From Vannielia sp. (lineage in GTDB: Bacteria > Pseudomonadota > Alphaproteobacteria > Rhodobacterales > Rhodobacteraceae), in the NCBI RefSeq assembly GCF_029212645.1, contig NZ_JARGND010000008.1, positions 1-64,000 of the forward strand: a stretch of DNA of 64,000 nucleotides, read 5' to 3'. The position numbers and the translations under genes were made by a program. Of this stretch, positions 1-64,000 are shown piece after piece. Numbering within the stretch: position 1 is the first letter of the stretch; every line of letters begins with the position of its first letter. The notes below the pieces were generated by a model, which was given only the letters and a program-made list of their open reading frames with translations, did no database searches and was not told where the DNA came from.

Positions 1-275
1 GCGACCTTCTCGTCGCACGAAATTCCCGCTCAGGGGAACTAGGGCAAAGCTGCTCGACCCGTTACGCACTCCTCCTCCCCGCGTGACCCGTCGGCAGCTT
101 TGTTTCCTGTTGCGCACCAGGTTTTTCGTATGGCCGATGGGTATATACGGCCAAATCGACGCACCGCTGTTCAAAATACCCACCACGAGGGTAAGCTGCG
201 CCACATTCTGATCCGCCATCTGTTACCGCGTCCGCGCGCAGCCATTGGCGGCAAGCATAGGGGGAGCCCAAATCC
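1..275. other. Intergenic, no gene recognised
   Basis: No open frame here has recognisable protein character, and I see no tRNA or other RNA. The only legible signal is a purine-rich ribosome binding site (GGGGGAG, about 9 bases before the next start codon) that belongs to the aldo/keto reductase. The left edge is cut by the window, so the upstream neighbour is unknown. Confidence 0.5.
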
Positions 276-1313
276 ATGACTTACACAGCAGCCGAAGACC
301 GTTACGAGCGCATGGCCTACCGGCATTGCGGGGCCTCTGGCCTGAAACTTCCGGCGGTTTCGCTGGGGCTATGGCACAACTTTGGCGATGACACGCCGCA
401 TGAAATCAAGCGCGACATCTGCAAAACGGCCTTTGATCACGGCATCACCCACTTTGATCTGGCCAATAACTACGGGCCGCGCCCCGGTGCGGCCGAGCAG
501 GCCTTTGGTGAGATTTTGCGGACCGATTTTGCCGCGTACCGCGATGAACTGGTGATATCCTCCAAGGCTGGCTACCGCATGTGGCCCGGCCCTTATGGCG
601 AGATGGGCAGCCGCAAATACCTGATAAGTTCCTGCGATGCTTCGCTGAAACGGCTTGGGCTGGATTACGTTGATATCTTCTATTCCCACCGGTTTGACCC
701 TGACACGCCGCTTGAGGAAACCATGGGCGCGCTGGACCATATCGTGCGCTCCGGGCGGGCGCATTATGTTGGGATTTCGTCCTATAATTCTCAGCGAACC
801 CGCGAGGCGGCGGCGATCCTCAAGGAGCTTGGCACGCCCTGCCTGATCCACCAGCCGAGTTACAACATGTTCAACCGCTGGGTTGAAACCGATGGTTTGA
901 AGGACACGCTGCAAGAGCTGGGCATTGGCTCCATCGTTTTCACGCCGCTGGCGCAGGGTCTGCTGACGAACAAGTACCTTAAGGGTATTCCCGAGGGCAG
1001 CCGCGCGACACAAGGCAAATCCTTGCGCGATGATATGCTCTCGGATCGGGTGATCGCGAACATACGTAAGCTGGCGGAAATCGCAGACGCTCGGGGCCAG
1101 ACGCTGGCGCAGATGGCCATTGCCTGGGTGCTGCGCGGCGGTGGGATTACGTCGGCACTGATGGGGGCCTCAAAGCCAAGCCAAGTGGTGGACTGCGCGG
1201 GAGCGATCAACAACCTGGAGTTTACGGCTGATGAACTGGCCGCGATCGACCGCTACGCAACCGACGAGCACATCAACCTCTGGGCAAAATCCTCGGAAAC
1301 TGATGAAAGCTGA
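276..1313 (+). CDS. yghZ: Aldo/keto reductase, L-glyceraldehyde 3-phosphate reductase type
   Basis: This is a 345-aa cytosolic NADPH-dependent aldo/keto reductase of the AKR14/YghZ (Gpr) branch, which reduces L-glyceraldehyde 3-phosphate and other aldehydes such as methylglyoxal. The catalytic tetrad is visible: D61 in FDLANNYGP, Y66, K97 in ISSKAGYRMWPGPYG and H138 in YSHRFDPDTPLEET. The YghZ hallmarks LWHNFGDD near residue 33 and the loop MWPGPYGEMGSRKY are present, and the length fits the family. The ATG has a GGGGGAG ribosome binding site. It converges on tex with only 12 bases between stops. The fold and subfamily are secure; the physiological substrate in this organism is inferred from the family. 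Confidence 0.88.
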   Translation: MTYTAAEDRYERMAYRHCGASGLKLPAVSLGLWHNFGDDTPHEIKRDICKTAFDHGITHFDLANNYGPRPGAAEQAFGEILRTDFAAYRDELVISSKAGYRMWPGPYGEMGSRKYLISSCDASLKRLGLDYVDIFYSHRFDPDTPLEETMGALDHIVRSGRAHYVGISSYNSQRTREAAAILKELGTPCLIHQPSYNMFNRWVETDGLKDTLQELGIGSIVFTPLAQGLLTNKYLKGIPEGSRATQGKSLRDDMLSDRVIANIRKLAEIADARGQTLAQMAIAWVLRGGGITSALMGASKPSQVVDCAGAINNLEFTADELAAIDRYATDEHINLWAKSSETDES

Positions 1314-1325
1314 CGCCTGACGCCC

Positions 1326-3659
1326 CTAGCCCTTGTCGCGCATGGCGGCGGCAAGGGCGGCGCCGAGCGCATTGTTCCCTGAGTCCGCCTTTTGTGGCTG
1401 CGTTTTGGCTCCGCCCTTGGGGCCACCGCCGCGAGAGTGCGATTTGGGGCGCTCGCCCTGTGCCTTGCGTTGTCCGGCATCGCGGGATTCGGCGCTGCCG
1501 TCTTTCTTCATGGAAAGGCCAATGCGCTTGCGGGGCACATCAATTTCCATCACCCGCACCTTCACCACATCGCCCGCTTTCACAATGTCATGCGGGTCTT
1601 TCACGAAGCGGTCGGCGATTTGGCTGATGTGCACCAAGCCGTCCTGGTGCACGCCGATATCAACGAAAGCGCCAAAGGCGGCGACGTTGGTAACCGTGCC
1701 CTCCAGCATCATTCCGGGGCGCAGATCGGTTATTTCCTCAACCCCATCGGCAAAGCTGGCCGTCACAAAGGAAGGGCGCGGATCACGGGCGGGTTTTTCA
1801 AGCTCGGCAAGGATGTCACGCACGGTGGGCAGGCCGAAGGACTCGGTGACGAACTGCTCGGCACGCACCCCCTTCAGGGCGGCCCCATCGCCCATGAGCG
1901 CGCGAATGTCGCGCCCGCAGGCGGCGACGATCTGGCGGGCCACGCCGTAAGCCTCGGGATGAACAGATGAAGCATCAAGCGGCTCTTTGCCATCGCGGAT
2001 GCGCAGGAAACCCGCGCATTGCTCAAAGGCCACTGGCCCCAGCCCGGAGACCTTTTTGATCGCGGCGCGGCTGTCGAACGCACCATTGGAATCGCGGTGT
2101 TCAACGATGGATTGCGCGAGGGAGGGGCCAAGGCCGGCGACATGAGCCAGCAGCGGGGCGGAGGCGGTGTTGAGATCGACGCCGACAGCGTTCACCGCGT
2201 CTTCGACCACAGCTTCAAGCGTGGTGGCAAGGCGGCGCTGGTCAACATCGTGCTGGTATTGCCCGACACCAATGCTTTGCGGTTCGATCTTCACCAGTTC
2301 GGCGAGCGGGTCTTGCAGCCGCCGCGCGATGGAGATGGCACCGCGCAAAGACACATCAAGCCCCGGAAATTCCTTGGCCGCCAGTTCTGAGGCCGAATAG
2401 ACCGAGGCCCCGGCCTCGGAGACAACAACCTTGGTGGGGCGCTTTGCCGTGGCTGGCAGGTGCTTCAGCACATCGCCCACCAAGCGCTCGGTCTCACGGC
2501 TGGCGGTGCCATTGCCGATGGCCACAAGATCAACCCCGTGGCGGGTGATCAACTCTATCAGTTTGGCCTCGGAGCCGCGCAGATCATTCCGGGGCTGGAA
2601 CGGGTAGATCGTGGCGGTATCAAGCAGCTTGCCGGTGGCGTCGATGACGGCAGCCTTCACCCCGGTGCGGATGCCCGGATCAAGGCCCAATGTGGGGCGG
2701 TTGCCTGCCGGAGCGGCGAGGAGCAAATCCTTGAGGTTACGAGCAAAAACCGTGATCGCCTCTTCGTGGGAACGGCGGCGCAGCTCACCCATGAGATCGA
2801 GGTACATGGTGAGAGACAGCTTGATCCGCCACGTCCATGCGGCTGCGGCTTTGAGCCAAGCGTCGCCCTTGCCTTCGCGCAGATTGCCTATTTCAGCCGC
2901 AACCATCGCGGCGGCCCGCGCTGCGCCCTCCTCTGGCTCGGGGGCGATATTGAGCGAAACGATCTCTTCCTTTTGCGCCCGCAAGAGCGCCAGCGCCCGG
3001 TGCGCCGGGATGGCGGACCACTTCTCGGAGTGGTCAAAATAGTCGGAAAACTTGGCCCCGGCCTGCTCTTTGCCCTCGATGACCTTGGCGGTGATCAAAG
3101 CCTCGCGCTGCATGAACTCGCGCAGCCGCCCGATCAGCCCGGCACTTTCGGCCAGACCCTCGGCCAGAATATCACGCGCGCCGTTTAGCGCGTCTTTCAC
3201 CGTGGGCACGGCCTCGCCCAGATACTCCGTTGCCATCGCCTCGGGGTCGGCATTGCGATTGGCGAGGATGGCTTTTAGCAGCGGCTCCAGCCCGTTTTCG
3301 CGGGCGATCATCGCCTTGGTGCGCCGCTTTGGTTTGTAGGGCAGGTAAATGTCTTCGAGGGTGGCCTTGGTTTCGGCGGTGGTGATCGCCTTTTCAAGCT
3401 CCGGGGTCAGCTTGTCTTGATCGCGGATCGAATTGAGGATCGCCTCGCGCCGCGATTCCAGTTCGCGCAGGTATGACAGCCTGTCAGAAAGGGTGCGAAG
3501 CTGGGTGTCATCAAGGCCGCCGGTCACTTCCTTGCGGTAGCGAGCCACGAAGGGCACGGTCGCGCCACCGTCCAACAGGTCCACTGCGGCTGTCACCTGC
3601 GCGGGGCTGGCGGCGATGTCGGTGGCGATGGTGCGGGCGATGCGGGCGCTGGTGCTCAA
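1326..3659 (-). CDS. tex: Tex family RNA-binding transcription accessory protein
   Basis: This 777-aa protein matches Tex, a conserved cytosolic nucleic-acid-binding protein related to eukaryotic Spt6 that affects transcription and gene expression. In order it shows the Tex N-terminal helical region (VPFVARYRKEVTGGLDD near residue 35, then LPYKPKRRTKA), a YqgF/RNase H-like domain beginning at GLDPGIRTG near residue 325, helix-hairpin-helix elements (VGVDLNTASAPLL, VSGLGPVAFE) and a C-terminal S1 domain (GTVTNVAAFGAFVDIGVHQDG, about residues 650-720). A charged, glycine-rich tail follows. The start is a TTG preceded by AGGAGG at 5 bases, which fixes it well. Length is normal for the family. 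It is transcribed away from putA and is probably monocistronic. Confidence 0.95.
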   Translation of the reverse strand: MSTSARIARTIATDIAASPAQVTAAVDLLDGGATVPFVARYRKEVTGGLDDTQLRTLSDRLSYLRELESRREAILNSIRDQDKLTPELEKAITTAETKATLEDIYLPYKPKRRTKAMIARENGLEPLLKAILANRNADPEAMATEYLGEAVPTVKDALNGARDILAEGLAESAGLIGRLREFMQREALITAKVIEGKEQAGAKFSDYFDHSEKWSAIPAHRALALLRAQKEEIVSLNIAPEPEEGAARAAAMVAAEIGNLREGKGDAWLKAAAAWTWRIKLSLTMYLDLMGELRRRSHEEAITVFARNLKDLLLAAPAGNRPTLGLDPGIRTGVKAAVIDATGKLLDTATIYPFQPRNDLRGSEAKLIELITRHGVDLVAIGNGTASRETERLVGDVLKHLPATAKRPTKVVVSEAGASVYSASELAAKEFPGLDVSLRGAISIARRLQDPLAELVKIEPQSIGVGQYQHDVDQRRLATTLEAVVEDAVNAVGVDLNTASAPLLAHVAGLGPSLAQSIVEHRDSNGAFDSRAAIKKVSGLGPVAFEQCAGFLRIRDGKEPLDASSVHPEAYGVARQIVAACGRDIRALMGDGAALKGVRAEQFVTESFGLPTVRDILAELEKPARDPRPSFVTASFADGVEEITDLRPGMMLEGTVTNVAAFGAFVDIGVHQDGLVHISQIADRFVKDPHDIVKAGDVVKVRVMEIDVPRKRIGLSMKKDGSAESRDAGQRKAQGERPKSHSRGGGPKGGAKTQPQKADSGNNALGAALAAAMRDKG

Positions 3660-3755
3660 GGGGGCCTCCTCAGGGATGTTGGAGACCTGTGATAGCCGCC
3701 CCCCGCCGAACCGCCAAGCGGGTTTTGCCGGGCGGGCGCGTTTGGGCGGATGACT

Positions 3756-6700
3756 TCAGGAGTCGGTTCCCGCCAGCAGGCTGGTGTTGCCGCCCGCTGC
3801 GGTTACGTCAACGCAGAGGTGGCGCTCGTGCAGCACATGCGCGGCGTCGGGCATGGTGGTGACGAGCGGCAGGATTGGCCCATCGCGGCGAGCCAAGGCG
3901 CGGGCATAGGCGCGCCCTTCATCATCGCCACCCCACCAGAGCGCTGCGCCGAAGGGTGGCAGGTGTTCCAGCGCCTCGGGAGCAAGCGCGCCTGCCGCGA
4001 TGGCCTGCCCGCCAAGTGCGGTGACGGCCTGCATCTGGGCAGCAACATCGGGTCCGAGGCAGAGCAGCGGCGGGCGGCTGAGTGTGGTGAGGCGATTGAG
4101 CTCGCCGGTTGGGCCGGGCAGATCGATGCGAGAAGTAACGACGGGCGGTTTGGCTTGGGTGAGGGCCATGCGCACGGCGGCTTCGTCAACCGATTGGGTG
4201 GCGCTCGCTGGGGAGCCCGCCCGGGGCTTGGAGAAACGGGTGATATAGTGCGGGCCGCCTGCTTTTGGGCCGGTGCCGGAAAGGCCTTCGCCGCCAAAGG
4301 GTTGCGAGCCGACGATCGCGCCGATCTGGTTGCGATTGGCGTAAATATTGCCTGCTTCCACCTCTTCAGCGATGCGCTGCACCCGGTCATCAATGCGGCT
4401 GTGAAGGCCAAAAGTGAGCCCGTAGCCGGTTGCGTTTACGGCGGCAATTACCTCACCGAGCGCCTCGGCTTTGAAGGTTGCAACATGCAGCACAGGGCCA
4501 AAAACCTCTTGCTCCAGGTCAGCGATCCCCGCGATCTTGATCAGGACGGGCGGCACGAAATACCCTTCCCTGGGGGCCGCGACCTGATGCAGCACACGCC
4601 CCTCGGCCGCAGCGGTGGCCACATGGGCGCTTATCCCGCTTTGCGCCTGGGCCGTGATGACCGGGCCAACATCGGTGGCGATTTGCCATGGGTCGCCCAA
4701 GGCCAGCTCGTCCATTGCGCCCTTGAGCATGCGGATCACCCCATCGGCCACGTCTTCCTGCACATAAAGGCAACGCAGAGCAGAGCAGCGTTGCCCTGCC
4801 GATTGGAAGGCGGAGGCCACGATGTCGCGCACCGCCTGTTCGGGCAGCGCCGTGCTGTCGACGATCATCGCATTCAGCCCGCCGGTTTCGGCGATGAGCG
4901 GCGTACCGGGCGCGAGGTGTTGGGCCATCTCGGCCTGGATCGTCCGCGCGGTGGCGGTGGACCCGGTGAAGGCGACGCCGTTCACCTTGGGGTCGCCGGT
5001 GAGGGCAGCGCCGATCTGGCCCCCCTCGCCCGGCAGAAGCTGAAGTGCTGTGGCAGGCACCCCGGCAGCGAGCAGGTGGCGCACCGCCCAATCGGCAATG
5101 GCCGGGGTTGTCTCAGCCGGTTTGGCCAGCACCCCATTGCCCGCCGCCGAGGCTGCCGCGATTTGCCCGGTGAAGATTGCCAAAGGAAAGTTCCACGGCG
5201 AGATACAGGTGAAGATGCCGCGTGGTTCGAGCGCTGTCCGCTCGGCTTCGTCGGCGTAGTAACGCAGGAAATCAACGGCCTCGCGCAGTTCGGCCACGGC
5301 ATCGGCGAGCGTTTTTCCGGCCTCGGTGGCGAGCAGCGCGAAGAGACGCCCGTAGTCAGCCTCGTAACGATCAGCAGCGCGGCGCAGCGTGTTGGCGCGA
5401 TCGCCCACCGGGGCTGACCATGGACGCGCGGCTTCAAGCGCGGTTTTGACATCGGCGGCGCTGGATGCGGCGACTTCCCCGATCAGCGCTCCGGTCGCAG
5501 GGTTGTGCACTTTTTCCACCGTTGAGCCCGTGACCACCCCAGCGAGCACTGGGCCGACGCGCCATTGCTCAGGCGGCACCCGCGCCTCAGCGATGCGCCG
5601 CAGCATAGTGACATCCTGCAAATCAAAGCCTTGGGAATTTTTACGCCCCGCATAGAGCTTTGGCCCAGTGCGTAATTGTGAAGGCCCTGCGGATTCCAGC
5701 GCTGCAAATGGGCAAGCGGCGACCACTTCTGGGGGCACGGACTCATCGACGATCTGATTGACGAAAGACGAGTTTGCGCCGTTTTCAAGCAGCCGGCGCA
5801 CTAGGTACGCCAGCAAATCGCGGTGAGCGCCAACGGGCGCGTAGATGCGGCAGCGGGTGCCGTGGGCCGCCTTGATCATATCGTGCAGCGCCTCGCCCAT
5901 GCCGTGCAGGCGCTGGAACTCATAAGCACCGCACGGGACGGATTTCGCCATGTGCAGAACGGCGGCGACGGTGTGGGCATTATGAGTGGCAAATTGCGGA
6001 TAGATCCAATCGGTCATTGCAAGCAATCGGCGGGCCAGCGCGATGTAGCTGACATCGCTGGCGGGTTTGCGGGTGAACACCGGAAAATCAACCAGCCCTT
6101 CGACTTGGGCGCGCTTGATTTCACTGTCCCAGTAAGCGCCCTTCACGAGCCGCAGCATGATGCGTTGGCCGCGACGTTTGGCCAGAGTTTGAATGCCGTC
6201 AATCACCTCGCCCGCGCGCCGTCCGTAGGCCTGCACAACCACGCCAAAGCCATCCCACCCGGCGAGAGAGGGATCATCGAGCGCGGCCTCCATTACGGCG
6301 AGCGAGAGGCCCAGGCGATCCGCCTCTTCGGCGTCAACGTTGAGCCCCATTCCGGCCTCTGCGGCGCGGCGGCATAACCGGGAGAGCACAGGCACCAGCT
6401 CGGCCATGACACGCTCGGTCTTGGCGACTTCATAGCGCGGGTGAAGGGCTGATAACTTTACCGAAATGCCGGGGTTTTCGGCCACATCGGCGCTGTTGCA
6501 TCCGCTGGCAATTGCACCGATGGCGGCCTCGTAGCTGGCGGCGTAGCGCGCGGCATCTGGCGCTGTCATCGCGGCCTCACCAAGCATATCGTAGCTATAG
6601 GTGAAGCCCTCGGTTTCCTTGTTCCTTGCGGCCCGCTCCATGGCCTCCTGAATAGTTTGGCCAAGCACAAACTGGCGACCCATCTCGCGCATCGAGCGGC

Positions 6701-7169
6701 TGACGGCGGTGCGGATCACTGGCTCGCCCAGCCGCCGCACCAGCCTTTTGAGCGTGCCCGCGACGCCGGTGGCTTCTGGCGCCAGGACCTTGCCGGTGAG
6801 CAAAAGGCCCCAAGTAGAGGCATTCACGAGGGGAGAGGCGGAATGGCCAAGGTGGGCGGACCAGTTGGAGGGGGCGATTTTGTCCTCGATCAGTGCGTCC
6901 ATCGTGGTGGCGTCAGGCACTCGCAGCAGCGCCTCGGCAAGGCACATCAGCGCAACGCCCTCTTCTGTAGAAAGGCCGTATTCACCCAGGAACACATCCA
7001 TCAAGCTTGGCCGGGCCTCGGTGCGGATACGGCGCACGAGGTCGGCAGCTGTCGCCACGATTTGTGACCGGTCATCGCCCGTAAGCGCTGCCTCGGCCTG
7101 CAACGCAGCCAGCAGTTCTGCCTCATCGCGCCGCTTTCCGGCATCCCATTTTGGATCAAGGTTGATCAT
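3756..7169 (-). CDS. putA: Bifunctional proline dehydrogenase / L-glutamate gamma-semialdehyde dehydrogenase
   Basis: PutA oxidises proline to glutamate in two steps, with FAD in the N-terminal proline dehydrogenase barrel and NAD in the C-terminal aldehyde dehydrogenase. At 1137 aa it is of the shorter type, without the N-terminal ribbon-helix-helix DNA-binding domain, so it should not repress itself. The barrel shows AYGRRAGEVID and RLVKGAYWDSEIKRAQ (about residues 320-360) and YAPVGAHRDLLAYLVRRLLENGANSSF further on. The dehydrogenase half shows CISPWNFPLA, FTGSTATA, ETGGLNAMIVD and the catalytic cysteine in SAGQRCSALRCLYVQ. It is divergent from an Lrp-type regulator gene, the usual PutR arrangement in alphaproteobacteria, so proline induction through that regulator is likely. 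Confidence 0.96.
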   Translation of the reverse strand: MINLDPKWDAGKRRDEAELLAALQAEAALTGDDRSQIVATAADLVRRIRTEARPSLMDVFLGEYGLSTEEGVALMCLAEALLRVPDATTMDALIEDKIAPSNWSAHLGHSASPLVNASTWGLLLTGKVLAPEATGVAGTLKRLVRRLGEPVIRTAVSRSMREMGRQFVLGQTIQEAMERAARNKETEGFTYSYDMLGEAAMTAPDAARYAASYEAAIGAIASGCNSADVAENPGISVKLSALHPRYEVAKTERVMAELVPVLSRLCRRAAEAGMGLNVDAEEADRLGLSLAVMEAALDDPSLAGWDGFGVVVQAYGRRAGEVIDGIQTLAKRRGQRIMLRLVKGAYWDSEIKRAQVEGLVDFPVFTRKPASDVSYIALARRLLAMTDWIYPQFATHNAHTVAAVLHMAKSVPCGAYEFQRLHGMGEALHDMIKAAHGTRCRIYAPVGAHRDLLAYLVRRLLENGANSSFVNQIVDESVPPEVVAACPFAALESAGPSQLRTGPKLYAGRKNSQGFDLQDVTMLRRIAEARVPPEQWRVGPVLAGVVTGSTVEKVHNPATGALIGEVAASSAADVKTALEAARPWSAPVGDRANTLRRAADRYEADYGRLFALLATEAGKTLADAVAELREAVDFLRYYADEAERTALEPRGIFTCISPWNFPLAIFTGQIAAASAAGNGVLAKPAETTPAIADWAVRHLLAAGVPATALQLLPGEGGQIGAALTGDPKVNGVAFTGSTATARTIQAEMAQHLAPGTPLIAETGGLNAMIVDSTALPEQAVRDIVASAFQSAGQRCSALRCLYVQEDVADGVIRMLKGAMDELALGDPWQIATDVGPVITAQAQSGISAHVATAAAEGRVLHQVAAPREGYFVPPVLIKIAGIADLEQEVFGPVLHVATFKAEALGEVIAAVNATGYGLTFGLHSRIDDRVQRIAEEVEAGNIYANRNQIGAIVGSQPFGGEGLSGTGPKAGGPHYITRFSKPRAGSPASATQSVDEAAVRMALTQAKPPVVTSRIDLPGPTGELNRLTTLSRPPLLCLGPDVAAQMQAVTALGGQAIAAGALAPEALEHLPPFGAALWWGGDDEGRAYARALARRDGPILPLVTTMPDAAHVLHERHLCVDVTAAGGNTSLLAGTDS

Positions 7170-7292
7170 TTGGCGCGCTCCTGCCTGCCCTTTTGTCAGA
7201 TTACCCCGGGTGCCTTAGGCCTTTCTCCTGTGCTTGCGTTCGTGCTAGGCGTTAATCCCAAGATAGGCACCAATTATGGGCGTAATCACTTG

Positions 7293-7754
7293 ATGGAACT
7301 TGACCGTATAGATCACGCGATTCTTGCCACACTGGCAACGGATGGGCGGGTTTCCATGGTAGATCTGGGGCGGCGCGTTGGACTTTCAAAAACCCCGGTG
7401 ACGGCGCGGGTGAAACGGCTTGAGACCCTTGGTGTCATCACCGGTTACACTGCGCATTTTTCGGCCGCCAAGCTGGGCCTTGATCATGTTGCCTTTATGG
7501 AGGTGCGGCTCACCGATACCCGTGAAGCTGCGTTGCAAGCCTTTAACGCCGCCATCCGCAACATTCCGGAGGTGGAAGAGTGCCATATGATCGCGGGTGG
7601 GTTTGACTACTTGGTGAAGGTTCGCACGCGGGACATTTCGGACTATCGGCGCGTGCTGTCTGAGAGCATCTCGCAGTTGCCTCATATTGCCTCCACCTCC
7701 ACCTTCGTCAGCATGGAGAGCGTACGCGACCGGGGGGCTGCGCCCGTCACCTGA
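7293..7754 (+). CDS. putR: Lrp/AsnC family transcriptional regulator, likely proline-responsive activator of putA
   Basis: This 153-aa regulator has an N-terminal winged helix-turn-helix (MELDRIDHAILATLATDGRV, then LGRRVGLSKTPVTARVKRLE) and a C-terminal RAM ligand-binding domain (VEECHMIAGGFDYLVKVRT). Members of the family form octamers and bind amino acids. I start it at the ATG at 7293, because a longer open frame from 7170 would cover the shared promoter region with putA and the extra 41 residues look non-coding. Divergent placement next to putA is the classical position of PutR, which activates putA when proline is present. The name rests on this context. Binding sites would be expected between 7170 and 7292 but I could not single one out. 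Confidence 0.88.
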   Translation: MELDRIDHAILATLATDGRVSMVDLGRRVGLSKTPVTARVKRLETLGVITGYTAHFSAAKLGLDHVAFMEVRLTDTREAALQAFNAAIRNIPEVEECHMIAGGFDYLVKVRTRDISDYRRVLSESISQLPHIASTSTFVSMESVRDRGAAPVT

Positions 7755-7817
7755 GAAGCCGTTTAACCTTCAGGCCTAACTAAATGAGGCCAGAGCCTAA
7801 GGTGGTCGTAGGTCAGG

Positions 7818-8355
7818 CAGATGAACGACCGGCTGATCCAAGATCTAGTCGCGATGCCTCCGAAGCAGAGCTGCAAAATCCCTGGCGTCCTTGGAAAATT
7901 TCGCGGCCGGAAAACTCACGAGCATGCAGCCATGTTCCGGGCAACCCCTTATAGGCGAGAATTTCCACTGAAGGCAGCGCGGAACACGCCAAGACTCCTC
8001 CGCTGACAGCTTCTCGTTCCGAAGGCACTCCGGACAGACACGGATGCGAGTGCGATGAAAGCTCTCTAGAGACGCGAATTGCTCCCGCAGACGAAAATGG
8101 CCCCTGCCGAGATGACTGAGGGGCACCCGCGCCAATGCAGCTTCATCGCACCCCGCAAGCTGGGCAAATTACTCTATGGTGGCCTTTTCACCACGAAAGA
8201 GCGGATTGACCGAAAACGGAGTGTCGCCGCAGAATCTCTGCAAGGAGTTGGCGCAGTTCGTGGGCGCAAGTCGCGACAGCAGGGAGGATGCCGGTTTAAA
8301 CGCGCCATGCGGGACCGTTAGCGGCAACAATAAAAAGTTCGTTCCAGGAATAGCA
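7818..8355 (-). pseudogene. Relic of a TnsD-like tniQ gene (N-terminal part)
   Basis: The minus strand reads as a decayed copy of the first ~185 residues of the intact tniQ at 26770-28329. An open stretch (7845-8135) matches it closely, for example HLGRGHFRLRE, RTRIRVCPEC and SWRVPRCLQWKFSPIR, including the CPEC and CPEHG zinc ligands. The matching continues at DNA level to both sides, through ACCGGCTGATCCAA on the left and into the start region on the right, but stops and lost start codons break the frame. The C-terminal two thirds are missing. It is the remnant of an older related transposon whose right terminus lies at 8484-8518. Diverged but recognisable identity argues for an old insertion, not a recent duplication. 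Confidence 0.85.
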
Positions 8356-8483
8356 GGTAGGCTTTTAGGAAACCGAAGCTTCCAAGATCAGACAAAGGTT
8401 GAATTGGCTTGATCTTACGATCAGCCGCTCAACTGAGCAACGCTACTCTGTTTTCTTGAAGTTCTGCCGACTGGGTCAGCTAA

Positions 8484-8518
8484 GTGACACAAAAGTCGAT
8501 TTAGCTTGGAATCTAACA
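8484..8518 (-). repeat. Right terminus of the older, decayed transposon
   Basis: This stretch matches 28441-28476, the right end of the intact element. Both have GTCACAAAAGTCG-like or GACACAAAAGTCG sequence, a transposase-site-like block (GTCGATTTAGCTTGGAAT at 8495-8512) and end in CTAACA or CTGGCA directly before AAAGT. It therefore marks where the older element ended before the newer one inserted against it. Confidence 0.75.
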
Positions 8519-8523
8519 AAAGT
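8519..8523. repeat. Target-site duplication AAAGT, left copy
   Basis: AAAGT here is repeated at 28477-28481, directly outside the two transposon termini (TGTCGAATGCC on the left, TGCCAGATGCC on the right read inward). Five base pairs is the duplication length known for Tn7-like and Mu-like elements. Confidence 0.85.
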
Positions 8524-8529
8524 TGTCGA

Positions 8530-8627
8530 ATGCCGCGCATTTCCGACTCTTGGCGGCAAATTTTCTGAATCTTGTCAGTGGGCCATGCCAAGCAATTCCG
8601 ACCCAAATGCCAAGCATTTCCGACCCA
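8530..8627 (+). repeat. Left-end transposase binding repeats (three copies)
   Basis: Three related copies lie just inside the left terminus: ATGCCGCGCATTTCCGAC at 8530-8547, ATGCCAAGCAATTCCGAC at 8585-8602 and ATGCCAAGCATTTCCGAC at 8607-8624. The last two are each followed by CCA and are spaced 22 bp apart, about two helical turns. The matching right-end site, in inverted orientation, is at 28453-28470. Arrays of ~20-bp sites at unequal ends are typical for TnsB/TniA family transposases. Confidence 0.8.
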
Positions 8628-8970
8628 ACCGGACCTTCGGCAGCACGGCGTGAGAAGGTTCGCTATTTACAGGGAAGCGAGCGTGGTTCCCGAGCGGTCT
8701 GCGATCACGTCTTCTAACGCTTCCGGCCCACTCCTGCCGTTCATCAAAGACGCCTTTGCTGCGGTGCAGCCTCACCAGACCAGCCCTTCGTCCACAGCGC
8801 AGCATTTTCGGACGGTTGAAGTTGGCAGTACCGACCAAGCCGCCGATAGAACTTTCGTGGCTTTGCTCATTCTGTTCGCCAAAAAGGTGCTGGACGCATT
8901 GGGAGCGAAACGAATAGAAGCTCTTCATTAGTAATAAACACATTCCGCAACCAGACTTGGGCAATGATAT
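8628..8970. other. Left-end spacer, no gene recognised
   Basis: Open frames on both strands cross this stretch but none has convincing start signals or protein character. The minus-strand frame 8575-9249 runs over the terminal repeats and opposite a better plus-strand gene, so I do not accept it. The stretch probably contains the promoter of the 8971 gene. Confidence 0.4.
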
Positions 8971-9708
8971 TTGAGCGAGAATAACTTTAGTCCTGAGCAA
9001 GAAGTCCGATTGATGGACTTTGTCGGACAAGACAAAGTCAGGGAATGCATTTGCAGTATCGTCTCGAAGCGCGAAAGACTGCGAGAACTCCGTTTCGCGG
9101 GGCGCGAGGTTTCCACCCGAGAAAACCTCGAAGAAGAGTTTAGCGGACTTCTCCGCGAAATCGACGATCTGGTCGGCGAAGTGCAAAGCACTATGGAGCA
9201 GGATAATCTTGACTTGTGGGCAGGGCAAAAAAACTTCCCAGCCGTTCATGATGATAGCTGGTCATTGGGAGCAGAAGAAATGTGCGGGCCACTCATACCC
9301 TTCCTGCGGGGAAACCTTGAGCCTGTGCAACGTGTCGCCGTTGCTCCCGACCTACCCAAAAACGTTTTCGCCCTCTTCCTGACTATCCCTGGCCTAAAGG
9401 AATTTCTTAAAAGGGAAATCCACGGACACTGGGGGTATCACTATCACTACCTTGATGCAAAGGAGCGTCGGTCAGACACGCTTCTGACCTTCAACCGACA
9501 GCTCAAAATACTACCAAGCGGCCAGCAGGTTAAGGTCGTCACTTGGGAAAGGCATAGCGAGAAGAGCCACTTCGCAGCGCACGCGGCGACTTGGGGTGCC
9601 AAGAAAAGAAAAAGCGTCCACGACGCCTGTGTTGGCGACAGCGTCAAACGAAACCTGAACGACTTCAAGAAGCCAGCCAAAGAGGCAGAAGCGCTTTGGC
9701 CTGTCTGA
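8971..9708 (+). CDS. Hypothetical protein, first cargo gene of the transposon
   Basis: I do not recognise this 245-aa protein. It begins with a TTG (MSENNFSPEQEVRLMDF) and its first ~90 residues are charged and probably helical (RERLRELRFAGREVSTRENL). The middle is more globular (NVFALFLTIPGLKEFLKREI). A cluster HGHWGYHYHYLDAKERRSDT near residue 150 and the later WERHSEKSHFAAHAATWGAK are rich in histidine, which could mean metal binding, but no known motif is clear. The C-terminus is basic. The ribosome binding site is weak, so the start is uncertain. Position at the left edge of the cargo and lower GC than the core suggest acquired DNA. It may belong with the PHP-ATPase genes ~280 bp downstream, but nothing proves it. 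Confidence 0.5.
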   Translation: MSENNFSPEQEVRLMDFVGQDKVRECICSIVSKRERLRELRFAGREVSTRENLEEEFSGLLREIDDLVGEVQSTMEQDNLDLWAGQKNFPAVHDDSWSLGAEEMCGPLIPFLRGNLEPVQRVAVAPDLPKNVFALFLTIPGLKEFLKREIHGHWGYHYHYLDAKERRSDTLLTFNRQLKILPSGQQVKVVTWERHSEKSHFAAHAATWGAKKRKSVHDACVGDSVKRNLNDFKKPAKEAEALWPV

Positions 9709-9991
9709 CATTGCCAAAACCATGCAATGGCCAGAACGGCCCATTGCGATGTTTGAGAGGTCCTAAGGTTGCCAGGAATATAGCGGTTAACTCTTACCAA
9801 GAGAATGACGACCGGCAGTCTGTTTCAACATTGAATACACAACATATGGTTGCCGACCTGCCGTTCGCGGTGCAGAATAAGATTGACGACCCATTGAGCG
9901 CGGCTTGGGCGAATGCGTGAAAATAGTTCCAGCCAGCCCAAGTTGGCTTGTCCTTTGGGCAAGACGCATCTTTGTACAAGAGTTACGATTT

Positions 9992-11488
9992 ATGAAAAAG
10001 ATTGATTTACACATTCACACGAAATCCAGCGGCCAAGATCGGGATTTTTCGTTTAGCAAGGAAGTTCTGCAAAAATATGTGAGTGAAGCCGATCTGAGCT
10101 GCATAGCTGTAACAAATCACAACCTTTTTGCCAGGAATCAATTCGAAGAAATCAAATCCGCCTTGGAAATACTCGTTCTTCCAGGAATTGAGATTGATGT
10201 TGAAAAGTGTCACATGCTCGTCTTGGCGGACGGTCGAGATTTGGATGATTTTTCTCAAAGATGTGAGGAGGTTGAACGAAGGTGGCAAGCGAGTGGGGTA
10301 CCTCTAGAGTATGCAGGTTTCAATGAAATTTTCGGAGATCTCCGAAAGTACATCCTTATACCTCACTATTTGAAAGAGCCAAAAATTAGCGTTGAGTCCC
10401 TGGAAAAATTTGAGGGGCACATCCACTGCGGTGAAGTCAGCAGCCCTAAGAAATTTATCGCGTGCCGCAATGACCCCGAGATGCTCACGCCAGTTTTTTT
10501 TAGTGACTGTCGGGTAAGTGATGACCTGACTATCCTGCCAACCAAACATACGTATGTCGATTGTGAAGACTTATCATTCGGTACTCTGCGGCACGTTTTG
10601 AAAGATAGGGACAAAGTATCTATCTCCAGGGAGGGAGGAAGTAGCCATTTTCAGATTTTCCCCGATGGGCAAAAGCTCTCAACTGGACTCAATGTAATAT
10701 TAGGCGATCGATCGTCCGGAAAATCTCATACCCTTCAAAAGATCTGTGATTGGTTCGGTGCGGAAAACACAAGGTACATCCGCCAGTTTGACTTAGTCTC
10801 ACGAAATGAGGCGGAGGACGAGAAGAATTTCAAAGATTTCCTGAGTGAGAAAACCAGTCTGTTTGCGCGAGATTATCTGGCTGACCTGCAGGATGCTGTA
10901 ACGCACATGCTTGATATCGACCTTCAAGCAGATATGCTCACTATGGAGCAATACATTTCATCGTTGCTCAATTATGCACGCGAGACGAGTCGGCATGATG
11001 CTTTTTCAAAGGCCAATATATACAATGAAGAGCCGTTTTTACGGAAAGACTTAAAAGGTCTACAAAGCCTCATTTCGTCAACTAAACAGCTTGTGAGCAA
11101 TGTGGAGTATAGAGTTGTTATTGATAAGCATGTAGATCTGGATGCGCTCAAAGCTTTGTACGTGGAGCTCATGAGAATTTACTGCGATCATCAGGAGTTA
11201 AACGTCAAAAAGGATTGGGTGAACACTGCAGTTCATGACATCAAAGAAAAACTTCAACGAAAGTCATCAGCACCCAGTGTGGCCGACGTCGATCTCCTCC
11301 AGATTGCAAAGAACACAAGGGCAGTTGAAAGGTTTGAAACCCTGGTAAAGGCTGCGCGGAAACCCAAGACTGCACTTCGGAAGAAGAAGGGAAGTTTCGA
11401 AATTGTTGCACAAGTAGGACCATTCAAGGGGAGCGGAGAGCTAAAAAACCTATCAAGATCGAGTAGAGCCTTCAGCGCCGCGTTTTAA
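9992..11488 (+). CDS. PHP-domain ATPase (TrlF-like), N-terminal part of an interrupted gene
   Basis: The product begins with a PHP (polymerase and histidinol phosphatase) domain: HIHT at residues 7-10, TNHNLF at 41-46 and H74 are the expected metal ligands. A P-loop ATPase of the SMC/ABC type follows, with Walker A GDRSSGKSH at 238-246, then a long helical segment. The frame stops at a TAA (11486-11488) after residue 498, yet the same frame continues open to 12025 and holds the missing ABC signature and Walker B. The intact ancestor would be about 677 aa, resembling TrlF-family and other PHP-ATPases found in defence islands. I start at the ATG at 9992 because it begins directly with the PHP motif; the longer TTG frame from 9905 adds nothing recognisable. 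The DNA is visibly A+T-richer than the core, fitting horizontal transfer. As it stands the truncated product lacks a complete ATP site. Confidence 0.75.
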   Translation: MKKIDLHIHTKSSGQDRDFSFSKEVLQKYVSEADLSCIAVTNHNLFARNQFEEIKSALEILVLPGIEIDVEKCHMLVLADGRDLDDFSQRCEEVERRWQASGVPLEYAGFNEIFGDLRKYILIPHYLKEPKISVESLEKFEGHIHCGEVSSPKKFIACRNDPEMLTPVFFSDCRVSDDLTILPTKHTYVDCEDLSFGTLRHVLKDRDKVSISREGGSSHFQIFPDGQKLSTGLNVILGDRSSGKSHTLQKICDWFGAENTRYIRQFDLVSRNEAEDEKNFKDFLSEKTSLFARDYLADLQDAVTHMLDIDLQADMLTMEQYISSLLNYARETSRHDAFSKANIYNEEPFLRKDLKGLQSLISSTKQLVSNVEYRVVIDKHVDLDALKALYVELMRIYCDHQELNVKKDWVNTAVHDIKEKLQRKSSAPSVADVDLLQIAKNTRAVERFETLVKAARKPKTALRKKKGSFEIVAQVGPFKGSGELKNLSRSSRAFSAAF

Positions 11489-11608
11489 AAGTATGACAAG
11501 CCGTATGAATACCTTCAAGAGCTCCGGAAAATTGGAGCTCCAGTCGAAGCTTCCGATTTTAGCAAGTATCTGACTAAGGTCGAATACAAAATCCTCAATA
11601 AGGATGGA

Positions 11609-12025
11609 ATGGAAGCATCAGGAGGAGAGCGATCGGAGTTTTTCTTACTTGACAGGATCCAAGGCGCAAGCTCTGCAGACGTACTTCTCATCGATGAACC
11701 AGAATCGTCCTTTGATAACCACTTCCTGAAGGAGGAAGTGAATGAAATAATCAAGGAGATATCGAGAAGGATGCCGGTGGTTGTTGTCACTCACAATAAC
11801 ACAGTCGGCGTTTCAATTCGGCCAGATTTCATTCTTTACACGCAAAAAGAGGTTTCAAATTCGGAGATTAAATGGCGAATTTTTTCCGGCTCACCAACAA
11901 TTAAAAGGTTGGTGTCCATGGACGGATTGGAAATTCCGACGAGAGACGTACTCCTTGGGAACTTGGAGGCTGGAGTTATGACCTATGAGGAGCGGAGCGC
12001 GGCTTATGAAGATCTTAAGGATTGA
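11609..12025 (+). CDS. C-terminal part of the interrupted PHP-ATPase
   Basis: This is the continuation of the 9992 frame past its single stop. It carries the ABC/SMC signature EASGGERSEFF, Walker B DVLLIDEPESSFDNHFL and the H-loop VVVVTHNN, which together with the upstream Walker A would make one ATPase. Between the stop and the ATG used here, 40 further in-frame codons read sensibly (beginning KYDKPYEYLQELRKIG), so the break is one nonsense codon and not a frameshift or deletion. An AAGGA lies 5 bases before this ATG, so reinitiation giving a separate C-terminal polypeptide is conceivable. Alternatives are a recent inactivating mutation, read-through or a sequencing error. Confidence 0.7.
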   Translation: MEASGGERSEFFLLDRIQGASSADVLLIDEPESSFDNHFLKEEVNEIIKEISRRMPVVVVTHNNTVGVSIRPDFILYTQKEVSNSEIKWRIFSGSPTIKRLVSMDGLEIPTRDVLLGNLEAGVMTYEERSAAYEDLKD

Positions 12026-12302
12026 TGGGGGATGCGGATATTTTTTGGCGAACTCCTCAAGTGAATGGCGAAAAATAGACGAAATTGACAAAGGCGAGTT
12101 GTTACATCTTCTTAACCGATTTCTGGAAGAAGATGTTGAGATGGACGCTCCTGACGGAGTTAATCTTCAGAATGAGGTTCATAAGATTGTTTATTCACAC
12201 ATTTTTCAAAAACTATCGGCGCTGACAGAAAGTAAATCCTCTTTCAAGGATGATAGCGAAAGGCTCTATTTCGATGAAATAAACAAGTACTCGTCAGTAT
12301 GA
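12006..12302 (+). CDS. Small partner protein of the PHP-ATPase
   Basis: This 98-aa protein starts at an ATG inside the last codons of the ATPase frame, overlapping it by 20 bases, which suggests translational coupling and a shared function. It begins MKILRIDGGCGYFLANSS and continues with acidic helices (LLHLLNRFLEEDVEMDAPDG, SHIFQKLSAL). I recall small proteins with a similar start beside PHP/SMC-type ATPases, but I cannot name a characterised family. It has no signal peptide or membrane segment. It is probably a regulatory or structural subunit of the same defence-type system. That this partner frame is intact while the ATPase has a stop suggests the lesion is recent. Confidence 0.65.
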   Translation: MKILRIDGGCGYFLANSSSEWRKIDEIDKGELLHLLNRFLEEDVEMDAPDGVNLQNEVHKIVYSHIFQKLSALTESKSSFKDDSERLYFDEINKYSSV

Positions 12303-12863
12303 TGGGAGGCTAAATTTCGTCATGGTATTCTGAGGTAAACAAGAGCCTCTTGGGTAAATTGTCGCACTCCCAAAACGTTACATACTTAATCGAAGCTGCA
12401 TTGGACTTTGAATTTCATTTTCAATGCCAATTGTTTCGCCCTCGGTCGTTTTGGCTTGGATAAATGTCCGCTTTGGACGTGGACAGGGTTGCGTTCGCCC
12501 TTGCAGCGAACGGCAACTCTCCGCCCATTCTGCGGAACGACACGACCGGCCCGTTGCGGACATTGGCCAGAGAAGCGAGATGTTGCGGTCGCAACCCGCA
12601 TTCCCGACATCCGCTGCAACCGCGAAAATTGATGCAAGTCGAACTTACAGTCTGTGGAGAGGCCGTGTGTACAGGCCGAGACTACTAGCGTGGTTTACGA
12701 CAGCCCTCCCCGATAGTTGCGCAGAAAAATCAACGGGAGAAACTAATTACGCTATTATTTCTCTTTTTATCCATGATGGGCGACATCAGGTAGAGCAAAA
12801 GGCTTGCATGAACAATTGGTTGAATGGCAACGTAGATCAATCCAATTTGATATGGCGCTTTTT
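12303..12863. other. Cargo spacer without a recognisable gene
   Basis: Only short frames lie here, on both strands, and none looks like protein. The G+C-rich part between about 12450 and 12640 differs in composition from the A+T-rich PHP operon before it and may be a fragment of displaced chromosomal DNA. The promoter of the 12864 gene should lie at the right end, but I cannot point to clear boxes. Confidence 0.4.
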
Positions 12864-15800
12864 ATGAAGATAATTAATGACACCATACAACTCAGCGCCA
12901 CAGACCTTGTTGGTCATCTCAATTGCGGCCACCTAACAGCACTTGATGTGCAGGTTGCGACGGGTGCGATAAAGAGGCCTGAGAACTACGATCCTCTGCT
13001 CGAGATCCTCCGTGAAAGAGGCCAAAGGCATGAAGACGCATATATTCAACATCTTCGAGATGCGGGTCATCAACTGACCAAAATCGAAGGCGTTGATATC
13101 ACTGACTCTACTGTTGATGCGACCCTCGAAGCCATGCGCAATGGTTCAGAAATTATTATTCAAGCGGCACTCCGACATGGACGATGGAGTGGCCGAGCGG
13201 ATGTTCTACGGCGAGTGGAGGGCCCGAGTGATGTGGGGGATTTTTCCTATGAGATCATCGACACCAAACTGGCACGAGAAACAAAAGGCCGCACAGTCCT
13301 TCAGCTTTGCCTTTATGCTGATCTTCTCGCCAATGCGCAGGGGCGTCCGCCTGAAAAGGTTTTTGTCGTCGCGCCGTGGTCTGACTATCAGCCGCAGGAG
13401 TTTCGGTTTGCGGACTATGCTGCGCATTTCAGGCGTGTGAAGGCGGCTGCAGAAAATGCTCTGGAGTTGCCAGAAGACCAAATCGAATATCCTGACCCAA
13501 AAAGTCACTGCGATGTGTGTCGATGGGAACAGCAGTGTGACAACAGGCGACGTGCCGATGATCATCTCTGCTTGGTGGCGGGCATATCAAAAAACCAAAT
13601 CTCCGAGCTCCAAGCCAATGGCTTCGGTACGGCAAAGACGTTGGCAGACATGCCAAGCCCAGTGCCTTTCCAACCTCAACGAGGTGCACCGGCATCATTT
13701 GAGAGAGTGCGTGCGCAAGCTGCAATCCAGGTGTTTGCGCGAGAGACAGGTGAGCGGAAGTTTGAGTTTTTGGATGTAGTTTCCGAATTCGGGTTTGCTG
13801 CACTGCCCAAACCCTCGACTGGAGACGTCTTCTTTGACATTGAAAGTGATCAGTTTGTTGGCGAGCAAGGGTTAGAATATCTGCTCGGCTACAGCTACTT
13901 TGATGATGCCGGTGCTGAGCAATACGAACAAGATTGGGCATTTGATCGCGTGAGCGAGAAAGCTTGCTTTGAACGCTTTGTTGATTTTGTGACAGCGCGG
14001 CGCGCGGATCACCCAGACATGCACATCTATCACTTTGGCGGCTATGAAGCCGGGGCTCTGAAACGTCTAATGGGACGCTACGCAACGCGTGAAGATGAAG
14101 TGGATAATCTTCTCCGAGGCAAGGTTCTGGTCGATATTTTGACAGTCACAAAACACGCTATTCGTGCCAGCGTTGAAAGCTATTCACTTAAGAAACTTGA
14201 GCCATTCTGTGGATATGAACGCAAGGTTTCATTGCGAGATGCCAACATGGCACTGACGAGAGTGACCGCAGGCTTAGAGCTCGACGACATTCCATCCATT
14301 GAAGTGGACACAAAGGCGGTCGTCGCGGCTTACAATGCTGATGATTGCTTTGCGACGAAGAGCCTGCGTGATTGGCTCGAAGACTTAAGAGTAACAAGAG
14401 TGGCAGAGGGCACAGAAATCCCGCGTCCTGAGCCTGGGCAAGATGGCCCAAGCGAAGAGCTTAGCGAACAGCAACAGCGCGTTCTGGCTCTGATTGAACA
14501 GCTTACCAATGACATCCCCGTTGATCCTGAAGAGCGCTCATCAGAACAACAAGCGCGCTGGATATTGGCTTATGTTCTTGATTGGCATCGCCGTGAAAAC
14601 AAAGCTGTGTGGTGGGAAAAATTCCGACTTCAAGCATTGAGCGGTATCGAACTTCTGGAAGAAAAGGCGGGCATTGGTCGCCTGCAATTGATCGATGTTG
14701 TTGAGACATCCAAAACCGGAATTCCCACACATCGCTATAAATTTGACGCGCAGGATACAGACGTCAGAGGCGGCGAAGGCCTGCATAATGTTGGTGGCGA
14801 TAAAGTTGGTACAGCTGTGGCTGTATCGTCAGAAAATCAAACAGTCGATATCAAGAAGTCAAAAGCGACTGCCGCTGTTCATCCCGAAGCCGTTTTCGCG
14901 CACAAGTTCATCGATCCTAAGGAACAAGCGGCCTCGCTGTTTCGCCTGGGTGAATACGTCGCCGAAAACGGCATCGAAGGTGATGGCCTTTATAAAAGCG
15001 CGCGCGAATTATTGCTTCGCGCACCGATGGATATTGGTGGCCAACCCTTCCAAGCAGATGGTGAAGGAACCCTTGATGCGGCATTGCGTGTCGCAAGGGA
15101 AATGAATGGCGGTGTGCTACCCATTCAGGGACCTCCAGGGACAGGAAAATCTTTCACTGGCGCTCAGATGGTCTGCGAGCTTGTGCGGCAAGGTAAGAAG
15201 GTTAGGATAACGGCAAACAGCCACAAAGTGATCCGCAACCTGATTGATAAAGTGATTGAAGCTGCGCCAACAATGGGCGTCGATCTGACCTGCATTCAAA
15301 AGCCCGAGCAGGGTAATCAGGAGGCCGACGGACCGAACCTCATCTTCGCAAAAATCAATGATGATGTTTTAGGCAAGCTTGCTAACGGTGAAGCCCAGGT
15401 CGCTGGTGCAACCCACTTCTTCTGGGCAAGAGAAGATGCTTTTGAAGCCGTTGATGTGCTTGTTGTTGATGAAGCTGGTCAGATGTCTCTTGCTAATGTT
15501 TTGGCCGTTTCCCAAGCGGCACAAACTGTGATCATGCTAGGTGATCCACAGCAACTCGAACAGCCAACGCAAGGGACGCATCCAGATGGAACAGGCGTTT
15601 CAGCACTGGATCACTTGCTTGGGGGTCGTCAAACAATCGAGCCGAGCCAAGGCCTTTTCCTTGGAACGACCTATCGCCTACACCCAGAGATTTGCGCGTT
15701 TAATTCCGAACTTTTCTACGAAAGCAAACTGCATGCAGTTGAAGGGTGCGAGCAGCAACTCGTTGAAACGGAGAGCGCTGCATCGGGTGCTGGAATGCGC

Positions 15801-16277
15801 TTCTTACCGGTAGCACATAGCGGCAACACCAGCTCGTCCATTGAAGAGGCCGACATAGTCAAATCCTTGGTGGAAGATATTTTAAACCAAGGCGCAGCAT
15901 GGACGGATCGGGATGGGGTGACCAAGCCGGTCACACTTGAGGATATTCTGATCATTGCGCCATACAACGCGCAAGTGATTGAAATTCAGAAGTGTCTGCC
16001 GACTGCACGTGTTGGAACCGTTGATAAATTCCAAGGTCAGGAAGCACCAATTGCGATCTATTCGATGACAACTTCAAGTCATGCGGAGGCGCCAAGAGGC
16101 ATGGAATTTCTTTACAGCGGTAATCGCTTCAACGTGGCGATTTCTCGGGCTCAGTGTTTGGCCATTTTGGTCGCGTCGCCTCAGGTTTTTGAGGCTGACT
16201 GTCAGACACCGCACCAAATGCAGTTGATCAATGCATTTTGCCGATATCTTGAGGTGTGTGAGAATATCGAGGCTTGA
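12864..16277 (+). CDS. TM0106-family RecB-like nuclease fused to Upf1-type SF1 helicase
   Basis: The product is about 1137 aa. The N-terminal third is a RecB-like nuclease: GRADVL and YEIIDTKLARE give the D and D-x-K metal and lysine residues, followed by LQLCLYADLL. A cysteine set (CGH near residue 19, then CDVCRWEQQC) probably holds an Fe-S cluster. An RNase H-like segment (FFDIESDQFVGEQGLEYLLG ... DDCFATKSLRDWL) follows. The C-terminal half is an SF1 helicase: Walker A GPPGTGKSFTG, Walker B DVLVVDEAGQM, motif III GDPQQLEQP, TTYRLHPEI, and motifs V-VI VGTVDKFQGQEA and FNVAISRAQ. I start at the ATG at 12864 because the family begins directly with this segment; an in-frame start 20 codons upstream exists. 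It probably degrades or processes nucleic acid. A defence role is inferred from context. Confidence 0.85.
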   Translation: MKIINDTIQLSATDLVGHLNCGHLTALDVQVATGAIKRPENYDPLLEILRERGQRHEDAYIQHLRDAGHQLTKIEGVDITDSTVDATLEAMRNGSEIIIQAALRHGRWSGRADVLRRVEGPSDVGDFSYEIIDTKLARETKGRTVLQLCLYADLLANAQGRPPEKVFVVAPWSDYQPQEFRFADYAAHFRRVKAAAENALELPEDQIEYPDPKSHCDVCRWEQQCDNRRRADDHLCLVAGISKNQISELQANGFGTAKTLADMPSPVPFQPQRGAPASFERVRAQAAIQVFARETGERKFEFLDVVSEFGFAALPKPSTGDVFFDIESDQFVGEQGLEYLLGYSYFDDAGAEQYEQDWAFDRVSEKACFERFVDFVTARRADHPDMHIYHFGGYEAGALKRLMGRYATREDEVDNLLRGKVLVDILTVTKHAIRASVESYSLKKLEPFCGYERKVSLRDANMALTRVTAGLELDDIPSIEVDTKAVVAAYNADDCFATKSLRDWLEDLRVTRVAEGTEIPRPEPGQDGPSEELSEQQQRVLALIEQLTNDIPVDPEERSSEQQARWILAYVLDWHRRENKAVWWEKFRLQALSGIELLEEKAGIGRLQLIDVVETSKTGIPTHRYKFDAQDTDVRGGEGLHNVGGDKVGTAVAVSSENQTVDIKKSKATAAVHPEAVFAHKFIDPKEQAASLFRLGEYVAENGIEGDGLYKSARELLLRAPMDIGGQPFQADGEGTLDAALRVAREMNGGVLPIQGPPGTGKSFTGAQMVCELVRQGKKVRITANSHKVIRNLIDKVIEAAPTMGVDLTCIQKPEQGNQEADGPNLIFAKINDDVLGKLANGEAQVAGATHFFWAREDAFEAVDVLVVDEAGQMSLANVLAVSQAAQTVIMLGDPQQLEQPTQGTHPDGTGVSALDHLLGGRQTIEPSQGLFLGTTYRLHPEICAFNSELFYESKLHAVEGCEQQLVETESAASGAGMRFLPVAHSGNTSSSIEEADIVKSLVEDILNQGAAWTDRDGVTKPVTLEDILIIAPYNAQVIEIQKCLPTARVGTVDKFQGQEAPIAIYSMTTSSHAEAPRGMEFLYSGNRFNVAISRAQCLAILVASPQVFEADCQTPHQMQLINAFCRYLEVCENIEA

Positions 16278-16465
16278 AGCTTTCACAAACTGCAACAACG
16301 CGTTGGCATCAGACCAAAGTATGCAGCAGCCCATTTACGCATGCTTCCCGCCATGAATTTAGAACGATACGACCTGCCCATTGAGCATGCCGTGCAACGT
16401 TTAAGTTTTCCAAGGCAATTGAGACTTTCCACATTTGCAGGCAATGGCTTTCTCACCGGGAACAT

Positions 16466-16595
16466 CAACATCTTCGAAACCATCGACGAGGTGCAGCAGA
16501 TTGCCACTGAGTGGCTCTGGTCTTACAACCATGAACGCCCCAACACGGGCAACGGCGGGATGCCCCCCGCCCAGAAACTGAGAATGGCCGCGTAA
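16466..16595 (+). pseudogene. Fragment of an IS3-family transposase (OrfB C-terminus)
   Basis: The translated end INIFETIDEVQQIATEWLWS then YNHERPNTGNGGMPPAQKL is the C-terminal tail of an IS3-family DDE transposase (rve domain end, YNHxRPH motif). The catalytic core is gone and the sequence before ~16466 is unrelated. A GC run at about 16609-16640 (GCCCCCGC ... GGGGGGATTACC) just past the stop could be the former right inverted repeat. The rest of 16278-16758 holds no gene. The remnant shows that the cargo has been built by successive insertions. Confidence 0.7.
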
Positions 16596-16758
16596 ATTCT
16601 ACGACCAAGCCCCCGCAAAAATGGGGGGATTACCCCCCCAATATGCCTCTCCGAAAGCCTATGATTGACAGCACGGTGGGTTTGCCGGAAGTTTCGCCAC
16701 ACGGCGCTGTCACATTTGGGCAAAAGCGTTTGTTTCGGTGGCAGGAAAGGGCAGATCC

Positions 16759-18678
16759 ATGGCTGATATCGCAATCGATACGATCCAGACAGAATTATTC
16801 GACGAGGCCATCGCATCGCCGCAACTGCTTGCCGATGTCGCTCAGTTGGAAGGTTATATTTCCGAAACCTATTCAAATCGCTCTTTCGTCGAGTTGCTCC
16901 AGAACGCCGACGATGCCGGGGCAAAACGGTTTCACGTTAGGCTTCTGGAGGACGGTATTGTTTGCGCCAACGATGGTCGTTTATTCACCGAGGCCGACCT
17001 CCGCAGTATTTGCCGATCCGGATCGTCAACCAAGACTCGCGGTCAAACGATCGGCTATCGAGGAATCGGGTTCAAATCGGTCGCCGCCCTGTCCGAGCGG
17101 GTTCAGATCCGCAGCGGCGCCATAGCGGTAATCTTTGATCGGGACCGTACGTCGCGGCTAACCGGGCTGGATCGCGAAAAAGTTCCGTTGATTCGGATTC
17201 CGCACCACGCAACTCCGGCTGACGTGGTCAAATCGCTGGATATCGCCCTTGATGGCATGCAGACGATCTTTGTTTTCGAGAGGATCGACATGCAGCGTGC
17301 TCTCGGCGATCTGCAATCCATTGGTGATGATTGTCTTCTATTCCTGCGCAATATCGAGGACGTGACGCTGGACATACTTGGTCAGAAACGTTCATTTCGC
17401 TGCCGACGCTTGACCCGGAACGGGGTACATACACTCGAGATCGACACTCAGGGTGAAACCCGCCAGTGGGAAGTCTACCCGGGGAGTGGCGTCGAATTCG
17501 CTTTCTCCAAATCTGGCAGGCAATGCGTGCCGTTACGCAATGAGGAAGCACTGGTTCATGCCTTCCTGCCGTCGACTGAGATCACGGGTCTCGGCATCCG
17601 GGTCAACGGCGATTTCAGCACTGATCCGTCGCGCACGCGGATCGTGCTCGACGACAGGACGCTGCGTCTCATCGACGAGGCGGCGGCGAAGGCGCTCGAA
17701 ATGATGCAACGAGGCCTCACTGGCGATGCCCATAAGGATCTAATGTCCTGTCTTGCGTTGAACGTAGACGCCGCTGCCATCGCCTTTATGAAACCATGCT
17801 TTGGCACCGAACTCATCAAGGCGTTGCGAGCACGTGCCGACGGATGCTTCGACCAAGTGGCTCTGCGTCCGACCTGGCTGAATGCAACTGATTTCCGGAA
17901 GACTGCCGAAGCGGCGGGACTCGAGGTGCTGCCGAAACAGATCACCGACGAGGAGGACGAGGCCCTCCACCAGACGATGAAGATGCTTGGGGCAAAGCCC
18001 GCGGACGATAACCGCCTGATCGAGGTTCTTGACCCGGTCCGACTATCTGAACAAGGTCGTAAAGACGTCATCGACCACGCACGCAAGCTGCAAAGCCTCG
18101 GTGCGCCTCAGGCAGATAAACTCTTGTCCCTAAAGGGGTTCGCCGCAAGTGAGGACGGGCATGCCGTGTCTTTGCGAGAGGCTATCCGGTCGGAGAACCG
18201 CGCGCGCCCAGCGGCGGAGTTCCAGTCCGACCCGTTAGTTTTTGCCCAAGTCGACGACGTTCTTTTCCATCCGGCCTGGCAGAGCGAAGCACGGCGCGAG
18301 AACACGATCTCGGTTTCGCGCTGGCGAAAGGGCGAGAACGTAGTCGCCGAAATATTCCGAAGCCAAGGGTACGAAGTCGAGGATTGCAGTCGGCAGAACC
18401 TTGGCTATGATCTGCTGGCTAAAAATCAAGAAGGCGATTATTTCATAGAGGTCAAGACCATCAATCGCGCGGGCGAGCCGTTCATCATGACCTCGAATGA
18501 AGAGGCCGTGGCACGTGAAAAAGGTAACCGTTACCTTGTCGCGCTGCAGCGCGAGCTGAATGACTGCGTCGAACTTGCGGTCATACGCGACCCCGCAAAC
18601 AGTCTCCAGCTCGATCGGCAATGGGTCTGGGAATGTTCGACCTACGACTACAGGCCGCGTAGGTTTCCGACTAAGTGA
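16759..18678 (+). CDS. GHKL (HSP90/sacsin-like) ATPase with C-terminal DUF3883-type nuclease-like domain
   Basis: This 639-aa protein opens with a GHKL ATP-binding fold of the sacsin/HSP90 type: N-box ELLQNADDAGA at residues 45-55 with N49, CANDGRLF at 69-76 and the glycine-rich lid GYRGIGFKSVAAL at 99-111. The middle is unassigned. The last ~120 residues resemble DUF3883, a PD-(D/E)xK-like domain: GYDLLAKNQEG and FIEVKTINR supply D and E-x-K, then EEAVAREKGNRYLVAL. The ATG at 16759 has a good AGGAAAGGG ribosome binding site; the upstream GTG at 16738 is less likely. Such ATPase/DUF3883 fusions recur in defence islands and could restrict foreign DNA, but no function has been shown here. GC is closer to the host than the PHP operon, so it was probably acquired separately. 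Confidence 0.8.
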   Translation: MADIAIDTIQTELFDEAIASPQLLADVAQLEGYISETYSNRSFVELLQNADDAGAKRFHVRLLEDGIVCANDGRLFTEADLRSICRSGSSTKTRGQTIGYRGIGFKSVAALSERVQIRSGAIAVIFDRDRTSRLTGLDREKVPLIRIPHHATPADVVKSLDIALDGMQTIFVFERIDMQRALGDLQSIGDDCLLFLRNIEDVTLDILGQKRSFRCRRLTRNGVHTLEIDTQGETRQWEVYPGSGVEFAFSKSGRQCVPLRNEEALVHAFLPSTEITGLGIRVNGDFSTDPSRTRIVLDDRTLRLIDEAAAKALEMMQRGLTGDAHKDLMSCLALNVDAAAIAFMKPCFGTELIKALRARADGCFDQVALRPTWLNATDFRKTAEAAGLEVLPKQITDEEDEALHQTMKMLGAKPADDNRLIEVLDPVRLSEQGRKDVIDHARKLQSLGAPQADKLLSLKGFAASEDGHAVSLREAIRSENRARPAAEFQSDPLVFAQVDDVLFHPAWQSEARRENTISVSRWRKGENVVAEIFRSQGYEVEDCSRQNLGYDLLAKNQEGDYFIEVKTINRAGEPFIMTSNEEAVAREKGNRYLVALQRELNDCVELAVIRDPANSLQLDRQWVWECSTYDYRPRRFPTK

Positions 18679-19012
18679 TTTTCGGGATTATCTTCAGCTC
18701 AACCGGAAAAGCTTTCGCGTAGACCGTCTCGGAAAGAGTTTCGATGCCAAAAAAGTTATCTGCCTCCAAATAAGCCGAAACGGATCCGCAAAGCTGGCGG
18801 TTTGCATTGTAGCAATTGATATTGATCTCGACATCAGCCGAAATGGAACTTCCGCCCGCTGCGGTGATTTCAGCCATAACGCTGACCTTATACTCGCCTT
18901 CCGAATCCGGCTCATCATCAACGGTCACCATCAAACCACCGATTTCTATTCCAGCTCTCTCTTCGAGCATTTCGAAGCGTTGCACGCAGTGAGTGACTTC
19001 CTTGAAGGGCAT
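18671..19012 (-). CDS. Hypothetical small protein, predicted beta-rich
   Basis: This 113-aa protein converges on the ATPase gene and overlaps its end by 8 bases. I start it at the internal ATG giving MPFKEVTHCVQRFEMLEER, because the longer frame to 19240 has a composition unlike protein. The alternating hydrophobic pattern (YKVSVMAEITAAGG, ISADVEININCYNA, LCGSVSAYLEADNFFGIE) suggests a beta-sandwich, reminiscent of FxLYD-type domains, but no signal peptide is visible. I do not recognise a family. Convergent orientation means it is not in the ATPase operon. Its placement at the boundary between cargo and transposition genes gives no functional clue. Confidence 0.55.
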   Translation of the reverse strand: MPFKEVTHCVQRFEMLEERAGIEIGGLMVTVDDEPDSEGEYKVSVMAEITAAGGSSISADVEININCYNANRQLCGSVSAYLEADNFFGIETLSETVYAKAFPVELKIIPKIT

Positions 19013-19366
19013 TATCGGATCTCCAGATACACTTGAAAAAATAGTACCCTGAGTTAACTTAGTACAGCGGCAATTTAGCTTATGGTACCAAATTAAACAG
19101 ATACTCGCCGGGGCCTCGACGGCCGCTTTATCGGAAACGGACTTACAGCTCGCAGGCGCGGCGAACTTCTGCTTTCCGCCGCTTTTGTGCCAGCGCCTGG
19201 TCCGAAGCTCGAAGGCGGTGGACGGGCTGGGAGCGGTCAACGACTGTTCACTTCATGGACCGCATTTTTGGGCCGAGGTTACATATCTACCGCTGTGCCC
19301 GACCGAGAGATCCGTTTTCCTCGCCATTCGGGCGTATGTAGAGAACACCGAAACGGCCTCTCGCCA
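19013..19366. other. Spacer between cargo and transposition operon, no gene recognised
   Basis: Frames across this stretch are short and lack start signals. The left part (about 19030-19110) is A+T-rich and could hold the promoter of the minus-strand 113-aa gene; the rest shows no repeat, RNA or coding character that I can identify. Confidence 0.4.
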
Positions 19367-19603
19367 CTACTCCCAACCTTCATCCAAGAAGCGTTTCATA
19401 TCGAAATCTGGATCTCGTGACCCCATGCGTTCAACCTGCTCCTGAAGCGAACGCACACGATTGCGCAGGTCTTCGTTAGCCTTCAAACGGTCGAGTTCGC
19501 GAAGCAACACCGTCCTTAGGTGGTCATTGTACACATCAGAAGACACATCCACCTCGGCCATCCGCGACAGCAGGGACTTCAAGCGCTCGACTTCATCATC
19601 CAT
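19367..19603 (-). CDS. Small coiled-coil protein downstream of tniQ
   Basis: This 78-aa acidic protein (MDDEVERLKSLLSRMAEVDV ...) is almost entirely predicted coiled coil, with heptad-like leucines in LRTVLLRELDRLKANEDL and LRNRVRSLQEQVERM. The start is fixed by AAGGAG eight bases before the ATG at 19603, 50 bases after the tniQ stop, so it is probably the last gene of the transposition operon. I know no named family. It may be an accessory factor, or regulate the transposition complex by protein-protein contact, but this is inference from position alone. Confidence 0.6.
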   Translation of the reverse strand: MDDEVERLKSLLSRMAEVDVSSDVYNDHLRTVLLRELDRLKANEDLRNRVRSLQEQVERMGSRDPDFDMKRFLDEGWE

Positions 19604-19652
19604 TACTGATGCTCCTTGCGACAACCTCATACTCCGCAACTTGCGATCGCTC

Positions 19653-20663
19653 TTAGGCGCGAACGTGTCGGCCACGGCAGGTGACTGTCGGAACCCCTTC
19701 CCTATCCAGCCGCCGTGCCAAATGTATCGGAGCAACCCGCGCCGACATGGCAAGCTGTCCAAGCGTGAGGAAACGCGTCTCAAATTCCAGAATGCTGGAT
19801 TGGGTTATCAGAGAATGAAGATGATTGGTATCTGCGTTGAGGCGTTTCGCGTGACCAAGGTAGCCCGCATCTCGAAGCGCCCGGATGGCGCCGACCCCAA
19901 TTTTCAGGTAGGCTGCGGCTTCTAGCGGCGTGAGGTCTCGCGTGGCGTTCGGCGTATCGCGCGCACCAACGTCCACATCTTGCGGCACATGGATCGCCTG
20001 AAGTCCTATCGCGTCTGCCCCCCGGACAAAACCGCCGACCTTGCCCTCCTGCCAGAGAGTGATCAGACGAACCAGTCCGATGCGCTGATGTCGGCAATGG
20101 TCGCGAAGCGGAAGGAAGGCCCCGGCATCGGGCAGTTCAGGCAAGGTAGCCGCTTCTGCCAAAAGCCGGTCCACATCCTCAGCGAGGACATAGCGCAGCG
20201 CGGTTCCAAACCGGATCGAGCGCAATATCCCTTTTTCAATCAGCCCCTTCACCTGCGTCGGGTGCACATTCAACGCTATTGCCGTGGATTTGAGATTTCG
20301 CAACCCGTTCCAGAATTCGATCGCTCTGGATAGCTGCTCAGGCGTTGTTTCCGTCAGCGCTGCGGACGGTGCCTCAGAGAGATTATCGACGTGACGGATC
20401 AGTCGTTTAAGAAACCCCACACTGAGTCCCGACTGTTCACGTGCGGTTTCAAACGACATGCGTTTAACGGCTGGCACCGGCCTGCCCAACACGCGTTTCT
20501 TAGGTTTCATCGTGTAGTTCCGGACTGCAAACGCATGGATGCTATCGACGATGGACTGGACCTCCGCTTCACCATGCGCGGCTCTTAGCCAGACATAAAA
20601 TGCCCCCAGATCTGTCGAGAAATAAGAACGCCGAGCGCCGGATCTGGATTTCAGCCCTTCCAT
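19653..20663 (-). CDS. tniQ: TniQ-like protein, C-terminal part (separate frame)
   Basis: This 336-aa frame begins MEGLKSRSGARR eight bases after the TGA of the upstream tniQ frame, shifted by -1 relative to it. It reads as the helical C-terminal half of a TniQ/TnsD protein, with several helix-turn-helix segments (ATRDLTPLEAAAYLKIGVGA, SILEFETRFLTLGQLAMS). Together the two frames would encode about 590 aa, close to the 519-aa second TniQ. It is either a real second polypeptide translated by coupling, a frameshifted (inactivated) TniQ, or the product of frameshifting; no classical slippery heptamer is visible at the junction. Confidence 0.7.
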   Translation of the reverse strand: MEGLKSRSGARRSYFSTDLGAFYVWLRAAHGEAEVQSIVDSIHAFAVRNYTMKPKKRVLGRPVPAVKRMSFETAREQSGLSVGFLKRLIRHVDNLSEAPSAALTETTPEQLSRAIEFWNGLRNLKSTAIALNVHPTQVKGLIEKGILRSIRFGTALRYVLAEDVDRLLAEAATLPELPDAGAFLPLRDHCRHQRIGLVRLITLWQEGKVGGFVRGADAIGLQAIHVPQDVDVGARDTPNATRDLTPLEAAAYLKIGVGAIRALRDAGYLGHAKRLNADTNHLHSLITQSSILEFETRFLTLGQLAMSARVAPIHLARRLDREGVPTVTCRGRHVRA

Positions 20664-20671
20664 GCAAGCCG

Positions 20672-21436
20672 TCAGCCCGTCCGGCCCATCGGAGAGAAGC
20701 GTAGCCCCTCGACGCAGAGCTCACGTTCAAGATCCGGATCGACATTCGCAGGACTTGGAAGGGATGATCCGCAGATAGCGCCACCAAGGCTCAAGCAAGC
20801 GCCGTGCAGTTGACTGAGCTCCAGCTCGCCTAGCCAATCCGCCTGCGGACCATGGTTGATCCTCCTCCTCACGTAAGCCTCGAATACGGTAGGAGCATAT
20901 ATCGGGCTCGCATCTGCAGCCTTTTTCACAACGTCGCTGTACCGGGAGATCTGGGCGACGACGTCGTAGGTTTCGTGCGAAGTTGCAGCACGAGGGAGCT
21001 CAACAAGAGGCGCCTTGTGATGCTCGCAGCCGTGCAAACACATGACGCTCCATTCCAGAAGCTGGTGTGCACCATGACGCCCCTCCCCTTCTAGCGCCTC
21101 TTCGATACATGCCGGACATACCCGTGTTGCAGTGCGTCGAAAGACGCCGGTACTGCTGCGGGCTTGCCCGACTCGGTAGCGTCCGATCCCGATTTTTTCA
21201 GGGTTCCATCGTGTCAAATTCGCTCGATCGAGCCCAGCAACATCGGCAAGCCCGGACAACTGGTCTGGATATACCGAGCGGAGGAACGGCCATCTCAGCC
21301 CCAAATCCGAGCATAGGTTCCGGGGAGAGATCGCGTTTCTCGCCGCGATCCGCGAAACGATGCTTGCAGGGGTCTCACCCGCAAAGGGCGTAACGGTCAA
21401 CCCGAGTTGTCGTTCGTACATTTCAACGTCACGCAT
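20672..21436 (-). CDS. tniQ: TniQ family transposition protein, N-terminal part
   Basis: This 254-aa product has the TniQ domain: start MRDVEMYERQLGLTVTPFAG, then ETPASIVSRIAARNAISPRN, and zinc ligands C107/C110 in TRVCPACIE with a second C/H pair in CLHGCEHHK near residues 133-140. TniQ links target recognition to the AAA+ protein TniB in Tn7-like and Tn5053-like elements. The ATG at 21436 overlaps the tniB stop as ATGCGTGA, so translation is coupled; an upstream in-frame start at 21493 is less likely. The frame ends early at TGA 20672-20674, and the remainder of a normal TniQ follows in the -1 frame. Whether this short form works alone is open. Confidence 0.8.
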   Translation of the reverse strand: MRDVEMYERQLGLTVTPFAGETPASIVSRIAARNAISPRNLCSDLGLRWPFLRSVYPDQLSGLADVAGLDRANLTRWNPEKIGIGRYRVGQARSSTGVFRRTATRVCPACIEEALEGEGRHGAHQLLEWSVMCLHGCEHHKAPLVELPRAATSHETYDVVAQISRYSDVVKKAADASPIYAPTVFEAYVRRRINHGPQADWLGELELSQLHGACLSLGGAICGSSLPSPANVDPDLERELCVEGLRFSPMGRTG

Positions 21437-22397
21437 CTTCGCCCCCGTCGCCAAAGCACTGCCTCGGGTTAATCCGGATGAAATCCTCAGCAAGAAACGG
21501 GTTGAGTCCCGGCATGGCCGCAGTCCGCATGAAGTAGACCTCCGCGAAATGGCGCTTGGAAAGCTCTGCTCCCAAGCCGTCAGCGCGAAGCGCGCGCGTC
21601 AGCGCTTCGACGGTGAGCTGCGCCAAAAGTCCAAATTCGTAGTCTGCCGCGTGCATCAGCCGCGACGCGAATTCAGTTGTTCTCACATCTTCATCGCACT
21701 GCACCTTTGCCCTGTCACAGTAGCGCGCTACGAGGCCTAAGACCTGATCCTGCCCCGCGTACGGCGAAAGGCGCTCAATTTCGATCGGATACACACGGCG
21801 AGCCAGCTGGTCATCCTGATTGATGATCGTTTTGAGGCCGGGCATTCCGGTGAGTAACAGGCCGACCGGCCACTGACTGTTCTCCATCAGGGATTTAAGC
21901 GTGTTGACGATTACCTGCCGCTCCTTGTCGGTTTGGTGCTGGGCCAAATCCTGCGCCTCATCCATGTGCATGAAGAGAGTTTTCCGCAACTTGAACTGCT
22001 GCTTTACGAGGCCCCAGATAACAGCCGCTGACCGATCGCGAACGAGCGGGTACCCTGCCGCATGGAGGGCCGCCGTCGCAACAAACTTCATCGTGGCCGG
22101 CGAAGGCACTTTGAACCCAACCATCTCGTTGATCCCATCTGGATCATCACACACCAATCGATTGTGGTAGCGACGCCTTAGCTCCAGGACCGCCGTTGTT
22201 TTACCGGCCCCTGAGCGCCCAACGAGGACGATGCCCCTGAGGTCGGAGACTATGCCCTCTTCGAGATCTGCGCGCCGTTGTTCGAGTAGTTGGTCAAAAT
22301 AAGTATCAAGACGTTCGTAGGCCAGCGTCGGGACATAGGCGGACCGTATGTCTTGAATGATCTGGCGGACTTCAGGGTTATTCTTGTTCATCTTCAT
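21429..22397 (-). CDS. tniB: TniB/TnsC AAA+ ATPase, transposition regulator
   Basis: TniB/TnsC is the AAA+ ATPase that assembles on target DNA and passes the site choice from TniQ to the transposase. The 322-aa product has Walker A GRSGAGKTT at residues 60-68, Walker B LFMHMDEAQD at 141-150 and the sensor-like stretch LLLTGMPGL, as in the TniB family; the C-terminal helical lid ends in IRINPRQCF. The start MKMNKNNPEV at 22397 overlaps the end of tniA by 20 bases, and its stop overlaps the tniQ start, so it is the middle of a coupled operon. The size and motifs are normal for an active protein. Confidence 0.92.
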   Translation of the reverse strand: MKMNKNNPEVRQIIQDIRSAYVPTLAYERLDTYFDQLLEQRRADLEEGIVSDLRGIVLVGRSGAGKTTAVLELRRRYHNRLVCDDPDGINEMVGFKVPSPATMKFVATAALHAAGYPLVRDRSAAVIWGLVKQQFKLRKTLFMHMDEAQDLAQHQTDKERQVIVNTLKSLMENSQWPVGLLLTGMPGLKTIINQDDQLARRVYPIEIERLSPYAGQDQVLGLVARYCDRAKVQCDEDVRTTEFASRLMHAADYEFGLLAQLTVEALTRALRADGLGAELSKRHFAEVYFMRTAAMPGLNPFLAEDFIRINPRQCFGDGGEDA

Positions 22398-24288
22398 CGC
22401 TGAATCTCCATTCAGGTTGGGGGTCGACAGTAAGAGGGGTTTGGGTTGAGGCATCGCTGACGTAAGGCGCACCCTCGCTGGCTGGTGCCTTGGACGCTGT
22501 AATGTCGGAAATAGTGCCTGTGAGGCTTGCCGTTCCTATGGACGGATGCACCTCGACCACTTCGTCTGGAACAGCGCCGAAACTCAGGCCGAAGAAGCTC
22601 TCGTGCTCCGCCCGTCGAATATCTTTCGCGCAAACGGTCAGAGGGCCGATCTGACGCCATGCGCGTTGGTGATCGTCGATCTGTTTAATACGCTCGAGTG
22701 CCGCATCGACGATCTCGATATGGAGGCGTGCCGCGGCCTTTTTTGATCGGCGCAGATCCCGGATAGTCGCTTCCCACACAGAAAGAGAGACACCGCGCGC
22801 ATTCTGTAGGCCTGCAGGAATCGTATGCCATGCATCGTCAAACCAGGCAGACAGACATCCCATATCCTCAGGGTCTATGCGTAGATCGATCTGTTGCGCA
22901 CCGCGACGCTGGAAAAAGGCTGCAAGATTGCGACTGGTGTAGGCAATGCCGCAGACCAGTACGCCGTGCCGACCAAGCTGACGTTTCAGAGGAATACCAA
23001 GGAAATGGCGCAGGACATGGGCTGATTTGGCAGGGCTATATCCGTAAAGCCCTATCAACCGGTCCCAAGTATCTGCGGGCGTAGCATACTCTAAACCGCG
23101 ATGCGGGCGGTGATGGTAAGCGTCGACGACGAAGCGGACCATGAGTTCCACAATGCTGTCAGCAGTATGTACCACATACTGATCAGCTGGATAGTCGCCG
23201 CGCTCTTGCGGGTTGCCAAACGTTCGACCCGTCAGAAAAGGCATGAGCATCGTGCCCAAAGTTCGGAAGACGCGCTCGATGCGCGACCGCAACTTCGGCA
23301 CGCCTGCTGGCAGGACTTCATATCCGATCCCGAGGTCCGATAGGGTGGCTTTGAAGTCTGGGTTGACGAAGGAAGACCCGTTATCCACGACCACGTTGAA
23401 GATGTGACCGTGCTGACTCCAGGCCTTCTTGCACCCGAGCTGTCTTGAAATCTCGCTCTTGTTTCGCATGGCCAACCACAGGGTTGCCAATGCCGTCTCG
23501 ACATTGGGCGCCTTTGCGACCTTGATTGCCAGGATCACACGTGTTGCAGCATCGATAGCTACGCACATCCAGAAGCGCCCGGTTCGAAGTTCGTCAAACT
23601 TAGGATCGCTCACATCGATACCCGCGTCTTCCAAGAACGTGAGGAGATCGATCTGCCACTCGTCCATTTCGATTCGCTGCATCGGAGCTTCGATTTCGAG
23701 CCCCTGACCATAGGGCCCGAACTTGTTCTTTGCTTTTGCGACCCCCTCACGCGCTGCACAGGTTTCGAACTGGTGCAACTCCGCTATGCGACGGTAAACG
23801 GTTCTCTTGGACACCTCACGCTCTGGAAGCTGATCATTCAGCGCGAGCGACTTGTTCAACTCGCGAATTTCCCGTTTTGCCTCATCCGCGACGCGAGGAA
23901 CGTAGACTCGGTTTGGGTGTAAAAATGTCTTGATCGCCGTCTGCAGGATATTCTCGACTTGAGACGAGACCCGCTTGGCGTTGGCGCCGTTGAATCGGCT
24001 TCTTTTTACGAAACACATGGGATCATGTGTTTTCTGCCACTCCCGCACCCAGGCCATAAGGGCTGTCCGGCCCGGATGCTTCATGGCGAGGAGCTTTCCA
24101 AGCTCTGACCCATCCTGGCCAAGGCGTATCTGCTCCAGAATCTTAGCCTCGACGCGCTTGCCCAACTCAGGGAGAAATGCGACGCAGGGGTCGTTGGAAC
24201 GGCTTACTTCACCATCTGCTTCCGCGTCGAGAAAGCACTCAACGTAAAGCTGCTTGCGGAAAATCTGAGCCTTCTCGGCGGCGCTCAT
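22378..24288 (-). CDS. tniA: TniA/TnsB DDE transposase
   Basis: This 636-aa protein is the Mu/TnsB-type DDE recombinase that joins transposon ends to target. The catalytic triad reads D209 in IEMDEWQID, D302 in VVVDNGSSF and E338 in RSRIERVFRTL, with the usual C-terminal Mu-type beta-barrel region (RQLGRHGVLVCGIAYTS). An N-terminal region of ~190 residues with helix-turn-helix character (REVSKRTVYRRIAELH) should bind the ATGCCAAGCA-type end repeats. The ATG at 24288 overlaps the stop of the preceding small ORF as ATGA, which decides it against an upstream start at 24315. All key residues are intact, so it is probably active. Confidence 0.93.
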   Translation of the reverse strand: MSAAEKAQIFRKQLYVECFLDAEADGEVSRSNDPCVAFLPELGKRVEAKILEQIRLGQDGSELGKLLAMKHPGRTALMAWVREWQKTHDPMCFVKRSRFNGANAKRVSSQVENILQTAIKTFLHPNRVYVPRVADEAKREIRELNKSLALNDQLPEREVSKRTVYRRIAELHQFETCAAREGVAKAKNKFGPYGQGLEIEAPMQRIEMDEWQIDLLTFLEDAGIDVSDPKFDELRTGRFWMCVAIDAATRVILAIKVAKAPNVETALATLWLAMRNKSEISRQLGCKKAWSQHGHIFNVVVDNGSSFVNPDFKATLSDLGIGYEVLPAGVPKLRSRIERVFRTLGTMLMPFLTGRTFGNPQERGDYPADQYVVHTADSIVELMVRFVVDAYHHRPHRGLEYATPADTWDRLIGLYGYSPAKSAHVLRHFLGIPLKRQLGRHGVLVCGIAYTSRNLAAFFQRRGAQQIDLRIDPEDMGCLSAWFDDAWHTIPAGLQNARGVSLSVWEATIRDLRRSKKAAARLHIEIVDAALERIKQIDDHQRAWRQIGPLTVCAKDIRRAEHESFFGLSFGAVPDEVVEVHPSIGTASLTGTISDITASKAPASEGAPYVSDASTQTPLTVDPQPEWRFSDEDEQE

Positions 24289-24536
24289 CCGGCTGACGAG
24301 CGCGCTGCCAGCCAAGGCTCGACGAGCAGCATGGCATTAGAAAAATACCCGTATTCAACGGACGCCTTGCTCTCATCAATCATGCGTTTGACATCAGCGT
24401 GGCTGAAACAGAGGAGTTCCGAGCTGCCGTCCAAGGGACGCAGCTCCAACGTGCTATCCGAGACGGCGCTGACGACATGTACTGTGCCACCTGCGATCAC
24501 TGCATCCGATTTGCTGACGCGAAGTCTTACTGCCAT
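24285..24536 (-). CDS. Small protein between tnsA and tniA
   Basis: This 83-aa protein lies exactly between tnsA and tniA with overlaps at both ends (TGATG with tnsA, ATGA with tniA). The sequence starts MAVRLRVSKSDAVIAGGTVH, then HVVSAVSDSTLELRPLDGSS and FSHADVKRMID, suggesting a small beta domain with a helix. The overlaps show it is translated as part of the transposition operon. I do not know a function for it. It may correspond to an N-terminal segment of TnsB that is fused in other elements, or be a bridging factor between TnsA and the transposase. Confidence 0.7.
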   Translation of the reverse strand: MAVRLRVSKSDAVIAGGTVHVVSAVSDSTLELRPLDGSSELLCFSHADVKRMIDESKASVEYGYFSNAMLLVEPWLAARSSAG

Positions 24537-25270
24537 CACCGGGCCTCCGGCATCGACAGCATGCTGGCTTCAGTCACCGGAAGTGAAAGGTCCGTCAGGA
24601 CGATCCCATCGAAGATCGCCTTGAAGCCTGAACGGAAGGCCCGCCCCTGCAGGCCGGCCGCGGCCACGACCTGCCCGAGTGACGTTTCACAGTTCATGCC
24701 TCGAAGTATTTGCTGAACTGCCGCGTCTGCTTCTGCATCCTCGCCCTGCCGGAACATGTGAAGCAATTCTGCATTGCGCACTTCCGCCGCAGAGAAGCTA
24801 CTGTCCGTGACAAGTAGCGCATCGTCCGCGAACTGCTTGGGGGTCTGCGTCTTGATCAACGCGAACTCTCGGTCGAACCCATTTCGCTCGACCAACCCAT
24901 CTGGTTTGACGGCGATCGCTATCCTTTTCCCATCTTCCAACGTGACTAGAAAATCGAAGGTATGAAACGTGGGTTTCCCTCCCTCGTTTCGATAGGTGAT
25001 CTGCGGCGGCTGATCCCAGATATTGACGACGGCGATCTGCGACAGCAGCACCAAGAGGCACTTTCGCTCAAGGTCGCTTTCAAAGATGAGCTGCCGCCAG
25101 GCCGCACTGGCACGTAGTTGTGCGATCACGAACCCGCGTCCGCTCGCCCGCGATCGTGCCGGAAACATCCGCGTCGCGCGGGTTCGCTCCGGCGGGACAT
25201 AAGGTCCCCCGAAATCATCATCATACATTGGCTTTTTTGCCCTGCACCGAAGGCATGCCTCTCGGTGCAA
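24536..25270 (-). CDS. tnsA: TnsA-like endonuclease of the transposon
   Basis: TnsA cleaves the 5' strands at the transposon ends, so together with TnsB the element is cut out instead of copied. This 244-aa protein shows the TnsA core: LIFESDLERKCLLVLL (E64/E68), IWDQPPQITYR, HTFDFLVTLEDGKRIAIAVK with D106 and K122, matching the restriction-enzyme-like E-D-(Q)K site. I take the TTG at 25270 because AGAGGA sits 5 bases before it; the ATG at 25228 (MYDDDFGGPY) has no ribosome binding site but is possible. It is the first gene of the transposition operon. The C-terminal part (residues ~170-244) should contact TniB. Confidence 0.82.
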   Translation of the reverse strand: MHREACLRCRAKKPMYDDDFGGPYVPPERTRATRMFPARSRASGRGFVIAQLRASAAWRQLIFESDLERKCLLVLLSQIAVVNIWDQPPQITYRNEGGKPTFHTFDFLVTLEDGKRIAIAVKPDGLVERNGFDREFALIKTQTPKQFADDALLVTDSSFSAAEVRNAELLHMFRQGEDAEADAAVQQILRGMNCETSLGQVVAAAGLQGRAFRSGFKAIFDGIVLTDLSLPVTEASMLSMPEAR

Positions 25271-25356
25271 CGGGTTCCTCTTTCATTGAGACAAGAGGCC
25301 CCTGCCCACAGAATCCACTGCACGCTTGACCGGAGCCGAAAGTTGGGTCATGAATG

Positions 25357-25386
25357 AGGTGTATCGGGCTTCAACTTGATACACCT
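25357..25386. promoter_or_regulatory. Inverted repeat upstream of the tnsA operon (candidate operator)
   Basis: AGGTGTATC at 25357-25365 and GATACACCT at 25378-25386 form a perfect 9-bp inverted repeat with a 12-base spacer, about 90 bp before the tnsA start and just downstream of the Ner-like gene. The spacing, near two helical turns centre to centre, fits a dimeric repressor. The Ner-like or XRE-like protein is the natural candidate. Confidence 0.5.
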
Positions 25387-25390
25387 AAAG

Positions 25391-25427
25391 GGCCTCTGGA
25401 GCTGTAACTCCGAGGCCTTTTGCTTTT
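25391..25427 (+). terminator. Rho-independent terminator between the Ner-like gene and the tnsA operon
   Basis: GGCCTC-T-GGAG, a six-base loop CTGTAA, then CTCC-GAGGCC make a ten-pair stem with one bulged T, followed on the plus strand by TTTTGCTTTT. The minus-strand side has fewer T residues, so it terminates plus-strand transcripts best but may also separate the Ner-like gene from tnsA. Confidence 0.55.
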
Positions 25428-25670
25428 CTAGGTCATGATTGCTCCTTCCTCTTGGAAGTCGGGAAACAAATCCTCCGGCGATGTGCCCACGGCCAAAGCC
25501 AGTGCTTTTTCAATGCGCTGAGATCGGCACATCCGCTTACCGACCAATGTCAGCGCGGAGTCGCTGACCCCAAGATCGCGCGAGATCTGCGCCAGTGAGG
25601 TTCCCCGCATCCTGAGTTCCGCTTTCAGACGCTCATGGGCGTCCAGATCTGCTTTTGTCGGGGTGCGCAT
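25428..25670 (-). CDS. Ner/Nlp-like DNA-binding regulator
   Basis: This 80-aa protein resembles the Ner/Nlp family of lambda-repressor-type HTH proteins known from phage Mu and related elements: LDAHERLKAELRMRGTSLAQ, then ISRDLGVSDSALT, and the tail VGTSPEDLFPDFQ. Ner of Mu represses early transcription, so this protein probably controls the tnsA operon that follows it. I start at ATG 25670 (MRTPTKADLD); a GTG at 25715 would add 15 residues. It diverges from the XRE-type gene at 25906 across the palindrome at 25785-25816. A terminator-like hairpin follows it. Confidence 0.75.
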   Translation of the reverse strand: MRTPTKADLDAHERLKAELRMRGTSLAQISRDLGVSDSALTLVGKRMCRSQRIEKALALAVGTSPEDLFPDFQEEGAIMT

Positions 25671-25784
25671 TGGGGCGATCTCCAGGTTGTGTGAGTGCAG
25701 ATGAGCCAAATTCACACCCCAGCTAAGGAACTCCCGCCGAAGCAGTCAACCTCGCAAACCACTGTCACAAAACAAAAACCATCC

Positions 25785-25816
25785 GGACCGATTGGTCCGC
25801 GCGGACCAATCGGTCC
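25785..25816. promoter_or_regulatory. Perfect 32-bp palindrome, candidate double operator
   Basis: The sequence is a perfect inverted repeat made of two operator-like units, GGACCGATTGGTCC (25785-25798) and GGACCAATCGGTCC (25803-25816), separated by GCGC. Each unit is itself a GGACC-n4-GGTCC dyad, 18 bp apart centre to centre. It lies between two divergent HTH regulator genes, as in lambda-type or C-protein switches, so one or both probably bind here. Confidence 0.75.
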
Positions 25817-25905
25817 ACCTACCTTGATTTCTTGACCGCTAAAGCGCTTTCTCAGCTAAGGTTCCTGAGTCGCCTTTTTGAGGCTCATCCATTGGATCAA
25901 GGGAT

Positions 25906-26286
25906 TTGGCCAGTTCGGACAAACATTACGAATCGATTGCTCGGCAGATAGGTGCAACCAATCTGTTGGCGCTTCGTATGTCTTCAGGGATGAGCCAGTC
26001 ACATTTCGCGACGGTCATCGGTTTGTCAGACCGCGCACTGCGTCGCTACGAGCGTGGAGAGCGTGAGCTTCCTCTAACGACACGGCTCGCGATCATCCAA
26101 GCGTTCAAGATCGATCCGTTGGCGAGCGATCAGTTAACCGCAGAGCTTGTGGGCTTGAAGCCGCGGACCTCTCGCCCGGTACGACGTGGCGGAAGACAAG
26201 GGATGAAGGTGTCTGGAGAACGCTGCGAAGAGAAAGTCAGGGCCGCAGGAAGCGAAACTATTCACCGCTCGGACAGCTTTTTTTAA
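25906..26286 (+). CDS. XRE-family helix-turn-helix regulator
   Basis: This 126-aa protein has a single lambda-repressor-type HTH: LLALRMSSGMSQSHFATVIG then LSDRALRRYERGERELPL, residues ~20-60. The C-terminal ~60 residues are basic and probably disordered (SRPVRRGGRQGMK), which could add non-specific DNA binding. The start is a TTG at 25906 with AAGGGA only two bases away, so the exact start is uncertain. It is transcribed away from the Ner-like gene, with the 32-bp palindrome between them, and probably forms a regulatory pair controlling transposition. No sign of a toxin partner is present. Confidence 0.72.
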   Translation: MASSDKHYESIARQIGATNLLALRMSSGMSQSHFATVIGLSDRALRRYERGERELPLTTRLAIIQAFKIDPLASDQLTAELVGLKPRTSRPVRRGGRQGMKVSGERCEEKVRAAGSETIHRSDSFF

Positions 26287-26548
26287 GGATCCGCGACGAT
26301 GTCTATTTCTGCGCGACAATTTACTTCATGATGCAGAACATCGCCTTGGCCTTCGATCTCCCCTTCGGATTCGAAGTTCATGGCGTCGACTGGATGTTTT
26401 TAGGCTCCTTCGGGGTGATCTTGCTCCTGCTCCCATCCGTCGTTGCAGAGTTGCCCATACTAAAGGCGTCACAATACCTCCTCAGGAATACGAAGGAGCG
26501 CTTAACCATGTAGTGCAACGGCATGCATAACGCAGAAGGGGCGTATTG

Positions 26549-26707
26549 TGTTGAAAAACTCTGATTCAGCGCGTTGGCTCTAAATTTGGCAGAACAAAGT
26601 TCTGATTTACTAAAATTTTGACAGCGTCAGTGGGAGAAATCAGGTTTCGAGGGAACGATTTCCCACTTTTTACGAAATTTGCAGATGCAGCAAAGAGTTT
26701 TTCGACA
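26549..26707. repeat. Small element with 13-bp terminal inverted repeats (MITE-like)
   Basis: TGTTGAAAAACTC at 26549-26561 and GAGTTTTTCGACA at 26695-26707 are inverted repeats with one mismatch, bounding 159 bp without coding sequence. This looks like a miniature, internally deleted derivative of an insertion sequence. I see no target duplication, so the insertion is old or the edges are wrong. The rest of 26287-26769 holds no convincing gene. Confidence 0.5.
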
Positions 26708-26769
26708 GAATCGGCTGTGATCGGCGATCTACTGTGCCTGGTACCAAGGTCCGCTGTGGGCCGAAAGGG

Positions 26770-28329
26770 TCATTTTTCGGTTGTTAGATAGGCATCTACA
26801 TCCTCACGCCAGTAGATCCGGCTTAGATCATGAGGCATCGCCAACAGGGCCACATTGGTATTTCTAAGCTTCATCGAAAGTGAGCCTTGTGGGCGCTGCA
26901 CGACTTCCGCGAACTCGCCCAAGGAAATAAAGGTCTCTCGGAAACGCGTCAGACTGTCAGCGGTAACAACAGTCGCCCCTCGGCGGTAGAGCTCTGAGGT
27001 ATCCACCCCGCACAACATTCCATGTTGGATCAAATATCCTACTGTTTTGGCCGTCACTCTTAACTGTCCGGCGGCGTCACCGATGGAAAAGCGGCTCTCC
27101 CGTGCGAGATCGGTTTCGTCCATAATAGATGTTCCGGATTTTCTACCTTCAGATGAACACTTTGCGTTTCGAAAGGACTTCTTCTCGCGCTCGTAGGCGT
27201 CGAGCATTCTTTGGGTAACAAAACTCATCGGTACGATACTGCCGTCAGCGTCACGCGTTGCGAGACCTCGATAAATCAGGTCTTCAGCATTGCGCTTGGC
27301 GACCCCTTTTAGTGAGATTGACTTCTGTGGGTTCGACGAAGCCTTGCCCTCCGAAGGCACGCCCAGCACCAGCACCCCTTTTCTGACGGAAAAATTGTTG
27401 AAAACGTGTCGCCGCACAACGTCACGCAGGGGCTCGAATTCATCGCCGAGGCTCCGGCTCTTCAGCCACGCCATCCAAGGGCCAAAGAGTCGACCAAAGA
27501 ACCTGCCGTCCGCGCCGTCCTCATGAGCCATGGCGGCAAGACAGTCGGTAAGGGCTACAGGACCATCTTTCAGTATGTCGTAGCCCAAGGCACCATAGGT
27601 CATCCAATCTCGCTCACTGTGCCCCGCCAGCGCAGCATCTGGCCCCTTTGCGATACGCAGCCCCAGCACTTCACATGCCCGTGACGCCACGTTGAGTTCG
27701 AGGCGGTCGATCCATCGGTCGCCCCGCCCGCTCAGGATGCGGTTCGTGAGATATGCCTCGAAAGGACTAGGAGTCGCCTTGAGCACCGGCTGATCCAAAA
27801 TCCAACCGTGGTGTTTTCGCAGCTGCGCCGCGAAATCTCTGGCGTCCTTGTTGTATTTCTCAACTGGAAGGCATGCGAGCATGCTGCCGTGTTCCGGGCA
27901 GCTCCTGATTGACGAAAATTTCCACTGGAGGCGACGCGGCACACGCCACGACTCCGCTGCTGATGGCATTTCGGACCGTATACACTCCGGGCAGACGCGG
28001 ATGCGCGTGCGTTGAAAGCTCTGAAGGGAGGCAAATTCTTCTCTCAGGCGAAAATGCCCCTTGCCGAGATGGCGGATAGAAACCCGCTCCAACGCGCCCA
28101 CATCACACCCTGCAAGCTGGGCCAATTGTTCTATGGCTACCTTCTCACCACGAAAGAGCGGGCCGATCGGAAAGGCAATGTCCCCGCAGAACCTCTGCAT
28201 CGATATTGCGCCGTTCCTGGCCGCAAGCCGCGACAGCAAGGAAGTAGCCGGCTCGCACGCGGCATGTGCCACCGTCAGCGGCAACTGCGGGAAATTCGTT
28301 CCGGGAGTGGCAGGTAGGCTTTTGACCAA
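26770..28329 (-). CDS. tniQ2: TnsD-like TniQ protein, probable selector of the tRNA-Arg target
   Basis: This 519-aa protein is a second, complete TniQ/TnsD family member. Its N-terminal TniQ domain has ATSLLSRLAARNGAISMQRF and the zinc site C113/C116 in RVCPECIRSE with C144/H147 in SCPEHGSML. A long helical C-terminus follows, including a MerR-like HTH (RFSIGDAAGQLRVTAKTVGY). In Tn7, TnsD binds the end of glmS and recruits TnsC; the gene's place beside the tRNA-side terminus, and the reuse of that site by a relic carrying the same gene, point to the same job for tRNA-Arg. Start is a TTG at 28329, and the relic shows the same region. It is separate from the tnsA operon and 140 bp from the transposon end. 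Confidence 0.88.
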   Translation of the reverse strand: MVKSLPATPGTNFPQLPLTVAHAACEPATSLLSRLAARNGAISMQRFCGDIAFPIGPLFRGEKVAIEQLAQLAGCDVGALERVSIRHLGKGHFRLREEFASLQSFQRTRIRVCPECIRSEMPSAAESWRVPRRLQWKFSSIRSCPEHGSMLACLPVEKYNKDARDFAAQLRKHHGWILDQPVLKATPSPFEAYLTNRILSGRGDRWIDRLELNVASRACEVLGLRIAKGPDAALAGHSERDWMTYGALGYDILKDGPVALTDCLAAMAHEDGADGRFFGRLFGPWMAWLKSRSLGDEFEPLRDVVRRHVFNNFSVRKGVLVLGVPSEGKASSNPQKSISLKGVAKRNAEDLIYRGLATRDADGSIVPMSFVTQRMLDAYEREKKSFRNAKCSSEGRKSGTSIMDETDLARESRFSIGDAAGQLRVTAKTVGYLIQHGMLCGVDTSELYRRGATVVTADSLTRFRETFISLGEFAEVVQRPQGSLSMKLRNTNVALLAMPHDLSRIYWREDVDAYLTTEK

Positions 28330-28452
28330 GCGAGGCTTCCGAGATCAGACAAAGGCTGGATTGGCCGGATCTTACGATCACCAGCTCAACTGAGAAACGC
28401 TGCTATGATTTCAGGAAATTCCGCCGACTTGGGTCAGTTACCTGTCACAAAA

Positions 28453-28476
28453 GTCGGTTTTGCTTGGCATCTGGCA
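28453..28476 (-). repeat. Right terminus of the transposon with TniA binding site
   Basis: Read inward from 28476 the end is TGCCAGATGCC, and GTCGGTTTTGCTTGGCAT (28453-28470) is the inverted counterpart of the left-end ATGCCAAGCA-CCGAC repeats. A weaker copy of the same site (TGGGTCAG at 28430-28437), conserved in the relic, may be the next one inward. Confidence 0.8.
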
Positions 28477-28481
28477 AAAGT
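28477..28481. repeat. Target-site duplication AAAGT, right copy
   Basis: It matches 8519-8523 and lies directly outside the right terminus, five bases short of the tRNA gene's CCA end. Confidence 0.85.
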
Positions 28482-28486
28482 TAAAA

Positions 28487-28563
28487 TGGCGCGCTGGGGA
28501 GGATTCGAACCCCCGACCCCTTGATTCGTAGTCAAGTACTCTATCCAACTGAGCTACCAGCGC
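28487..28563 (-). tRNA. tRNA-Arg, anticodon ACG
   Basis: Read on the minus strand, the 77-nt sequence folds as a complete tRNA: acceptor GCGCTGG/CCAGCGC, D arm GCTC/GAGT, anticodon stem CTTGA/TCAAG with loop CTACGAA (anticodon ACG, read as inosine-CG after editing), T arm GGGGG TTCGAAT CCTCC, discriminator G and an encoded CCA. C32 is present, the position thiolated by TtcA in some arginine tRNAs. The gene is intact; the transposon ends 10 bp beyond its 3' end, so the insertion does not damage it. It is the probable attachment site of the element. Confidence 0.96.
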
Positions 28564-28638
28564 GTGGAGCCGTGACTTACCCCCCCCTCTAAGGCATTGC
28601 AAGGGGGAAGAGCAGGAAATCTGGTGCCTTTGGGTAGG

Positions 28639-30069
28639 CTATTCTGCTGCCGCTTCCGATGTGAGAGGGAGTGAAGCATCACTTTCCACTACTTCCCGTG
28701 GAAGCATGATGGCAAAAGTGGTGCCTTCCGGGCCGGTTGAGCGCAGATCGAGCGTACCTCCATGGCCGCGTATCAGCTCAGCAGAGATCGCCAGGCCCAA
28801 CCCAGACCCGCCCTTCCGGAAACCGCCTTGAAACGGCTGAAAGAGATGTTCCTGTGCTTTTGGAGGCAATCCGGGGCCGGTATCAGTCACGGTCACTTCC
28901 CAACCGTCATCATCTTCACGGCCGGCGATGCAAATCTCGCCTGGCTCGCCAGTTGCAACAATCGCCTGCCGAGCGTTTCTCACAAGATTTGAGAGCACGC
29001 GGAACAGTTGCTCCGAATCCGCCCGCAGGGTCAAACCCGCCGGGATATCCTCAGCATAGGAAATATCGTGATCGCCCGCGGCAAGGCGTTCGCTGTCAAT
29101 CACATCTCCAACCAGCGGTGCCAGCGGGAAGCGGCTGAGGCTGGGACGCGGCTCTTCGGCGCGCCCGAAAGTCAGGGTGCTTTCACACAGGTTCACCGCG
29201 CGGCTGATCGAGTTGATGAGCTTGGGCGCAGCGCGTTTTACCGCCGGATCCTCACTCATTTCCATCCGGTCCGCAAAGAGCTGCGCTGTGGTCAGTATGT
29301 TCCGCAAATCATGGCTGATTTTCGCAACAGCGCCGCCTAATTGAGCAAGCCGGTCTTTTTGCTTCAGGGCACCTGTCAGCTCTTTTTGCATTTCGGCCAG
29401 GGCCACCTCGGCCTCTCGCAACTCTGTGGCACCGGCAGACGGCACGATAATACGGCGCGCATCTTCGGGTGCGCGCGCGTAACTGGCCATGGCAGCGACC
29501 ACCCGGTGGATCGGCCTCACGATGAAGGTCCGCACCGCCATAAACAGCAACATCGCTGTCACCACAGAAATCGCCGCCGAAAGCCAAAGAATACGCAGGC
29601 CGTAGTCGACCATCGCGGCACGCAATTCCGCTGTACTCATCGTGACCTCAATCAGCAGTCCGGCCTCGCGGACCGGATCGCCGATCACACGAACGATCTG
29701 TGGTTCAGTTTTCCAAAACCGGCGCACAGCGTCTCGCATCAACACCCAGGCACCTGGATCACGCAGATCATATGTGTCTTCCACAGGCTGCGGGATCGGC
29801 GACGTGAGAATTAACTGGCGCATCTCGTCGCGCCGCAACACCACGTTCATTACCCCCGCATTCTCCAGCAACTCGGTTTCAAGCGCGTCATCGATTATGT
29901 CCTCCGTCGCCAACAGAGCCAGCGAGGCGATTTGCGCCCGTTCAAGCCGCGACAGCAGAAAATCCTCGCGAAAGCGCGCAATTGAAGGCACGAAAATCAG
30001 CACTTCGGCCAGCATGACGAAAAGGATCGTCAGCATCAGGAAGCGACCGGAGAGTGAATTTCGGAACAT
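28639..30069 (-). CDS. Membrane-bound sensor histidine kinase
   Basis: The 476-aa protein has two membrane segments (about residues 11-28 and 161-183) around a ~130-residue periplasmic sensor, then a HAMP linker (TFIVRPIHRVVAAMASYA), a dimerisation and phosphoacceptor helix with H253 in AKISHDLRN, and an HATPase_c domain (NLVRNARQAI N-box, TDTGPGLPP, GGSGLGLAISAELIRGHGG). I start at ATG 30069 (MFRNSLSGRF) since the first hydrophobic segment follows immediately. No response regulator gene is adjacent, so its partner and signal are unknown. It follows a flavoprotein oxidoreductase gene with a 37-base gap, so the two may be co-transcribed. Confidence 0.88.
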   Translation of the reverse strand: MFRNSLSGRFLMLTILFVMLAEVLIFVPSIARFREDFLLSRLERAQIASLALLATEDIIDDALETELLENAGVMNVVLRRDEMRQLILTSPIPQPVEDTYDLRDPGAWVLMRDAVRRFWKTEPQIVRVIGDPVREAGLLIEVTMSTAELRAAMVDYGLRILWLSAAISVVTAMLLFMAVRTFIVRPIHRVVAAMASYARAPEDARRIIVPSAGATELREAEVALAEMQKELTGALKQKDRLAQLGGAVAKISHDLRNILTTAQLFADRMEMSEDPAVKRAAPKLINSISRAVNLCESTLTFGRAEEPRPSLSRFPLAPLVGDVIDSERLAAGDHDISYAEDIPAGLTLRADSEQLFRVLSNLVRNARQAIVATGEPGEICIAGREDDDGWEVTVTDTGPGLPPKAQEHLFQPFQGGFRKGGSGLGLAISAELIRGHGGTLDLRSTGPEGTTFAIMLPREVVESDASLPLTSEAAAE

Positions 30070-30106
30070 TGCCTGTGTGTTATACCATACTTTGGCGGCC
30101 TTGCAG

Positions 30107-31516
30107 CTACGGCAGGAACCTCTGCACAAGCCCGACAGCCGTTTTCACGACAGCACTATCAAAGAGCCTTGGTGAGAAATAGGCACCAGCGGCACGTTTG
30201 TTAAGTTCTCCCAACGTCGGATAGGGCAAGACAGCACCGGAAATGGCCGAGAGCTTGAGCTTGCTGGAGATCGCCAAGGCCCACATTCCAATAAGTTCTC
30301 CGGCCTGTGGCCCAGCGATCGATGCGCCCACGGGGCGCCCCTTTACGACCATCAGTTTGAGCATCCCCTCAGCGCGCATTGCGCGGGCGCGGTCATTGTC
30401 GTCGTAGGTAAGTGAAATCACCTCAAGGGCAGCGCCGTGGGCGTCACGGGCCTGTGCCTCTGTAAGCCCCACCTGGGCCAGTTCTGGATCAGTATAAGTC
30501 ACCCACGGGATGTGATCTGTTTTAGCCTTGGCATGCAGGCCAAACAGAATTGAGCGGATGACAACCCCGGCGTGATAGCCCGCCACATGGGTAAATTGCA
30601 GCCCGCCTGCGGCATCGCCAATCGCGTAAACACGCCGATTGGACGTTGAACGCAAAGCGGCGTCGACAGTGACGGCCCGGTCATGGTCAACATTGGCAAC
30701 ATTCAGATTGAGCCGATCAATATTCACCTTGCGGCCAACAGCGACCAGCAGATGGCTACCAGTCACGTTGCCCTCCGAGGTTTCAACGGTGACACCCCCT
30801 TCGGCGCTTACCCGCTTGGCCTCGCAGCCCTCCATGATGGTGATGCCTTCCTCGCGCAGCCGTTTCAGGACAAACCCGGCAAGGTCTGGATCATCTTTAC
30901 CAAGCGCCTTTTGCGCTTCGATAACCGTCACTTTGCTGCCAAGTCTGCGGTGCGCCTGTGCCATTTCGAGGCCAATCGGCCCGCCACCGATAATGATCAG
31001 GTGTTCCGGCTTTTCGCGTAGATCAAAGATCGTTTCGTTGGTGTGGTATGTCACCTCTTCCAGCCCCGGTATCGGTGGAACGAACGGGCCAGATCCCGTT
31101 GCTATCACAAACCGGCGTGCGGTGATTTCATGATTTCCTGCCCGCAACTGGGTGGGTGAAATGAAGCTCGCCCATTCCCGGAGCACCCGAACTCCAAAGC
31201 CTTCAAAACGCTCTTGGCTGTCATGCGGGGCGATTTTAGCGATTGTCTCAGCGACGTGGTCTTTCGCTGCCGCATAGTCGACGGTTGGCACGGCTGGGTC
31301 CACGCCAAACGGAGCGCCCGTTTTAAAAGCATGGGCATGATGTGCAGCCGACAGGAGCGCCTTGGAGGGCACGCAGCCGTAGTTCAGGCAATCACCGCCC
31401 ATCTTGTGGCCTTCGATCAACACCACATTTGCGCCCATCTGGGCCGCGCCGGACGCCACCGAAAGCCCGCCCGAGCCAGCCCCGATCACACATACATCGC
31501 AAGAAATCCTTTCCAT
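30107..31516 (-). CDS. FAD-dependent pyridine nucleotide-disulfide oxidoreductase (dihydrolipoamide/mercuric reductase type)
   Basis: This 469-aa flavoprotein has an N-terminal FAD-binding GAGSGGLSVASGAAQMGA, the redox-active cysteine pair in GGDCLNYGCVPSKALL (near residues 42-47), an NAD(P)-binding IIGGGPIGLEMAQAHRRLGS, and the FAD motif RRVYAIGDAAGG. The final dimerisation domain (LLGELNKRAAG-like end) lacks the canonical HAHPTLSE, having ISGAVLPYPTLGELNKRAA, as in the mercuric-reductase-like group. It lies immediately upstream of the sensor kinase and two bases from the TVP38 gene, a linkage common for this branch. Its electron acceptor is unknown; lipoamide is unlikely given no dehydrogenase complex genes nearby. 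Confidence 0.85.
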   Translation of the reverse strand: MERISCDVCVIGAGSGGLSVASGAAQMGANVVLIEGHKMGGDCLNYGCVPSKALLSAAHHAHAFKTGAPFGVDPAVPTVDYAAAKDHVAETIAKIAPHDSQERFEGFGVRVLREWASFISPTQLRAGNHEITARRFVIATGSGPFVPPIPGLEEVTYHTNETIFDLREKPEHLIIIGGGPIGLEMAQAHRRLGSKVTVIEAQKALGKDDPDLAGFVLKRLREEGITIMEGCEAKRVSAEGGVTVETSEGNVTGSHLLVAVGRKVNIDRLNLNVANVDHDRAVTVDAALRSTSNRRVYAIGDAAGGLQFTHVAGYHAGVVIRSILFGLHAKAKTDHIPWVTYTDPELAQVGLTEAQARDAHGAALEVISLTYDDNDRARAMRAEGMLKLMVVKGRPVGASIAGPQAGELIGMWALAISSKLKLSAISGAVLPYPTLGELNKRAAGAYFSPRLFDSAVVKTAVGLVQRFLP

Positions 31517-31517
31517 C

Positions 31518-32255
31518 TCAGAGACCTTTCTTGCCGCGCAGGGCTTTTAGAAGAATTGGCAGCGCGGCCAGCGCACAAAGGCCAAGGATGGGAAGCAGGA
31601 TATGGGATTCGAAGATAATCCCGAGGTTCGGCGTTTCGCCCCGTTCAAATACCTCGCCAAGCCCAGCGCCAACCGATGTGTAAACCACAGCACCGGGGAT
31701 GATCCCAACAAAGGTTGTCAGCGCGAAACGGGCAAGCGGAACACCCACAAATGCGGGCACCAGATTGGCCACGAAGAACGGCACAGCGGGCACGAGGCGG
31801 ATCAGAAAGAGCATCTCCCACTGGTTCGCATCAATGCCCCGCTTGATCTTGTTCACCGCGCCTTCCGATGCGTCGAGTTTTTGGCTCAACTTCTCGCCAA
31901 ACCCCCATCGGGCCGCCTGAAAGATGCAAACGGCACCAATGGTGGCAGCGGTCACGTTGAACAGCGCACCGGGGAATGTCGCGAAGAGAAAGCCGCCTGT
32001 CAGCGTGGCCACGGTTGCTCCGGGCAAGGAGAAGGCAACGATTGCGACATATATGGCGATGAAGACGGCCACGGTCACAAGGTAATTGGCGTCTCGAAAC
32101 GCATTCAGGCTTTCGCGGTGGCGTGCCAGTGTTTCAAAGGTAAAGAAATCCCCAAGCGTAAAAGCCCCGATCAACGCCGCAATCAATATCGCAACAATCG
32201 GTAGCCTCCTTAGCCATGGGTTTCGGTGTGCCCCATTGTTCGCAACTTCTGTCAT
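31518..32255 (-). CDS. TVP38/TMEM64 (DedA-like) integral membrane protein
   Basis: This 245-aa protein has about five or six membrane segments (PIVAILIAALIGAFTL, LVTVAVFIAIYVAIVAFSLP, FPGALFNVTAATIGAVCIFQ and others) and the VTT/SNARE-associated domain with FLIRLVPAVPFFVANLVPAF and GIIPGAVVYTSVGAG. The family includes lipid scramblase- or transporter-like proteins (DedA, YdjX/YdjZ). I start at ATG 32255 (MTEVANNGAHRN), not at the longer frame from 32306. It is one base from the next gene, so it is the first gene of a short operon with the flavoprotein and possibly the kinase. A membrane redox or metal-related role is often suggested for this pair, without proof. Confidence 0.85.
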   Translation of the reverse strand: MTEVANNGAHRNPWLRRLPIVAILIAALIGAFTLGDFFTFETLARHRESLNAFRDANYLVTVAVFIAIYVAIVAFSLPGATVATLTGGFLFATFPGALFNVTAATIGAVCIFQAARWGFGEKLSQKLDASEGAVNKIKRGIDANQWEMLFLIRLVPAVPFFVANLVPAFVGVPLARFALTTFVGIIPGAVVYTSVGAGLGEVFERGETPNLGIIFESHILLPILGLCALAALPILLKALRGKKGL

Positions 32256-32443
32256 TTGTCGTCCCTTCTGTCCCGAACAGATACATGGCAGAAGATGGCC
32301 TCGCATCCCACGACGCGCTGTTCAGATCACGCCTGCTTGATGGCGAGTGAACCCAGTGTGCCATTCTGGGTGCGAAACGCAGCGATTGTTACGGGCTGAG
32401 GCGGCAGTCTGCCTCTTTGTTTCAAAAAACCCTAAACGCTCAA

Positions 32444-32472
32444 TTGACTTGAGAAGGTGATCGCCCTATTCA
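32444..32472 (+). promoter_or_regulatory. Probable sigma-70 promoter of rpmH-rnpA
   Basis: TTGACT at 32444-32449 and TATTCA at 32467-32472, separated by 17 bases, sit about 75 bp before the rpmH start, where the main promoter of this essential operon is expected. Confidence 0.6.
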
Positions 32473-32545
32473 CCGGGCTTCGAACACAACTGGCCCTCGA
32501 ATCCCTACGGTTGGGAGCGGGGCCGCCCGAGACGGAGCACCTGCG

Positions 32546-32680
32546 ATGAAACGCACTTTTCAGCCATCCAATCTCGTCCGTAAGCGGCGTCATGGATTCC
32601 GTGCGCGCATGGCCACCAAGGCCGGCCGCAAAATCCTGAACGCCCGCCGCGCCCGTGGCCGGAAGAGCCTGAGCGCTTAA
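32546..32680 (+). CDS. rpmH: 50S ribosomal protein L34
   Basis: This 44-aa basic protein ([20 protein letters not shown] to GRKSLSA) is textbook L34, a structural protein of the large ribosomal subunit. The size and all conserved residues are normal. It is 44 bases upstream of rnpA and lies in the order rpmH-rnpA-yidD found across bacteria. A sigma-70-like promoter lies upstream. Confidence 0.98.
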
Positions 32681-32724
32681 GGTTTGGCGGGGCGATGCAG
32701 CCCACGCCAGGCACGGAGCAAGAC

Positions 32725-33099
32725 ATGACCGCCGAGGCTGAAAGGCCTGCGGCGGTTTCTGCTTGTCTGGAAGTGCTCAAGAAAAGGGCCGATTTTCTGG
32801 CCTGCGCCCGCCCACCGGCTCGTAAGCAGCATACGCCCGGCTTTCTGTTGCAAGGACGTGCGCGTGAGGCTGGTGGCGCCATCCGCATTGGGTACACATG
32901 TTCCAAGAAGGTCGGCAATGCCGTGGCCCGTAACCGCGCCAAGCGTCGCCTGCGCGAGATCGCTCGTGCGGTTCTTCTTAAAGAAGGTCGTGCCGGGTGG
33001 GACTATGTGCTTGTTGGCCGCAAAGATGAAACCGCCAATCGCGACTTTGCCACACTCAAGGCCGATCTCTCCAACGCCCTCGCCAAGGTGCATGGATGA
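32725..33099 (+). CDS. rnpA: Ribonuclease P protein component
   Basis: RnpA is the small basic protein that helps RNase P RNA trim tRNA 5' ends. This 124-aa product shows [40 protein letters not shown] and the conserved RNR motif in [15 protein letters not shown] start at ATG 32725 (MTAEAERPA), which has GGAG six bases before; an ATG at 32695 would add ten residues unlike the family. Its stop overlaps the yidD start (ATGA), so they are translationally coupled. Confidence 0.95.
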
Positions 33100-33317
33100 C
33101 CCCGCTCGCATATATCGCGTCGTTGCCTGTGCGTGCCTATAGGCTATTGTTTTCGCCATGGGTTGGTCACTCGTGTCGTTTCCAACCAACGTGCTCTGCC
33201 TATGCGATGGAAGCCCTTGAAAAGCACGGAGCCTTCAAAGGCTCATGGCTTACGCTGCGCCGCATCGCCCGCTGCCATCCTTGGGGTGGATCGGGCGTAG
33301 ACAACGTACCAGATTGA
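33096..33317 (+). CDS. yidD: YidD membrane protein insertion efficiency factor
   Basis: This 73-aa protein has the family pattern [39 protein letters not shown] and [18 protein letters not shown]. It helps YidC insert inner-membrane proteins. It overlaps rnpA by four bases and is normal in size. yidC itself lies 3.7 kb downstream on the same strand, separated by three other genes. Confidence 0.95.
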
Positions 33318-33373
33318 GAAAAACGCTCCATATCGTGCCCGGCCTTACGGCCGGCGGGCGGGTGCGTGCTGCG

Positions 33374-34306
33374 ATGAAATCCCGGGGAAGCAATGCGCCC
33401 GTGGTCGCGCTGTTTGATCTGTTTGAGGCAGGCCACGTCCCCACGCTGGATGATCCTGTGGCCTTTGTGCTGGCCCGGGCCGAGGATATGGCGCGAAGCT
33501 ATGATGATGACAGCTTCATCACCCGTGCCGAAGAGGATATCCGCCTGCTGCTGAGGTCAGGCGAGGCGGCAACGCGCATAGAGCTTTGGGCAGGCGGCAC
33601 ACTGCAAGAGCAACTCGCATTGGCCTTCACCATCGCCTTGACGGCTCAGCAAGGATGGGCCGAAAAGCTTGCCCTGCATCAGATGTTGCCGCCAGGTGAT
33701 CTTCCGGGCCTCCCCCTCTTGTCTAAAGAAGTATACGCCGCCACGCCCGAGGCCGCGCCCCTCTCCCCCCAGCTCTTGCGCCTGTATCAAGCGCTCTGGG
33801 ATGGCTTTACCGCGCCCTCGCCGGAGCAACTTCTCACGTTGCGCCGTAGCCCGGCGTTACCCTCAATTATGGCGGCCGCACTTGATAGCCATTTCGCCCG
33901 GTTCCCCCATGCGGCAACCGGCCTTGGGACCCGTGAAGAGCGGCTGATCGCCGCCATTTCCGCTCACCCCGGTCCTCTCAGCCGCGCCATCGCGCAGGCT
34001 CTTGGAGACACGCGGCCCCCGCTTGTTGACGCTTGTGGCGATCTCACCTTTTTGGAAACCGTCAATCGCCTTGCCCGCCTGCCAGAAAAAGCACCCGTTC
34101 TCACGTTGGGTGAATCCGGCAAAACCCCAATGTCACGGAACGTCCAACTCACCCCTTATGGCGAGGCGCTCGCCGCAGGTGGCGCAAGCCTTCTGGCTGA
34201 CGGTGGCGTTGACGACTGGATCGGCGGGACCCGCGTGCGCTCCGGCGACGCGCCGATGTGGGTGCGCACGGGCGGTGCCGGCTTCTTGCACCTTTCTAAT
34301 CTGTGA
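33374..34306 (+). CDS. Hypothetical protein, DUF1835-like
   Basis: This 310-aa protein looks cytosolic with no membrane segments. It has the pattern of DUF1835/DUF3658 proteins: RIELWAGGTLQEQLALAFTI early, LRLYQALWDGFTAPSPEQL in the middle, and the repeated LGDLTFLETVNRLARLP near the end, finishing WIGGTRV. The frame is open from 33245, overlapping yidD, but ATG 33374 (MKSRGSNAPV) matches the start of protein-like sequence. Its function is unknown. Position in the rnpA-yidC region may simply reflect shared transcription. Family assignment is from memory and moderately sure. Confidence 0.55.
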   Translation: MKSRGSNAPVVALFDLFEAGHVPTLDDPVAFVLARAEDMARSYDDDSFITRAEEDIRLLLRSGEAATRIELWAGGTLQEQLALAFTIALTAQQGWAEKLALHQMLPPGDLPGLPLLSKEVYAATPEAAPLSPQLLRLYQALWDGFTAPSPEQLLTLRRSPALPSIMAAALDSHFARFPHAATGLGTREERLIAAISAHPGPLSRAIAQALGDTRPPLVDACGDLTFLETVNRLARLPEKAPVLTLGESGKTPMSRNVQLTPYGEALAAGGASLLADGGVDDWIGGTRVRSGDAPMWVRTGGAGFLHLSNL

Positions 34307-34384
34307 CAGGCGTTTGGCTCAAAGCGCACGCGCACCGCACCAAACCCTCTTTGCGCGGGGCGTGCGATCTGGCATATCCGGCCC

Positions 34385-35266
34385 ATGCTTGATGAGCCCG
34401 ACGATATTCACGCGCTGTTTCACGGCGCTCCCGCAACCACCGAATTCAAGAAACTTCGCAAACGGATTGTTCGCGATACCCGGGAAGCTATTGAACAATA
34501 CGGGATGATCGAGCGCGGGGCCAAGTGGCTGGTTTGCCTGTCAGGCGGGAAAGACAGTTACACCCTGCTCGCCGTTTTGCATGAGTTGCAATGGCGCGGC
34601 CTCCTTCCAGTGGAGCTGCTGGCCTGCAATCTGGATCAGGGGCAGCCCGGCTTTCCCGCGACTGTCCTGCCGGAATTTCTTGAAAAAATGGGCGTTCCGC
34701 ACAGGATCGAGTATCAGGATACTTACTCTATCGTCATGGATAAGGTTCCGGCAGGTCGAACCTTCTGCGCCCTTTGCTCAAGGCTGCGACGCGGCAATCT
34801 TTATCGAATCGCCCGCGAGGAAGGCTGCTCTGCCGTCGTCCTCGGGCACCACCGGGACGATATTCTGGAAACGTTCTTCATGAACCTTTTCCACGGTTCC
34901 CGACTGGCTACAATGCCACCTAAACTTGTGAACGATGAGGGCGATCTTTTTGTGTATCGCCCGCTCGCACATGTGGCTGAAGTTGATTGCGAAAAATTTG
35001 CGCGCGCGATGAAGTATCCGATCATCCCATGTGATCTTTGTGGCAGCCAAGACGGCCTTCAGCGCCAACAGGTCAGGGCTTTGCTCGACCAATGGGAGGC
35101 CAACCACCCCGGAAGGCGGCAGAAAATGTTTCGCGCCCTTTCCAATACGCGCCCGTCCCACTTGCTCGACCCCAAGCTGTTCGATTTCGAAGGTCTCCTG
35201 CGGGCAGATACCCCTCACGATGAGGAAAATTCGAGCGATTTCTTGGTGCCGGCCTTAAGGAACTGA
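34385..35266 (+). CDS. ttcA: tRNA 2-thiocytidine(32) synthetase TtcA
   Basis: TtcA thiolates cytidine 32 in certain tRNAs using ATP and an Fe-S cluster. The 293-aa product shows the PP-loop motif [12 protein letters not shown] near residue 52, the CxxC pair in [12 protein letters not shown] and a further cysteine in [11 protein letters not shown], plus [17 protein letters not shown]. All ligands are present. Known E. coli substrates include arginine tRNAs; the nearby tRNA-Arg(ACG) has C32, but the neighbourhood is probably accidental. The start codon ATG (MLDEPDD) is the first of the frame. Confidence 0.93.
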
Positions 35267-35338
35267 TCATTCGCCTCGCATAGCGTCCTCGTCAGACGCG
35301 GCTGTTTATTCAGGCCGCCAGTGATGGAGAGTTTGGCT

Positions 35339-36880
35339 ATGACGAGCCCTACAAGCACTTATATCAAGATGCGGCGCCTGTTGCGTCAGGGCTTTTTCAG
35401 GCCGCAAGTGCTTACGTTTCTGCCAGCACTGCTTTTGGGGGGATACTGGTTTGGTGGTGAGGGTGTAATCTTGCTCGCCGCCCTGCTCTTTCCGGTGCTG
35501 GCACTCATGGGCGGGCTGTTTGAAGGCGATCATCTGCGCTGCCGTCGCGACGGGACGACCGACCTGCTGTTGCGCAATGACTTTCTCGATCTTCTGGCCG
35601 AAGCGCTTCCGCGAGCTGAGGCGCGCAATTGGTCAACAGCCTGCTTCGTGATCGAGATCGACGATTGGGGCGAAATCAGCAAACGGATCGGCACCACCGC
35701 ATCTGAGACGATTCTGCGCCGCACCGGCGAACGGATCGAAAGCGCCATGCGTGGCGCAGATTTTTGCGGACGGCTGGAAGGCCCGCGCTATGTGGTCGGG
35801 CTGGACCCTGTGCGCCGGGTGGACCTTAACACCGCCATAGGAGTTGCAGAGCGCCTGCAATCGGTGACCGGCGAGGCTATTGCCGTTGATCAAACCTCTG
35901 TGCACGTTTCGGTATCCATTGGGTTTTGCCTCAATAGCCGAGCCCCCAAGCGCACCGCCGATGGGCTGATGGAGGCCGCCGAAACTGCCGCCGAGGAGGC
36001 CCGCTCCAACGGGCCAAGTGCCGTGCGGGCCTACTCCGGCGAAATGCAAGCGGCGATCGCCGCGCGCCATGAACTTACGGATGACTTGCTGGCGGCCTTC
36101 TCCGAAGGGCAGATCCGCCCCTACTTTCAGCCGCAGATCTCCACCGACACCGGGCGCATCACCGGCTTTGAGGCTTTGGCCCGCTGGTTACACCCCGAGC
36201 GTGGGCTTATCCCCCCGGGGGACTTTCTCCCTACGGTTGAGGAGGCCGGACTGATGGAGCGGCTCGGCGAGGTGATGCTCTATCATAGTTGCTCCGCCCT
36301 GCGCGCCTGGGACCGTGCCAACGTTGATGTTCCTACTGTCGGTATCAACTTTTCTGCCGTTGAGTTGCGCAACCCAAAGCTCGCCGACAAGGTGAAGTGG
36401 GAGATTGATCGGTTTGATCTGCCTCCAGAGCGTATCACCATAGAGGTGCTGGAATCCGTCGTCGCTGAAACCGATGATGACACAATCTGCCGAAACATCG
36501 CGGCGCTCGCCACCATGGGGTGCCCCATTGATCTTGATGATTTTGGTACAGGTCATGCCTCAATCAGTTCTATCCGCCGCTTCGCCGTTAGCCGGCTCAA
36601 AATTGACCGCAGCTTCGTGATGCGCGTCCACGAGGACCGCGAACAGCAAAAGCTGGTTTCTGCAATCCTGCTCATGGCAGAGCAGCTCGATCTCGATACG
36701 CTTGCGGAGGGCGTCGAAAGCATTGGCGAACATGCAATGCTGTCACAGCTTGGATGCGGCCATATCCAAGGTTTCGGCCTTGCGCGCCCCATGCCCTTTG
36801 AAGACACACTTAGCTGGATTGAAAAGCACAACGCCAAGATTGTCGAATCGCCGATGCTCAAGGGCTTCTCCCGCAAGTAG
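35339..36880 (+). CDS. Membrane-anchored EAL phosphodiesterase with degenerate GGDEF
   Basis: This 513-aa protein has a short membrane region (VLTFLPALLLGGYWFGGEGV and LLAALLFPVLALMGG), a GGDEF-like domain in which the signature is RLEGPRYVV, so it cannot make cyclic di-GMP, and a full EAL domain. The EAL motif reads FEALARWLHPERG, with VGINFSAVELRNP, ITIEVLESV, DDFGTGHASISSI, KIDRSFV and the final QGFGLARPM, consistent with active cyclic di-GMP hydrolysis. I take ATG 35339 (GGAGAG 7 bases before) over two starts upstream. The degenerate GGDEF may bind GTP to regulate the phosphodiesterase, as in other proteins of this type. Confidence 0.88.
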   Translation: MTSPTSTYIKMRRLLRQGFFRPQVLTFLPALLLGGYWFGGEGVILLAALLFPVLALMGGLFEGDHLRCRRDGTTDLLLRNDFLDLLAEALPRAEARNWSTACFVIEIDDWGEISKRIGTTASETILRRTGERIESAMRGADFCGRLEGPRYVVGLDPVRRVDLNTAIGVAERLQSVTGEAIAVDQTSVHVSVSIGFCLNSRAPKRTADGLMEAAETAAEEARSNGPSAVRAYSGEMQAAIAARHELTDDLLAAFSEGQIRPYFQPQISTDTGRITGFEALARWLHPERGLIPPGDFLPTVEEAGLMERLGEVMLYHSCSALRAWDRANVDVPTVGINFSAVELRNPKLADKVKWEIDRFDLPPERITIEVLESVVAETDDDTICRNIAALATMGCPIDLDDFGTGHASISSIRRFAVSRLKIDRSFVMRVHEDREQQKLVSAILLMAEQLDLDTLAEGVESIGEHAMLSQLGCGHIQGFGLARPMPFEDTLSWIEKHNAKIVESPMLKGFSRK

Positions 36881-36993
36881 CATTTGGGCCCGAAACACGG
36901 CGCAAATGGTAACATTTCGGCCCTTTCGGCTTGACCTTTCGGCCCTCGGGGGATTGAACCACCGCAACCTGAAAACAGTGCGCGGTGCCCTTC

Positions 36994-38805
36994 ATGGACG
37001 ACCAGAACAAGAACCTCATTCTCGCCTCGGCGCTCAGCTTCGTGGTGATCCTCGTGTGGTTCATCATCTTCCCACCCGAAGAGCCCCCGCTCGATCCGGC
37101 TGAGCCACAGGCGACTGAGCAGGCTGCCACTGGTACCGAAGCCGTGCCCGGCGCAGTGGCGGGGGATTCCTCTGTCGCCGCCAATGGCCCTGCCGCGCTT
37201 GAAGAAAATACGCCGCGCGTCAGCATCGACACGCCTGAACTTACCGGGTCGATCTCACTGACCGGCGGGCGCATAGATGATATATCCCTCAAGAATTTCA
37301 CTGTGGACGTAGACAGCGACGAAATTGTGAAGCTGCTCGCACCTATCGGTGAAGCCCACCCATATTTTGCCCTCTACGGATGGCGCAAAGGCGTTGGGCT
37401 TGAAGCATCGGAAGTGCCGAACTTCTCCACGGAATGGTCGGTGGAAGAAGGGGATGTTCTCAGCCCCGGCTTCCCCGTTACCCTCCGCTGGGATAGCCCA
37501 TCAGGCCTGATTTTCCGGCGGTTGATTTCTGTAGATGAGAAATTTCTCTTCACCGTTGACCAATCTGTCGAAAACCCAACGGAACAGTCCCGCAGTGCGC
37601 AACCCTACGCCATCATCGCCAGGCAGGGCTTGCCCGAGTTGGAGAACTTCTTTGTGATCCACGAAGGCGTAGTTGGTCAGCACGGAGGGGAGCTGATTCT
37701 CGAGGATTACGACAACGTCGCCGATATGGACGTGAACCCTCAACTCAAAGCCCCCGGTGAGGTTTTTCCTGCCGTAACCGATGGCTGGGTCGGCTTTACC
37801 GACCACTACTGGATGACCAACCTGATCCCCGAACCGGGCCAGACGGCCGAGTTGTCGGTGACCTACCGCCAATCCGACGACACCTACCAAACGCGCATCT
37901 TTCATCCGATGGAAGAGATCGCACCCGGCGCCACAATGACCACCCGATCCTACTTCTTCGCGGGGTCCAAAGAGTGGCAGGTCATCAAGGACTATCAGGA
38001 CAACAGGAACTTCAAGGATTTCGTTAACACCATTGATTGGGGTTGGTTCTTCTTTCTGACCAAACCGATCTTCCTTGCCCTGCACTTCTTGAACGGCCTC
38101 ATCGGCAATATGGGCTGGGCGATTATCGCACTGACATTCCTCATCAAGGCAATCCTCTTCCCACTTGCGTATAAATCGCAGGTTTCGATGGCCAAGATGA
38201 AGGCTCTCCAGCCGCAGATGGAAAAGCTGAAGGAAAAGGCCGGCGACGATCGCTCGAAACTTCAGCAAGAAACCATGGCGCTCTACAAGAAGGAAAAGGT
38301 TAATCCGGCCGCAGGCTGCTTGCCAATTATCCTTCAGATCCCGATCTTCTTTTCGCTCTACAAGGTGATTTTCGTTACCGAGGAACTGCGTCAAGCGGCC
38401 TGGTTTGGCCCGTTCCGGGATCTGTCTCGCCCTGATCCAACCTCGCTTTACAACCTGTTTGGCGCTCTGCCTTGGGGCCCGCCGGAACCCGGTTCGATCA
38501 TGGCCTTGGTCTTCATCGGCATCCTGCCACTGCTGCTGGGTATTTCGATGTGGCTTCAGCAAAAGCTGAACCCCGCGCCAACTGACCCGACTCAGCAGAT
38601 GATCTTTGCCTGGATGCCTTGGGTGTTCATGTTCATGCTCGGCGGTTTTGCCAGCGGTCTTGTGGTTTACTGGATTACCAACAACACGATCACATTCACC
38701 CAGCAGTATATCATCATGCGGATGCAAGGCTTCAAGCCAGACGTGTTTGGCAACATCAAGTCGGGCTTTTCCAAGAAGGCCAAGGCAGAAAACCCCAAGA
38801 AATGA
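36994..38805 (+). CDS. yidC: Membrane protein insertase YidC
   Basis: YidC inserts and folds inner-membrane proteins, alone or with SecYEG. The 603-aa product starts MDDQNKNLILASALSFVVIL, a signal-anchor, then a large periplasmic domain, and a five-helix core: FFFLTKPIFLALHFLNGLIG, WAIIALTFLIKAILFPLAY, PAAGCLPIILQIPIFFSLYK with the conserved inner region, MIFAWMPWVFMFMLGGFASG and VVYWITNNTITFTQQYIIM. ATG 36994 is chosen over the GTG at 36985. The stop overlaps the next gene (ATGA), so yidC, the MOSC gene and yihA form one coupled operon. Confidence 0.95.
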   Translation: MDDQNKNLILASALSFVVILVWFIIFPPEEPPLDPAEPQATEQAATGTEAVPGAVAGDSSVAANGPAALEENTPRVSIDTPELTGSISLTGGRIDDISLKNFTVDVDSDEIVKLLAPIGEAHPYFALYGWRKGVGLEASEVPNFSTEWSVEEGDVLSPGFPVTLRWDSPSGLIFRRLISVDEKFLFTVDQSVENPTEQSRSAQPYAIIARQGLPELENFFVIHEGVVGQHGGELILEDYDNVADMDVNPQLKAPGEVFPAVTDGWVGFTDHYWMTNLIPEPGQTAELSVTYRQSDDTYQTRIFHPMEEIAPGATMTTRSYFFAGSKEWQVIKDYQDNRNFKDFVNTIDWGWFFFLTKPIFLALHFLNGLIGNMGWAIIALTFLIKAILFPLAYKSQVSMAKMKALQPQMEKLKEKAGDDRSKLQQETMALYKKEKVNPAAGCLPIILQIPIFFSLYKVIFVTEELRQAAWFGPFRDLSRPDPTSLYNLFGALPWGPPEPGSIMALVFIGILPLLLGISMWLQQKLNPAPTDPTQQMIFAWMPWVFMFMLGGFASGLVVYWITNNTITFTQQYIIMRMQGFKPDVFGNIKSGFSKKAKAENPKK

Positions 38806-39551
38806 CCGGTTGCTTGGCTGAAATTTGGCGCCATCCCATCAAGAGCCACGGGCGCGAGCGCGTGGAACAAGTGGCGCTAAAGGCAAGCCAGGCGATGCCC
38901 GGTGATCGAGTTTGGGCCGTTGCACATGCTGACAGCGATGCTGACGGCTCCGAATGGGCGTCCTGTTCAAATTTTTCGCGCACGTCACGCACCCCTGCCT
39001 TGGCTCCTTTCTGGGCCAGGTTGCAAAGTGGTGGCGAGGTCAATCTCCGCCATACCCAGCTGGGGGAGCAAAGCTTCAATCTTGATGATCCAGCCGATCA
39101 GGAGCGCTTTGTCGCGTGGGTCGCGCCGTTGACCCCCGAAAGCCAGCCTGCGCCCAACCGTGTCGTCAAACTTGAGGGCCGAGGCTTTACCGATAGCGAT
39201 TTCCCTTCCGTGACCCTGTGCAACTGCGCCAGCCATCGCGCCGTTGAAGAACAGTTAGGGCAGGAAATTTCCCCACTGCGCTGGCGTGGAAACCTCTGGG
39301 TTGATGGGTTTGCGCCTTGGGCAGAGTGGGATTGGCTCGGCCGCGAAATCCGTATCGGCGAGGCCGTGCTCGTCCCTCGCGAGCGAACAGATCGCTGCCC
39401 CACCACAATGGCGAACCCCGAAACAGGCGAGCGTGATGTGCCAACCGTGAAGGCGCTGCTTGATGGGTGGGGCCACAAAGACTTTTCCGTCCGCTGCGTG
39501 ATTGTGCAAGGTGGAGCCATCCGCGAAGGTGACGAGGTATCCCTGCAATGA
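38802..39551 (+). CDS. MOSC domain protein
   Basis: This 249-aa protein has an N-terminal beta-barrel (IWRHPIKSHGRERVEQVAL) and a MOSC domain of molybdenum-cofactor sulfurase relatives (RIGEAVLVPRERTDRCPTTM ... VIVQGGAIREGDEVSL), with the cysteine in RCPTTMANPETGERDVPTV that could ligate Mo or S. It starts at an ATG overlapping the yidC stop; the frame runs open far upstream but that is inside yidC. It overlaps yihA as well. In these bacteria MOSC-yihA-argB often follow yidC, but a functional link is not known. Confidence 0.85.
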   Translation: MTGCLAEIWRHPIKSHGRERVEQVALKASQAMPGDRVWAVAHADSDADGSEWASCSNFSRTSRTPALAPFWARLQSGGEVNLRHTQLGEQSFNLDDPADQERFVAWVAPLTPESQPAPNRVVKLEGRGFTDSDFPSVTLCNCASHRAVEEQLGQEISPLRWRGNLWVDGFAPWAEWDWLGREIRIGEAVLVPRERTDRCPTTMANPETGERDVPTVKALLDGWGHKDFSVRCVIVQGGAIREGDEVSLQ

Positions 39552-40207
39552 CCCAAGCGCCCCTGCCCTTCCCCGAGGCCGAGCCCCCCGATGCAGCCTC
39601 CGAAGAGGCCGCCCGCAAGCTTTTTGCCGGGCAAATCACCTTTGTCAAAGGTGTCGTCGCAATGGACGGCCTGCCAGAACCTGACCGCTCCGAGGTGTGC
39701 TTTGCCGGGCGTTCGAATGTAGGCAAATCAACCCTGATCAACGCGCTCACCGGGCAAAAGGCACTCGCCCGCGCCTCCAACACGCCGGGCCGGACCCAAG
39801 AAATCAACTACTTTGATATGTCTGGCGCGGGCTATCTGGTGGACCTTCCGGGCTATGGTTTTGCCAAAGCGCCAATCCCGGTGGTCGAAAAGTGGCAGCG
39901 CCTGCTCAAATCATATCTCCAAGGGCGCCAGACCCTGCGTCGCGCCTTTGTGCTGGTTGACTCGCGCCATGGGATCAAAGCGGTCGACGAAGAGATCATG
40001 AAGCTCCTCGATACCGCAGCCGTCACCTTTCAGGTTGTGATGACCAAGGCAGACAAGGTGAAGGAAAAGGACCGCGCCGCTGTGCTCAAGCAAGTTCGCG
40101 CCGCCCTTCAAAAGCACCCCGCAGCCTTCCCCGCGATAATCGTGACCTCGTCGGAAAAGGGCGATGGCATTGCCACGCTACGCGCGACCATCAAGAGCCT
40201 GCTCTAA
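39548..40207 (+). CDS. yihA: Ribosome biogenesis GTPase YihA/EngB
   Basis: EngB is a small GTPase needed for 50S subunit assembly. The 219-aa product shows G1 GRSNVGKSTLINAL, G3 DLPGYGFAKA, G4 TKADKVKEKD and G5 TSSEKGDGIATL. The N-terminal ~45 residues are variable, as usual. It overlaps the MOSC gene by four bases. A 430-bp stretch separates it from argB, so argB may have its own promoter and leader. Confidence 0.95.
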   Translation: MTQAPLPFPEAEPPDAASEEAARKLFAGQITFVKGVVAMDGLPEPDRSEVCFAGRSNVGKSTLINALTGQKALARASNTPGRTQEINYFDMSGAGYLVDLPGYGFAKAPIPVVEKWQRLLKSYLQGRQTLRRAFVLVDSRHGIKAVDEEIMKLLDTAAVTFQVVMTKADKVKEKDRAAVLKQVRAALQKHPAAFPAIIVTSSEKGDGIATLRATIKSLL

Positions 40208-40518
40208 AGGTTCACCTTGGCAGAGCTTTCACCCACGGCCAGTCCCTCGGCAAACCTCGCAGGCCCCGAAAGGCTGGCGCGGCGGTGCGGTTTTACGTGG
40301 GCCAGCTTTTACGCCAAAACCCCGGTCGTCGCTGCCTGCGGAAAGCTTTGAAGGGAATGCCTGCCGAAGATGCGTGCGCTCGCGCGCGCACCCAAGCTGC
40401 GACCGCTGGAGAGAAAAGCACCGCCGCCACAACCCATAACAGGGAGAATGCAACCAGCGGGACCAGCGGCCAACAGCACATAAGCGCCTCTCACTTTTGA
40501 GTGTTGGGCAAAACCGGA

Positions 40519-40630
40519 GCCAAGCACGATTGGGTGCAAATTCCACAAAAGGGATTCCGCCCTGCGCGGGGTCGCGCACGGGGCTTGGCACCGCGGGTGG
40601 CTGCGCGTAACAAGAGGCCACCCCCTTGTT
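40519..40630 (+). ncRNA. Candidate structured leader of argB with an H-type pseudoknot
   Basis: Two foldable elements precede argB. GCCAAGC (40519-40525) pairs with GCTTGGC (40583-40589). Immediately after, GGGTGGC (40595-40601) pairs with GCCACCC (40617-40623), and the loop sequence AACAAG (40609-40614) pairs with CTTGTT (40625-40630), giving an H-type pseudoknot that ends 10 bases before the argB ATG and would cover its ribosome binding site. It does not match the SAM-II, SAM/SAH or preQ1 patterns I know. Nothing else is recognisable between 40208 and 40518. It could be chance in GC-rich DNA. Confidence 0.35.
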
Positions 40631-40640
40631 GAGATCAGCC

Positions 40641-41510
40641 ATGAAGAAGCAAGCCATGAACCGCGACTGGATCGCCACCGCCCGCACCCTCTCGGAGGCA
40701 CTGCCTTACTTGCAGCGCTACGAAAGCGCGACTGTCGTTATCAAGCTCGGCGGGCATGCCATGGGCTCAGACGAGGCGATGGCCGAGTTCGCGCGTGACG
40801 TTGTCCTGATGAACCAAGTTGGGGTGCATCCGGTCATCGTTCATGGCGGTGGCCCGATGATCAATGAAATGCTTGGCAAACTGGGTGTTGAGAGCCAGTT
40901 CATCAATGGTAAGCGGGTGACTGACAGTGCCACCGTTGAAGTGGTTGAGATGGTGCTTTCGGGCCGTGTAAACAAGCGGATCGTTCAGGCGATCAACGAT
41001 CAGGGCGGTCGCGCCGTGGGACTCTCCGGGAAGGATGCAAACATGATCGTTTGTGACCCCTCCGCCCCGGAACTGGGTTTTGTGGGTGACCCCGTTGAGG
41101 TGACGCCTGATGTGCTGCGTCGGCTTCATGGTGATGGGTACATTCCCGTTGTCGCGCCGCTTGGGGCTGGTCGCGATGGTGAAACCTTCAACATTAATGG
41201 TGACACTGCCGCCGGCGCTATCGCCGCCGCCCTGAAGGCCGATCGCCTCCTCCTGCTCACAGATGTGGCCGGCGTGAAGGATGCCGCAGGCGATGTCATC
41301 ACTCAGCTAACGCCAGAACATGTAAAAAAGCTCACGGATGAAGGTGTAATTGCGGGCGGCATGATCCCCAAAACCGAAACTGCGCTTTTGGCCATTAGCG
41401 GCGGTGTTCGCGCTGTCGTCATCCTTGATGGACGTGCCCCAAACGCCTGCCTATTGGAGCTTTTCACCGACCACGGTGCTGGGTCTCTGATCCGCCGCGA
41501 GGTGGCGTGA
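40641..41510 (+). CDS. argB: Acetylglutamate kinase
   Basis: ArgB phosphorylates N-acetylglutamate, the second step of arginine synthesis. The 289-aa product has the amino-acid-kinase motifs [32 protein letters not shown], and the C-terminal [29 protein letters not shown] and [20 protein letters not shown]. The start [16 protein letters not shown] is typical of Rhodobacterales; ATG 40656 would also work. Its stop overlaps the next gene (GTGA), giving coupling to a small Fe-S protein. Regulation may involve the leader described upstream, which is unproven. Confidence 0.95.
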
Positions 41511-42136
41511 CCCTTCAGCAAATCGAAGACGCCGCACGCGCAGAGCATCTCGCGGTGATGGGCGGGCTTCATGAAGATGGCGAAACTGTCCTGCTCCTTG
41601 GCCCCGGCGAACCGGGGTTTTGGGCTTGGGTGCAAACGTCCCCTGAGTTCACCGACGGCGCTCCTGATCGGCTTGATCGTTGGTCAGCGCGGGTCATTGG
41701 TGCTCTGGCCGCAACCCTCGGTGCCCGCGCCGTCTTTCCCTATGATGGCCCGCCCTACGCGCCCTTCATCGCTTGGGCTCTCGCTAGCGGCCAAGCTTGG
41801 CAAAGCCCGGTCAATCTGCTCATCCACGCCGAGGCCGGGCTTTGGGCCAGTTACCGGGGAGCTCTGATCCTTTCGGGCGAGGTTGGCCTTGGCGCCCCCG
41901 CCGCCAATCCCTGCCCTGCTTGCGACGCGCCCTGCACCACAGCCTGCCCGGTGGCGGCGCTTACCCCCGATGGATACGACGCCGACGCTTGCCGGAGCTA
42001 CGTCGCCAGCCCCGAGGGGACAGCGTGCCGCTATCGGGGCTGCGCCGTGCGAAGGGCTTGCCCCGTGTCCGCCAGCTACCCTAGGGTGGAGGCACAATCT
42101 GCATTTCACATGACCCATTTTCTGAAAGATCCCTAG
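41507..42136 (+). CDS. 4Fe-4S ferredoxin-like protein
   Basis: This 209-aa protein ends with a ferredoxin-like cysteine array: [17 protein letters not shown], then ACRSYV and [14 protein letters not shown], which could bind one or two 4Fe-4S clusters. The N-terminal ~140 residues ([36 protein letters not shown]) resemble the front of QueG/CobB-type reductases and of small Fe-S proteins found beside argB, without an identified active site. The GTG start overlaps the argB stop. Function unknown; electron transfer is likely. Confidence 0.7.
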
Positions 42137-42140
42137 TTTT

Positions 42141-42647
42141 ATGCGCCAGCTTTTGCTTCTCCGTCATGCCAAGTCCGCATGGGACGATCCGCTTGCCGAT
42201 GATTTTGACCGCGCGCTTAATGACCGTGGGCAGAAGGCCGCGCAATCGCTTGGCGATTGGATTCGCCACAACAATCTTATGCCCGACCAGGTACTCTGTT
42301 CAGCGGCAGCGCGCACCGTCGAAACATGGGAGCTGATGCTGCTTGACGCTGAGGTGAAGTTTTCAGAAGGGCTTTATCACGCCGGACCAGACCGGATGCT
42401 GAGCGCGCTCCAAAAGGCCAGCGGCGAACGTGTGATGCTGATTGGCCATAACCCCGGTATTGCCGCTCTCGCTGCGATGTTGGTTCGCAGCGCGCCCGTG
42501 CACTCACGCTTTGGCGATTACCCGACCGGTGCGCTCACCGTGACTGAATTTGATATTGATGACTGGGCCGATCTTGTCCCACGCCAAGGCCGCGTGCTGC
42601 ATTTTCTGACCCCGCGCGACATTGAGGCCGATGCCAGCAACGTTTAG
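42141..42647 (+). CDS. sixA: SixA-like histidine phosphatase
   Basis: This 168-aa protein has the histidine phosphatase RHG-type motif LLLRHAKSAWDDP at the N-terminus, ALNDRGQKAAQSLG, then CSAAARTVETWELM and the second histidine in VMLIGHNPGIAAL. SixA of E. coli removes phosphate from phosphohistidine on signalling proteins. The length is right for that short branch, but the substrate here is unknown. It overlaps the convergent SDR gene by four bases at its stop. Confidence 0.85.
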   Translation: MRQLLLLRHAKSAWDDPLADDFDRALNDRGQKAAQSLGDWIRHNNLMPDQVLCSAAARTVETWELMLLDAEVKFSEGLYHAGPDRMLSALQKASGERVMLIGHNPGIAALAAMLVRSAPVHSRFGDYPTGALTVTEFDIDDWADLVPRQGRVLHFLTPRDIEADASNV

Positions 42648-43369
42648 GCGAAGATACGTTGCCACAAGCCAAGCGGTACGGCGCGGCCCCATGTGAATAA
42701 CCAGGCAAATGGCGCCGGGAAACTGACAGAGAACTTCCCAGATCGCATGGCCTTTACAACGCGTTCGCCCGCCTCTTCGGGGTCCATGATCTGCGGCATG
42801 TCAAAGTCGTTCTTGTCCGAAAGTTTGGTCTTGATGAAGCCCGGGTTGACCCGCTGTATTTGCACGCCTGTGTCTTTCAGATCGGCCCGCAGGTTCTCTG
42901 CCAGATGCATCAACGCGCATTTGGACGCGCCGTACCCAAGCGCGCCGGGCAGGCCACGAAAGCCTGAGAGTGAACCGATCAAGGTGATCCACCCGTCGCC
43001 ACGCTCGAGCATCCCCGGCAACACCCCACCAAGCACCCGTATAGCGCCGGACAAGTTCACGTCGATCATGGTGAGGATCTGTTTGCTGTTCCATTTGTCC
43101 GCCGCCATGGGATGATAGGCACCAGCGCTGTAAATCAGACGGTCGATTTGCCCAAGGTGTTTGACCGCCGCTTCAACTGCGTCCAGATCGGTCACATCCA
43201 AAGGCACAATCTCAGCCCCGCCGATCTCATCGGCCAGGTCTTTCAAATCATCCTCGGACCGCGCTGAAAGCACCAGATTGGCACCGTCACGGCTCAAGCG
43301 GCGCGCCACCGCTGCCCCCAGCCCCGACGATGCACCGATGATCCAAATGCGTTTGCCCTTGAAGGTCAT
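42644..43369 (-). CDS. Short-chain dehydrogenase/reductase
   Basis: This 241-aa protein has a Rossmann fold start WIIGASSGLGAAVARRLSRD, the NNAG-equivalent LIYSAGAYHP, the active-site serine in LIGSLSGFRG and the Y-x3-K motif in LGYGASKCALMHLAENLRAD. The C-terminus (PFAWLFTWGRAVPLGLWQ) is hydrophobic. It is the last gene of the five-gene minus operon next to rpoE-chrR, overlapping the DUF3833 gene by four bases. Similar SDRs occur in the RpoE-regulated operon of Rhodobacter. The substrate is unknown, probably a lipid-derived aldehyde or ketone. Confidence 0.88.
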   Translation of the reverse strand: MTFKGKRIWIIGASSGLGAAVARRLSRDGANLVLSARSEDDLKDLADEIGGAEIVPLDVTDLDAVEAAVKHLGQIDRLIYSAGAYHPMAADKWNSKQILTMIDVNLSGAIRVLGGVLPGMLERGDGWITLIGSLSGFRGLPGALGYGASKCALMHLAENLRADLKDTGVQIQRVNPGFIKTKLSDKNDFDMPQIMDPEEAGERVVKAMRSGKFSVSFPAPFAWLFTWGRAVPLGLWQRIFA

Positions 43370-43968
43370 GCTGCGGCATCCTCGGTTTTGACATCAATCG
43401 CAATAGTCTCGGCAGGCAAGGGCCGTAGGGTTGCAACAAGTTCAGCCACTTTGAAGCCGAATTTCCGCATCTCCGATCGGTTGATCATTGTGCCGTTGTC
43501 GAGCAGGTACATCCAGTCCGACACATCGAGCACATGCCCACCGACATTTTCAGGCAGCCGCAATTTGTAGTGTAGCACAAGGGCTGAACCACTTATCTCT
43601 CCGTGCCCCTGCCCGATAATGTCATCCGCTTCGGCTGTGAGTTGGTCGCCATCACTAAGCGTAATCGCCCATTCGCGCTCTTGCGTGTCGCCATCTGCAT
43701 AGGTGAACATCTCATGGAAACGCCCCGTTTTCCCACGGAAACTGCCCTCCATCACCGCCGTAAAACGGCTCTGGACTCGCCCAAAGGGGCCATAAATCAC
43801 GCCGTCGCAGGCCAGTCGCTGCCCAAGGTGCTCGACCGGGTTGAAGACGGGCGTTGTATTCTCATAGTGCGCCGGTCGCTGCGCCCTGAAGCCAAGAAAA
43901 GCGCGGGCGGCATAAACCAGGCCCAGCGCAACGGTAACTCCGGCCAGAAAAACGACAAGATCAGGCAT
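43366..43968 (-). CDS. DUF3833 family protein
   Basis: This 200-aa protein has one N-terminal membrane segment (LVVFLAGVTVALGLVYAARAF) and a soluble beta-rich domain (FGRVQSRFTAVMEGSFRGKT, ALVLHYKLRLPENVGGHV, VSDWMYLLDNGTMINRSEM) as in DUF3833. It is anchored in the cytoplasmic membrane with the domain outside. It overlaps cfa by eight bases and the SDR by four, in the operon linked to the sigma factor. The family's function is not known; its partners suggest lipid modification or stress on the envelope. Confidence 0.82.
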   Translation of the reverse strand: MPDLVVFLAGVTVALGLVYAARAFLGFRAQRPAHYENTTPVFNPVEHLGQRLACDGVIYGPFGRVQSRFTAVMEGSFRGKTGRFHEMFTYADGDTQEREWAITLSDGDQLTAEADDIIGQGHGEISGSALVLHYKLRLPENVGGHVLDVSDWMYLLDNGTMINRSEMRKFGFKVAELVATLRPLPAETIAIDVKTEDAAA

Positions 43969-45127
43969 GTGCCAACTCCACCTGCAACACGTCTGTGTGG
44001 CCTACCTGAAAGGAACCCGCACAGACCGAGAGGTAATACCGCCAGTTGCGCATGAACCGTTCGCCATGACCCAAACGCGCAATCCGGTTGCTCTCGGCGT
44101 CAAGGCGTTCCGCCCAAGCCGCACAGGTGCGCCCGTAGTCCTCGCCAAACGCGAAGGTTTCTTTCACCGCAAGCCCGGCAGCCTTTGCCTGTTTGGTGAT
44201 CTCGCCGGGTGAAAGCAGCATCCCGCCCGGAAAGGTGTATTGGCGGATGTAATCCTGCCCTTTGCAGTAGATCGGGAAGTAGCCATCCTGCACTGTAATC
44301 GCCTGCACAACCGCACGCCCATGCTCCGCGAGGCTTTGCTTGATCTGCTGGAAGTAGGTTGGCCAATAACGAGCACCTACAGCCTCGATCATCTCGATCG
44401 AGACGATATTATCGAAGGTGCCGCGCTCTTCGCGGTAATCCTGCAACGCAATTTCGGCGCGTCCATCTAGTCTGGCATCTGCATATCCCTTTTGGGCGGG
44501 TGAAATCGTTAGGCCCTTCACATGCATCCCACGGTCTGCTGCCCGTTCGGCAAAACCGCCCCAACCGCAGCCAATCTCCAAAACACGCCCTTCACCCTCG
44601 GGGGATAGCTTGTTGAGGATGCGGTCATACTTGCGGTGCTGGCCACGGGTCAGATCCATGTCGGTGCCGTCAAACAGGGCGGAGCTGTAGGTCATACTAT
44701 CGTCCAGCCACAGCTGATAAAATTCGTTACCAACATCGTAATGTGCCCGAATGTTGCGTGCTGCTTGGCGGGGCGAGTTGGCTCGCAGCATCGAGTGCAC
44801 CAGCCGATACCGCAGGTTTGACCAGAACGACGCATAGGCAAAACCATCAATCGCATCGAGGTTCCTGAGCGCCACCCTGATAAAGGCGGCGATGTCGGGG
44901 CTGTCCCACAGGCCATCCACATAGGTCTCGCCAAAACCGATGTCGCCGCGCGACGCCAGTGCTGTCACGACCGACCAATCATGGATAGCAAGCTCCGCCT
45001 CCGGCTGGCCACCCTGGCCAAAGCGCAGCACCTCACCCTCGGGCGTGCGTAGTGTGAGCGAGCCGTGTTTGATCTCCTCACAGGTTTCCAGAAAGGCGCG
45101 TTTAACGCGGTTGGTTAGGAAGAACAT
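43961..45127 (-). CDS. cfa: Cyclopropane-fatty-acyl-phospholipid synthase family methyltransferase
   Basis: This 388-aa SAM-dependent methyltransferase of the Cfa type has LEIGCGWGGFAERAADRG (SAM-binding), AHYDVGNEFYQLWLDDSMTY (substrate pocket), and VSIEMIEAVGARYWPTYF. It transfers methyl or methylene to unsaturated acyl chains of membrane lipids. The ATG at 45127 (MFFLTNRVKRAFLE) lies inside the end of the DUF1365 gene, overlapping by 13 bases; the longer frame to 45205 is not used. In Rhodobacter a cfa gene of this operon belongs to the singlet-oxygen response under RpoE, so the same is likely here. Confidence 0.9.
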   Translation of the reverse strand: MFFLTNRVKRAFLETCEEIKHGSLTLRTPEGEVLRFGQGGQPEAELAIHDWSVVTALASRGDIGFGETYVDGLWDSPDIAAFIRVALRNLDAIDGFAYASFWSNLRYRLVHSMLRANSPRQAARNIRAHYDVGNEFYQLWLDDSMTYSSALFDGTDMDLTRGQHRKYDRILNKLSPEGEGRVLEIGCGWGGFAERAADRGMHVKGLTISPAQKGYADARLDGRAEIALQDYREERGTFDNIVSIEMIEAVGARYWPTYFQQIKQSLAEHGRAVVQAITVQDGYFPIYCKGQDYIRQYTFPGGMLLSPGEITKQAKAAGLAVKETFAFGEDYGRTCAAWAERLDAESNRIARLGHGERFMRNWRYYLSVCAGSFQVGHTDVLQVELAHA

Positions 45128-45882
45128 GGGGTGACCTCCGATTTGGGCGGTTCCGGGCGGCGACGGTAGGTTGCGCCCTTGAGCTTGAGTTTGAGCGCCT
45201 GCCAATGGATCAACGCCATCGCGCGGGCCGCCCCACAGGGGCGACGCAGGGACGCGGCCATGATACCGCGAGATGTTAGCGGCACACGGGTACCAGCCAG
45301 TGTGGCAACCACGCCGTGCTCACCGTTGGTGTGCGTGATCTTGATGTTAACGCGTTCCGGCGAAATGTCGAAATTGAAGGCATATTGCCCCGCCACCTCC
45401 TGAAACGGCGAAACATGCAGGGCCTTTTGCGTGGTGATCCGGTCTTCAGCCCGGATCAAAGCAAAGCCTGGGCGGTGACACAGGTATGAGTGGCGGTCAC
45501 CAAAGGGCGTATCCACCTCGGCAATCACCGCCTTCAGTTCAGTCCCATCAAAGGCCAACCAAAAGGAAACGGGGTTGAAAGTGTAACCCAAAAAGCTTGG
45601 CTGTGTCAGCACGCGTAACGCAAGCCCCTCGGGAGCACCGGCGCTTTGCAGGTGCTCTCGCACCCAAGTTGCACCTCGTCCCCGGCCACGCTTTTCACCG
45701 CCGCCATGGTGGCTGTCTTGCACAGACCAAAGATTAAAACCATTGCGCGAAAACAGCACCGGAGCGGCTTTTTCTGCAGGGTCAATCAACACATAATCAA
45801 TGCCGTAGCGGAACCGGTTTTCCACCCCGCCAATCCGCGAATGCACCGTGTGAGCCCGTATATGTTGCGGCGCGGCGCTCAT
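45115..45882 (-). CDS. DUF1365 family protein
   Basis: This 255-aa protein (MSAAPQHIRAHTVHSRIGGV) has DUF1365 hallmarks: VLIDPAEKA, RGRGATWVREHLQSAGAP, LRVLTQPSFLGYTFNPVSFW, and HVSPFQEVAGQYAFNFDI. It always occurs beside an amine-oxidase-like flavoprotein and a Cfa protein, both present. It overlaps the flavoprotein by four bases and cfa by 13. Function unproven, but the three together are likely to modify fatty acids. Confidence 0.88.
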   Translation of the reverse strand: MSAAPQHIRAHTVHSRIGGVENRFRYGIDYVLIDPAEKAAPVLFSRNGFNLWSVQDSHHGGGEKRGRGRGATWVREHLQSAGAPEGLALRVLTQPSFLGYTFNPVSFWLAFDGTELKAVIAEVDTPFGDRHSYLCHRPGFALIRAEDRITTQKALHVSPFQEVAGQYAFNFDISPERVNIKITHTNGEHGVVATLAGTRVPLTSRGIMAASLRRPCGAARAMALIHWQALKLKLKGATYRRRPEPPKSEVTPCSS

Positions 45883-47174
45883 GCCGCAATCCTCGCCGCC
45901 ATGCCTTCAAGCGAACGCGCGATGCGTACGGCTGAAGCAAAGCCGTCTTCGTGAAAGCCGTGGCGCGTCCAAGCACCGGCATACCAAGTCCGGTTCTGTC
46001 CTTGCATCCTGCGCAAAGCGTCCTGCCCGTGCAGAGCGCCTGCGTCAAACACCGGGTGGCGGAAGGTTTTGGTATCATAGATCAGCCGCTCATCTACCGG
46101 GCAAACCGGGTTGAGCGATACAAAGAGCGGGTCGTCTTCCGGGATATTTTGCAGCCGGTTCATCCAGTAGGTCACGCCAATCGCCGGCTCTTCCCGCCCG
46201 GTTTCGGCTTTATACACCCAAGAAGACCACGCCTTTTTGCGGCGCGGCATCTGCGCAACGTCCGCATGCAAAATCATCTCGTTATCTTGAAAACGCACCG
46301 CCCCCAACGCCGCGCGCTCAGCAGTGCTCGGCTGGGTAAGCAGGCGCAGCGCACTGTCGGAATGTGTCGCCATTATCACCTCGTCAAACCGCGCCGCTTC
46401 ACAACCCTCGGCCGTGATCGTTACGCCCTCGGCATCCCGCTTAACGGCGCTTACCGGGGTGCCGGGACGCAGGTTCACCCCTCGCGTGGTCAACCAAGCT
46501 GTCAATCGGCGCACATACTCAGCGCTACCGGTAGAAACAGTCCACCATTGGTGCTGCCCGCTGGCCGAAAGCAAAGCATGGTTGCGAAAGAACGATATCA
46601 GCGCCTGAGCCGGAAACGACCGGATTTCTGACGGCGGGGTAGACCAGATCGCACCCGAGATCGGCATCAGATAGTAGCGCTGAAACCAATCGCCCAAGCT
46701 CAACTCATCCATAAGCTCGCCAATCGTCGCCTCATTGTCCTGCGCAGCCACCTCCTCGGCGCGAGCATTGAAGCGCAGGATATCGCGCACCATGCCCCAA
46801 TACCCGGGCCGCATGAGGTTACGAGGCTGTGCCAAAAGCGCGGGCAGATCACGCAGGCCATATTCAATGCGGCCATCGTCAATAGTTGCCCCAAAAGACA
46901 TGTCCGAAGGCTCTACCGGCACGTTGAGATCGCGGAACATGGCTGTCAGGTGAGGGTAGTTGACGTAGTTGAAAACGATGAAACCAGTATCGACAGGCTG
47001 GTCGCCATTCTTACCGGCAATCACCGTCCGCGCATGGCCGCCCAAGCGCGGTGCCGCTTCATAGAGGGTCACATCATGGCTCTCGGCCAGCATGTAGGCA
47101 GAGGCCAGACCCGAGATACCGCCACCGACAATAGCGATGCGGCTGCGTGATTGGTGGGGGGTGTCGAAGGACAT
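45879..47174 (-). CDS. FAD-dependent amine-oxidase-like protein of the cfa operon
   Basis: This 431-aa flavoprotein starts MSFDTPHQSRSRIAIVGGG, with the FAD dinucleotide motif VGGGISGLASAYMLAE, RLGGHARTV and the C-terminal AGAWTRHGFHEDGFASAV. It is of the NAD(P)-binding/amine oxidase group found with DUF1365 and Cfa. I start at ATG 47174, because the open frame beyond it (to 47597) covers the sigma factor promoter and gene. It is the first gene of the five-gene operon. Its role is probably oxidation or desaturation in fatty-acid modification. Confidence 0.88.
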   Translation of the reverse strand: MSFDTPHQSRSRIAIVGGGISGLASAYMLAESHDVTLYEAAPRLGGHARTVIAGKNGDQPVDTGFIVFNYVNYPHLTAMFRDLNVPVEPSDMSFGATIDDGRIEYGLRDLPALLAQPRNLMRPGYWGMVRDILRFNARAEEVAAQDNEATIGELMDELSLGDWFQRYYLMPISGAIWSTPPSEIRSFPAQALISFFRNHALLSASGQHQWWTVSTGSAEYVRRLTAWLTTRGVNLRPGTPVSAVKRDAEGVTITAEGCEAARFDEVIMATHSDSALRLLTQPSTAERAALGAVRFQDNEMILHADVAQMPRRKKAWSSWVYKAETGREEPAIGVTYWMNRLQNIPEDDPLFVSLNPVCPVDERLIYDTKTFRHPVFDAGALHGQDALRRMQGQNRTWYAGAWTRHGFHEDGFASAVRIARSLEGMAARIAA

Positions 47175-47263
47175 TTTGGGTTCCGGATTTTGAGCGCTGT
47201 CCACAGGTTTACGCGCCGCCACTCTGCCCGGTTCACAATTAGTGCCTCTGACAGAACTATTTT

Positions 47264-47294
47264 TGATCCAACGCCTGCGAGGCAGCGTTATCGA
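47264..47294 (+). promoter_or_regulatory. Candidate RpoE-type promoter of rpoE-chrR
   Basis: TGATCC at 47264-47269 followed after 18-19 bases by TTATCG/TATCGA resembles the -35/-10 recognised by Rhodobacter RpoE (TGATC-n18-TAnnn). It lies about 100 bp before the sigma-factor start and would give autoregulation. A weaker TGAACC-n17-GTAAAC on the other strand could serve the operon running the other way. Confidence 0.45.
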
Positions 47295-47390
47295 GGTATG
47301 TTGAATGCAGTTGTTGGCCTTGAACCCGCTAGTGAGACTGGCATGATGCCTCCCGAGGTGGTGGCATGTTGCGGCCATGGGGGCGAACGT

Positions 47391-47942
47391 TTGACTGAGT
47401 TTAGTGAAGAAACACAGGCGATGTTGGCGATCCGCGATGAGCGGGACCGGGCAGCTTTTGCCAAGCTGTTCCGGATGTTTGCGCCCCGGATCAAGGGTTT
47501 CCTGATCAAGGGCGGGTGCGGAGCGGCACAAGCCGAGGAAATCGCACAGGAGGCGATGCTGCGCGTCTGGCACAAAGCCGCGCTGTATGACCCGCACCGC
47601 GCCAACGTATCGGCGTGGATCTTCACGATCGCGCGGAATGCACGGGTAGACATGCTGCGCCGCGAGGCCCGGCCAATGCCCGAGGAGATGAAAGAAGAGC
47701 CCGGATCAGAGCCCGACGCAGGGCAAATCGTGGCACTGGAACAAGAGGCCACGCAGCTCCGTGAGGCCATTGCCGGATTGAAACCGGCACAGCGAGAGGT
47801 GATCGAACGCGCCTATTTGGGCGAACTAACCCACCAGGAATTGAGTGAAGAGATGGGCATCCCCATGGGCACCATCAAATCACGCATCCGGCTGGGGCTA
47901 GAGCGCCTACGCCACGATTTGAAGGGGTTGAGAACCCCATGA
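47391..47942 (+). CDS. rpoE: ECF sigma factor RpoE (ChrR-controlled)
   Basis: This ~183-aa extracytoplasmic-function sigma factor has region 2 (RDRAAFAKLFRMFAPRIKGF, AQEAMLRVWHKAALYDPHRA, VSAWIFTIARNARVDMLRRE) and region 4 (LKPAQREVIERAYLGELTHQ, IPMGTIKSRIRLGLERLRHD), close to Rhodobacter RpoE of the ECF11 group. I take the TTG at 47391 (GGGGGCG before it); ATG 47344 and ATG 47425 are alternatives. It overlaps the ChrR gene (ATGA) and is divergent from the cfa operon, as in the singlet-oxygen response locus. Confidence 0.9.
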   Translation: MTEFSEETQAMLAIRDERDRAAFAKLFRMFAPRIKGFLIKGGCGAAQAEEIAQEAMLRVWHKAALYDPHRANVSAWIFTIARNARVDMLRREARPMPEEMKEEPGSEPDAGQIVALEQEATQLREAIAGLKPAQREVIERAYLGELTHQELSEEMGIPMGTIKSRIRLGLERLRHDLKGLRTP

Positions 47943-48589
47943 GTGAACATGAAATGACCGATGTGAAACACCACCTGACCGACCCAATCATCGCGGCCTA
48001 TGCTGCGGGAACCCTGCCAGAGCATCTTGCTCTGGTCGTCGCAACGCATGTCTCGCTATGCGATTCCTGCCGCGCGGCCCTTGAGGCGCATGAGGCCATG
48101 GGCGGCGCCGTGCTGGATCAAACCGAAGCCGTCGCGCTTGATGATGATCTGCTGCCAGCGACGCTGGCGCAGCTTGATCAACCACGCACGGAAGCTCCCG
48201 TCCCTGCACGGCAGGGCATTTTCCCCGGTCCTGTCATGGCGGCTCTCAAAGGCCATCCGCCGCGCTGGAAAGCCGCCGGTATGGGGGTGAAGCAGCAGAT
48301 TCTATGCGCAACACCTGAAGGCACGGTGCGCCTGCTTTACATCCCCGGTGGCGTAGCTGTGCCGGACCACGGGCACAAGGGGCTGGAGCTTACGCTTGTG
48401 TTGCAAGGCAGCTTTTCCGATGAAACCGGCCATTTTGGCCCAGGCGACGTTGAAATTGCCGATGATACGTTGGAGCACACACCTATCGCCGATCCCGGCC
48501 CGGCCTGCATTTGCTTGGCAGCAACCGATGCACCGCTGCGGTTCAACTCATGGGTGCCAAGGCTGGCACAGCGTTTCCTGAAAATCTGA
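47939..48589 (+). CDS. chrR: Anti-sigma factor ChrR
   Basis: This 216-aa protein has the N-terminal zinc-binding anti-sigma domain with H37, C41 and C44 in THVSLCDSCRA and a further N-terminal histidine (KHHLTDPIIAAYAAG), and a C-terminal cupin (VPDHGHKGLELTLVLQGSF ... ADDTLEHTPI) with histidine/glutamate ligands. ChrR holds RpoE inactive and releases it on singlet oxygen. All ligand residues are present, so the system is likely functional. It is coupled to rpoE by the ATGA overlap. It converges on aapP. Confidence 0.93.
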   Translation: MSEHEMTDVKHHLTDPIIAAYAAGTLPEHLALVVATHVSLCDSCRAALEAHEAMGGAVLDQTEAVALDDDLLPATLAQLDQPRTEAPVPARQGIFPGPVMAALKGHPPRWKAAGMGVKQQILCATPEGTVRLLYIPGGVAVPDHGHKGLELTLVLQGSFSDETGHFGPGDVEIADDTLEHTPIADPGPACICLAATDAPLRFNSWVPRLAQRFLKI

Positions 48590-48625
48590 TAGGATCGGCG
48601 GCGCTTTGCGCCCCGCTTGCTACGT

Positions 48626-49417
48626 TCAGTGCCCGAGGATTTGGCTGAGGAACAGCTTGGTCCGGTCGCTCTTCGGGTTGTTGAAGAACTCTTCCGGCTC
48701 GTTCTGCTCTACGATCTGACCTGCATCCATAAAGATCACCCGGTTGGCGACCTGCCGCGCGAAGCCCATTTCGTGGGTCACACAAATCATGGTCATGCCT
48801 TCCTCGGCAAGCTCGATCATCGTGTCGAGCACCTCTTTGATCATCTCCGGGTCCAACGCCGATGTTGGCTCGTCAAACAGCATGATGCGGGGCTTCATGC
48901 AGAGCGACCGGGCAATCGCCACGCGCTGCTGCTGCCCACCCGAGAGCTGGCCGGGATACTTGTTGGCCTGCTCCGGAATCTTGACCTTCTCAAGGTATTC
49001 CATCGCCGTCGCTTCGGCTTCTTTCTTGGGAACCTTGCGCACCCAGATCGGAGCAAGTGTGCAATTCTCAAGGATCGTCAGGTGGGGAAAGAGGTTGAAG
49101 TGCTGGAAACACATCCCAACTTCAGAGCGGATCTTATCTATGTTTTTCAGGTCAGAGGTCAGCTCTGTCCCATCTACAATGATCTGCCCTTCCTGATGCT
49201 CTTCAAGGCGGTTGATGCATCGAATAAGCGTTGATTTCCCCGAGCCGGAAGGCCCGGCAATCACGATGCGCTCGCCTCGATGCACGGTAAGATCAATGTC
49301 GCGCAACACATGAAAGGTGCCATACCACTTGTTCATGTTGTTGATTTCGATGGCGACCTCGTCGCTCACCTGCATCTTTGAGCGGTCGATTTCTCGGGCT
49401 GTAGCAACGTCAGACAT
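48626..49417 (-). CDS. aapP: Amino-acid ABC transporter ATPase AapP
   Basis: This 263-aa ABC ATPase shows Walker [15 protein letters not shown], signature [15 protein letters not shown], Walker [17 protein letters not shown] and H-loop THEMGF. It powers the AapQM permease for general L-amino acid uptake. It is the last gene of aapJQMP, 11 bases after aapM. Length and motifs are normal. Confidence 0.95.
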
Positions 49418-49428
49418 GGGTGAGCTCC

Positions 49429-51282
49429 TTAGCGGTGGCCAGTCTGAAGCTTACGCTCCAGATACATGGAATAGCGGGACATGGAGAAACAGCAGATGAA
49501 GAACAACAGGGCGATGAAGCCGTAAAGCTCCCAGACAACCCCGTTCCAAGCCTGGTCAGAGCGGATTGAGGTGCTGAGGCCAAGTGGGTCGAGAATCCCG
49601 ATGACGGAGACCAACGTAGTATCCTTGAACAGCCCGATGAAGGTTGACACGATGCCCGGGATCGAGATCTTCAGCGCTTGTGGCATGATGATCAGCCGTT
49701 GCGCCTGCCAATAGTTCAGCCCGAGGGAGTCCGCGCCCTCATATTGGCCCTTGGACAACGCTGCGAGACCACCCCGGATCACCTCGGCCATATAGGCTGA
49801 GGCGAACAGCGTCGCCATGATGATGACGCGCAGGATGATATCGAAATTGGTACCCGGCGGCAGGAAGACATTGAGCAGGGTCGAAGCCACGAAAAGAAGG
49901 GTGATCAAAGGCACGCCGCGCATGAGCTCGATGAAGCCGACGCAAAGCGATTTGACGATCAGCAGGTCCGATTGCCGCCCTAGCGCAAGAACGATGCCGA
50001 GCGGGAGCGAACAGGCAATGGCGACGACCCCGATGGTGATCGACACCAGCATCCCCCCGAAACGGCGAGAGCTGACCGGTTCCAAACCGATACGGGCGAC
50101 ATCATTGTAGGTGCTGCGGATGGCCCGTTCCGTGTCGGCAACGTTCTTTTCTGCCGCAAGGGTCTTTTTCAGAGCATTCAGATCTTCTGTCGGCACGTCG
50201 ATATCGCCCTGAAGGATCTGCGCTTGCAGGGTGTCCATTGCGACTTCGGAGTGAACGTCCTTTACACTGTCCGGCAGCGCTTGCCGTAGCTCGATGGCTT
50301 CTTCTTCTAAATCCGGAAGCATGCTGATCTGTGCTGGCAGGTCGTCGATCTGGCGCTTAAGGGCCCGCAGGCGACCCAATTCGCCGCCGACCACGAATAA
50401 CTCGTCACGCAGATCTGCCAGAATGGCGCGATCCGGGGCTGCGCGCTGAATCGCATCGAGATACGCACCGTCGCCCGCCCCTTCGGGCTCGGACACCGAG
50501 GAGATAATCTCAAGAATGCGGGCCTCGGTCGCGTCTATTTCGGCTTCGAGAGCGACAGACTCAGCCGTCAGCTCGGCGATTTGAGCATCGGTTTCTGCCA
50601 AAACGCTCTCGATCCGCGCGCTGCCGACAACCCGGTCTATCGTGGTGGAAATCGCTCCGGTGGCCCAGGTAAACCAGAACACTGCAAAGAGCACCCCGGC
50701 GATAATACCGAACAGAGGGGACGAAAACCTGCCCACCAGTTTGTAGACAAAGACCGACAGCATGACGCCGGCTATCACCAGAAGCGGAACCCAAACAGCC
50801 CCGCCCCAGAGCAGCCAGGGGAAGACCACCGGGTAGACGGCGGTGAACCAGACAAGCTTGCGCGGGAGCCGGGTAAACAGCACTGGCGCGATGGCCACGC
50901 CAAGAAGGGCCAGCGCGAGTAACGGACGCCAGTAGAGGTCTGACGGATAGAAACCGGCCAGGAGCTGGACCCAACGGTCGCGGATCACGCCCCAACAGGC
51001 CCCGCCGAAATGCCCGCCGTCACGGCCCAATTCACGCAGTATGCCCTGACACTCATAGAGTGAGGCCGCCTGCCATGTTGGGCTAATAAACCAGGGCAGC
51101 AGCATCCACAGCACATAGGCCACGAAAACGGTGCAGAGGATGGTGACGATGGTGTTGAACGGGCCGGTGAAGAGGTTCTTCTTGCCCCAGCCCAGAATTC
51201 CCACGGTCGAGAGCGGCGGTTCGCGTTGCTCCAGCATGGTGTCGCGCACATAGGCGACGGTATCAGCGTGCAGATTGCTCAT
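49429..51282 (-). CDS. aapM: Amino-acid ABC permease AapM with a long coiled-coil insert
   Basis: This is an inner-membrane permease of the aap system, but at 617 aa it is much longer than the ~380-430 aa I expect. Residues ~215-400 form a charged, leucine-rich, helical insert ([70 protein letters not shown]). The C-terminal part is a standard permease core, [19 protein letters not shown], with the EAA loop [20 protein letters not shown] then ADSLGLN. N-terminal segments add membrane helices (about residues 42-66, 120-138, 145-180 and 190-210). The insert lies between membrane segments, probably in the periplasm. Confidence 0.88.
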
Positions 51283-51283
51283 C

Positions 51284-52846
51284 TTACCTCTCCACCAGTT
51301 TGACGCGGTTGTTGTACCAGTTCATCCCCGCAGAGATCGAAAGCGAGATGAGGAGGTAGATCAGCATCCCGATCATCAGCGTCTCCAGCTCTTTGCCGGT
51401 CTGGTTGAGGGTGATGCCCATCAGGGTTCCGGTAAGGTCCATGTAGCCAACGGCAATGGCCAGAGAGCTGTTTTTGGTGAGGTTCAGATATTGCGAGATC
51501 AGCGGCGGGATGATGACCCGGAGCGCCTGTGGCAGCACCACCAGTGACATGATCCGCTTGGGCCGCAGCCCGAGCGCGCTGGCCGCCTCGGTTTGCCCCG
51601 CAGAGATTGCAAGGATGCCTGCGCGCACAATCTCGGCGATAAAGGCGGCCGTGTAGAGCGACAGTGCCAGCCAGAGGGCGAGCAGAGAGTTGCGCAGCAC
51701 GGTCCCACCCTCGAAACGCGGAATGCCCGTTTCGGTAATACGCGGATACTCGACCCGCACGGCATTGCCCTCGGAAAAGTCGTCGGCAAGCACGGTGAGC
51801 TTGGTACCGTCGCGCATCTCCTCGGAGAGCGCTGCGAGGGTGGCACTGGCACTGGATTGATCGACCACCAACACATCACAGCGGCCTCGGATGAAATTGC
51901 GCCGCGCGGCGTCTTTGCTGAAGTAGTCCTGCCGGCGGTACTTTATTTCGGCGGCTTCGAGGAACTGGCGCGCGGCAAGGCTGCTCGCAGAGCCAGAAGG
52001 ATAGCAGAGATCGAACGAGCCGAGTTCTTCTGCAGCCACGGCGGCGGTGACGGGCTGATCAAGGCCAGCGGCGATCATCACCTGAGTGTTGGAGCGGCTG
52101 AGCGCGGACAGGCCGAGGAACACAACGCAGACCGGCACCACCAGCGTAACCAGCGAGATCAGCCCGGTCTTGGGCAGCCTACCCGTGTTGGCCTGCACCT
52201 TGAGCGCCCGCTTGCGGATGTAGATCACCGCTGCGACGCAGACAAGAAACACCAGCAACAAAAGCCAAGCGTATGGTGTGGCCATCAGGCGCGGAATGAA
52301 GATGCCCTGATTGGCGAAGGCGGTGCTGCCAAACAGCGACATCGTAGCCTCGCCTGACTTAAAGTCGCGCGGGCTGGGCAGGGTTTCGATCAGGATGGCC
52401 ATGGCAAACACGATCCACAACAGCACCGGCACGTTGCGGAACATCTCGACGTAGATCGTCATCAAGCGAGCAACGAGCCAGTTGTTGGAAAGCCTCGCCA
52501 CGCCGACGATCACGCCGATAATGGTTGCGGTAATGCAGCCCAGAAAGGCCACCAAGAGTGTGTTCAGCAGGCCAATGACAGCGGCACGCAGGTGGCTGTG
52601 CTGGTTGTTATAGTCCAACAGCGTTTGGTTGATGTCATAGCCAGCTGGCTCTTCAAGGAAGTCAAAGCTGACGTCCTTGCCCAATTCGTTCAGGTTCTGG
52701 ATGGTGTTGCTGACGAGAAAGCCGATCAGGATCAGGAACCCGATGAGCGCCACCACCTGAATCGTCATCGATCGGTAGCGGGTGTCGTAGATCAGCATCG
52801 ACAGGCGGAATCCGGCCTTGGGCGGTTCGCTGACTGTGGTTGCCAT
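51284..52846 (-). CDS. aapQ: Amino-acid ABC permease AapQ with a solute-binding-like insert
   Basis: This 520-aa permease has N-terminal membrane segments (QVVALIGFLILIGFLVSN; the GLLNTLLVAFLG loop; TIYVEMFRNVPVLLWIVFAM) and the EAA loop EIVRAGILAISAGQTEAASA then LGLRP. Between them, residues ~276-360 (FDLCYPSGSASSLAARQF ... GRCDVLVVDQSSASATL) align with residues 141-224 of the neighbouring binding protein AapJ (VCIQTGTTTELNLADFF ... GACDVYTTDASGLAAT): same cysteine, G-T/S-T/S, CDV and D-x-S pattern. It looks like a lobe of a type II binding protein inserted into the permease. Gene is one base from aapM and probably co-transcribed; start MATTVSEPPKAG. Confidence 0.88.
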   Translation of the reverse strand: MATTVSEPPKAGFRLSMLIYDTRYRSMTIQVVALIGFLILIGFLVSNTIQNLNELGKDVSFDFLEEPAGYDINQTLLDYNNQHSHLRAAVIGLLNTLLVAFLGCITATIIGVIVGVARLSNNWLVARLMTIYVEMFRNVPVLLWIVFAMAILIETLPSPRDFKSGEATMSLFGSTAFANQGIFIPRLMATPYAWLLLLVFLVCVAAVIYIRKRALKVQANTGRLPKTGLISLVTLVVPVCVVFLGLSALSRSNTQVMIAAGLDQPVTAAVAAEELGSFDLCYPSGSASSLAARQFLEAAEIKYRRQDYFSKDAARRNFIRGRCDVLVVDQSSASATLAALSEEMRDGTKLTVLADDFSEGNAVRVEYPRITETGIPRFEGGTVLRNSLLALWLALSLYTAAFIAEIVRAGILAISAGQTEAASALGLRPKRIMSLVVLPQALRVIIPPLISQYLNLTKNSSLAIAVGYMDLTGTLMGITLNQTGKELETLMIGMLIYLLISLSISAGMNWYNNRVKLVER

Positions 52847-52951
52847 ATAGGCGCTCCCCCGAGCTATGATGCCGCACCTCTCCCTGCTGCGAGGTTCACC
52901 CCGCTAGCCTCCGGTCCGGCTATTATCAGTTGATTTTGTCCCCGAATGGCG

Positions 52952-52979
52952 AAGGGGCGCAGCCAGCGCCGCGCCCCTT
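52952..52979 (-). terminator. Hairpin between aapJ and aapQ (attenuator or mRNA stabiliser)
   Basis: AAGGGGCGC at 52952-52960 and GCGCCCCTT at 52971-52979 form a 9-bp perfect stem with a ten-base loop directly after the aapJ stop. A hairpin at this place usually lets the binding protein be made in excess over the permeases. There is no strong T-run on the minus-strand side, so partial termination or mRNA protection is more likely than a full stop. Confidence 0.55.
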
Positions 52980-52989
52980 GCAGATGTAT

Positions 52990-54009
52990 TTACCGGAACG
53001 GCGGAGCGTAGATCAGGCCACCTTCGGTGTACTGGGCGTTGAGCCCGCGTGCGAGGCCGATCGGCGTGCTCTCACCGATGTTGGCCGCGAAGACTTCGCC
53101 GTAGTTACCAACGTTTTCGATGATTTTCTTGGCGAAATCAGCGTCGAGGCCGAGCATCTCACCAAGGTTGCCTTCGGTGCCGAGCAGGCGGTTCACTTCC
53201 GGGTTGTCACCGGCAGTGGCCGACATCTCACCAACGTTAGCGGAGGTCACGCCATATTCTTCAGCGGCAACCATCGCGTAGAAGGACCAGCGGACAACAT
53301 CGCCCCACTCATCGTCGCCATGGCGCACGAGCGGACCAAGCGGCTCTTTCGAGATGATCTCGGGAAGGATCACGTGATCAGCCGCGTTTTCGAAGGTCGA
53401 GCGTGTGGCGGCAAGGCCGGAAGCGTCGGTGGTGTAAACGTCGCAAGCGCCAGCAAGATACTGCTGCTGTGCTTCGGAGTTGGTTTCAATCGGAACCGGC
53501 TCATAGCTCAGGTTGTTGACCCGGAAGAAATCAGCAAGGTTCAGCTCGGTGGTGGTGCCTGTCTGGATGCAGACAGTCGCGCCATCAAGTTCCTTGGCCG
53601 ACGAAACGCCCAGCTCTTTGGGAACCATAAAGCCCTGACCGTCATAGTAGTTCACGCCGATAAAGGTGAACTTCAGGTCAACGTCACGCGAGAACGTCCA
53701 GGTGGTGTTACGGGCCAGCACGTCGATCTCGCCGGATGCCAGCGCGGTGAAGCGCGTCTTGCCGGTGGTTGGCACGAATTCAACGGCCATAGGGTCGCCC
53801 AGAACGGCAGTAGCAACTGCGCGGCACACAGCCACGTCGAAGCCTTCCCATTCGCCCGAGGCGTTGGGCGCGGCAAAGCCGGGCACACCGGTCGCCACGC
53901 CGCAGTTCAGCGTGCCGCGCGCCTTCACGTCGTCCAGCGTTGCAGCGGCCGACGCGGTGGCAGCAAGGCCAGCCACGGTCAGCGCGCTAAAGAATACGGA
54001 TTTTTTCAT
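52990..54009 (-). CDS. aapJ: Periplasmic amino-acid-binding protein AapJ
   Basis: This 339-aa periplasmic binding protein starts with a signal peptide (MKKSVFFSALTVAGLAATAS, probable cleavage after ASA) and a general amino-acid-binding fold: LDDVKARGTLNCGVATGVPG, TTGKTRFTALASGEIDVLAR and TWTFSRDVD near residues 81-110, and lobe II VCIQTGTTTELNLADFF. It captures L-amino acids for the AapQMP transporter. First gene of the operon, likely the most abundant transcript. The fold pattern of lobe II recurs inside AapQ. Confidence 0.95.
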   Translation of the reverse strand: MKKSVFFSALTVAGLAATASAAATLDDVKARGTLNCGVATGVPGFAAPNASGEWEGFDVAVCRAVATAVLGDPMAVEFVPTTGKTRFTALASGEIDVLARNTTWTFSRDVDLKFTFIGVNYYDGQGFMVPKELGVSSAKELDGATVCIQTGTTTELNLADFFRVNNLSYEPVPIETNSEAQQQYLAGACDVYTTDASGLAATRSTFENAADHVILPEIISKEPLGPLVRHGDDEWGDVVRWSFYAMVAAEEYGVTSANVGEMSATAGDNPEVNRLLGTEGNLGEMLGLDADFAKKIIENVGNYGEVFAANIGESTPIGLARGLNAQYTEGGLIYAPPFR

Positions 54010-54253
54010 GTATACCTCTTCCTGATCTTCCCATGCCGTTGTTCACACGGCTCTATGGGGGCCCGGCTAGAATGCCGGAGTGAATGGTGGTGCCCGATTT
54101 TTCGTCGCACCGACCGAATAAGCGCAAGTTGGCCAAAATCACGGGAAGAGGTCAAGGGCGGTCACAGGCAATTCCCCAGAGGAAAAGGGTTTTTTGCCCA
54201 AATAGTGAGCAACAGCTTCGTCAATTCCCTTATCACGGTCGCAGAAAAGAGAA

Positions 54254-54970
54254 TCACCTCTCCCCGGCGGCCAACCGATTAAAGCGCGCGGCGTGCAGAA
54301 AATGCCCCCGTTTACGCTGCGCCACCTTCTCGGCTTCCTCATCATCGCCCCACTGCTCGATCTGCCAAAGCTCGTCCACCCGGCTGGCTTGCCAAAGGGC
54401 TTCGGGGTCTGCCTCTCCGCGCAAAGCCGCAAGCCCCATCACCAGGCTGCCGGAAAGTGAGGTCAGATCATGCAGCGCGGTCAGCGTGAACGGGTCAACG
54501 GCGGCCACATGCGATCTCAGGGCGGCAACCGAGTTGGCCGGTTGGGCAACATGCATCACGCCGGTTGTGGCCAGCATAGGCGCACTCAGGGTTTCAGCGG
54601 CATAGGTCAGCCAAGGATCCCACGCCTCGGCCTGCGCTGCCACCAAGGCTTCCGGAGCCTCGGCGCGATAACAAATCAGATCAGTTTCGCCATAGGCGGC
54701 CACGATCTCAGCGACCTCTTCGAATTGGGGAGCAACCCGATCAATTGCCGAATTGACGGAGCGCGTCACTGGCATGGTGACAGGGTTTACCCTGCCGTCC
54801 TGCGCATCCCACTCCGCCGCCACGGCTTCGGCCATTTCGCGTGAGGGCGTCACCAATGCAGCCTTGGCCGGGGTTTTTACCGGTTTACCGTCAAGGAGAA
54901 CGGCATAACCACCGTTGGCCTCGCTGACGCCGGCCTCTTTCCAAAACCGTGTTGGTGCCCATTCTGCCAT
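54254..54970 (-). CDS. ATP12 family F1-ATPase assembly chaperone
   Basis: This 238-aa protein resembles ATP12, which chaperones the F1 alpha subunit. It starts MAEWAPTRFWKEAGVSEAN and shows LDGKPVKTPAKAALVTPSRE, AEAVAAEWDAQDGRVNPVTM, RSVNSAIDRV, TDLICYRAEAPEALVAAQAE and the tail WGDDEEAEKVAQRKRGHFLH. Alphaproteobacteria carry one copy, often in this HAD/RluC neighbourhood. Three bases separate it from the HAD gene. The region 54010-54253 to its left holds only the aapJ promoter, with no gene. Confidence 0.9.
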   Translation of the reverse strand: MAEWAPTRFWKEAGVSEANGGYAVLLDGKPVKTPAKAALVTPSREMAEAVAAEWDAQDGRVNPVTMPVTRSVNSAIDRVAPQFEEVAEIVAAYGETDLICYRAEAPEALVAAQAEAWDPWLTYAAETLSAPMLATTGVMHVAQPANSVAALRSHVAAVDPFTLTALHDLTSLSGSLVMGLAALRGEADPEALWQASRVDELWQIEQWGDDEEAEKVAQRKRGHFLHAARFNRLAAGER

Positions 54971-54973
54971 CGT

Positions 54974-55651
54974 CTAACCTCCGGTTGCCCGCTGGATGGC
55001 CGCTGGCAATGCAGCAGGGCTCGTAACGATCTCGCCAGCGCCCGCAGCCTCAAGCTCTGTCACCGGGTGATAGCCCCAGTTTACCCCAATCGTTCCCACG
55101 CCCGCCGCGCGACCCATCTCAATATCATAGCTGGTGTCACCTATGATCACCGCTTGCGCAGCCTCAGCCCCCGTATCGCGCAAAACCCTTGCAATCATTG
55201 AGGGATGCGGCTTGGAGGGATGGTCATCTGCCACTTGGGTGGACAGGAAAAACCTCTCCATCCCGGCCGATTCCAGTAGTGCGTCCAGGCCCCGGCGTGA
55301 TTTCCCGGTGGCGATGCACAGTAGATTTTCCGGCACCTGCGCCAGTTCGTCCAGAAGCTCCCGCATTCCGGGGTAGAAATGTGCATGCCCTGCCCCCGCG
55401 GCCTTGCGCCGCGCCACATAGGCCGCCTTGTAACCTTCGACCATCTGCACCAATTCGTTGCCGCTCGCCTCCGGGCAAAGCCGCGCCATGGCCGAATCGA
55501 GCGAGAGGCCGACGATTGACAGCACCGCTTCCCGGTGCGGCGCTTCCCGGCCCACCACCGCAAACCCGGCCTCCATGCAGGCCAAGATGTCAGCCTGGCT
55601 GTCTACTAGCGTGCCGTCCACGTCAAAGATGATGCAGCGTAATTTGCTCAT
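54974..55651 (-). CDS. HAD-family hydrolase, phosphoglycolate-phosphatase-like
   Basis: This 225-aa protein has the HAD motifs IIFDVDGTLVDSQADI (nucleophile D), the lysine in KSRRGLDALL and the motif DHPSKPHPSMI, and the second acidic pair in VIIGDTSYDIEMGRAAGVGT. It resembles Gph-like phosphatases and pyrophosphatases acting on small phosphate esters. It overlaps the RluC-like gene by four bases (ATGA). The substrate cannot be read from the sequence. Confidence 0.88.
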   Translation of the reverse strand: MSKLRCIIFDVDGTLVDSQADILACMEAGFAVVGREAPHREAVLSIVGLSLDSAMARLCPEASGNELVQMVEGYKAAYVARRKAAGAGHAHFYPGMRELLDELAQVPENLLCIATGKSRRGLDALLESAGMERFFLSTQVADDHPSKPHPSMIARVLRDTGAEAAQAVIIGDTSYDIEMGRAAGVGTIGVNWGYHPVTELEAAGAGEIVTSPAALPAAIQRATGG

Positions 55652-56688
55652 GTCAGCGCGTCGAATGGATCATCCTTGGCAAGGTCCGGTGACCAACCAA
55701 AGGTTTCGAAGGTTTGCGCCATGTGCTCAGGCAGGGGCGCGGTCACGGTGACAGATTTGCGCGTGACCGGGTGCTCAAAGGTGATCGAACGGGCATGCAG
55801 GTGCAGCTTCCCCGAGATGATCCCACCCATTTTGGCGCCCCAACCGTCACCCATGTTTTCCTGCGCCGAGCCGCCATATTTACCATCACCCACGATCGGG
55901 TGGCCGATCTCGGCCATATGGGCGCGCAACTGGTGGGTGCGCCCGGTGATCGGCTCCATCGCCACCCAAGCAGCGCGCGAGGCCACACGGTACAGTGTGG
56001 CATATTGGGTGATCGCTCGTTTCGCATCGGGCGTGGCCTTCATCTCATCAGGGTGAATACAGCGCATTTTCTCGCCCGCTCCCGCACCACCGCCCGGAGC
56101 TTTGACCAGCGCATATTTGATCTCACCAAGGTAGGGAACCGGCACGCCTGCAACGACAGCCCAGTAGATCTTGCGCGTTTCACGGTGGCGGATCGCAGCG
56201 GTAAGGTCGGCGGCAATTTTGCGGCTCCGGGCAAGAAGCAGCACGCCGGATGTGTCCTTATCGAGCCGGTGTACCAACCGCGGCCTGTCATCCAGACCAA
56301 ACTTCAGAGCCTCTGCCAACCCATCCACATGGCGGGTTTGCTTGCTGCCCCCTTGCGTTGGCAGGCCAGGTGGTTTGTTGATCGCGATGATGTGGTCATC
56401 TTTCCAGATCACAGCATCCTGAATGAGCTTGGTATCGGCGTTTGAAACCGTCGCCGCTTTCGTTGGTTCAGGCGCAGCCCCTTCGGGGAGCGGCGGAATA
56501 CGCACCTCCTGGCCCTCCTCCAAACGGGTCGAGCCTTTCACACGGCCCCCATCCACCCGAATTTCGCCCTTGCGGCACATCTTTTCGATCCGCCCCTGCG
56601 GCACATGCGGAAAGATCCGGCGAAACCACCGATCAAGCCGCTGACCGGCATCATCGGCCCCAACAGGCAACATTTGAACCCGGCTCAT
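55648..56688 (-). CDS. rluC: RluC/RluD-like pseudouridine synthase
   Basis: This 346-aa protein has an N-terminal S4-like domain (LDRWFRRIFPHVPQGRIEKM, CRKGEIRVDGGRVKGSTRL) and the RluA-type catalytic region with D in RLVHRLDKDTSGVLLLARS, plus IYWAVVAGVPVP, PITGRTHQLRAHMAEIGHPI and GDGKYGG. RluC modifies 23S rRNA positions 955, 2504 and 2580 in E. coli. The start (ATG 56688) overlaps the crcB stop; the longer frame to 56745 is not needed. The exact target cannot be told from sequence alone. Confidence 0.88.
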   Translation of the reverse strand: MSRVQMLPVGADDAGQRLDRWFRRIFPHVPQGRIEKMCRKGEIRVDGGRVKGSTRLEEGQEVRIPPLPEGAAPEPTKAATVSNADTKLIQDAVIWKDDHIIAINKPPGLPTQGGSKQTRHVDGLAEALKFGLDDRPRLVHRLDKDTSGVLLLARSRKIAADLTAAIRHRETRKIYWAVVAGVPVPYLGEIKYALVKAPGGGAGAGEKMRCIHPDEMKATPDAKRAITQYATLYRVASRAAWVAMEPITGRTHQLRAHMAEIGHPIVGDGKYGGSAQENMGDGWGAKMGGIISGKLHLHARSITFEHPVTRKSVTVTAPLPEHMAQTFETFGWSPDLAKDDPFDALT

Positions 56689-57062
56689 GCGAATACCCCG
56701 CGAGAAATGAGAAGCCCGGCGAAGAGCGCCAGAACCGAAAGGCACACCGAGCCCAAAACGTAAATCGCGGCCTGCCCCATGGCACCCCGCTCGAACAAGG
56801 TGATCGTATCAAGCGAGAAGGCCGAAAAGGTGGTGAACCCGCCCAAAAGCCCGGTCATTACAAAGGGAGCCAAGTGCTGCCCGCCTTTGTTGGCAACGAA
56901 GCCGGCAAAGAGCCCCATCGCAAGCGATCCAACGATATTTACCGTAAGCGTCGCCCACGGAAAACCCGGCCCCATAGCGCGGATTGCGGCCACGCCGGAG
57001 AGGTAACGCAACGAGGCGCCGATAGCCCCGCCAAGGGCAACTTGTGCAAGCGTTGAAATCAT
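56685..57062 (-). CDS. crcB: CrcB fluoride channel (Fluc)
   Basis: CrcB/Fluc exports fluoride as a dual-topology dimer. The 125-aa protein has four membrane helices (ALGGAIGASLRYLSGVAAI, LTVNIVGSLAMGLFAGFVAN, FVMTGLLGGFTTFSAFSLDT, AAIYVLGSVCLSVLALFAG), with the conserved G-x-x-GGFTTFSAFS motif and an N in VNIVGS. Size and motifs fit. It is coupled to rluC by the ATGA overlap. No fluoride riboswitch is visible upstream. Confidence 0.95.
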   Translation of the reverse strand: MISTLAQVALGGAIGASLRYLSGVAAIRAMGPGFPWATLTVNIVGSLAMGLFAGFVANKGGQHLAPFVMTGLLGGFTTFSAFSLDTITLFERGAMGQAAIYVLGSVCLSVLALFAGLLISRGVFA

Positions 57063-57109
57063 GTGGCCGTGTCGCGCGGGGGCGGCGGAGAGTCAAGCGC
57101 AGGCGCGCT

Positions 57110-58423
57110 TCACCCCTTGTTTCGTTTGGCTCGCAATGCTGCAAACCACTCCACCCGTTTCTTCAACTCGCGTTCGAAACCACGTTCAACCGGTTGGTAA
57201 AGAACCGGCCGCTTCATCCCGTCCGGAAAGTAATTCTGGCCGGAAAAGCCGTCTTCTGCGTCATGGTCATAGGCATAGCCAGCGCCATACCCTTGTTCGC
57301 CCATCAGCTTGGTGGGTGCGTTGAGGATGTGCTTGGGCGGCGGCTCCGAGCCGGTCTTCTTTGCCGCCCCCTTGGCCGCCTTGTAGGCCACATAAACCGC
57401 GTTCGATTTGGGCGCGAGGGCTATGTAGGTCAACGCCTGTGCCAGCGCCAACTCGCCCTCCGGCGAGCCAAGACGTTCGTAAACCTCCCAAGCGTGCAGG
57501 CAGTGGGTTTGCGCGTTCGGGTCCGCAAGGCCAATGTCTTCGACCGCCATCCTTGTGATCCGACGGGCCAAAAAGCGTGGATCTTCGCCACCCTCCAGCA
57601 TCCGTGCAAACCAGTAAAGCGCTGCATCCGGGTCAGAGCCTCGCACCGATTTATGGAGCGCCGAGATCAGATTGTAGTGGCTGTCGCCAGACTTGTCGTA
57701 TTGCGCCGCCCGCCGTTGCAGCCGTGTGGCCAAATCCTTCGGCCCCAGTTTCTCTGCTGCGTTCCACCCCGCCACCTGCTCAACAAGGTTCAGCAAGGCG
57801 CGGCCATCGCCATCAGCCATGCCCAGCAGGCTCTCCCTCGCCTCGCCAGTCAGTGGAAGCGCGCGCTCCAGCTCCTGTTCGGCGCGCTGCAAAAGCCGCT
57901 CCAGGGCCCGTCCATCCAACCGGTTGAGCACCAGCACCTGCGAGCGAGACAGGATAGCAGCGTTAAGCTCAAAGCTCGGGTTCTCTGTTGTCGCCCCCAC
58001 CAGCACGATGGTGCCGTCTTCCATATGCGGCAAGAACCCATCCTGCTGCGCTTTGTTGAAGCGATGAATCTCATCGACAAATAGCAGCGTCCCCTGTCCG
58101 TTGGCCCGCCGGTGCTTTGCCGCCTCAAAAACCTTTCGAAGCTCTGGGACACCAGTAAAGATCGCACTGATCTGCACGAAGGCCAGATCGGTCTCATGGG
58201 CCAGAAGCCGCGCGATCGTCGTCTTGCCGACCCCCGGCGGCCCCCAAAGAATCAGTGATGAAAGGCTGCCGCCCGCAAGCATCGCTCCCAGTGGAGCCTC
58301 CTCGCCAAGCAAGTGCTCTTGCCCAATCACCTCGGCCAGCGTTTGCGGACGAAGTCGGTCTGCCAAAGGGCGGGGCGCATCAGCGGCAGGAACCGCGGCG
58401 GCACTGTCAAAAAGGTCAGCCAT
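57110..58423 (-). CDS. rarA: Replication-associated recombination protein RarA
   Basis: RarA/MgsA is an AAA+ ATPase of the clamp-loader family that acts at stalled replication forks. The 437-aa protein has Walker A ILWGPPGVGKTTIARLLAH near residue 59, Walker B LLFVDEIHRFNKAQQDGFLP, sensor LVGATTENPSFELNAAILSR and the C-terminal tetramerisation part with GEVYERLGSPEGELALAQAL-like sequence. Normal length. It is the first gene of the operon running rarA-crcB-rluC-HAD-ATP12. Confidence 0.93.
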   Translation of the reverse strand: MADLFDSAAAVPAADAPRPLADRLRPQTLAEVIGQEHLLGEEAPLGAMLAGGSLSSLILWGPPGVGKTTIARLLAHETDLAFVQISAIFTGVPELRKVFEAAKHRRANGQGTLLFVDEIHRFNKAQQDGFLPHMEDGTIVLVGATTENPSFELNAAILSRSQVLVLNRLDGRALERLLQRAEQELERALPLTGEARESLLGMADGDGRALLNLVEQVAGWNAAEKLGPKDLATRLQRRAAQYDKSGDSHYNLISALHKSVRGSDPDAALYWFARMLEGGEDPRFLARRITRMAVEDIGLADPNAQTHCLHAWEVYERLGSPEGELALAQALTYIALAPKSNAVYVAYKAAKGAAKKTGSEPPPKHILNAPTKLMGEQGYGAGYAYDHDAEDGFSGQNYFPDGMKRPVLYQPVERGFERELKKRVEWFAALRAKRNKG

Positions 58424-58562
58424 TACGCAAATCTAGAGCTTGCTTCGGGTATGGGAAATCCCTCACCCGGCATTGAAGCCCGATTTAACGAGCGTATGGC
58501 AAAATAATTGTTTGTCCGGGCCAAGGCACACCCCCGCCCCGGACGATTTTAATCAAAGGCGA

Positions 58563-59150
58563 TCAATTCAGGTTGTCCTTAAGGTCGATCGAAACCACTT
58601 GGCTTTTTTCGCCCGCGATCTCCATCACCGGGCCTGCAGCCGATGCCTTGAGGCCGCAACGCGGCGCCCAACGCGGCCAGTTGGCCGGGATCAGGCCCAG
58701 CACTTCGGACGCGCCCAAATCCCGCGCCGCACGAGTCATCTCCATGATCAGATAGGCATGCACACGGCGACGGATGTTCATTGGCGTCGTGTGGCTCACA
58801 AAAACCCGGCTCGATTCCCAGATCGAGTCACTGATCGGGGCCTCGTAGTCGAGCAAATCAGCCGGGATCGAATCGAGCAAATGCCGTTGTGCATCCCGGA
58901 TCATGTAGGAATAGATACCGCAATGCGCGGTAGTTGGGGTAAGCCGAATGCCGGCGAGTATTTCGCCTTTGTCATGCACGGCAACCCAACGGCTCGCGGG
59001 GGTGTCATACTGGTCGTACTCCATTCCCATGGCTTCGGGCAGATTCCAGTTGTTCTGCACAATGAACGACTGGCGACGCGCACGAAACAAATTGGCAAAA
59101 AGCTCACCGTGGTTGTGGAGGTTCGCGAAAGAGAGTGTGGTGGTTTGCAT
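58563..59150 (-). CDS. luxI: LuxI-type acyl-homoserine-lactone synthase
   Basis: This 195-aa protein resembles N-acyl-homoserine lactone synthases. It shows LFRARRQSFI (conserved R and F), NNWNLPEAMGMEYDQYDTP (W and acidic residues), RWVAVHDKGEILAGIRLTPT, and WESSRVFVSHTT with the E and R of the catalytic part. The N-terminus MQTTTLSFANLHNHGELF is as usual. It lies 70 bases downstream of a LuxR-type gene on the same strand, so the two form a quorum-sensing pair. Signal acyl chain is not predictable. A hairpin (58514-58544) follows its end. Confidence 0.85.
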   Translation of the reverse strand: MQTTTLSFANLHNHGELFANLFRARRQSFIVQNNWNLPEAMGMEYDQYDTPASRWVAVHDKGEILAGIRLTPTTAHCGIYSYMIRDAQRHLLDSIPADLLDYEAPISDSIWESSRVFVSHTTPMNIRRRVHAYLIMEMTRAARDLGASEVLGLIPANWPRWAPRCGLKASAAGPVMEIAGEKSQVVSIDLKDNLN

Positions 59151-59220
59151 GGTCTTTCTCCTGCTTGCTTGGGTGGTGGGTTAAAAAGCAAACCCTGCGC
59201 TTAGCAGGAGAACCGGCACT

Positions 59221-59832
59221 CTAAAGCAGTCTGTATTCCTTGGCGCGTTGAAGCGCCTCAGCCGTGGTTCGGGCACGAAGCCGTTCCCTTGCGGCGGTGA
59301 GGCGGGCCTTCAAAGCACTTTCAGAAATATTAAGTTTGGCGGCTGCGGCAGTGTGACGATCCCCTGCCGCAATCAAGCGCAAGGCATCTATCTGTGCCTG
59401 GGTGAGACTCTCCGGAGGCTCTGTCAGGTCATGCAGCCTGCGGATGATGGTCGCGATTGCCACGATCTCATCCGCTTCAAATTCTCGGTCTGCTCGTGCT
59501 GCGCCTGCAATCGTGCGGGATGAAATCGGACCGCAGGAAACCTGCACCCCGTACTTCAAGCCAAATTCCGCGGCTTCTTCAAGAATACCGAACGGATCCG
59601 GCAACTCGATTTCACTCCACCGCGTTTCCCCTTCTGTAGAGAAGCCCCAGGCGATCATCGGGTCACGCAGGGCATATGCCTGCGCGGTGTAATGATCAGT
59701 CCATGCCGTGTCATACGTCTGGAACACCTGAAGCGGAGAGGCGAAACGGATGTGGAATCCCCCGAAATACCCACGGGGGGCCAGCTTCCCTAGCGCATCA
59801 AGCTCCTTGGCGATCCTCTGTTTGTCAGACAT
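59221..59832 (-). CDS. luxR: LuxR-type quorum-sensing regulator
   Basis: This 203-aa regulator has an autoinducer-binding domain (WTDHYTAQAYALRDPMIAWG, RWSEIELPDPFGILEEAAEF, GLKYGVQVSCGPISSRTIAG) and a C-terminal LuxR-type HTH (LTQAQIDALRLIAAGDRHTA, AAAKLNISESALKARLTAAR). It is a little shorter than classical LuxR, ~235-250 aa, and the HTH has an unusual LKARLTAAR recognition helix. An imperfect dyad, CCTGC-n5-GCAGG at 59194-59208, lies between it and luxI and could be its target, but the spacing is not that of a standard lux box. Confidence 0.82.
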   Translation of the reverse strand: MSDKQRIAKELDALGKLAPRGYFGGFHIRFASPLQVFQTYDTAWTDHYTAQAYALRDPMIAWGFSTEGETRWSEIELPDPFGILEEAAEFGLKYGVQVSCGPISSRTIAGAARADREFEADEIVAIATIIRRLHDLTEPPESLTQAQIDALRLIAAGDRHTAAAAKLNISESALKARLTAARERLRARTTAEALQRAKEYRLL

Positions 59833-59911
59833 GTCTTTTTAGACAAGTTGCTTACAGGGCAGTCAACCTTAAATTGAGCTAAACCGAGCAGCCTGCAAGG
59901 GAGCGTTTTCT

Positions 59912-60082
59912 GTGCTTAAGATTAAACCCGAGACATTTGCCCAACTGATGCAGCTACCTGTGGTGCAGCGGTCGGATCTCCTTGAATTCATAGGCTCAAC
60001 GCCAGTCGCAGATCGTGTTGTTTTGCAGATCATCGAGAAGATGGCAGCAGGGGAAATGCCCGGCGTCTCCCGCGCCGCCTAA
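59912..60082 (+). CDS. Small hypothetical protein (56 aa)
   Basis: A GTG start with AAGGGAG about nine bases before it opens a clean 56-aa frame, MLKIKPETFAQLMQLPVVQR to GVSRAA, divergent from luxR. It is amphipathic and helical (LLEFIGSTPVADRVVLQIIE), with no membrane segment. The ribosome binding site and a normal codon pattern make it plausible. I know no family. It ends 50 bases before the strong terminator at 60133-60167, which would end its transcript. Confidence 0.5.
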   Translation: MLKIKPETFAQLMQLPVVQRSDLLEFIGSTPVADRVVLQIIEKMAAGEMPGVSRAA

Positions 60083-60132
60083 AACGTGCCTGTGACGTTG
60101 CGGCAGTTGCCGCGTCTAACGGCGCGTGAAGG

Positions 60133-60167
60133 AAAAAGGCCCGCTCCATAACGGAGCGGGCCTTTTT
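60133..60167. terminator. Strong bidirectional rho-independent terminator
   Basis: AAAAAGGCCCGCTCC (60133-60147), loop ATAAC, GGAGCGGGCCTTTTT (60153-60167) form a perfect 15-bp stem whose ends supply T-runs on both strands. It sits just beyond the rplQ stop and ends the ribosomal alpha operon, and terminates the convergent small gene. Confidence 0.92.
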
Positions 60168-60190
60168 GATTCTCACATCTGAAGCAACGA

Positions 60191-60610
60191 TCAGCTTTCG
60201 GCTGCGTCTTCCTCTGCAACGCGCGTTTTATCGGCAGCGCCTTTCGCGTCTACGTCGCGATCAACCAGTTCGATGATGGCCATTGGGGCCATGTCACCGT
60301 AGCGGAAGCCAGCTTTCAGCACACGGGTGTAACCCCCCGAACGCTCGGCGTAGCGCGGGCCGAGAACTTCGAAAAGTTTAGCAACGTGTTGGTCCTGCTT
60401 GAGGCGTGAAGCGGCCTGACGGCGCGCGTGCAGGTCGCCGCGCTTACCGAGGGTGACCATCTTGTCCATGATCCGCTTCAGCTCTTTGGCCTTGGGCAGA
60501 GTCGTTTTGATTTGTTCGTGCTCAATGAGCGAGCCGGCCATGTTGGCAAAGAGCGCTTTACGGTGCTCATGTGTGCGATTCAGGCGGCGGTATCCGCGGG
60601 CGTGACGCAT
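60191..60610 (-). CDS. rplQ: 50S ribosomal protein L17
   Basis: This 139-aa protein ([20 protein letters not shown]) has the L17 core [40 protein letters not shown] and the C-terminal [20 protein letters not shown] then [11 protein letters not shown] short acidic C-terminal tail is lineage-typical. Last gene of the alpha operon, followed by the terminator at 60133. Confidence 0.97.
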
Positions 60611-60741
60611 GTATCTTCTCCAATTTGGGTGCCCTCTACGGGCGGTTTTTGCTTTGTCTGGCCCGCGTGCGTAGCGCAGGCTCTCCTTGGGGCATCATGC
60701 CCAGTCGTATGCGGGGCGCGCCAAGGCGCACCCCACTGTTC

Positions 60742-61758
60742 TTAGAACTGGTCTTCGAACTTCTTGGCCAGATCTTCGATGTTCTCTGGCGGCCATTCTT
60801 CGACATCCATGCCGAGATGCAGACCCATGCCCGAAAGCACTTCCTTGATCTCGTTCAGCGACTTGCGGCCAAAGTTCGGCGTGCGGAGCATTTCGGCTTC
60901 GGTCTTCTGGATCAAATCGCCAATGTAGACGATGTTGTCGTTCTTCAGGCAGTTTGCAGAGCGCACCGAAAGCTCCAACTCATCCACTTTCTTCAGCAGA
61001 AGCGGGTTGAACTCTAGGCCATCGTCTTCTTCCTGACGGCCAGCAGCTTCCGGCTCATCGAAGTTCACAAAGATGGACAACTGGTCCTGAAGGATGCGGG
61101 CGGCATAGGCCACCGCATCATCGGGAGTGACGGACCCATCGGTTTCTAGCTTCAGCGTCAGCTTGTCATAGTCCAGCACCTGGCCCTCACGGGTCGGCTG
61201 CACATCGTAAGACACCTTTTTGACCGGCGAGTAGATCGCATCAATCGGCATCAGGCCAATCGGGGCATCTTCCGGGCGGTTCTTTTCAGCCGAGACATAG
61301 CCCTTGCCGGTGTTGACCGTCAGCTCCACGTAAAGATCGGCACCATCGTCAAGATGGCAGATCACGTGGTCCTTGTTGAGGATCTCGATGCCAGCGCTTT
61401 CCGAGATGTCACCAGCGGTGACAACGCCTGGGCCTTTGGCCGAGATGGACAGGCGCTTCGGCCCATCAACTTCCATGCGAATCGCGACGCCTTTGAGGTT
61501 CAGCACCACGTCGGTCACGTCCTCACGGACACCGGCAATGGAGGAAAACTCGTGCAGGACGTTGTCGATCTGAACGCTGGTGATTGCGGCGCCTTGCAGC
61601 GACGACATCAGCACGCGGCGTAGCGCGTTGCCAAGCGTCAGGCCAAAGCCCCGCTCCAGTGGTTCTGCCACAACAGTGGCTTGACGTGCTGGGTCATTGC
61701 CCGGCTTCACGTCAAGCTGCGTGGGTTTGATCAGTTCCTGCCAGTTCTTGTGGATCAT
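60742..61758 (-). CDS. rpoA: RNA polymerase alpha subunit
   Basis: This 338-aa protein has the assembly domain ([56 protein letters not shown]) and the C-terminal DNA- and activator-binding domain ([37 protein letters not shown]). It scaffolds RNA polymerase. Normal size. Placed between rpsK and rplQ as in the alpha operon of Rhodobacterales. Confidence 0.98.
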
Positions 61759-61870
61759 GTTCTTGTCGCCTCCATACCAGTTCGCGGCTCATGTCCAAGG
61801 CTGCGAACGCCCGAGGATAAAATGACCAACCGGGGGGCCTTGGAGGGCACCCCGGTGAATTTCGTGAAAT

Positions 61871-62260
61871 TTAAACCCGGCGGCGCTTCGGCGGGCGGCA
61901 ACCGTTGTGGGCCATCGGCGTCACATCACGGATCGAGGTGATGTTGAAACCAACGGCAGCCAAGGCGCGCAACGCGCTTTCACGGCCGGAGCCGGGGCCT
62001 TGCACTTCCACTTCCAGAGTCTTCACACCGTGGTCCTGCGCCTTGCGGCCTGCGTCCTCTGCAGCCATCTGGGCGGCGTAGGGCGTGGATTTCCGCGAGC
62101 CCTTGAAGCCCATGGTGCCAGCCGACGACCATGCAATGGCGTTGCCCTGCACGTCGGAAATCAGGATTTTGGTGTTGTTGAACGAAGAGTTCACATGAGC
62201 AACGCCGGCGGCGATGTTCTTGGAGACCTTCTTCTTGGTGCGTTTGGTATCGCGTGCCAT
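61871..62260 (-). CDS. rpsK: 30S ribosomal protein S11
   Basis: This 129-aa protein has S11 motifs [80 protein letters not shown], and the end [19 protein letters not shown]. Normal size. It lies 15 bases downstream of rpsM. Confidence 0.98.
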
Positions 62261-62275
62261 CTGATCAGCCCTCCC

Positions 62276-62644
62276 TTACTTCTTCTTGCCGGCAATGGCC
62301 TTTGCGGGGCCTTTGCGGGTGCGTGCGTTGGTGTGGGTGCGCTGCCCGCGCACCGGGAGGTTGCGACGGTGGCGCAAGCCACGGTAGCAGCCAAGGTCCA
62401 TCAAACGCTTGACGTTCATCTGAACTTCGCGGCGCAGGTCGCCCTCAACGGTGAAGTTGGCGTCGATGTGCTCACGAACGGCGAGAACTTCGGCGTCGGA
62501 AAGCTCATTTACACGGCGGGTCAGGTCAATGCCGACGGCCTCGCAGATTTTGCGGGCGCTATCGTCGCCAATGCCGTGGATATAGGTCAGCGCAATCGGA
62601 ACGCGCTTTGCGGTCGGGATGTTAACCCCAGCGATACGGGCCAA
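62276..62644 (-). CDS. rpsM: 30S ribosomal protein S13
   Basis: S13 starts [20 protein letters not shown], with [60 protein letters not shown] and [18 protein letters not shown]. The start is a TTG at 62644 with AGAAGGA upstream, giving the standard 122 aa. The open frame to 62695 adds 17 residues absent from the family, so automatic calls starting there would be wrong. Confidence 0.96.
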
Positions 62645-63123
62645 AATGGTAGTCCTTCTACGTTGCGGGTCCGTGGTTCCAGACCCTTTTTTCACAACGG
62701 AAGCCCGGACCTATTGGCGCCGGGCTGCGTCATTTCGAGGTTGTTTGCGGCGTTCCGGGGGCGACCCGTTAACCACAAATTGATTCCCTTTCAGGATGGG
62801 CCTGTTTAGGGGGGGATTTGGAGGGCGTCAAGAGCAGTTCGTTCCCTCTTTTTCTCCAAAATGATCCCTCTGAATAAAGATCTCGCCGCTGCCCCGATAC
62901 CCATTGCCGCGACCAATGCGCGGAACGATAATATGCTTAGGTCTGCGTCTATACTCTCGCAACGAATTTGGAGATAGCACGCCGTTTTCATACCTTTCCG
63001 AATTGCGCGAGTGCGGCGAACCGAAGAACCAACCTGAAGCGAGGAACACAAGAATGCCAACCACTCCGCTTGCAGAACGGCAGCGGCGTTGTCGTTTCTA
63101 CTCAGTCAGTGGTGTCCTAGATC
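62645..63123. other. Space between adk and rpsM
   Basis: No certain gene lies here. A minus-strand frame at 62828-63064 (GTG start, MVGILVFLASGWFFGSPHSR, 78 aa) begins with a hydrophobic stretch that could anchor a small membrane protein, with AAGCGGA touching its start, but I give it less than even odds. The leader and promoter of the rpsM operon should be near 62700-62820, without clear boxes. Confidence 0.4.
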
Positions 63124-63768
63124 CTACCCCAAAGCGTCTTTGATCTCACCCGCAACAGCCTCTACGGAGCCAAGCCCGTTGACCGTTTTAAGGTCGCCCT
63201 TCGCATAGTAGTAACCGATCAGCGGGCTGGTCTGTTTGTAATAGGCCAGCAAACGGGTTTTCAGGCTTTCTTCGTTGTCGTCAGCACGGCGGGTCTGATT
63301 GGTGCTGCCACAGTTGCCGCATTTGCCGTCGGCGGGCCAAGGCTTGGTTTGATCATTGTAGACCTCGCCACAATCGCCACACGTCGAACGAGCGGTTATA
63401 CGGGCAACAAGCGCTTCGTCGTCCACCTGCATTTCGATCACACAATCCAACGTCTGATTCATGTTATCCAGCAACGCGCCCAGCGCGTCGGCCTGAGCCA
63501 GCGTGCGCGGGAAGCCGTCAAAGATGAACCCGCCCGTGTGGGAAGTGTCTAGTAGCCGTTCGCGGATCAGACCGATCACGATTTCATCGGTCACAAGCTC
63601 ACCACGCGCCATCACCTCGGCAACGCGCTTGCCCATTTCCGTGCCACTGTCCTTTGCCTCGCGCAGCATGTCGCCAGTCGATAGCTGGGTCATGCCCCGA
63701 TCTTCGACCAACAAGCGGGCTTGCGTGCCTTTGCCCGCGCCTGGTGGTCCGAGAAGAATAATGTTCAT
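63124..63768 (-). CDS. adk: Adenylate kinase
   Basis: Adk interconverts ATP and AMP with ADP. The 214-aa protein has the P-loop [54 protein letters not shown], and a zinc-binding LID with [10 protein letters not shown] and [20 protein letters not shown]. The four-cysteine LID, present in Gram-positive and some alphaproteobacterial enzymes, is complete here. It overlaps the secY stop by four bases (ATGA). Confidence 0.97.
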
Positions 63769-64000
63769 CGGCGTGCTGCCCCCCTCCGGCTGCGGCCTCC
63801 ACGCTTTTTGCCGCGCAGCTGTGACCGCTCAATAAGATTCTCGTATTGATGTGCCAACAAGTGTGACTGAACCTGCTGGATAAAGTCCATACCGACCGAC
63901 ACAACGATCAGGATCGAGGTGCCGCCAAAAAACGCCGTTACGCCTAGTCCGCTGCGCACCATCTCGGGCAGCAGGCAAACAAAGGCAAGATAGGCAGAGC
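63765..64000 (-). CDS. secY: SecY preprotein translocase subunit, C-terminal part (cut by window)
   Basis: The last ~77 residues of SecY are visible, in frame to the window edge: [60 protein letters not shown] and a basic tail [11 protein letters not shown]. These are the last membrane helix and the cytosolic tail that contact the ribosome and SecA. The coding region continues outside the window. It is translationally coupled to adk. Confidence 0.95.

Follow-up and report, generated by a model that had tools for sequence, protein, structure and literature searches.

The window, the whole 64,000-nucleotide stretch of Vannielia sp. DNA that was analysed, contains a Tn7-like element, the features of which are listed in Table 1. 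The left terminus of the element is TGTCGAATGCC..., starting with TGTCGA and directly preceded by AAAGT. The right terminus, ...CTGGCA, ends at position 28476 and is followed by AAAGT, TAAAA and then the CCA end of a tRNA-Arg(ACG) gene, so that 10 bp (28477-28486) separate the right end from the CCA. The first-pass annotation had placed the end of the element 10 bp past an intact tRNA-Arg CCA with a long TniQ as the last gene before it, and both statements agree with the ARAGORN call, the position of the right end and the Pfam TniQ match (E 2.5e-15) in the 519-aa ORF. The paired ends with putative TnsB-site arrays, together with the 5-bp duplication, are those of a Tn7-like transposon, and all four Tn7-like core genes (TnsA, TnsB, TnsC and TniQ) were found in the element by Pfam, with TnsA and TnsB encoded by separate, unfused ORFs.

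The gene order from the tRNA inward is tniQ2, a helix-turn-helix (HTH) gene on the opposite strand, tnsA, tnsB, tnsC, tniQ1 and the cargo. Two features had been overlooked in the first-pass annotation, namely the second TniQ gene (tniQ1) and the remnant of an older element's tniQ2 and right end. The tniQ1 gene, which is frameshifted in the window, is uninterrupted in the relatives L040, L044, L047 and L049, where it encodes about 600 aa. Judged by sequence, the cargo resembles candidate or known defence genes.

Table 1. Features of the Tn7-like element and its flanks in the window
Feature	Position	Strand	Evidence or remark
Older-element remnant: 5' part of tniQ2 (2 stops) and right end	~7824-8518	-	
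Left target-site duplication AAAGT	8519-8523		Matches 28477-28481
Tn7-like element, left to right end	8524-28476		19,953 bp; termini and AAAGT on both sides
Left-end array, 3 copies of 22-bp putative TnsB sites	8530-8628	+	Direct-repeat family D3
Cargo region	8971-19036	+	Pfam, PADLOC
Cargo: PDC-M49A-like gene, two pieces	9905-11488, 11609-12025		
Cargo: MkoA-like helicase/nuclease	12804-16277		
Cargo: TmtA/sacsin-like	16738-18678		
TniQ1, frameshifted in the window	19653-21493	-	ORFs 20672-21493 and 19653-20663; Pfam TniQ
TnsC, TniB-like AAA ATPase	21429-22472	-	Pfam TniB, AAA_22
TnsB transposase	22378-24315	-	Pfam rve above cut-off, Mu-transpos_C below cut-off
TnsA	24536-25270	-	Pfam Tn7_TnsA-like_N
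Small helix-turn-helix protein, between tniQ2 and tnsA	25906-26286	+	Present in relatives too
TniQ2, 519 aa	26770-28329	-	Pfam TniQ PF06527, residues 18-151, E 2.5e-15
Right-end putative TnsB site, inverted versus left-end copies	28453-28474	-	Inverted repeat I16
Right target-site duplication AAAGT	28477-28481		
Intact tRNA-Arg(ACG), encoded CCA	28487-28563	-	ARAGORN

A scan of 84,980 species genomes with TniQ2 found 24 related loci, and an intact tRNA-Arg(ACG) gene adjoins the right end in 17 of them. The spacing between tRNA and right end was 9-12 bp in the 16 loci where it could be measured (9-10 bp in 15 and 12 bp in L041), a count that leaves out L056, the terminus of which is altered. 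In three further loci (L046, L051 and L054) the tRNA is reduced to a 3' stub, about as far from the right end, and three others (L047, L049 and L053) abut the left end of another element in tandem; TniQ2 was thus located at tRNA-Arg(ACG), at its stub or in tandem in 23 of 24 loci. The possible exception is L058, where no tRNA adjoins the surviving right end and TniQ2 fragment (51 residues), and where one tRNA-Arg(ACG) gene, found elsewhere in the genome by pattern search, lacks this right end. Wherever an intact tRNA adjoins the element (17 loci), the tniQ2 gene and the right end face it, indicating a fixed site and a controlled orientation. These results bear out the expectation of the first-pass annotation that the elements of homologues of this TniQ would also end close past tRNA-Arg genes.

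Relatives of TniQ2 with more than 70% identity were found in 394 genomes of the family at six loci in five genomes besides that of the window: four at tRNA-Arg(ACG), one at a stub and one in tandem. Some strains are common to these loci and the 24-locus set, and the other TniQ2 matches in the 394 genomes were at most 35% identical. In a contrast set of 61 stretches (L139-L199) around other TniQ/TnsB loci of the family and of the window's own genome, tRNA-Arg(ACG) was present in one stretch (L140), and 16 stretches contained some tRNA gene. Several of the tRNA-Ala, tRNA-Arg(CCT) and tRNA-Lys neighbours, for which the sequence on the tRNA side was read, are labelled by nearness only. By inference, random insertion within 12 bp of one tRNA-Arg(ACG) gene would occur about three times per million. 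Because the tRNA is found in the same place in 17 of 24 relatives, the position is beyond chance, and we conclude that tRNA-Arg(ACG) is the attachment site of this element family. In a genome of the same genus (G300), a tRNA-Arg(ACG) gene without this right end was found, but its neighbourhood is rearranged and gives no clean before-and-after pair. In the relatives from G230, eno adjoins the tRNA. No TniQ and no tRNA were found at locus L096, the TnsB of which is 50% identical.

A search built from the known right ends, without requiring tniQ2, gave 16 matches in 11 of the 394 genomes: seven at tRNA-Arg(ACG), one at a stub, three in tandem and five elsewhere. In tblastn searches of loci of about 3 kb, no TniQ2, TniQ1, TnsA, TnsB or TnsC was detected near L101, L107, L109, L114 and L116, and likewise none near L106 (at the tRNA) and L113 (in tandem); L110, which is at the tRNA, gave only a 39-residue TniQ2 match. 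A second, non-tRNA target of TniQ2 is therefore unsupported, the five off-tRNA matches being without transposon genes and L058 being a possible exception.

The histidine-kinase gene that lies near the tRNA was considered as an alternative target. Examination of the flanking sequences found the same gene near 16 of the 17 intact-tRNA loci. TniQ2 at 84-87% identity is carried by 10 plasmid records, seven of which were examined: in all five Phaeobacter inhibens copies the tRNA-Arg(ACG) is itself on the plasmid and the element lies 9 bp beyond it, whereas both Tritonibacter mobilis copies have lost the right end. No histidine-kinase gene was found in the sequence flanking the five Phaeobacter plasmid copies, L042 and L100, and the histidine kinase was rejected as the target. 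Since the plasmid-borne tRNA-Arg(ACG) is used without a histidine kinase beside it, the element targets the tRNA itself, not the adjoining gene.

The repeated use of the site is recorded in tandem arrays. Directly outside the left end of the window's element lies an older remnant with 77% DNA identity over 698 columns to the tniQ2/right-end region of the window, with two stops in its protein frame and with AAAGT after its right end. As the older right end is followed by AAAGT, the newer element must have entered between the tRNA and the older element. Exact 5-bp duplications were found in three tandem arrays: AAAGT in the window, ATTCT in G406 and TCTTT in G420 (Celeribacter baekdonensis). In G406, one element's left end runs into ATTCT and then into the right end of a second element, and ATTCT is also present on the tRNA side; in G420, TCTTT is found on both sides, and an extra left-end-like sequence lies inside the array. 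The newer insertions in the three arrays lie 4-5 bp past the CCA, whatever DNA lay beyond. In each array the later arrival sits on the tRNA side of an older right end, so it is this side that determines where insertion takes place; the downstream DNA cannot set the site, because the arrays show insertion in front of differing sequence. The site thus stacks elements, some of them with defence-like cargo, and may help to locate defence genes in these bacteria.

The 26 tRNA genes at or adjoining elements comprise nine different sequences, among which 3 of 14 bases of the acceptor stem and 13 of 17 bases of the anticodon arm are invariant; this comparison covers occupied sites only, and tRNA function alone could keep the anticodon arm. 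The variation only suggests that the acceptor stem may not be needed for site recognition. A putative reader that would contact the stretch from the anticodon arm to the T arm, some 28-51 bp away from the right end, fits. TnsD of Tn7 binds at a similar distance.

The AlphaFold model of TniQ2 is of modest quality, with a mean pLDDT of 60, and two winged helix-turn-helix units are predicted in residues 413-519, where pLDDT blocks range from 46 to 82. Foldseek placed TniQ chains of CRISPR-associated transposons (CASTs) at the top (E 0.026, TM-score 0.26), with no match of the model at E of 0.001 or below; when searched by segment, the winged helices of Xis and BldC were matched with a probability near 1 and E above 0.1. 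A sequence search of the PDB with the TniQ alignment gave nothing at E of 1 or below.

TniQ1 and TniQ2 (about 600 and 519 aa) are 23-24% identical, and both are under purifying selection, with dN/dS of 0.17-0.26 for TniQ2 (seven pairs) and 0.16-0.24 for TniQ1 (three pairs, synonymous sites being near saturation in two). Both genes are present, not always intact, in all six relatives in which a TnsB of at least 81% identity was seen (L040, L044, L049, L089, L091 and G406). Among 25 genomes or records searched, a set that leaves out the genome of L035, TniQ1 of at least 58% identity was found in seven, all of which carry TniQ2, and no element with TniQ2 and a matching TnsC but without TniQ1 was found. 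In the 16 TniQ2-bearing genomes or records without TniQ1, there was no TnsC above 43%, and their TniQ2 therefore looks like a relic. The order A-B-C-Q1-Q2 is found in the tRNA-Arg(ACG) array of G420 with TniQ1 and TniQ2 43% and 55% identical to those of the window. G406 has a C-Q1-Q2 relative on a contig that starts inside tnsC, and beyond the left end of its tRNA-adjacent element comes a G420-type right end, which suggests that this relative may stand in the tRNA-adjacent array. Since the pair is kept at 43% and 55% identity, TniQ1 and TniQ2 have long travelled together. An origin of the two genes by duplication in situ was not rejected (AU p 0.085), although both trees place them apart.

Elements with a single TniQ are also located at tRNA genes. 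L140 has a distant TniQ at the same tRNA-Arg(ACG), and L151, from the same bacterial family, has the order tRNA, right end, TniQ, HTH, TnsA, TnsB and TnsC and lies 9 bp past tRNA-Ala(GGC). TniQ2 grouped with the tRNA-Ala set with support of 97/91 in one tree, a grouping that a smaller tree (54/51) did not uphold; in the former, target groups were labelled after the tRNAs had been seen and 49 of 70 rows are unlabelled, so that its group table is descriptive. Some of the 61 contrast stretches (L152, L178, L184, L187 and L197) were left out of the tree, the uninterrupted TniQ frame being too short.

We consider the element to be a cut-and-paste Tn7-like transposon with tRNA-Arg(ACG) as its attachment site and TniQ2 most likely as a reader, and give this reading a probability of roughly 0.55. 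A TnsD-like protein would bind the tRNA gene, probably over a region that reaches from the anticodon arm as far as the T arm, and TnsC would then be recruited. TnsA and TnsB would place the right end beyond the CCA, at a distance of 4-5 bp plus the 5-bp duplication, without disrupting the tRNA. In TniQ2, the N-terminal TniQ domain would contact TnsC and the predicted C-terminal pair of winged helix-turn-helix units would contact the tRNA DNA, while TniQ1, the second full-length TniQ, probably either assists at this site or works in another pathway. TniQ2 is the likelier putative reader, alone or with TniQ1; TniQ1, or both TniQs, is a possible one. In favour of TniQ2 are its association with this tRNA, a stub or a tandem array in 23 of 24 loci, its low dN/dS, the similarly built L151 with one TniQ beside the right end at tRNA-Ala(GGC), and the 55% identical TniQ2 kept in the G420 array. 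Against it stand the absence of elements with TniQ2 and a matching TnsC but no TniQ1, the loci L097, L100, L140 and L058, the weak structure model, the uneven tree support for the tRNA-Ala grouping, and the broken tniQ2 frames of L044 and L045. The proposal of the first-pass annotation that TniQ2 recognises tRNA-Arg(ACG) therefore holds for the target, but TniQ2 as the binder is not established, as the family has two long TniQs.

It is unlikely, in our view, that TniQ1, encoded in the operon after TnsC, reads tRNA-Arg(ACG) and leaves TniQ2 another role, such as a second target or regulation. Two elements with TniQ1 and no TniQ2 in cis, L097 and L100, do adjoin tRNA-Arg(ACG), both with uncertain ends, and the C-terminal region of TniQ1 shows good conservation (79% in one close relative and 89% in another), its C-terminal half giving excisionase-like HTH matches in Pfam that fell below the cut-off in another scan. 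However, no TnsA was seen in L097 and its TnsB is only about 850 bp away from the tRNA, so that a loss of TniQ2 is possible there. A search for the left end of L100 found none, and a full-length TniQ2 lies elsewhere on the same plasmid; since L100 TniQ1 groups in the tree with TniQ1s from TniQ2-bearing elements, its absence of TniQ2 looks secondary. The right-end segments of L097 and L100 are 79% alike over 234 bp and their proteins are far apart, so these ends may belong to another relic. Moreover, tniQ1 is frameshifted in the window, and no second site for TniQ2 has been established. A joint reading of the tRNA gene by TniQ1 and TniQ2 as an obligate pair with split recognition, which would account for the presence of both genes in the window, in seven of the 25 genomes or records and in all close relatives by TnsB, as well as for the gene orders conserved in G420 and G406, also appears doubtful. 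It is at odds with L097 and L100, with the single-TniQ elements L140 and L151 at tRNA sites, and perhaps with the copies in which one tniQ is now broken (tniQ1 in the window, tniQ2 by frame disruption in L044 and L045, and the C-terminus of tniQ1 in L089).

Targeting by an RNA guide or an integrase and not by a TniQ is very improbable. Parts of PMC11406308 describe tRNA genes as common sites of mobile elements and of type V-K CAST guides. However, Pfam detected no Cas and no tyrosine or serine recombinase family in the 10 element proteins (rve being the core of TnsB), and the sole Cas matches from PADLOC were weak ones to Cas4 within the helicase. The element and the tRNA region have no word in common longer than 10-11 bp (without a shuffled baseline), and the duplication is 5 bp and not the 3' half of a tRNA.

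The Tn5053 family has TniA, TniB, TniQ and TniR without TnsA and inserts at res sites; the element described here has TnsA and a tRNA site and differs from that family on both counts. Tn7 has TnsA, TnsB, TnsC and the TniQ-domain protein TnsD and inserts past glmS with its right end toward the gene, as described in parts of PMC11406308. Our element is alike in having TnsA, TnsB, TnsC and TniQ and in inserting past a conserved gene, but here the gene is tRNA-Arg(ACG) and there is a second long TniQ. The first-pass annotation was right that tRNA targets are known for some Tn7-like elements: in CASTs of types I-D (CyCAST, McCAST) and I-B2 (PmcCAST), a large TniQ/TnsD steers the element to a position beyond a tRNA gene, according to sections of PMC10293859 and PMC11406308, the targets being tRNA-Leu for I-D and tRNA-Val on a test plasmid. 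Those transposons have fused TnsAB, and CyCAST inserts 30-33 nt past the tRNA (a section of PMC10293859), whereas here TnsA and TnsB are separate, both TniQs are long, the distance is 9-12 bp, and the element, with no cas family in the 10 proteins scanned and no shared word above 11 bp, belongs neither to this subfamily nor to the CASTs in general.

According to sections of PMC11406308, a review, the adoption of a tRNA gene as attachment site by way of TnsD/TniQ has happened repeatedly and with different tRNA genes, and insertion downstream of tRNAs is mentioned in part of a 2021 mBio survey (PMC8649781). In the literature searched, which lay outside preprints and most subscription-journal papers, no paper linking tRNA-Arg to Tn7-like elements was found, and a tRNA-Arg(ACG) site with two long TniQs looks new. 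It adds to the Tn7-like repertoire a well-defined, repeatedly used attachment site, mostly 9-10 bp past the CCA. Loci with two TniQ-TnsD proteins are described in a section of PMC10293859, the second being, as a rule, substantially smaller; our element is alike in having two TniQ-family proteins but departs from this pattern, its proteins measuring about 600 and 519 aa and being kept together at a single tRNA. We tentatively suggest that this may be a CRISPR-free Tn7-like lineage in which a divergent pair of full-length TnsD-like proteins is stably maintained for a single tRNA site, either with split recognition of the tRNA gene or with one reader and a second pathway driven by the other full-length TnsD. 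The lasting double TniQ offers a testable case of why an element keeps two long selectors.

L151 is like the window's element in gene order and in its close spacing to the tRNA, but differs in its single TniQ and in its target, tRNA-Ala(GGC), and its TnsB and TnsC are 29% and 34% identical to those of the window. The tRNA-Arg and tRNA-Ala elements of like design are natural pairs for examining the choice of tRNA by the TniQ C-terminus.

A design like that of the window element, with a TniQ gene at the tRNA-side terminus (the right end), was also found at another tRNA gene (Table). The L151 element, from the same bacterial family, is similar in design to the window element but distant from it in sequence, and a further locus, L140, carries a single TniQ. 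Further Tn7-like loci of the bacterial family (L153, L156, L184 and L186) were located near tRNA-Ala(GGC), tRNA-Lys(TTT) and tRNA-Arg(CCT), and in these four a sequence beginning with TGT, the putative end, lies 7–15 bp beyond the CCA. An additional TniQ-like ORF (L197; 28% identical) is present in the window's own genome outside the element.

Coordinates of Tn7-like loci, TniQ-related sequences and cargo genes
Feature	Position	tRNA	Description
L151 element	9199-16326	9 bp past tRNA-Ala(GGC)	one TniQ, at right end
L140 locus	9070-14129	start 10 bp past tRNA-Arg(ACG)	single TniQ; TnsC 39% identical
L197	G000:C38:30108-30683		TniQ-like ORF
L058	~9850-10153	none next to right end	right end and 51-residue TniQ2 fragment
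Window cargo	9905-12025		PDC-M49A-like candidate defence gene
L089 cargo	23605-31359		drt5, ATP-binding protein, SIR2-family gene and HsdR-like gene
Window tniQ1	19653-21493		frameshift

On three Phaeobacter inhibens plasmids (L090, L094 and L095), full-length tniQ2, the right-end TniQ gene, adjoins the tRNA, and the TnsB detected at >80% in two sister plasmids was not found on them. Right-end-like sequences were also found distant from tRNA genes at L101, L107, L109, L114 and L116, some of which have similar interiors; no recognised transposon gene was found within about 3 kb at these five loci, which are possibly relics or short non-autonomous elements. At L058 a right end is accompanied by part of TniQ2, and a tRNA-Arg(ACG) elsewhere in that genome does not have this right end.

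The candidate defence gene of the window is split over two ORFs, covering positions 1–496 and 538–674 of the PADLOC model; the L089 cargo listed is that of a P. inhibens plasmid element. The second long TniQ gene, tniQ1, is frameshifted in the window copy and is a single open frame in several relatives; in L089 the C-terminal end of TniQ1 is likewise in a different frame.
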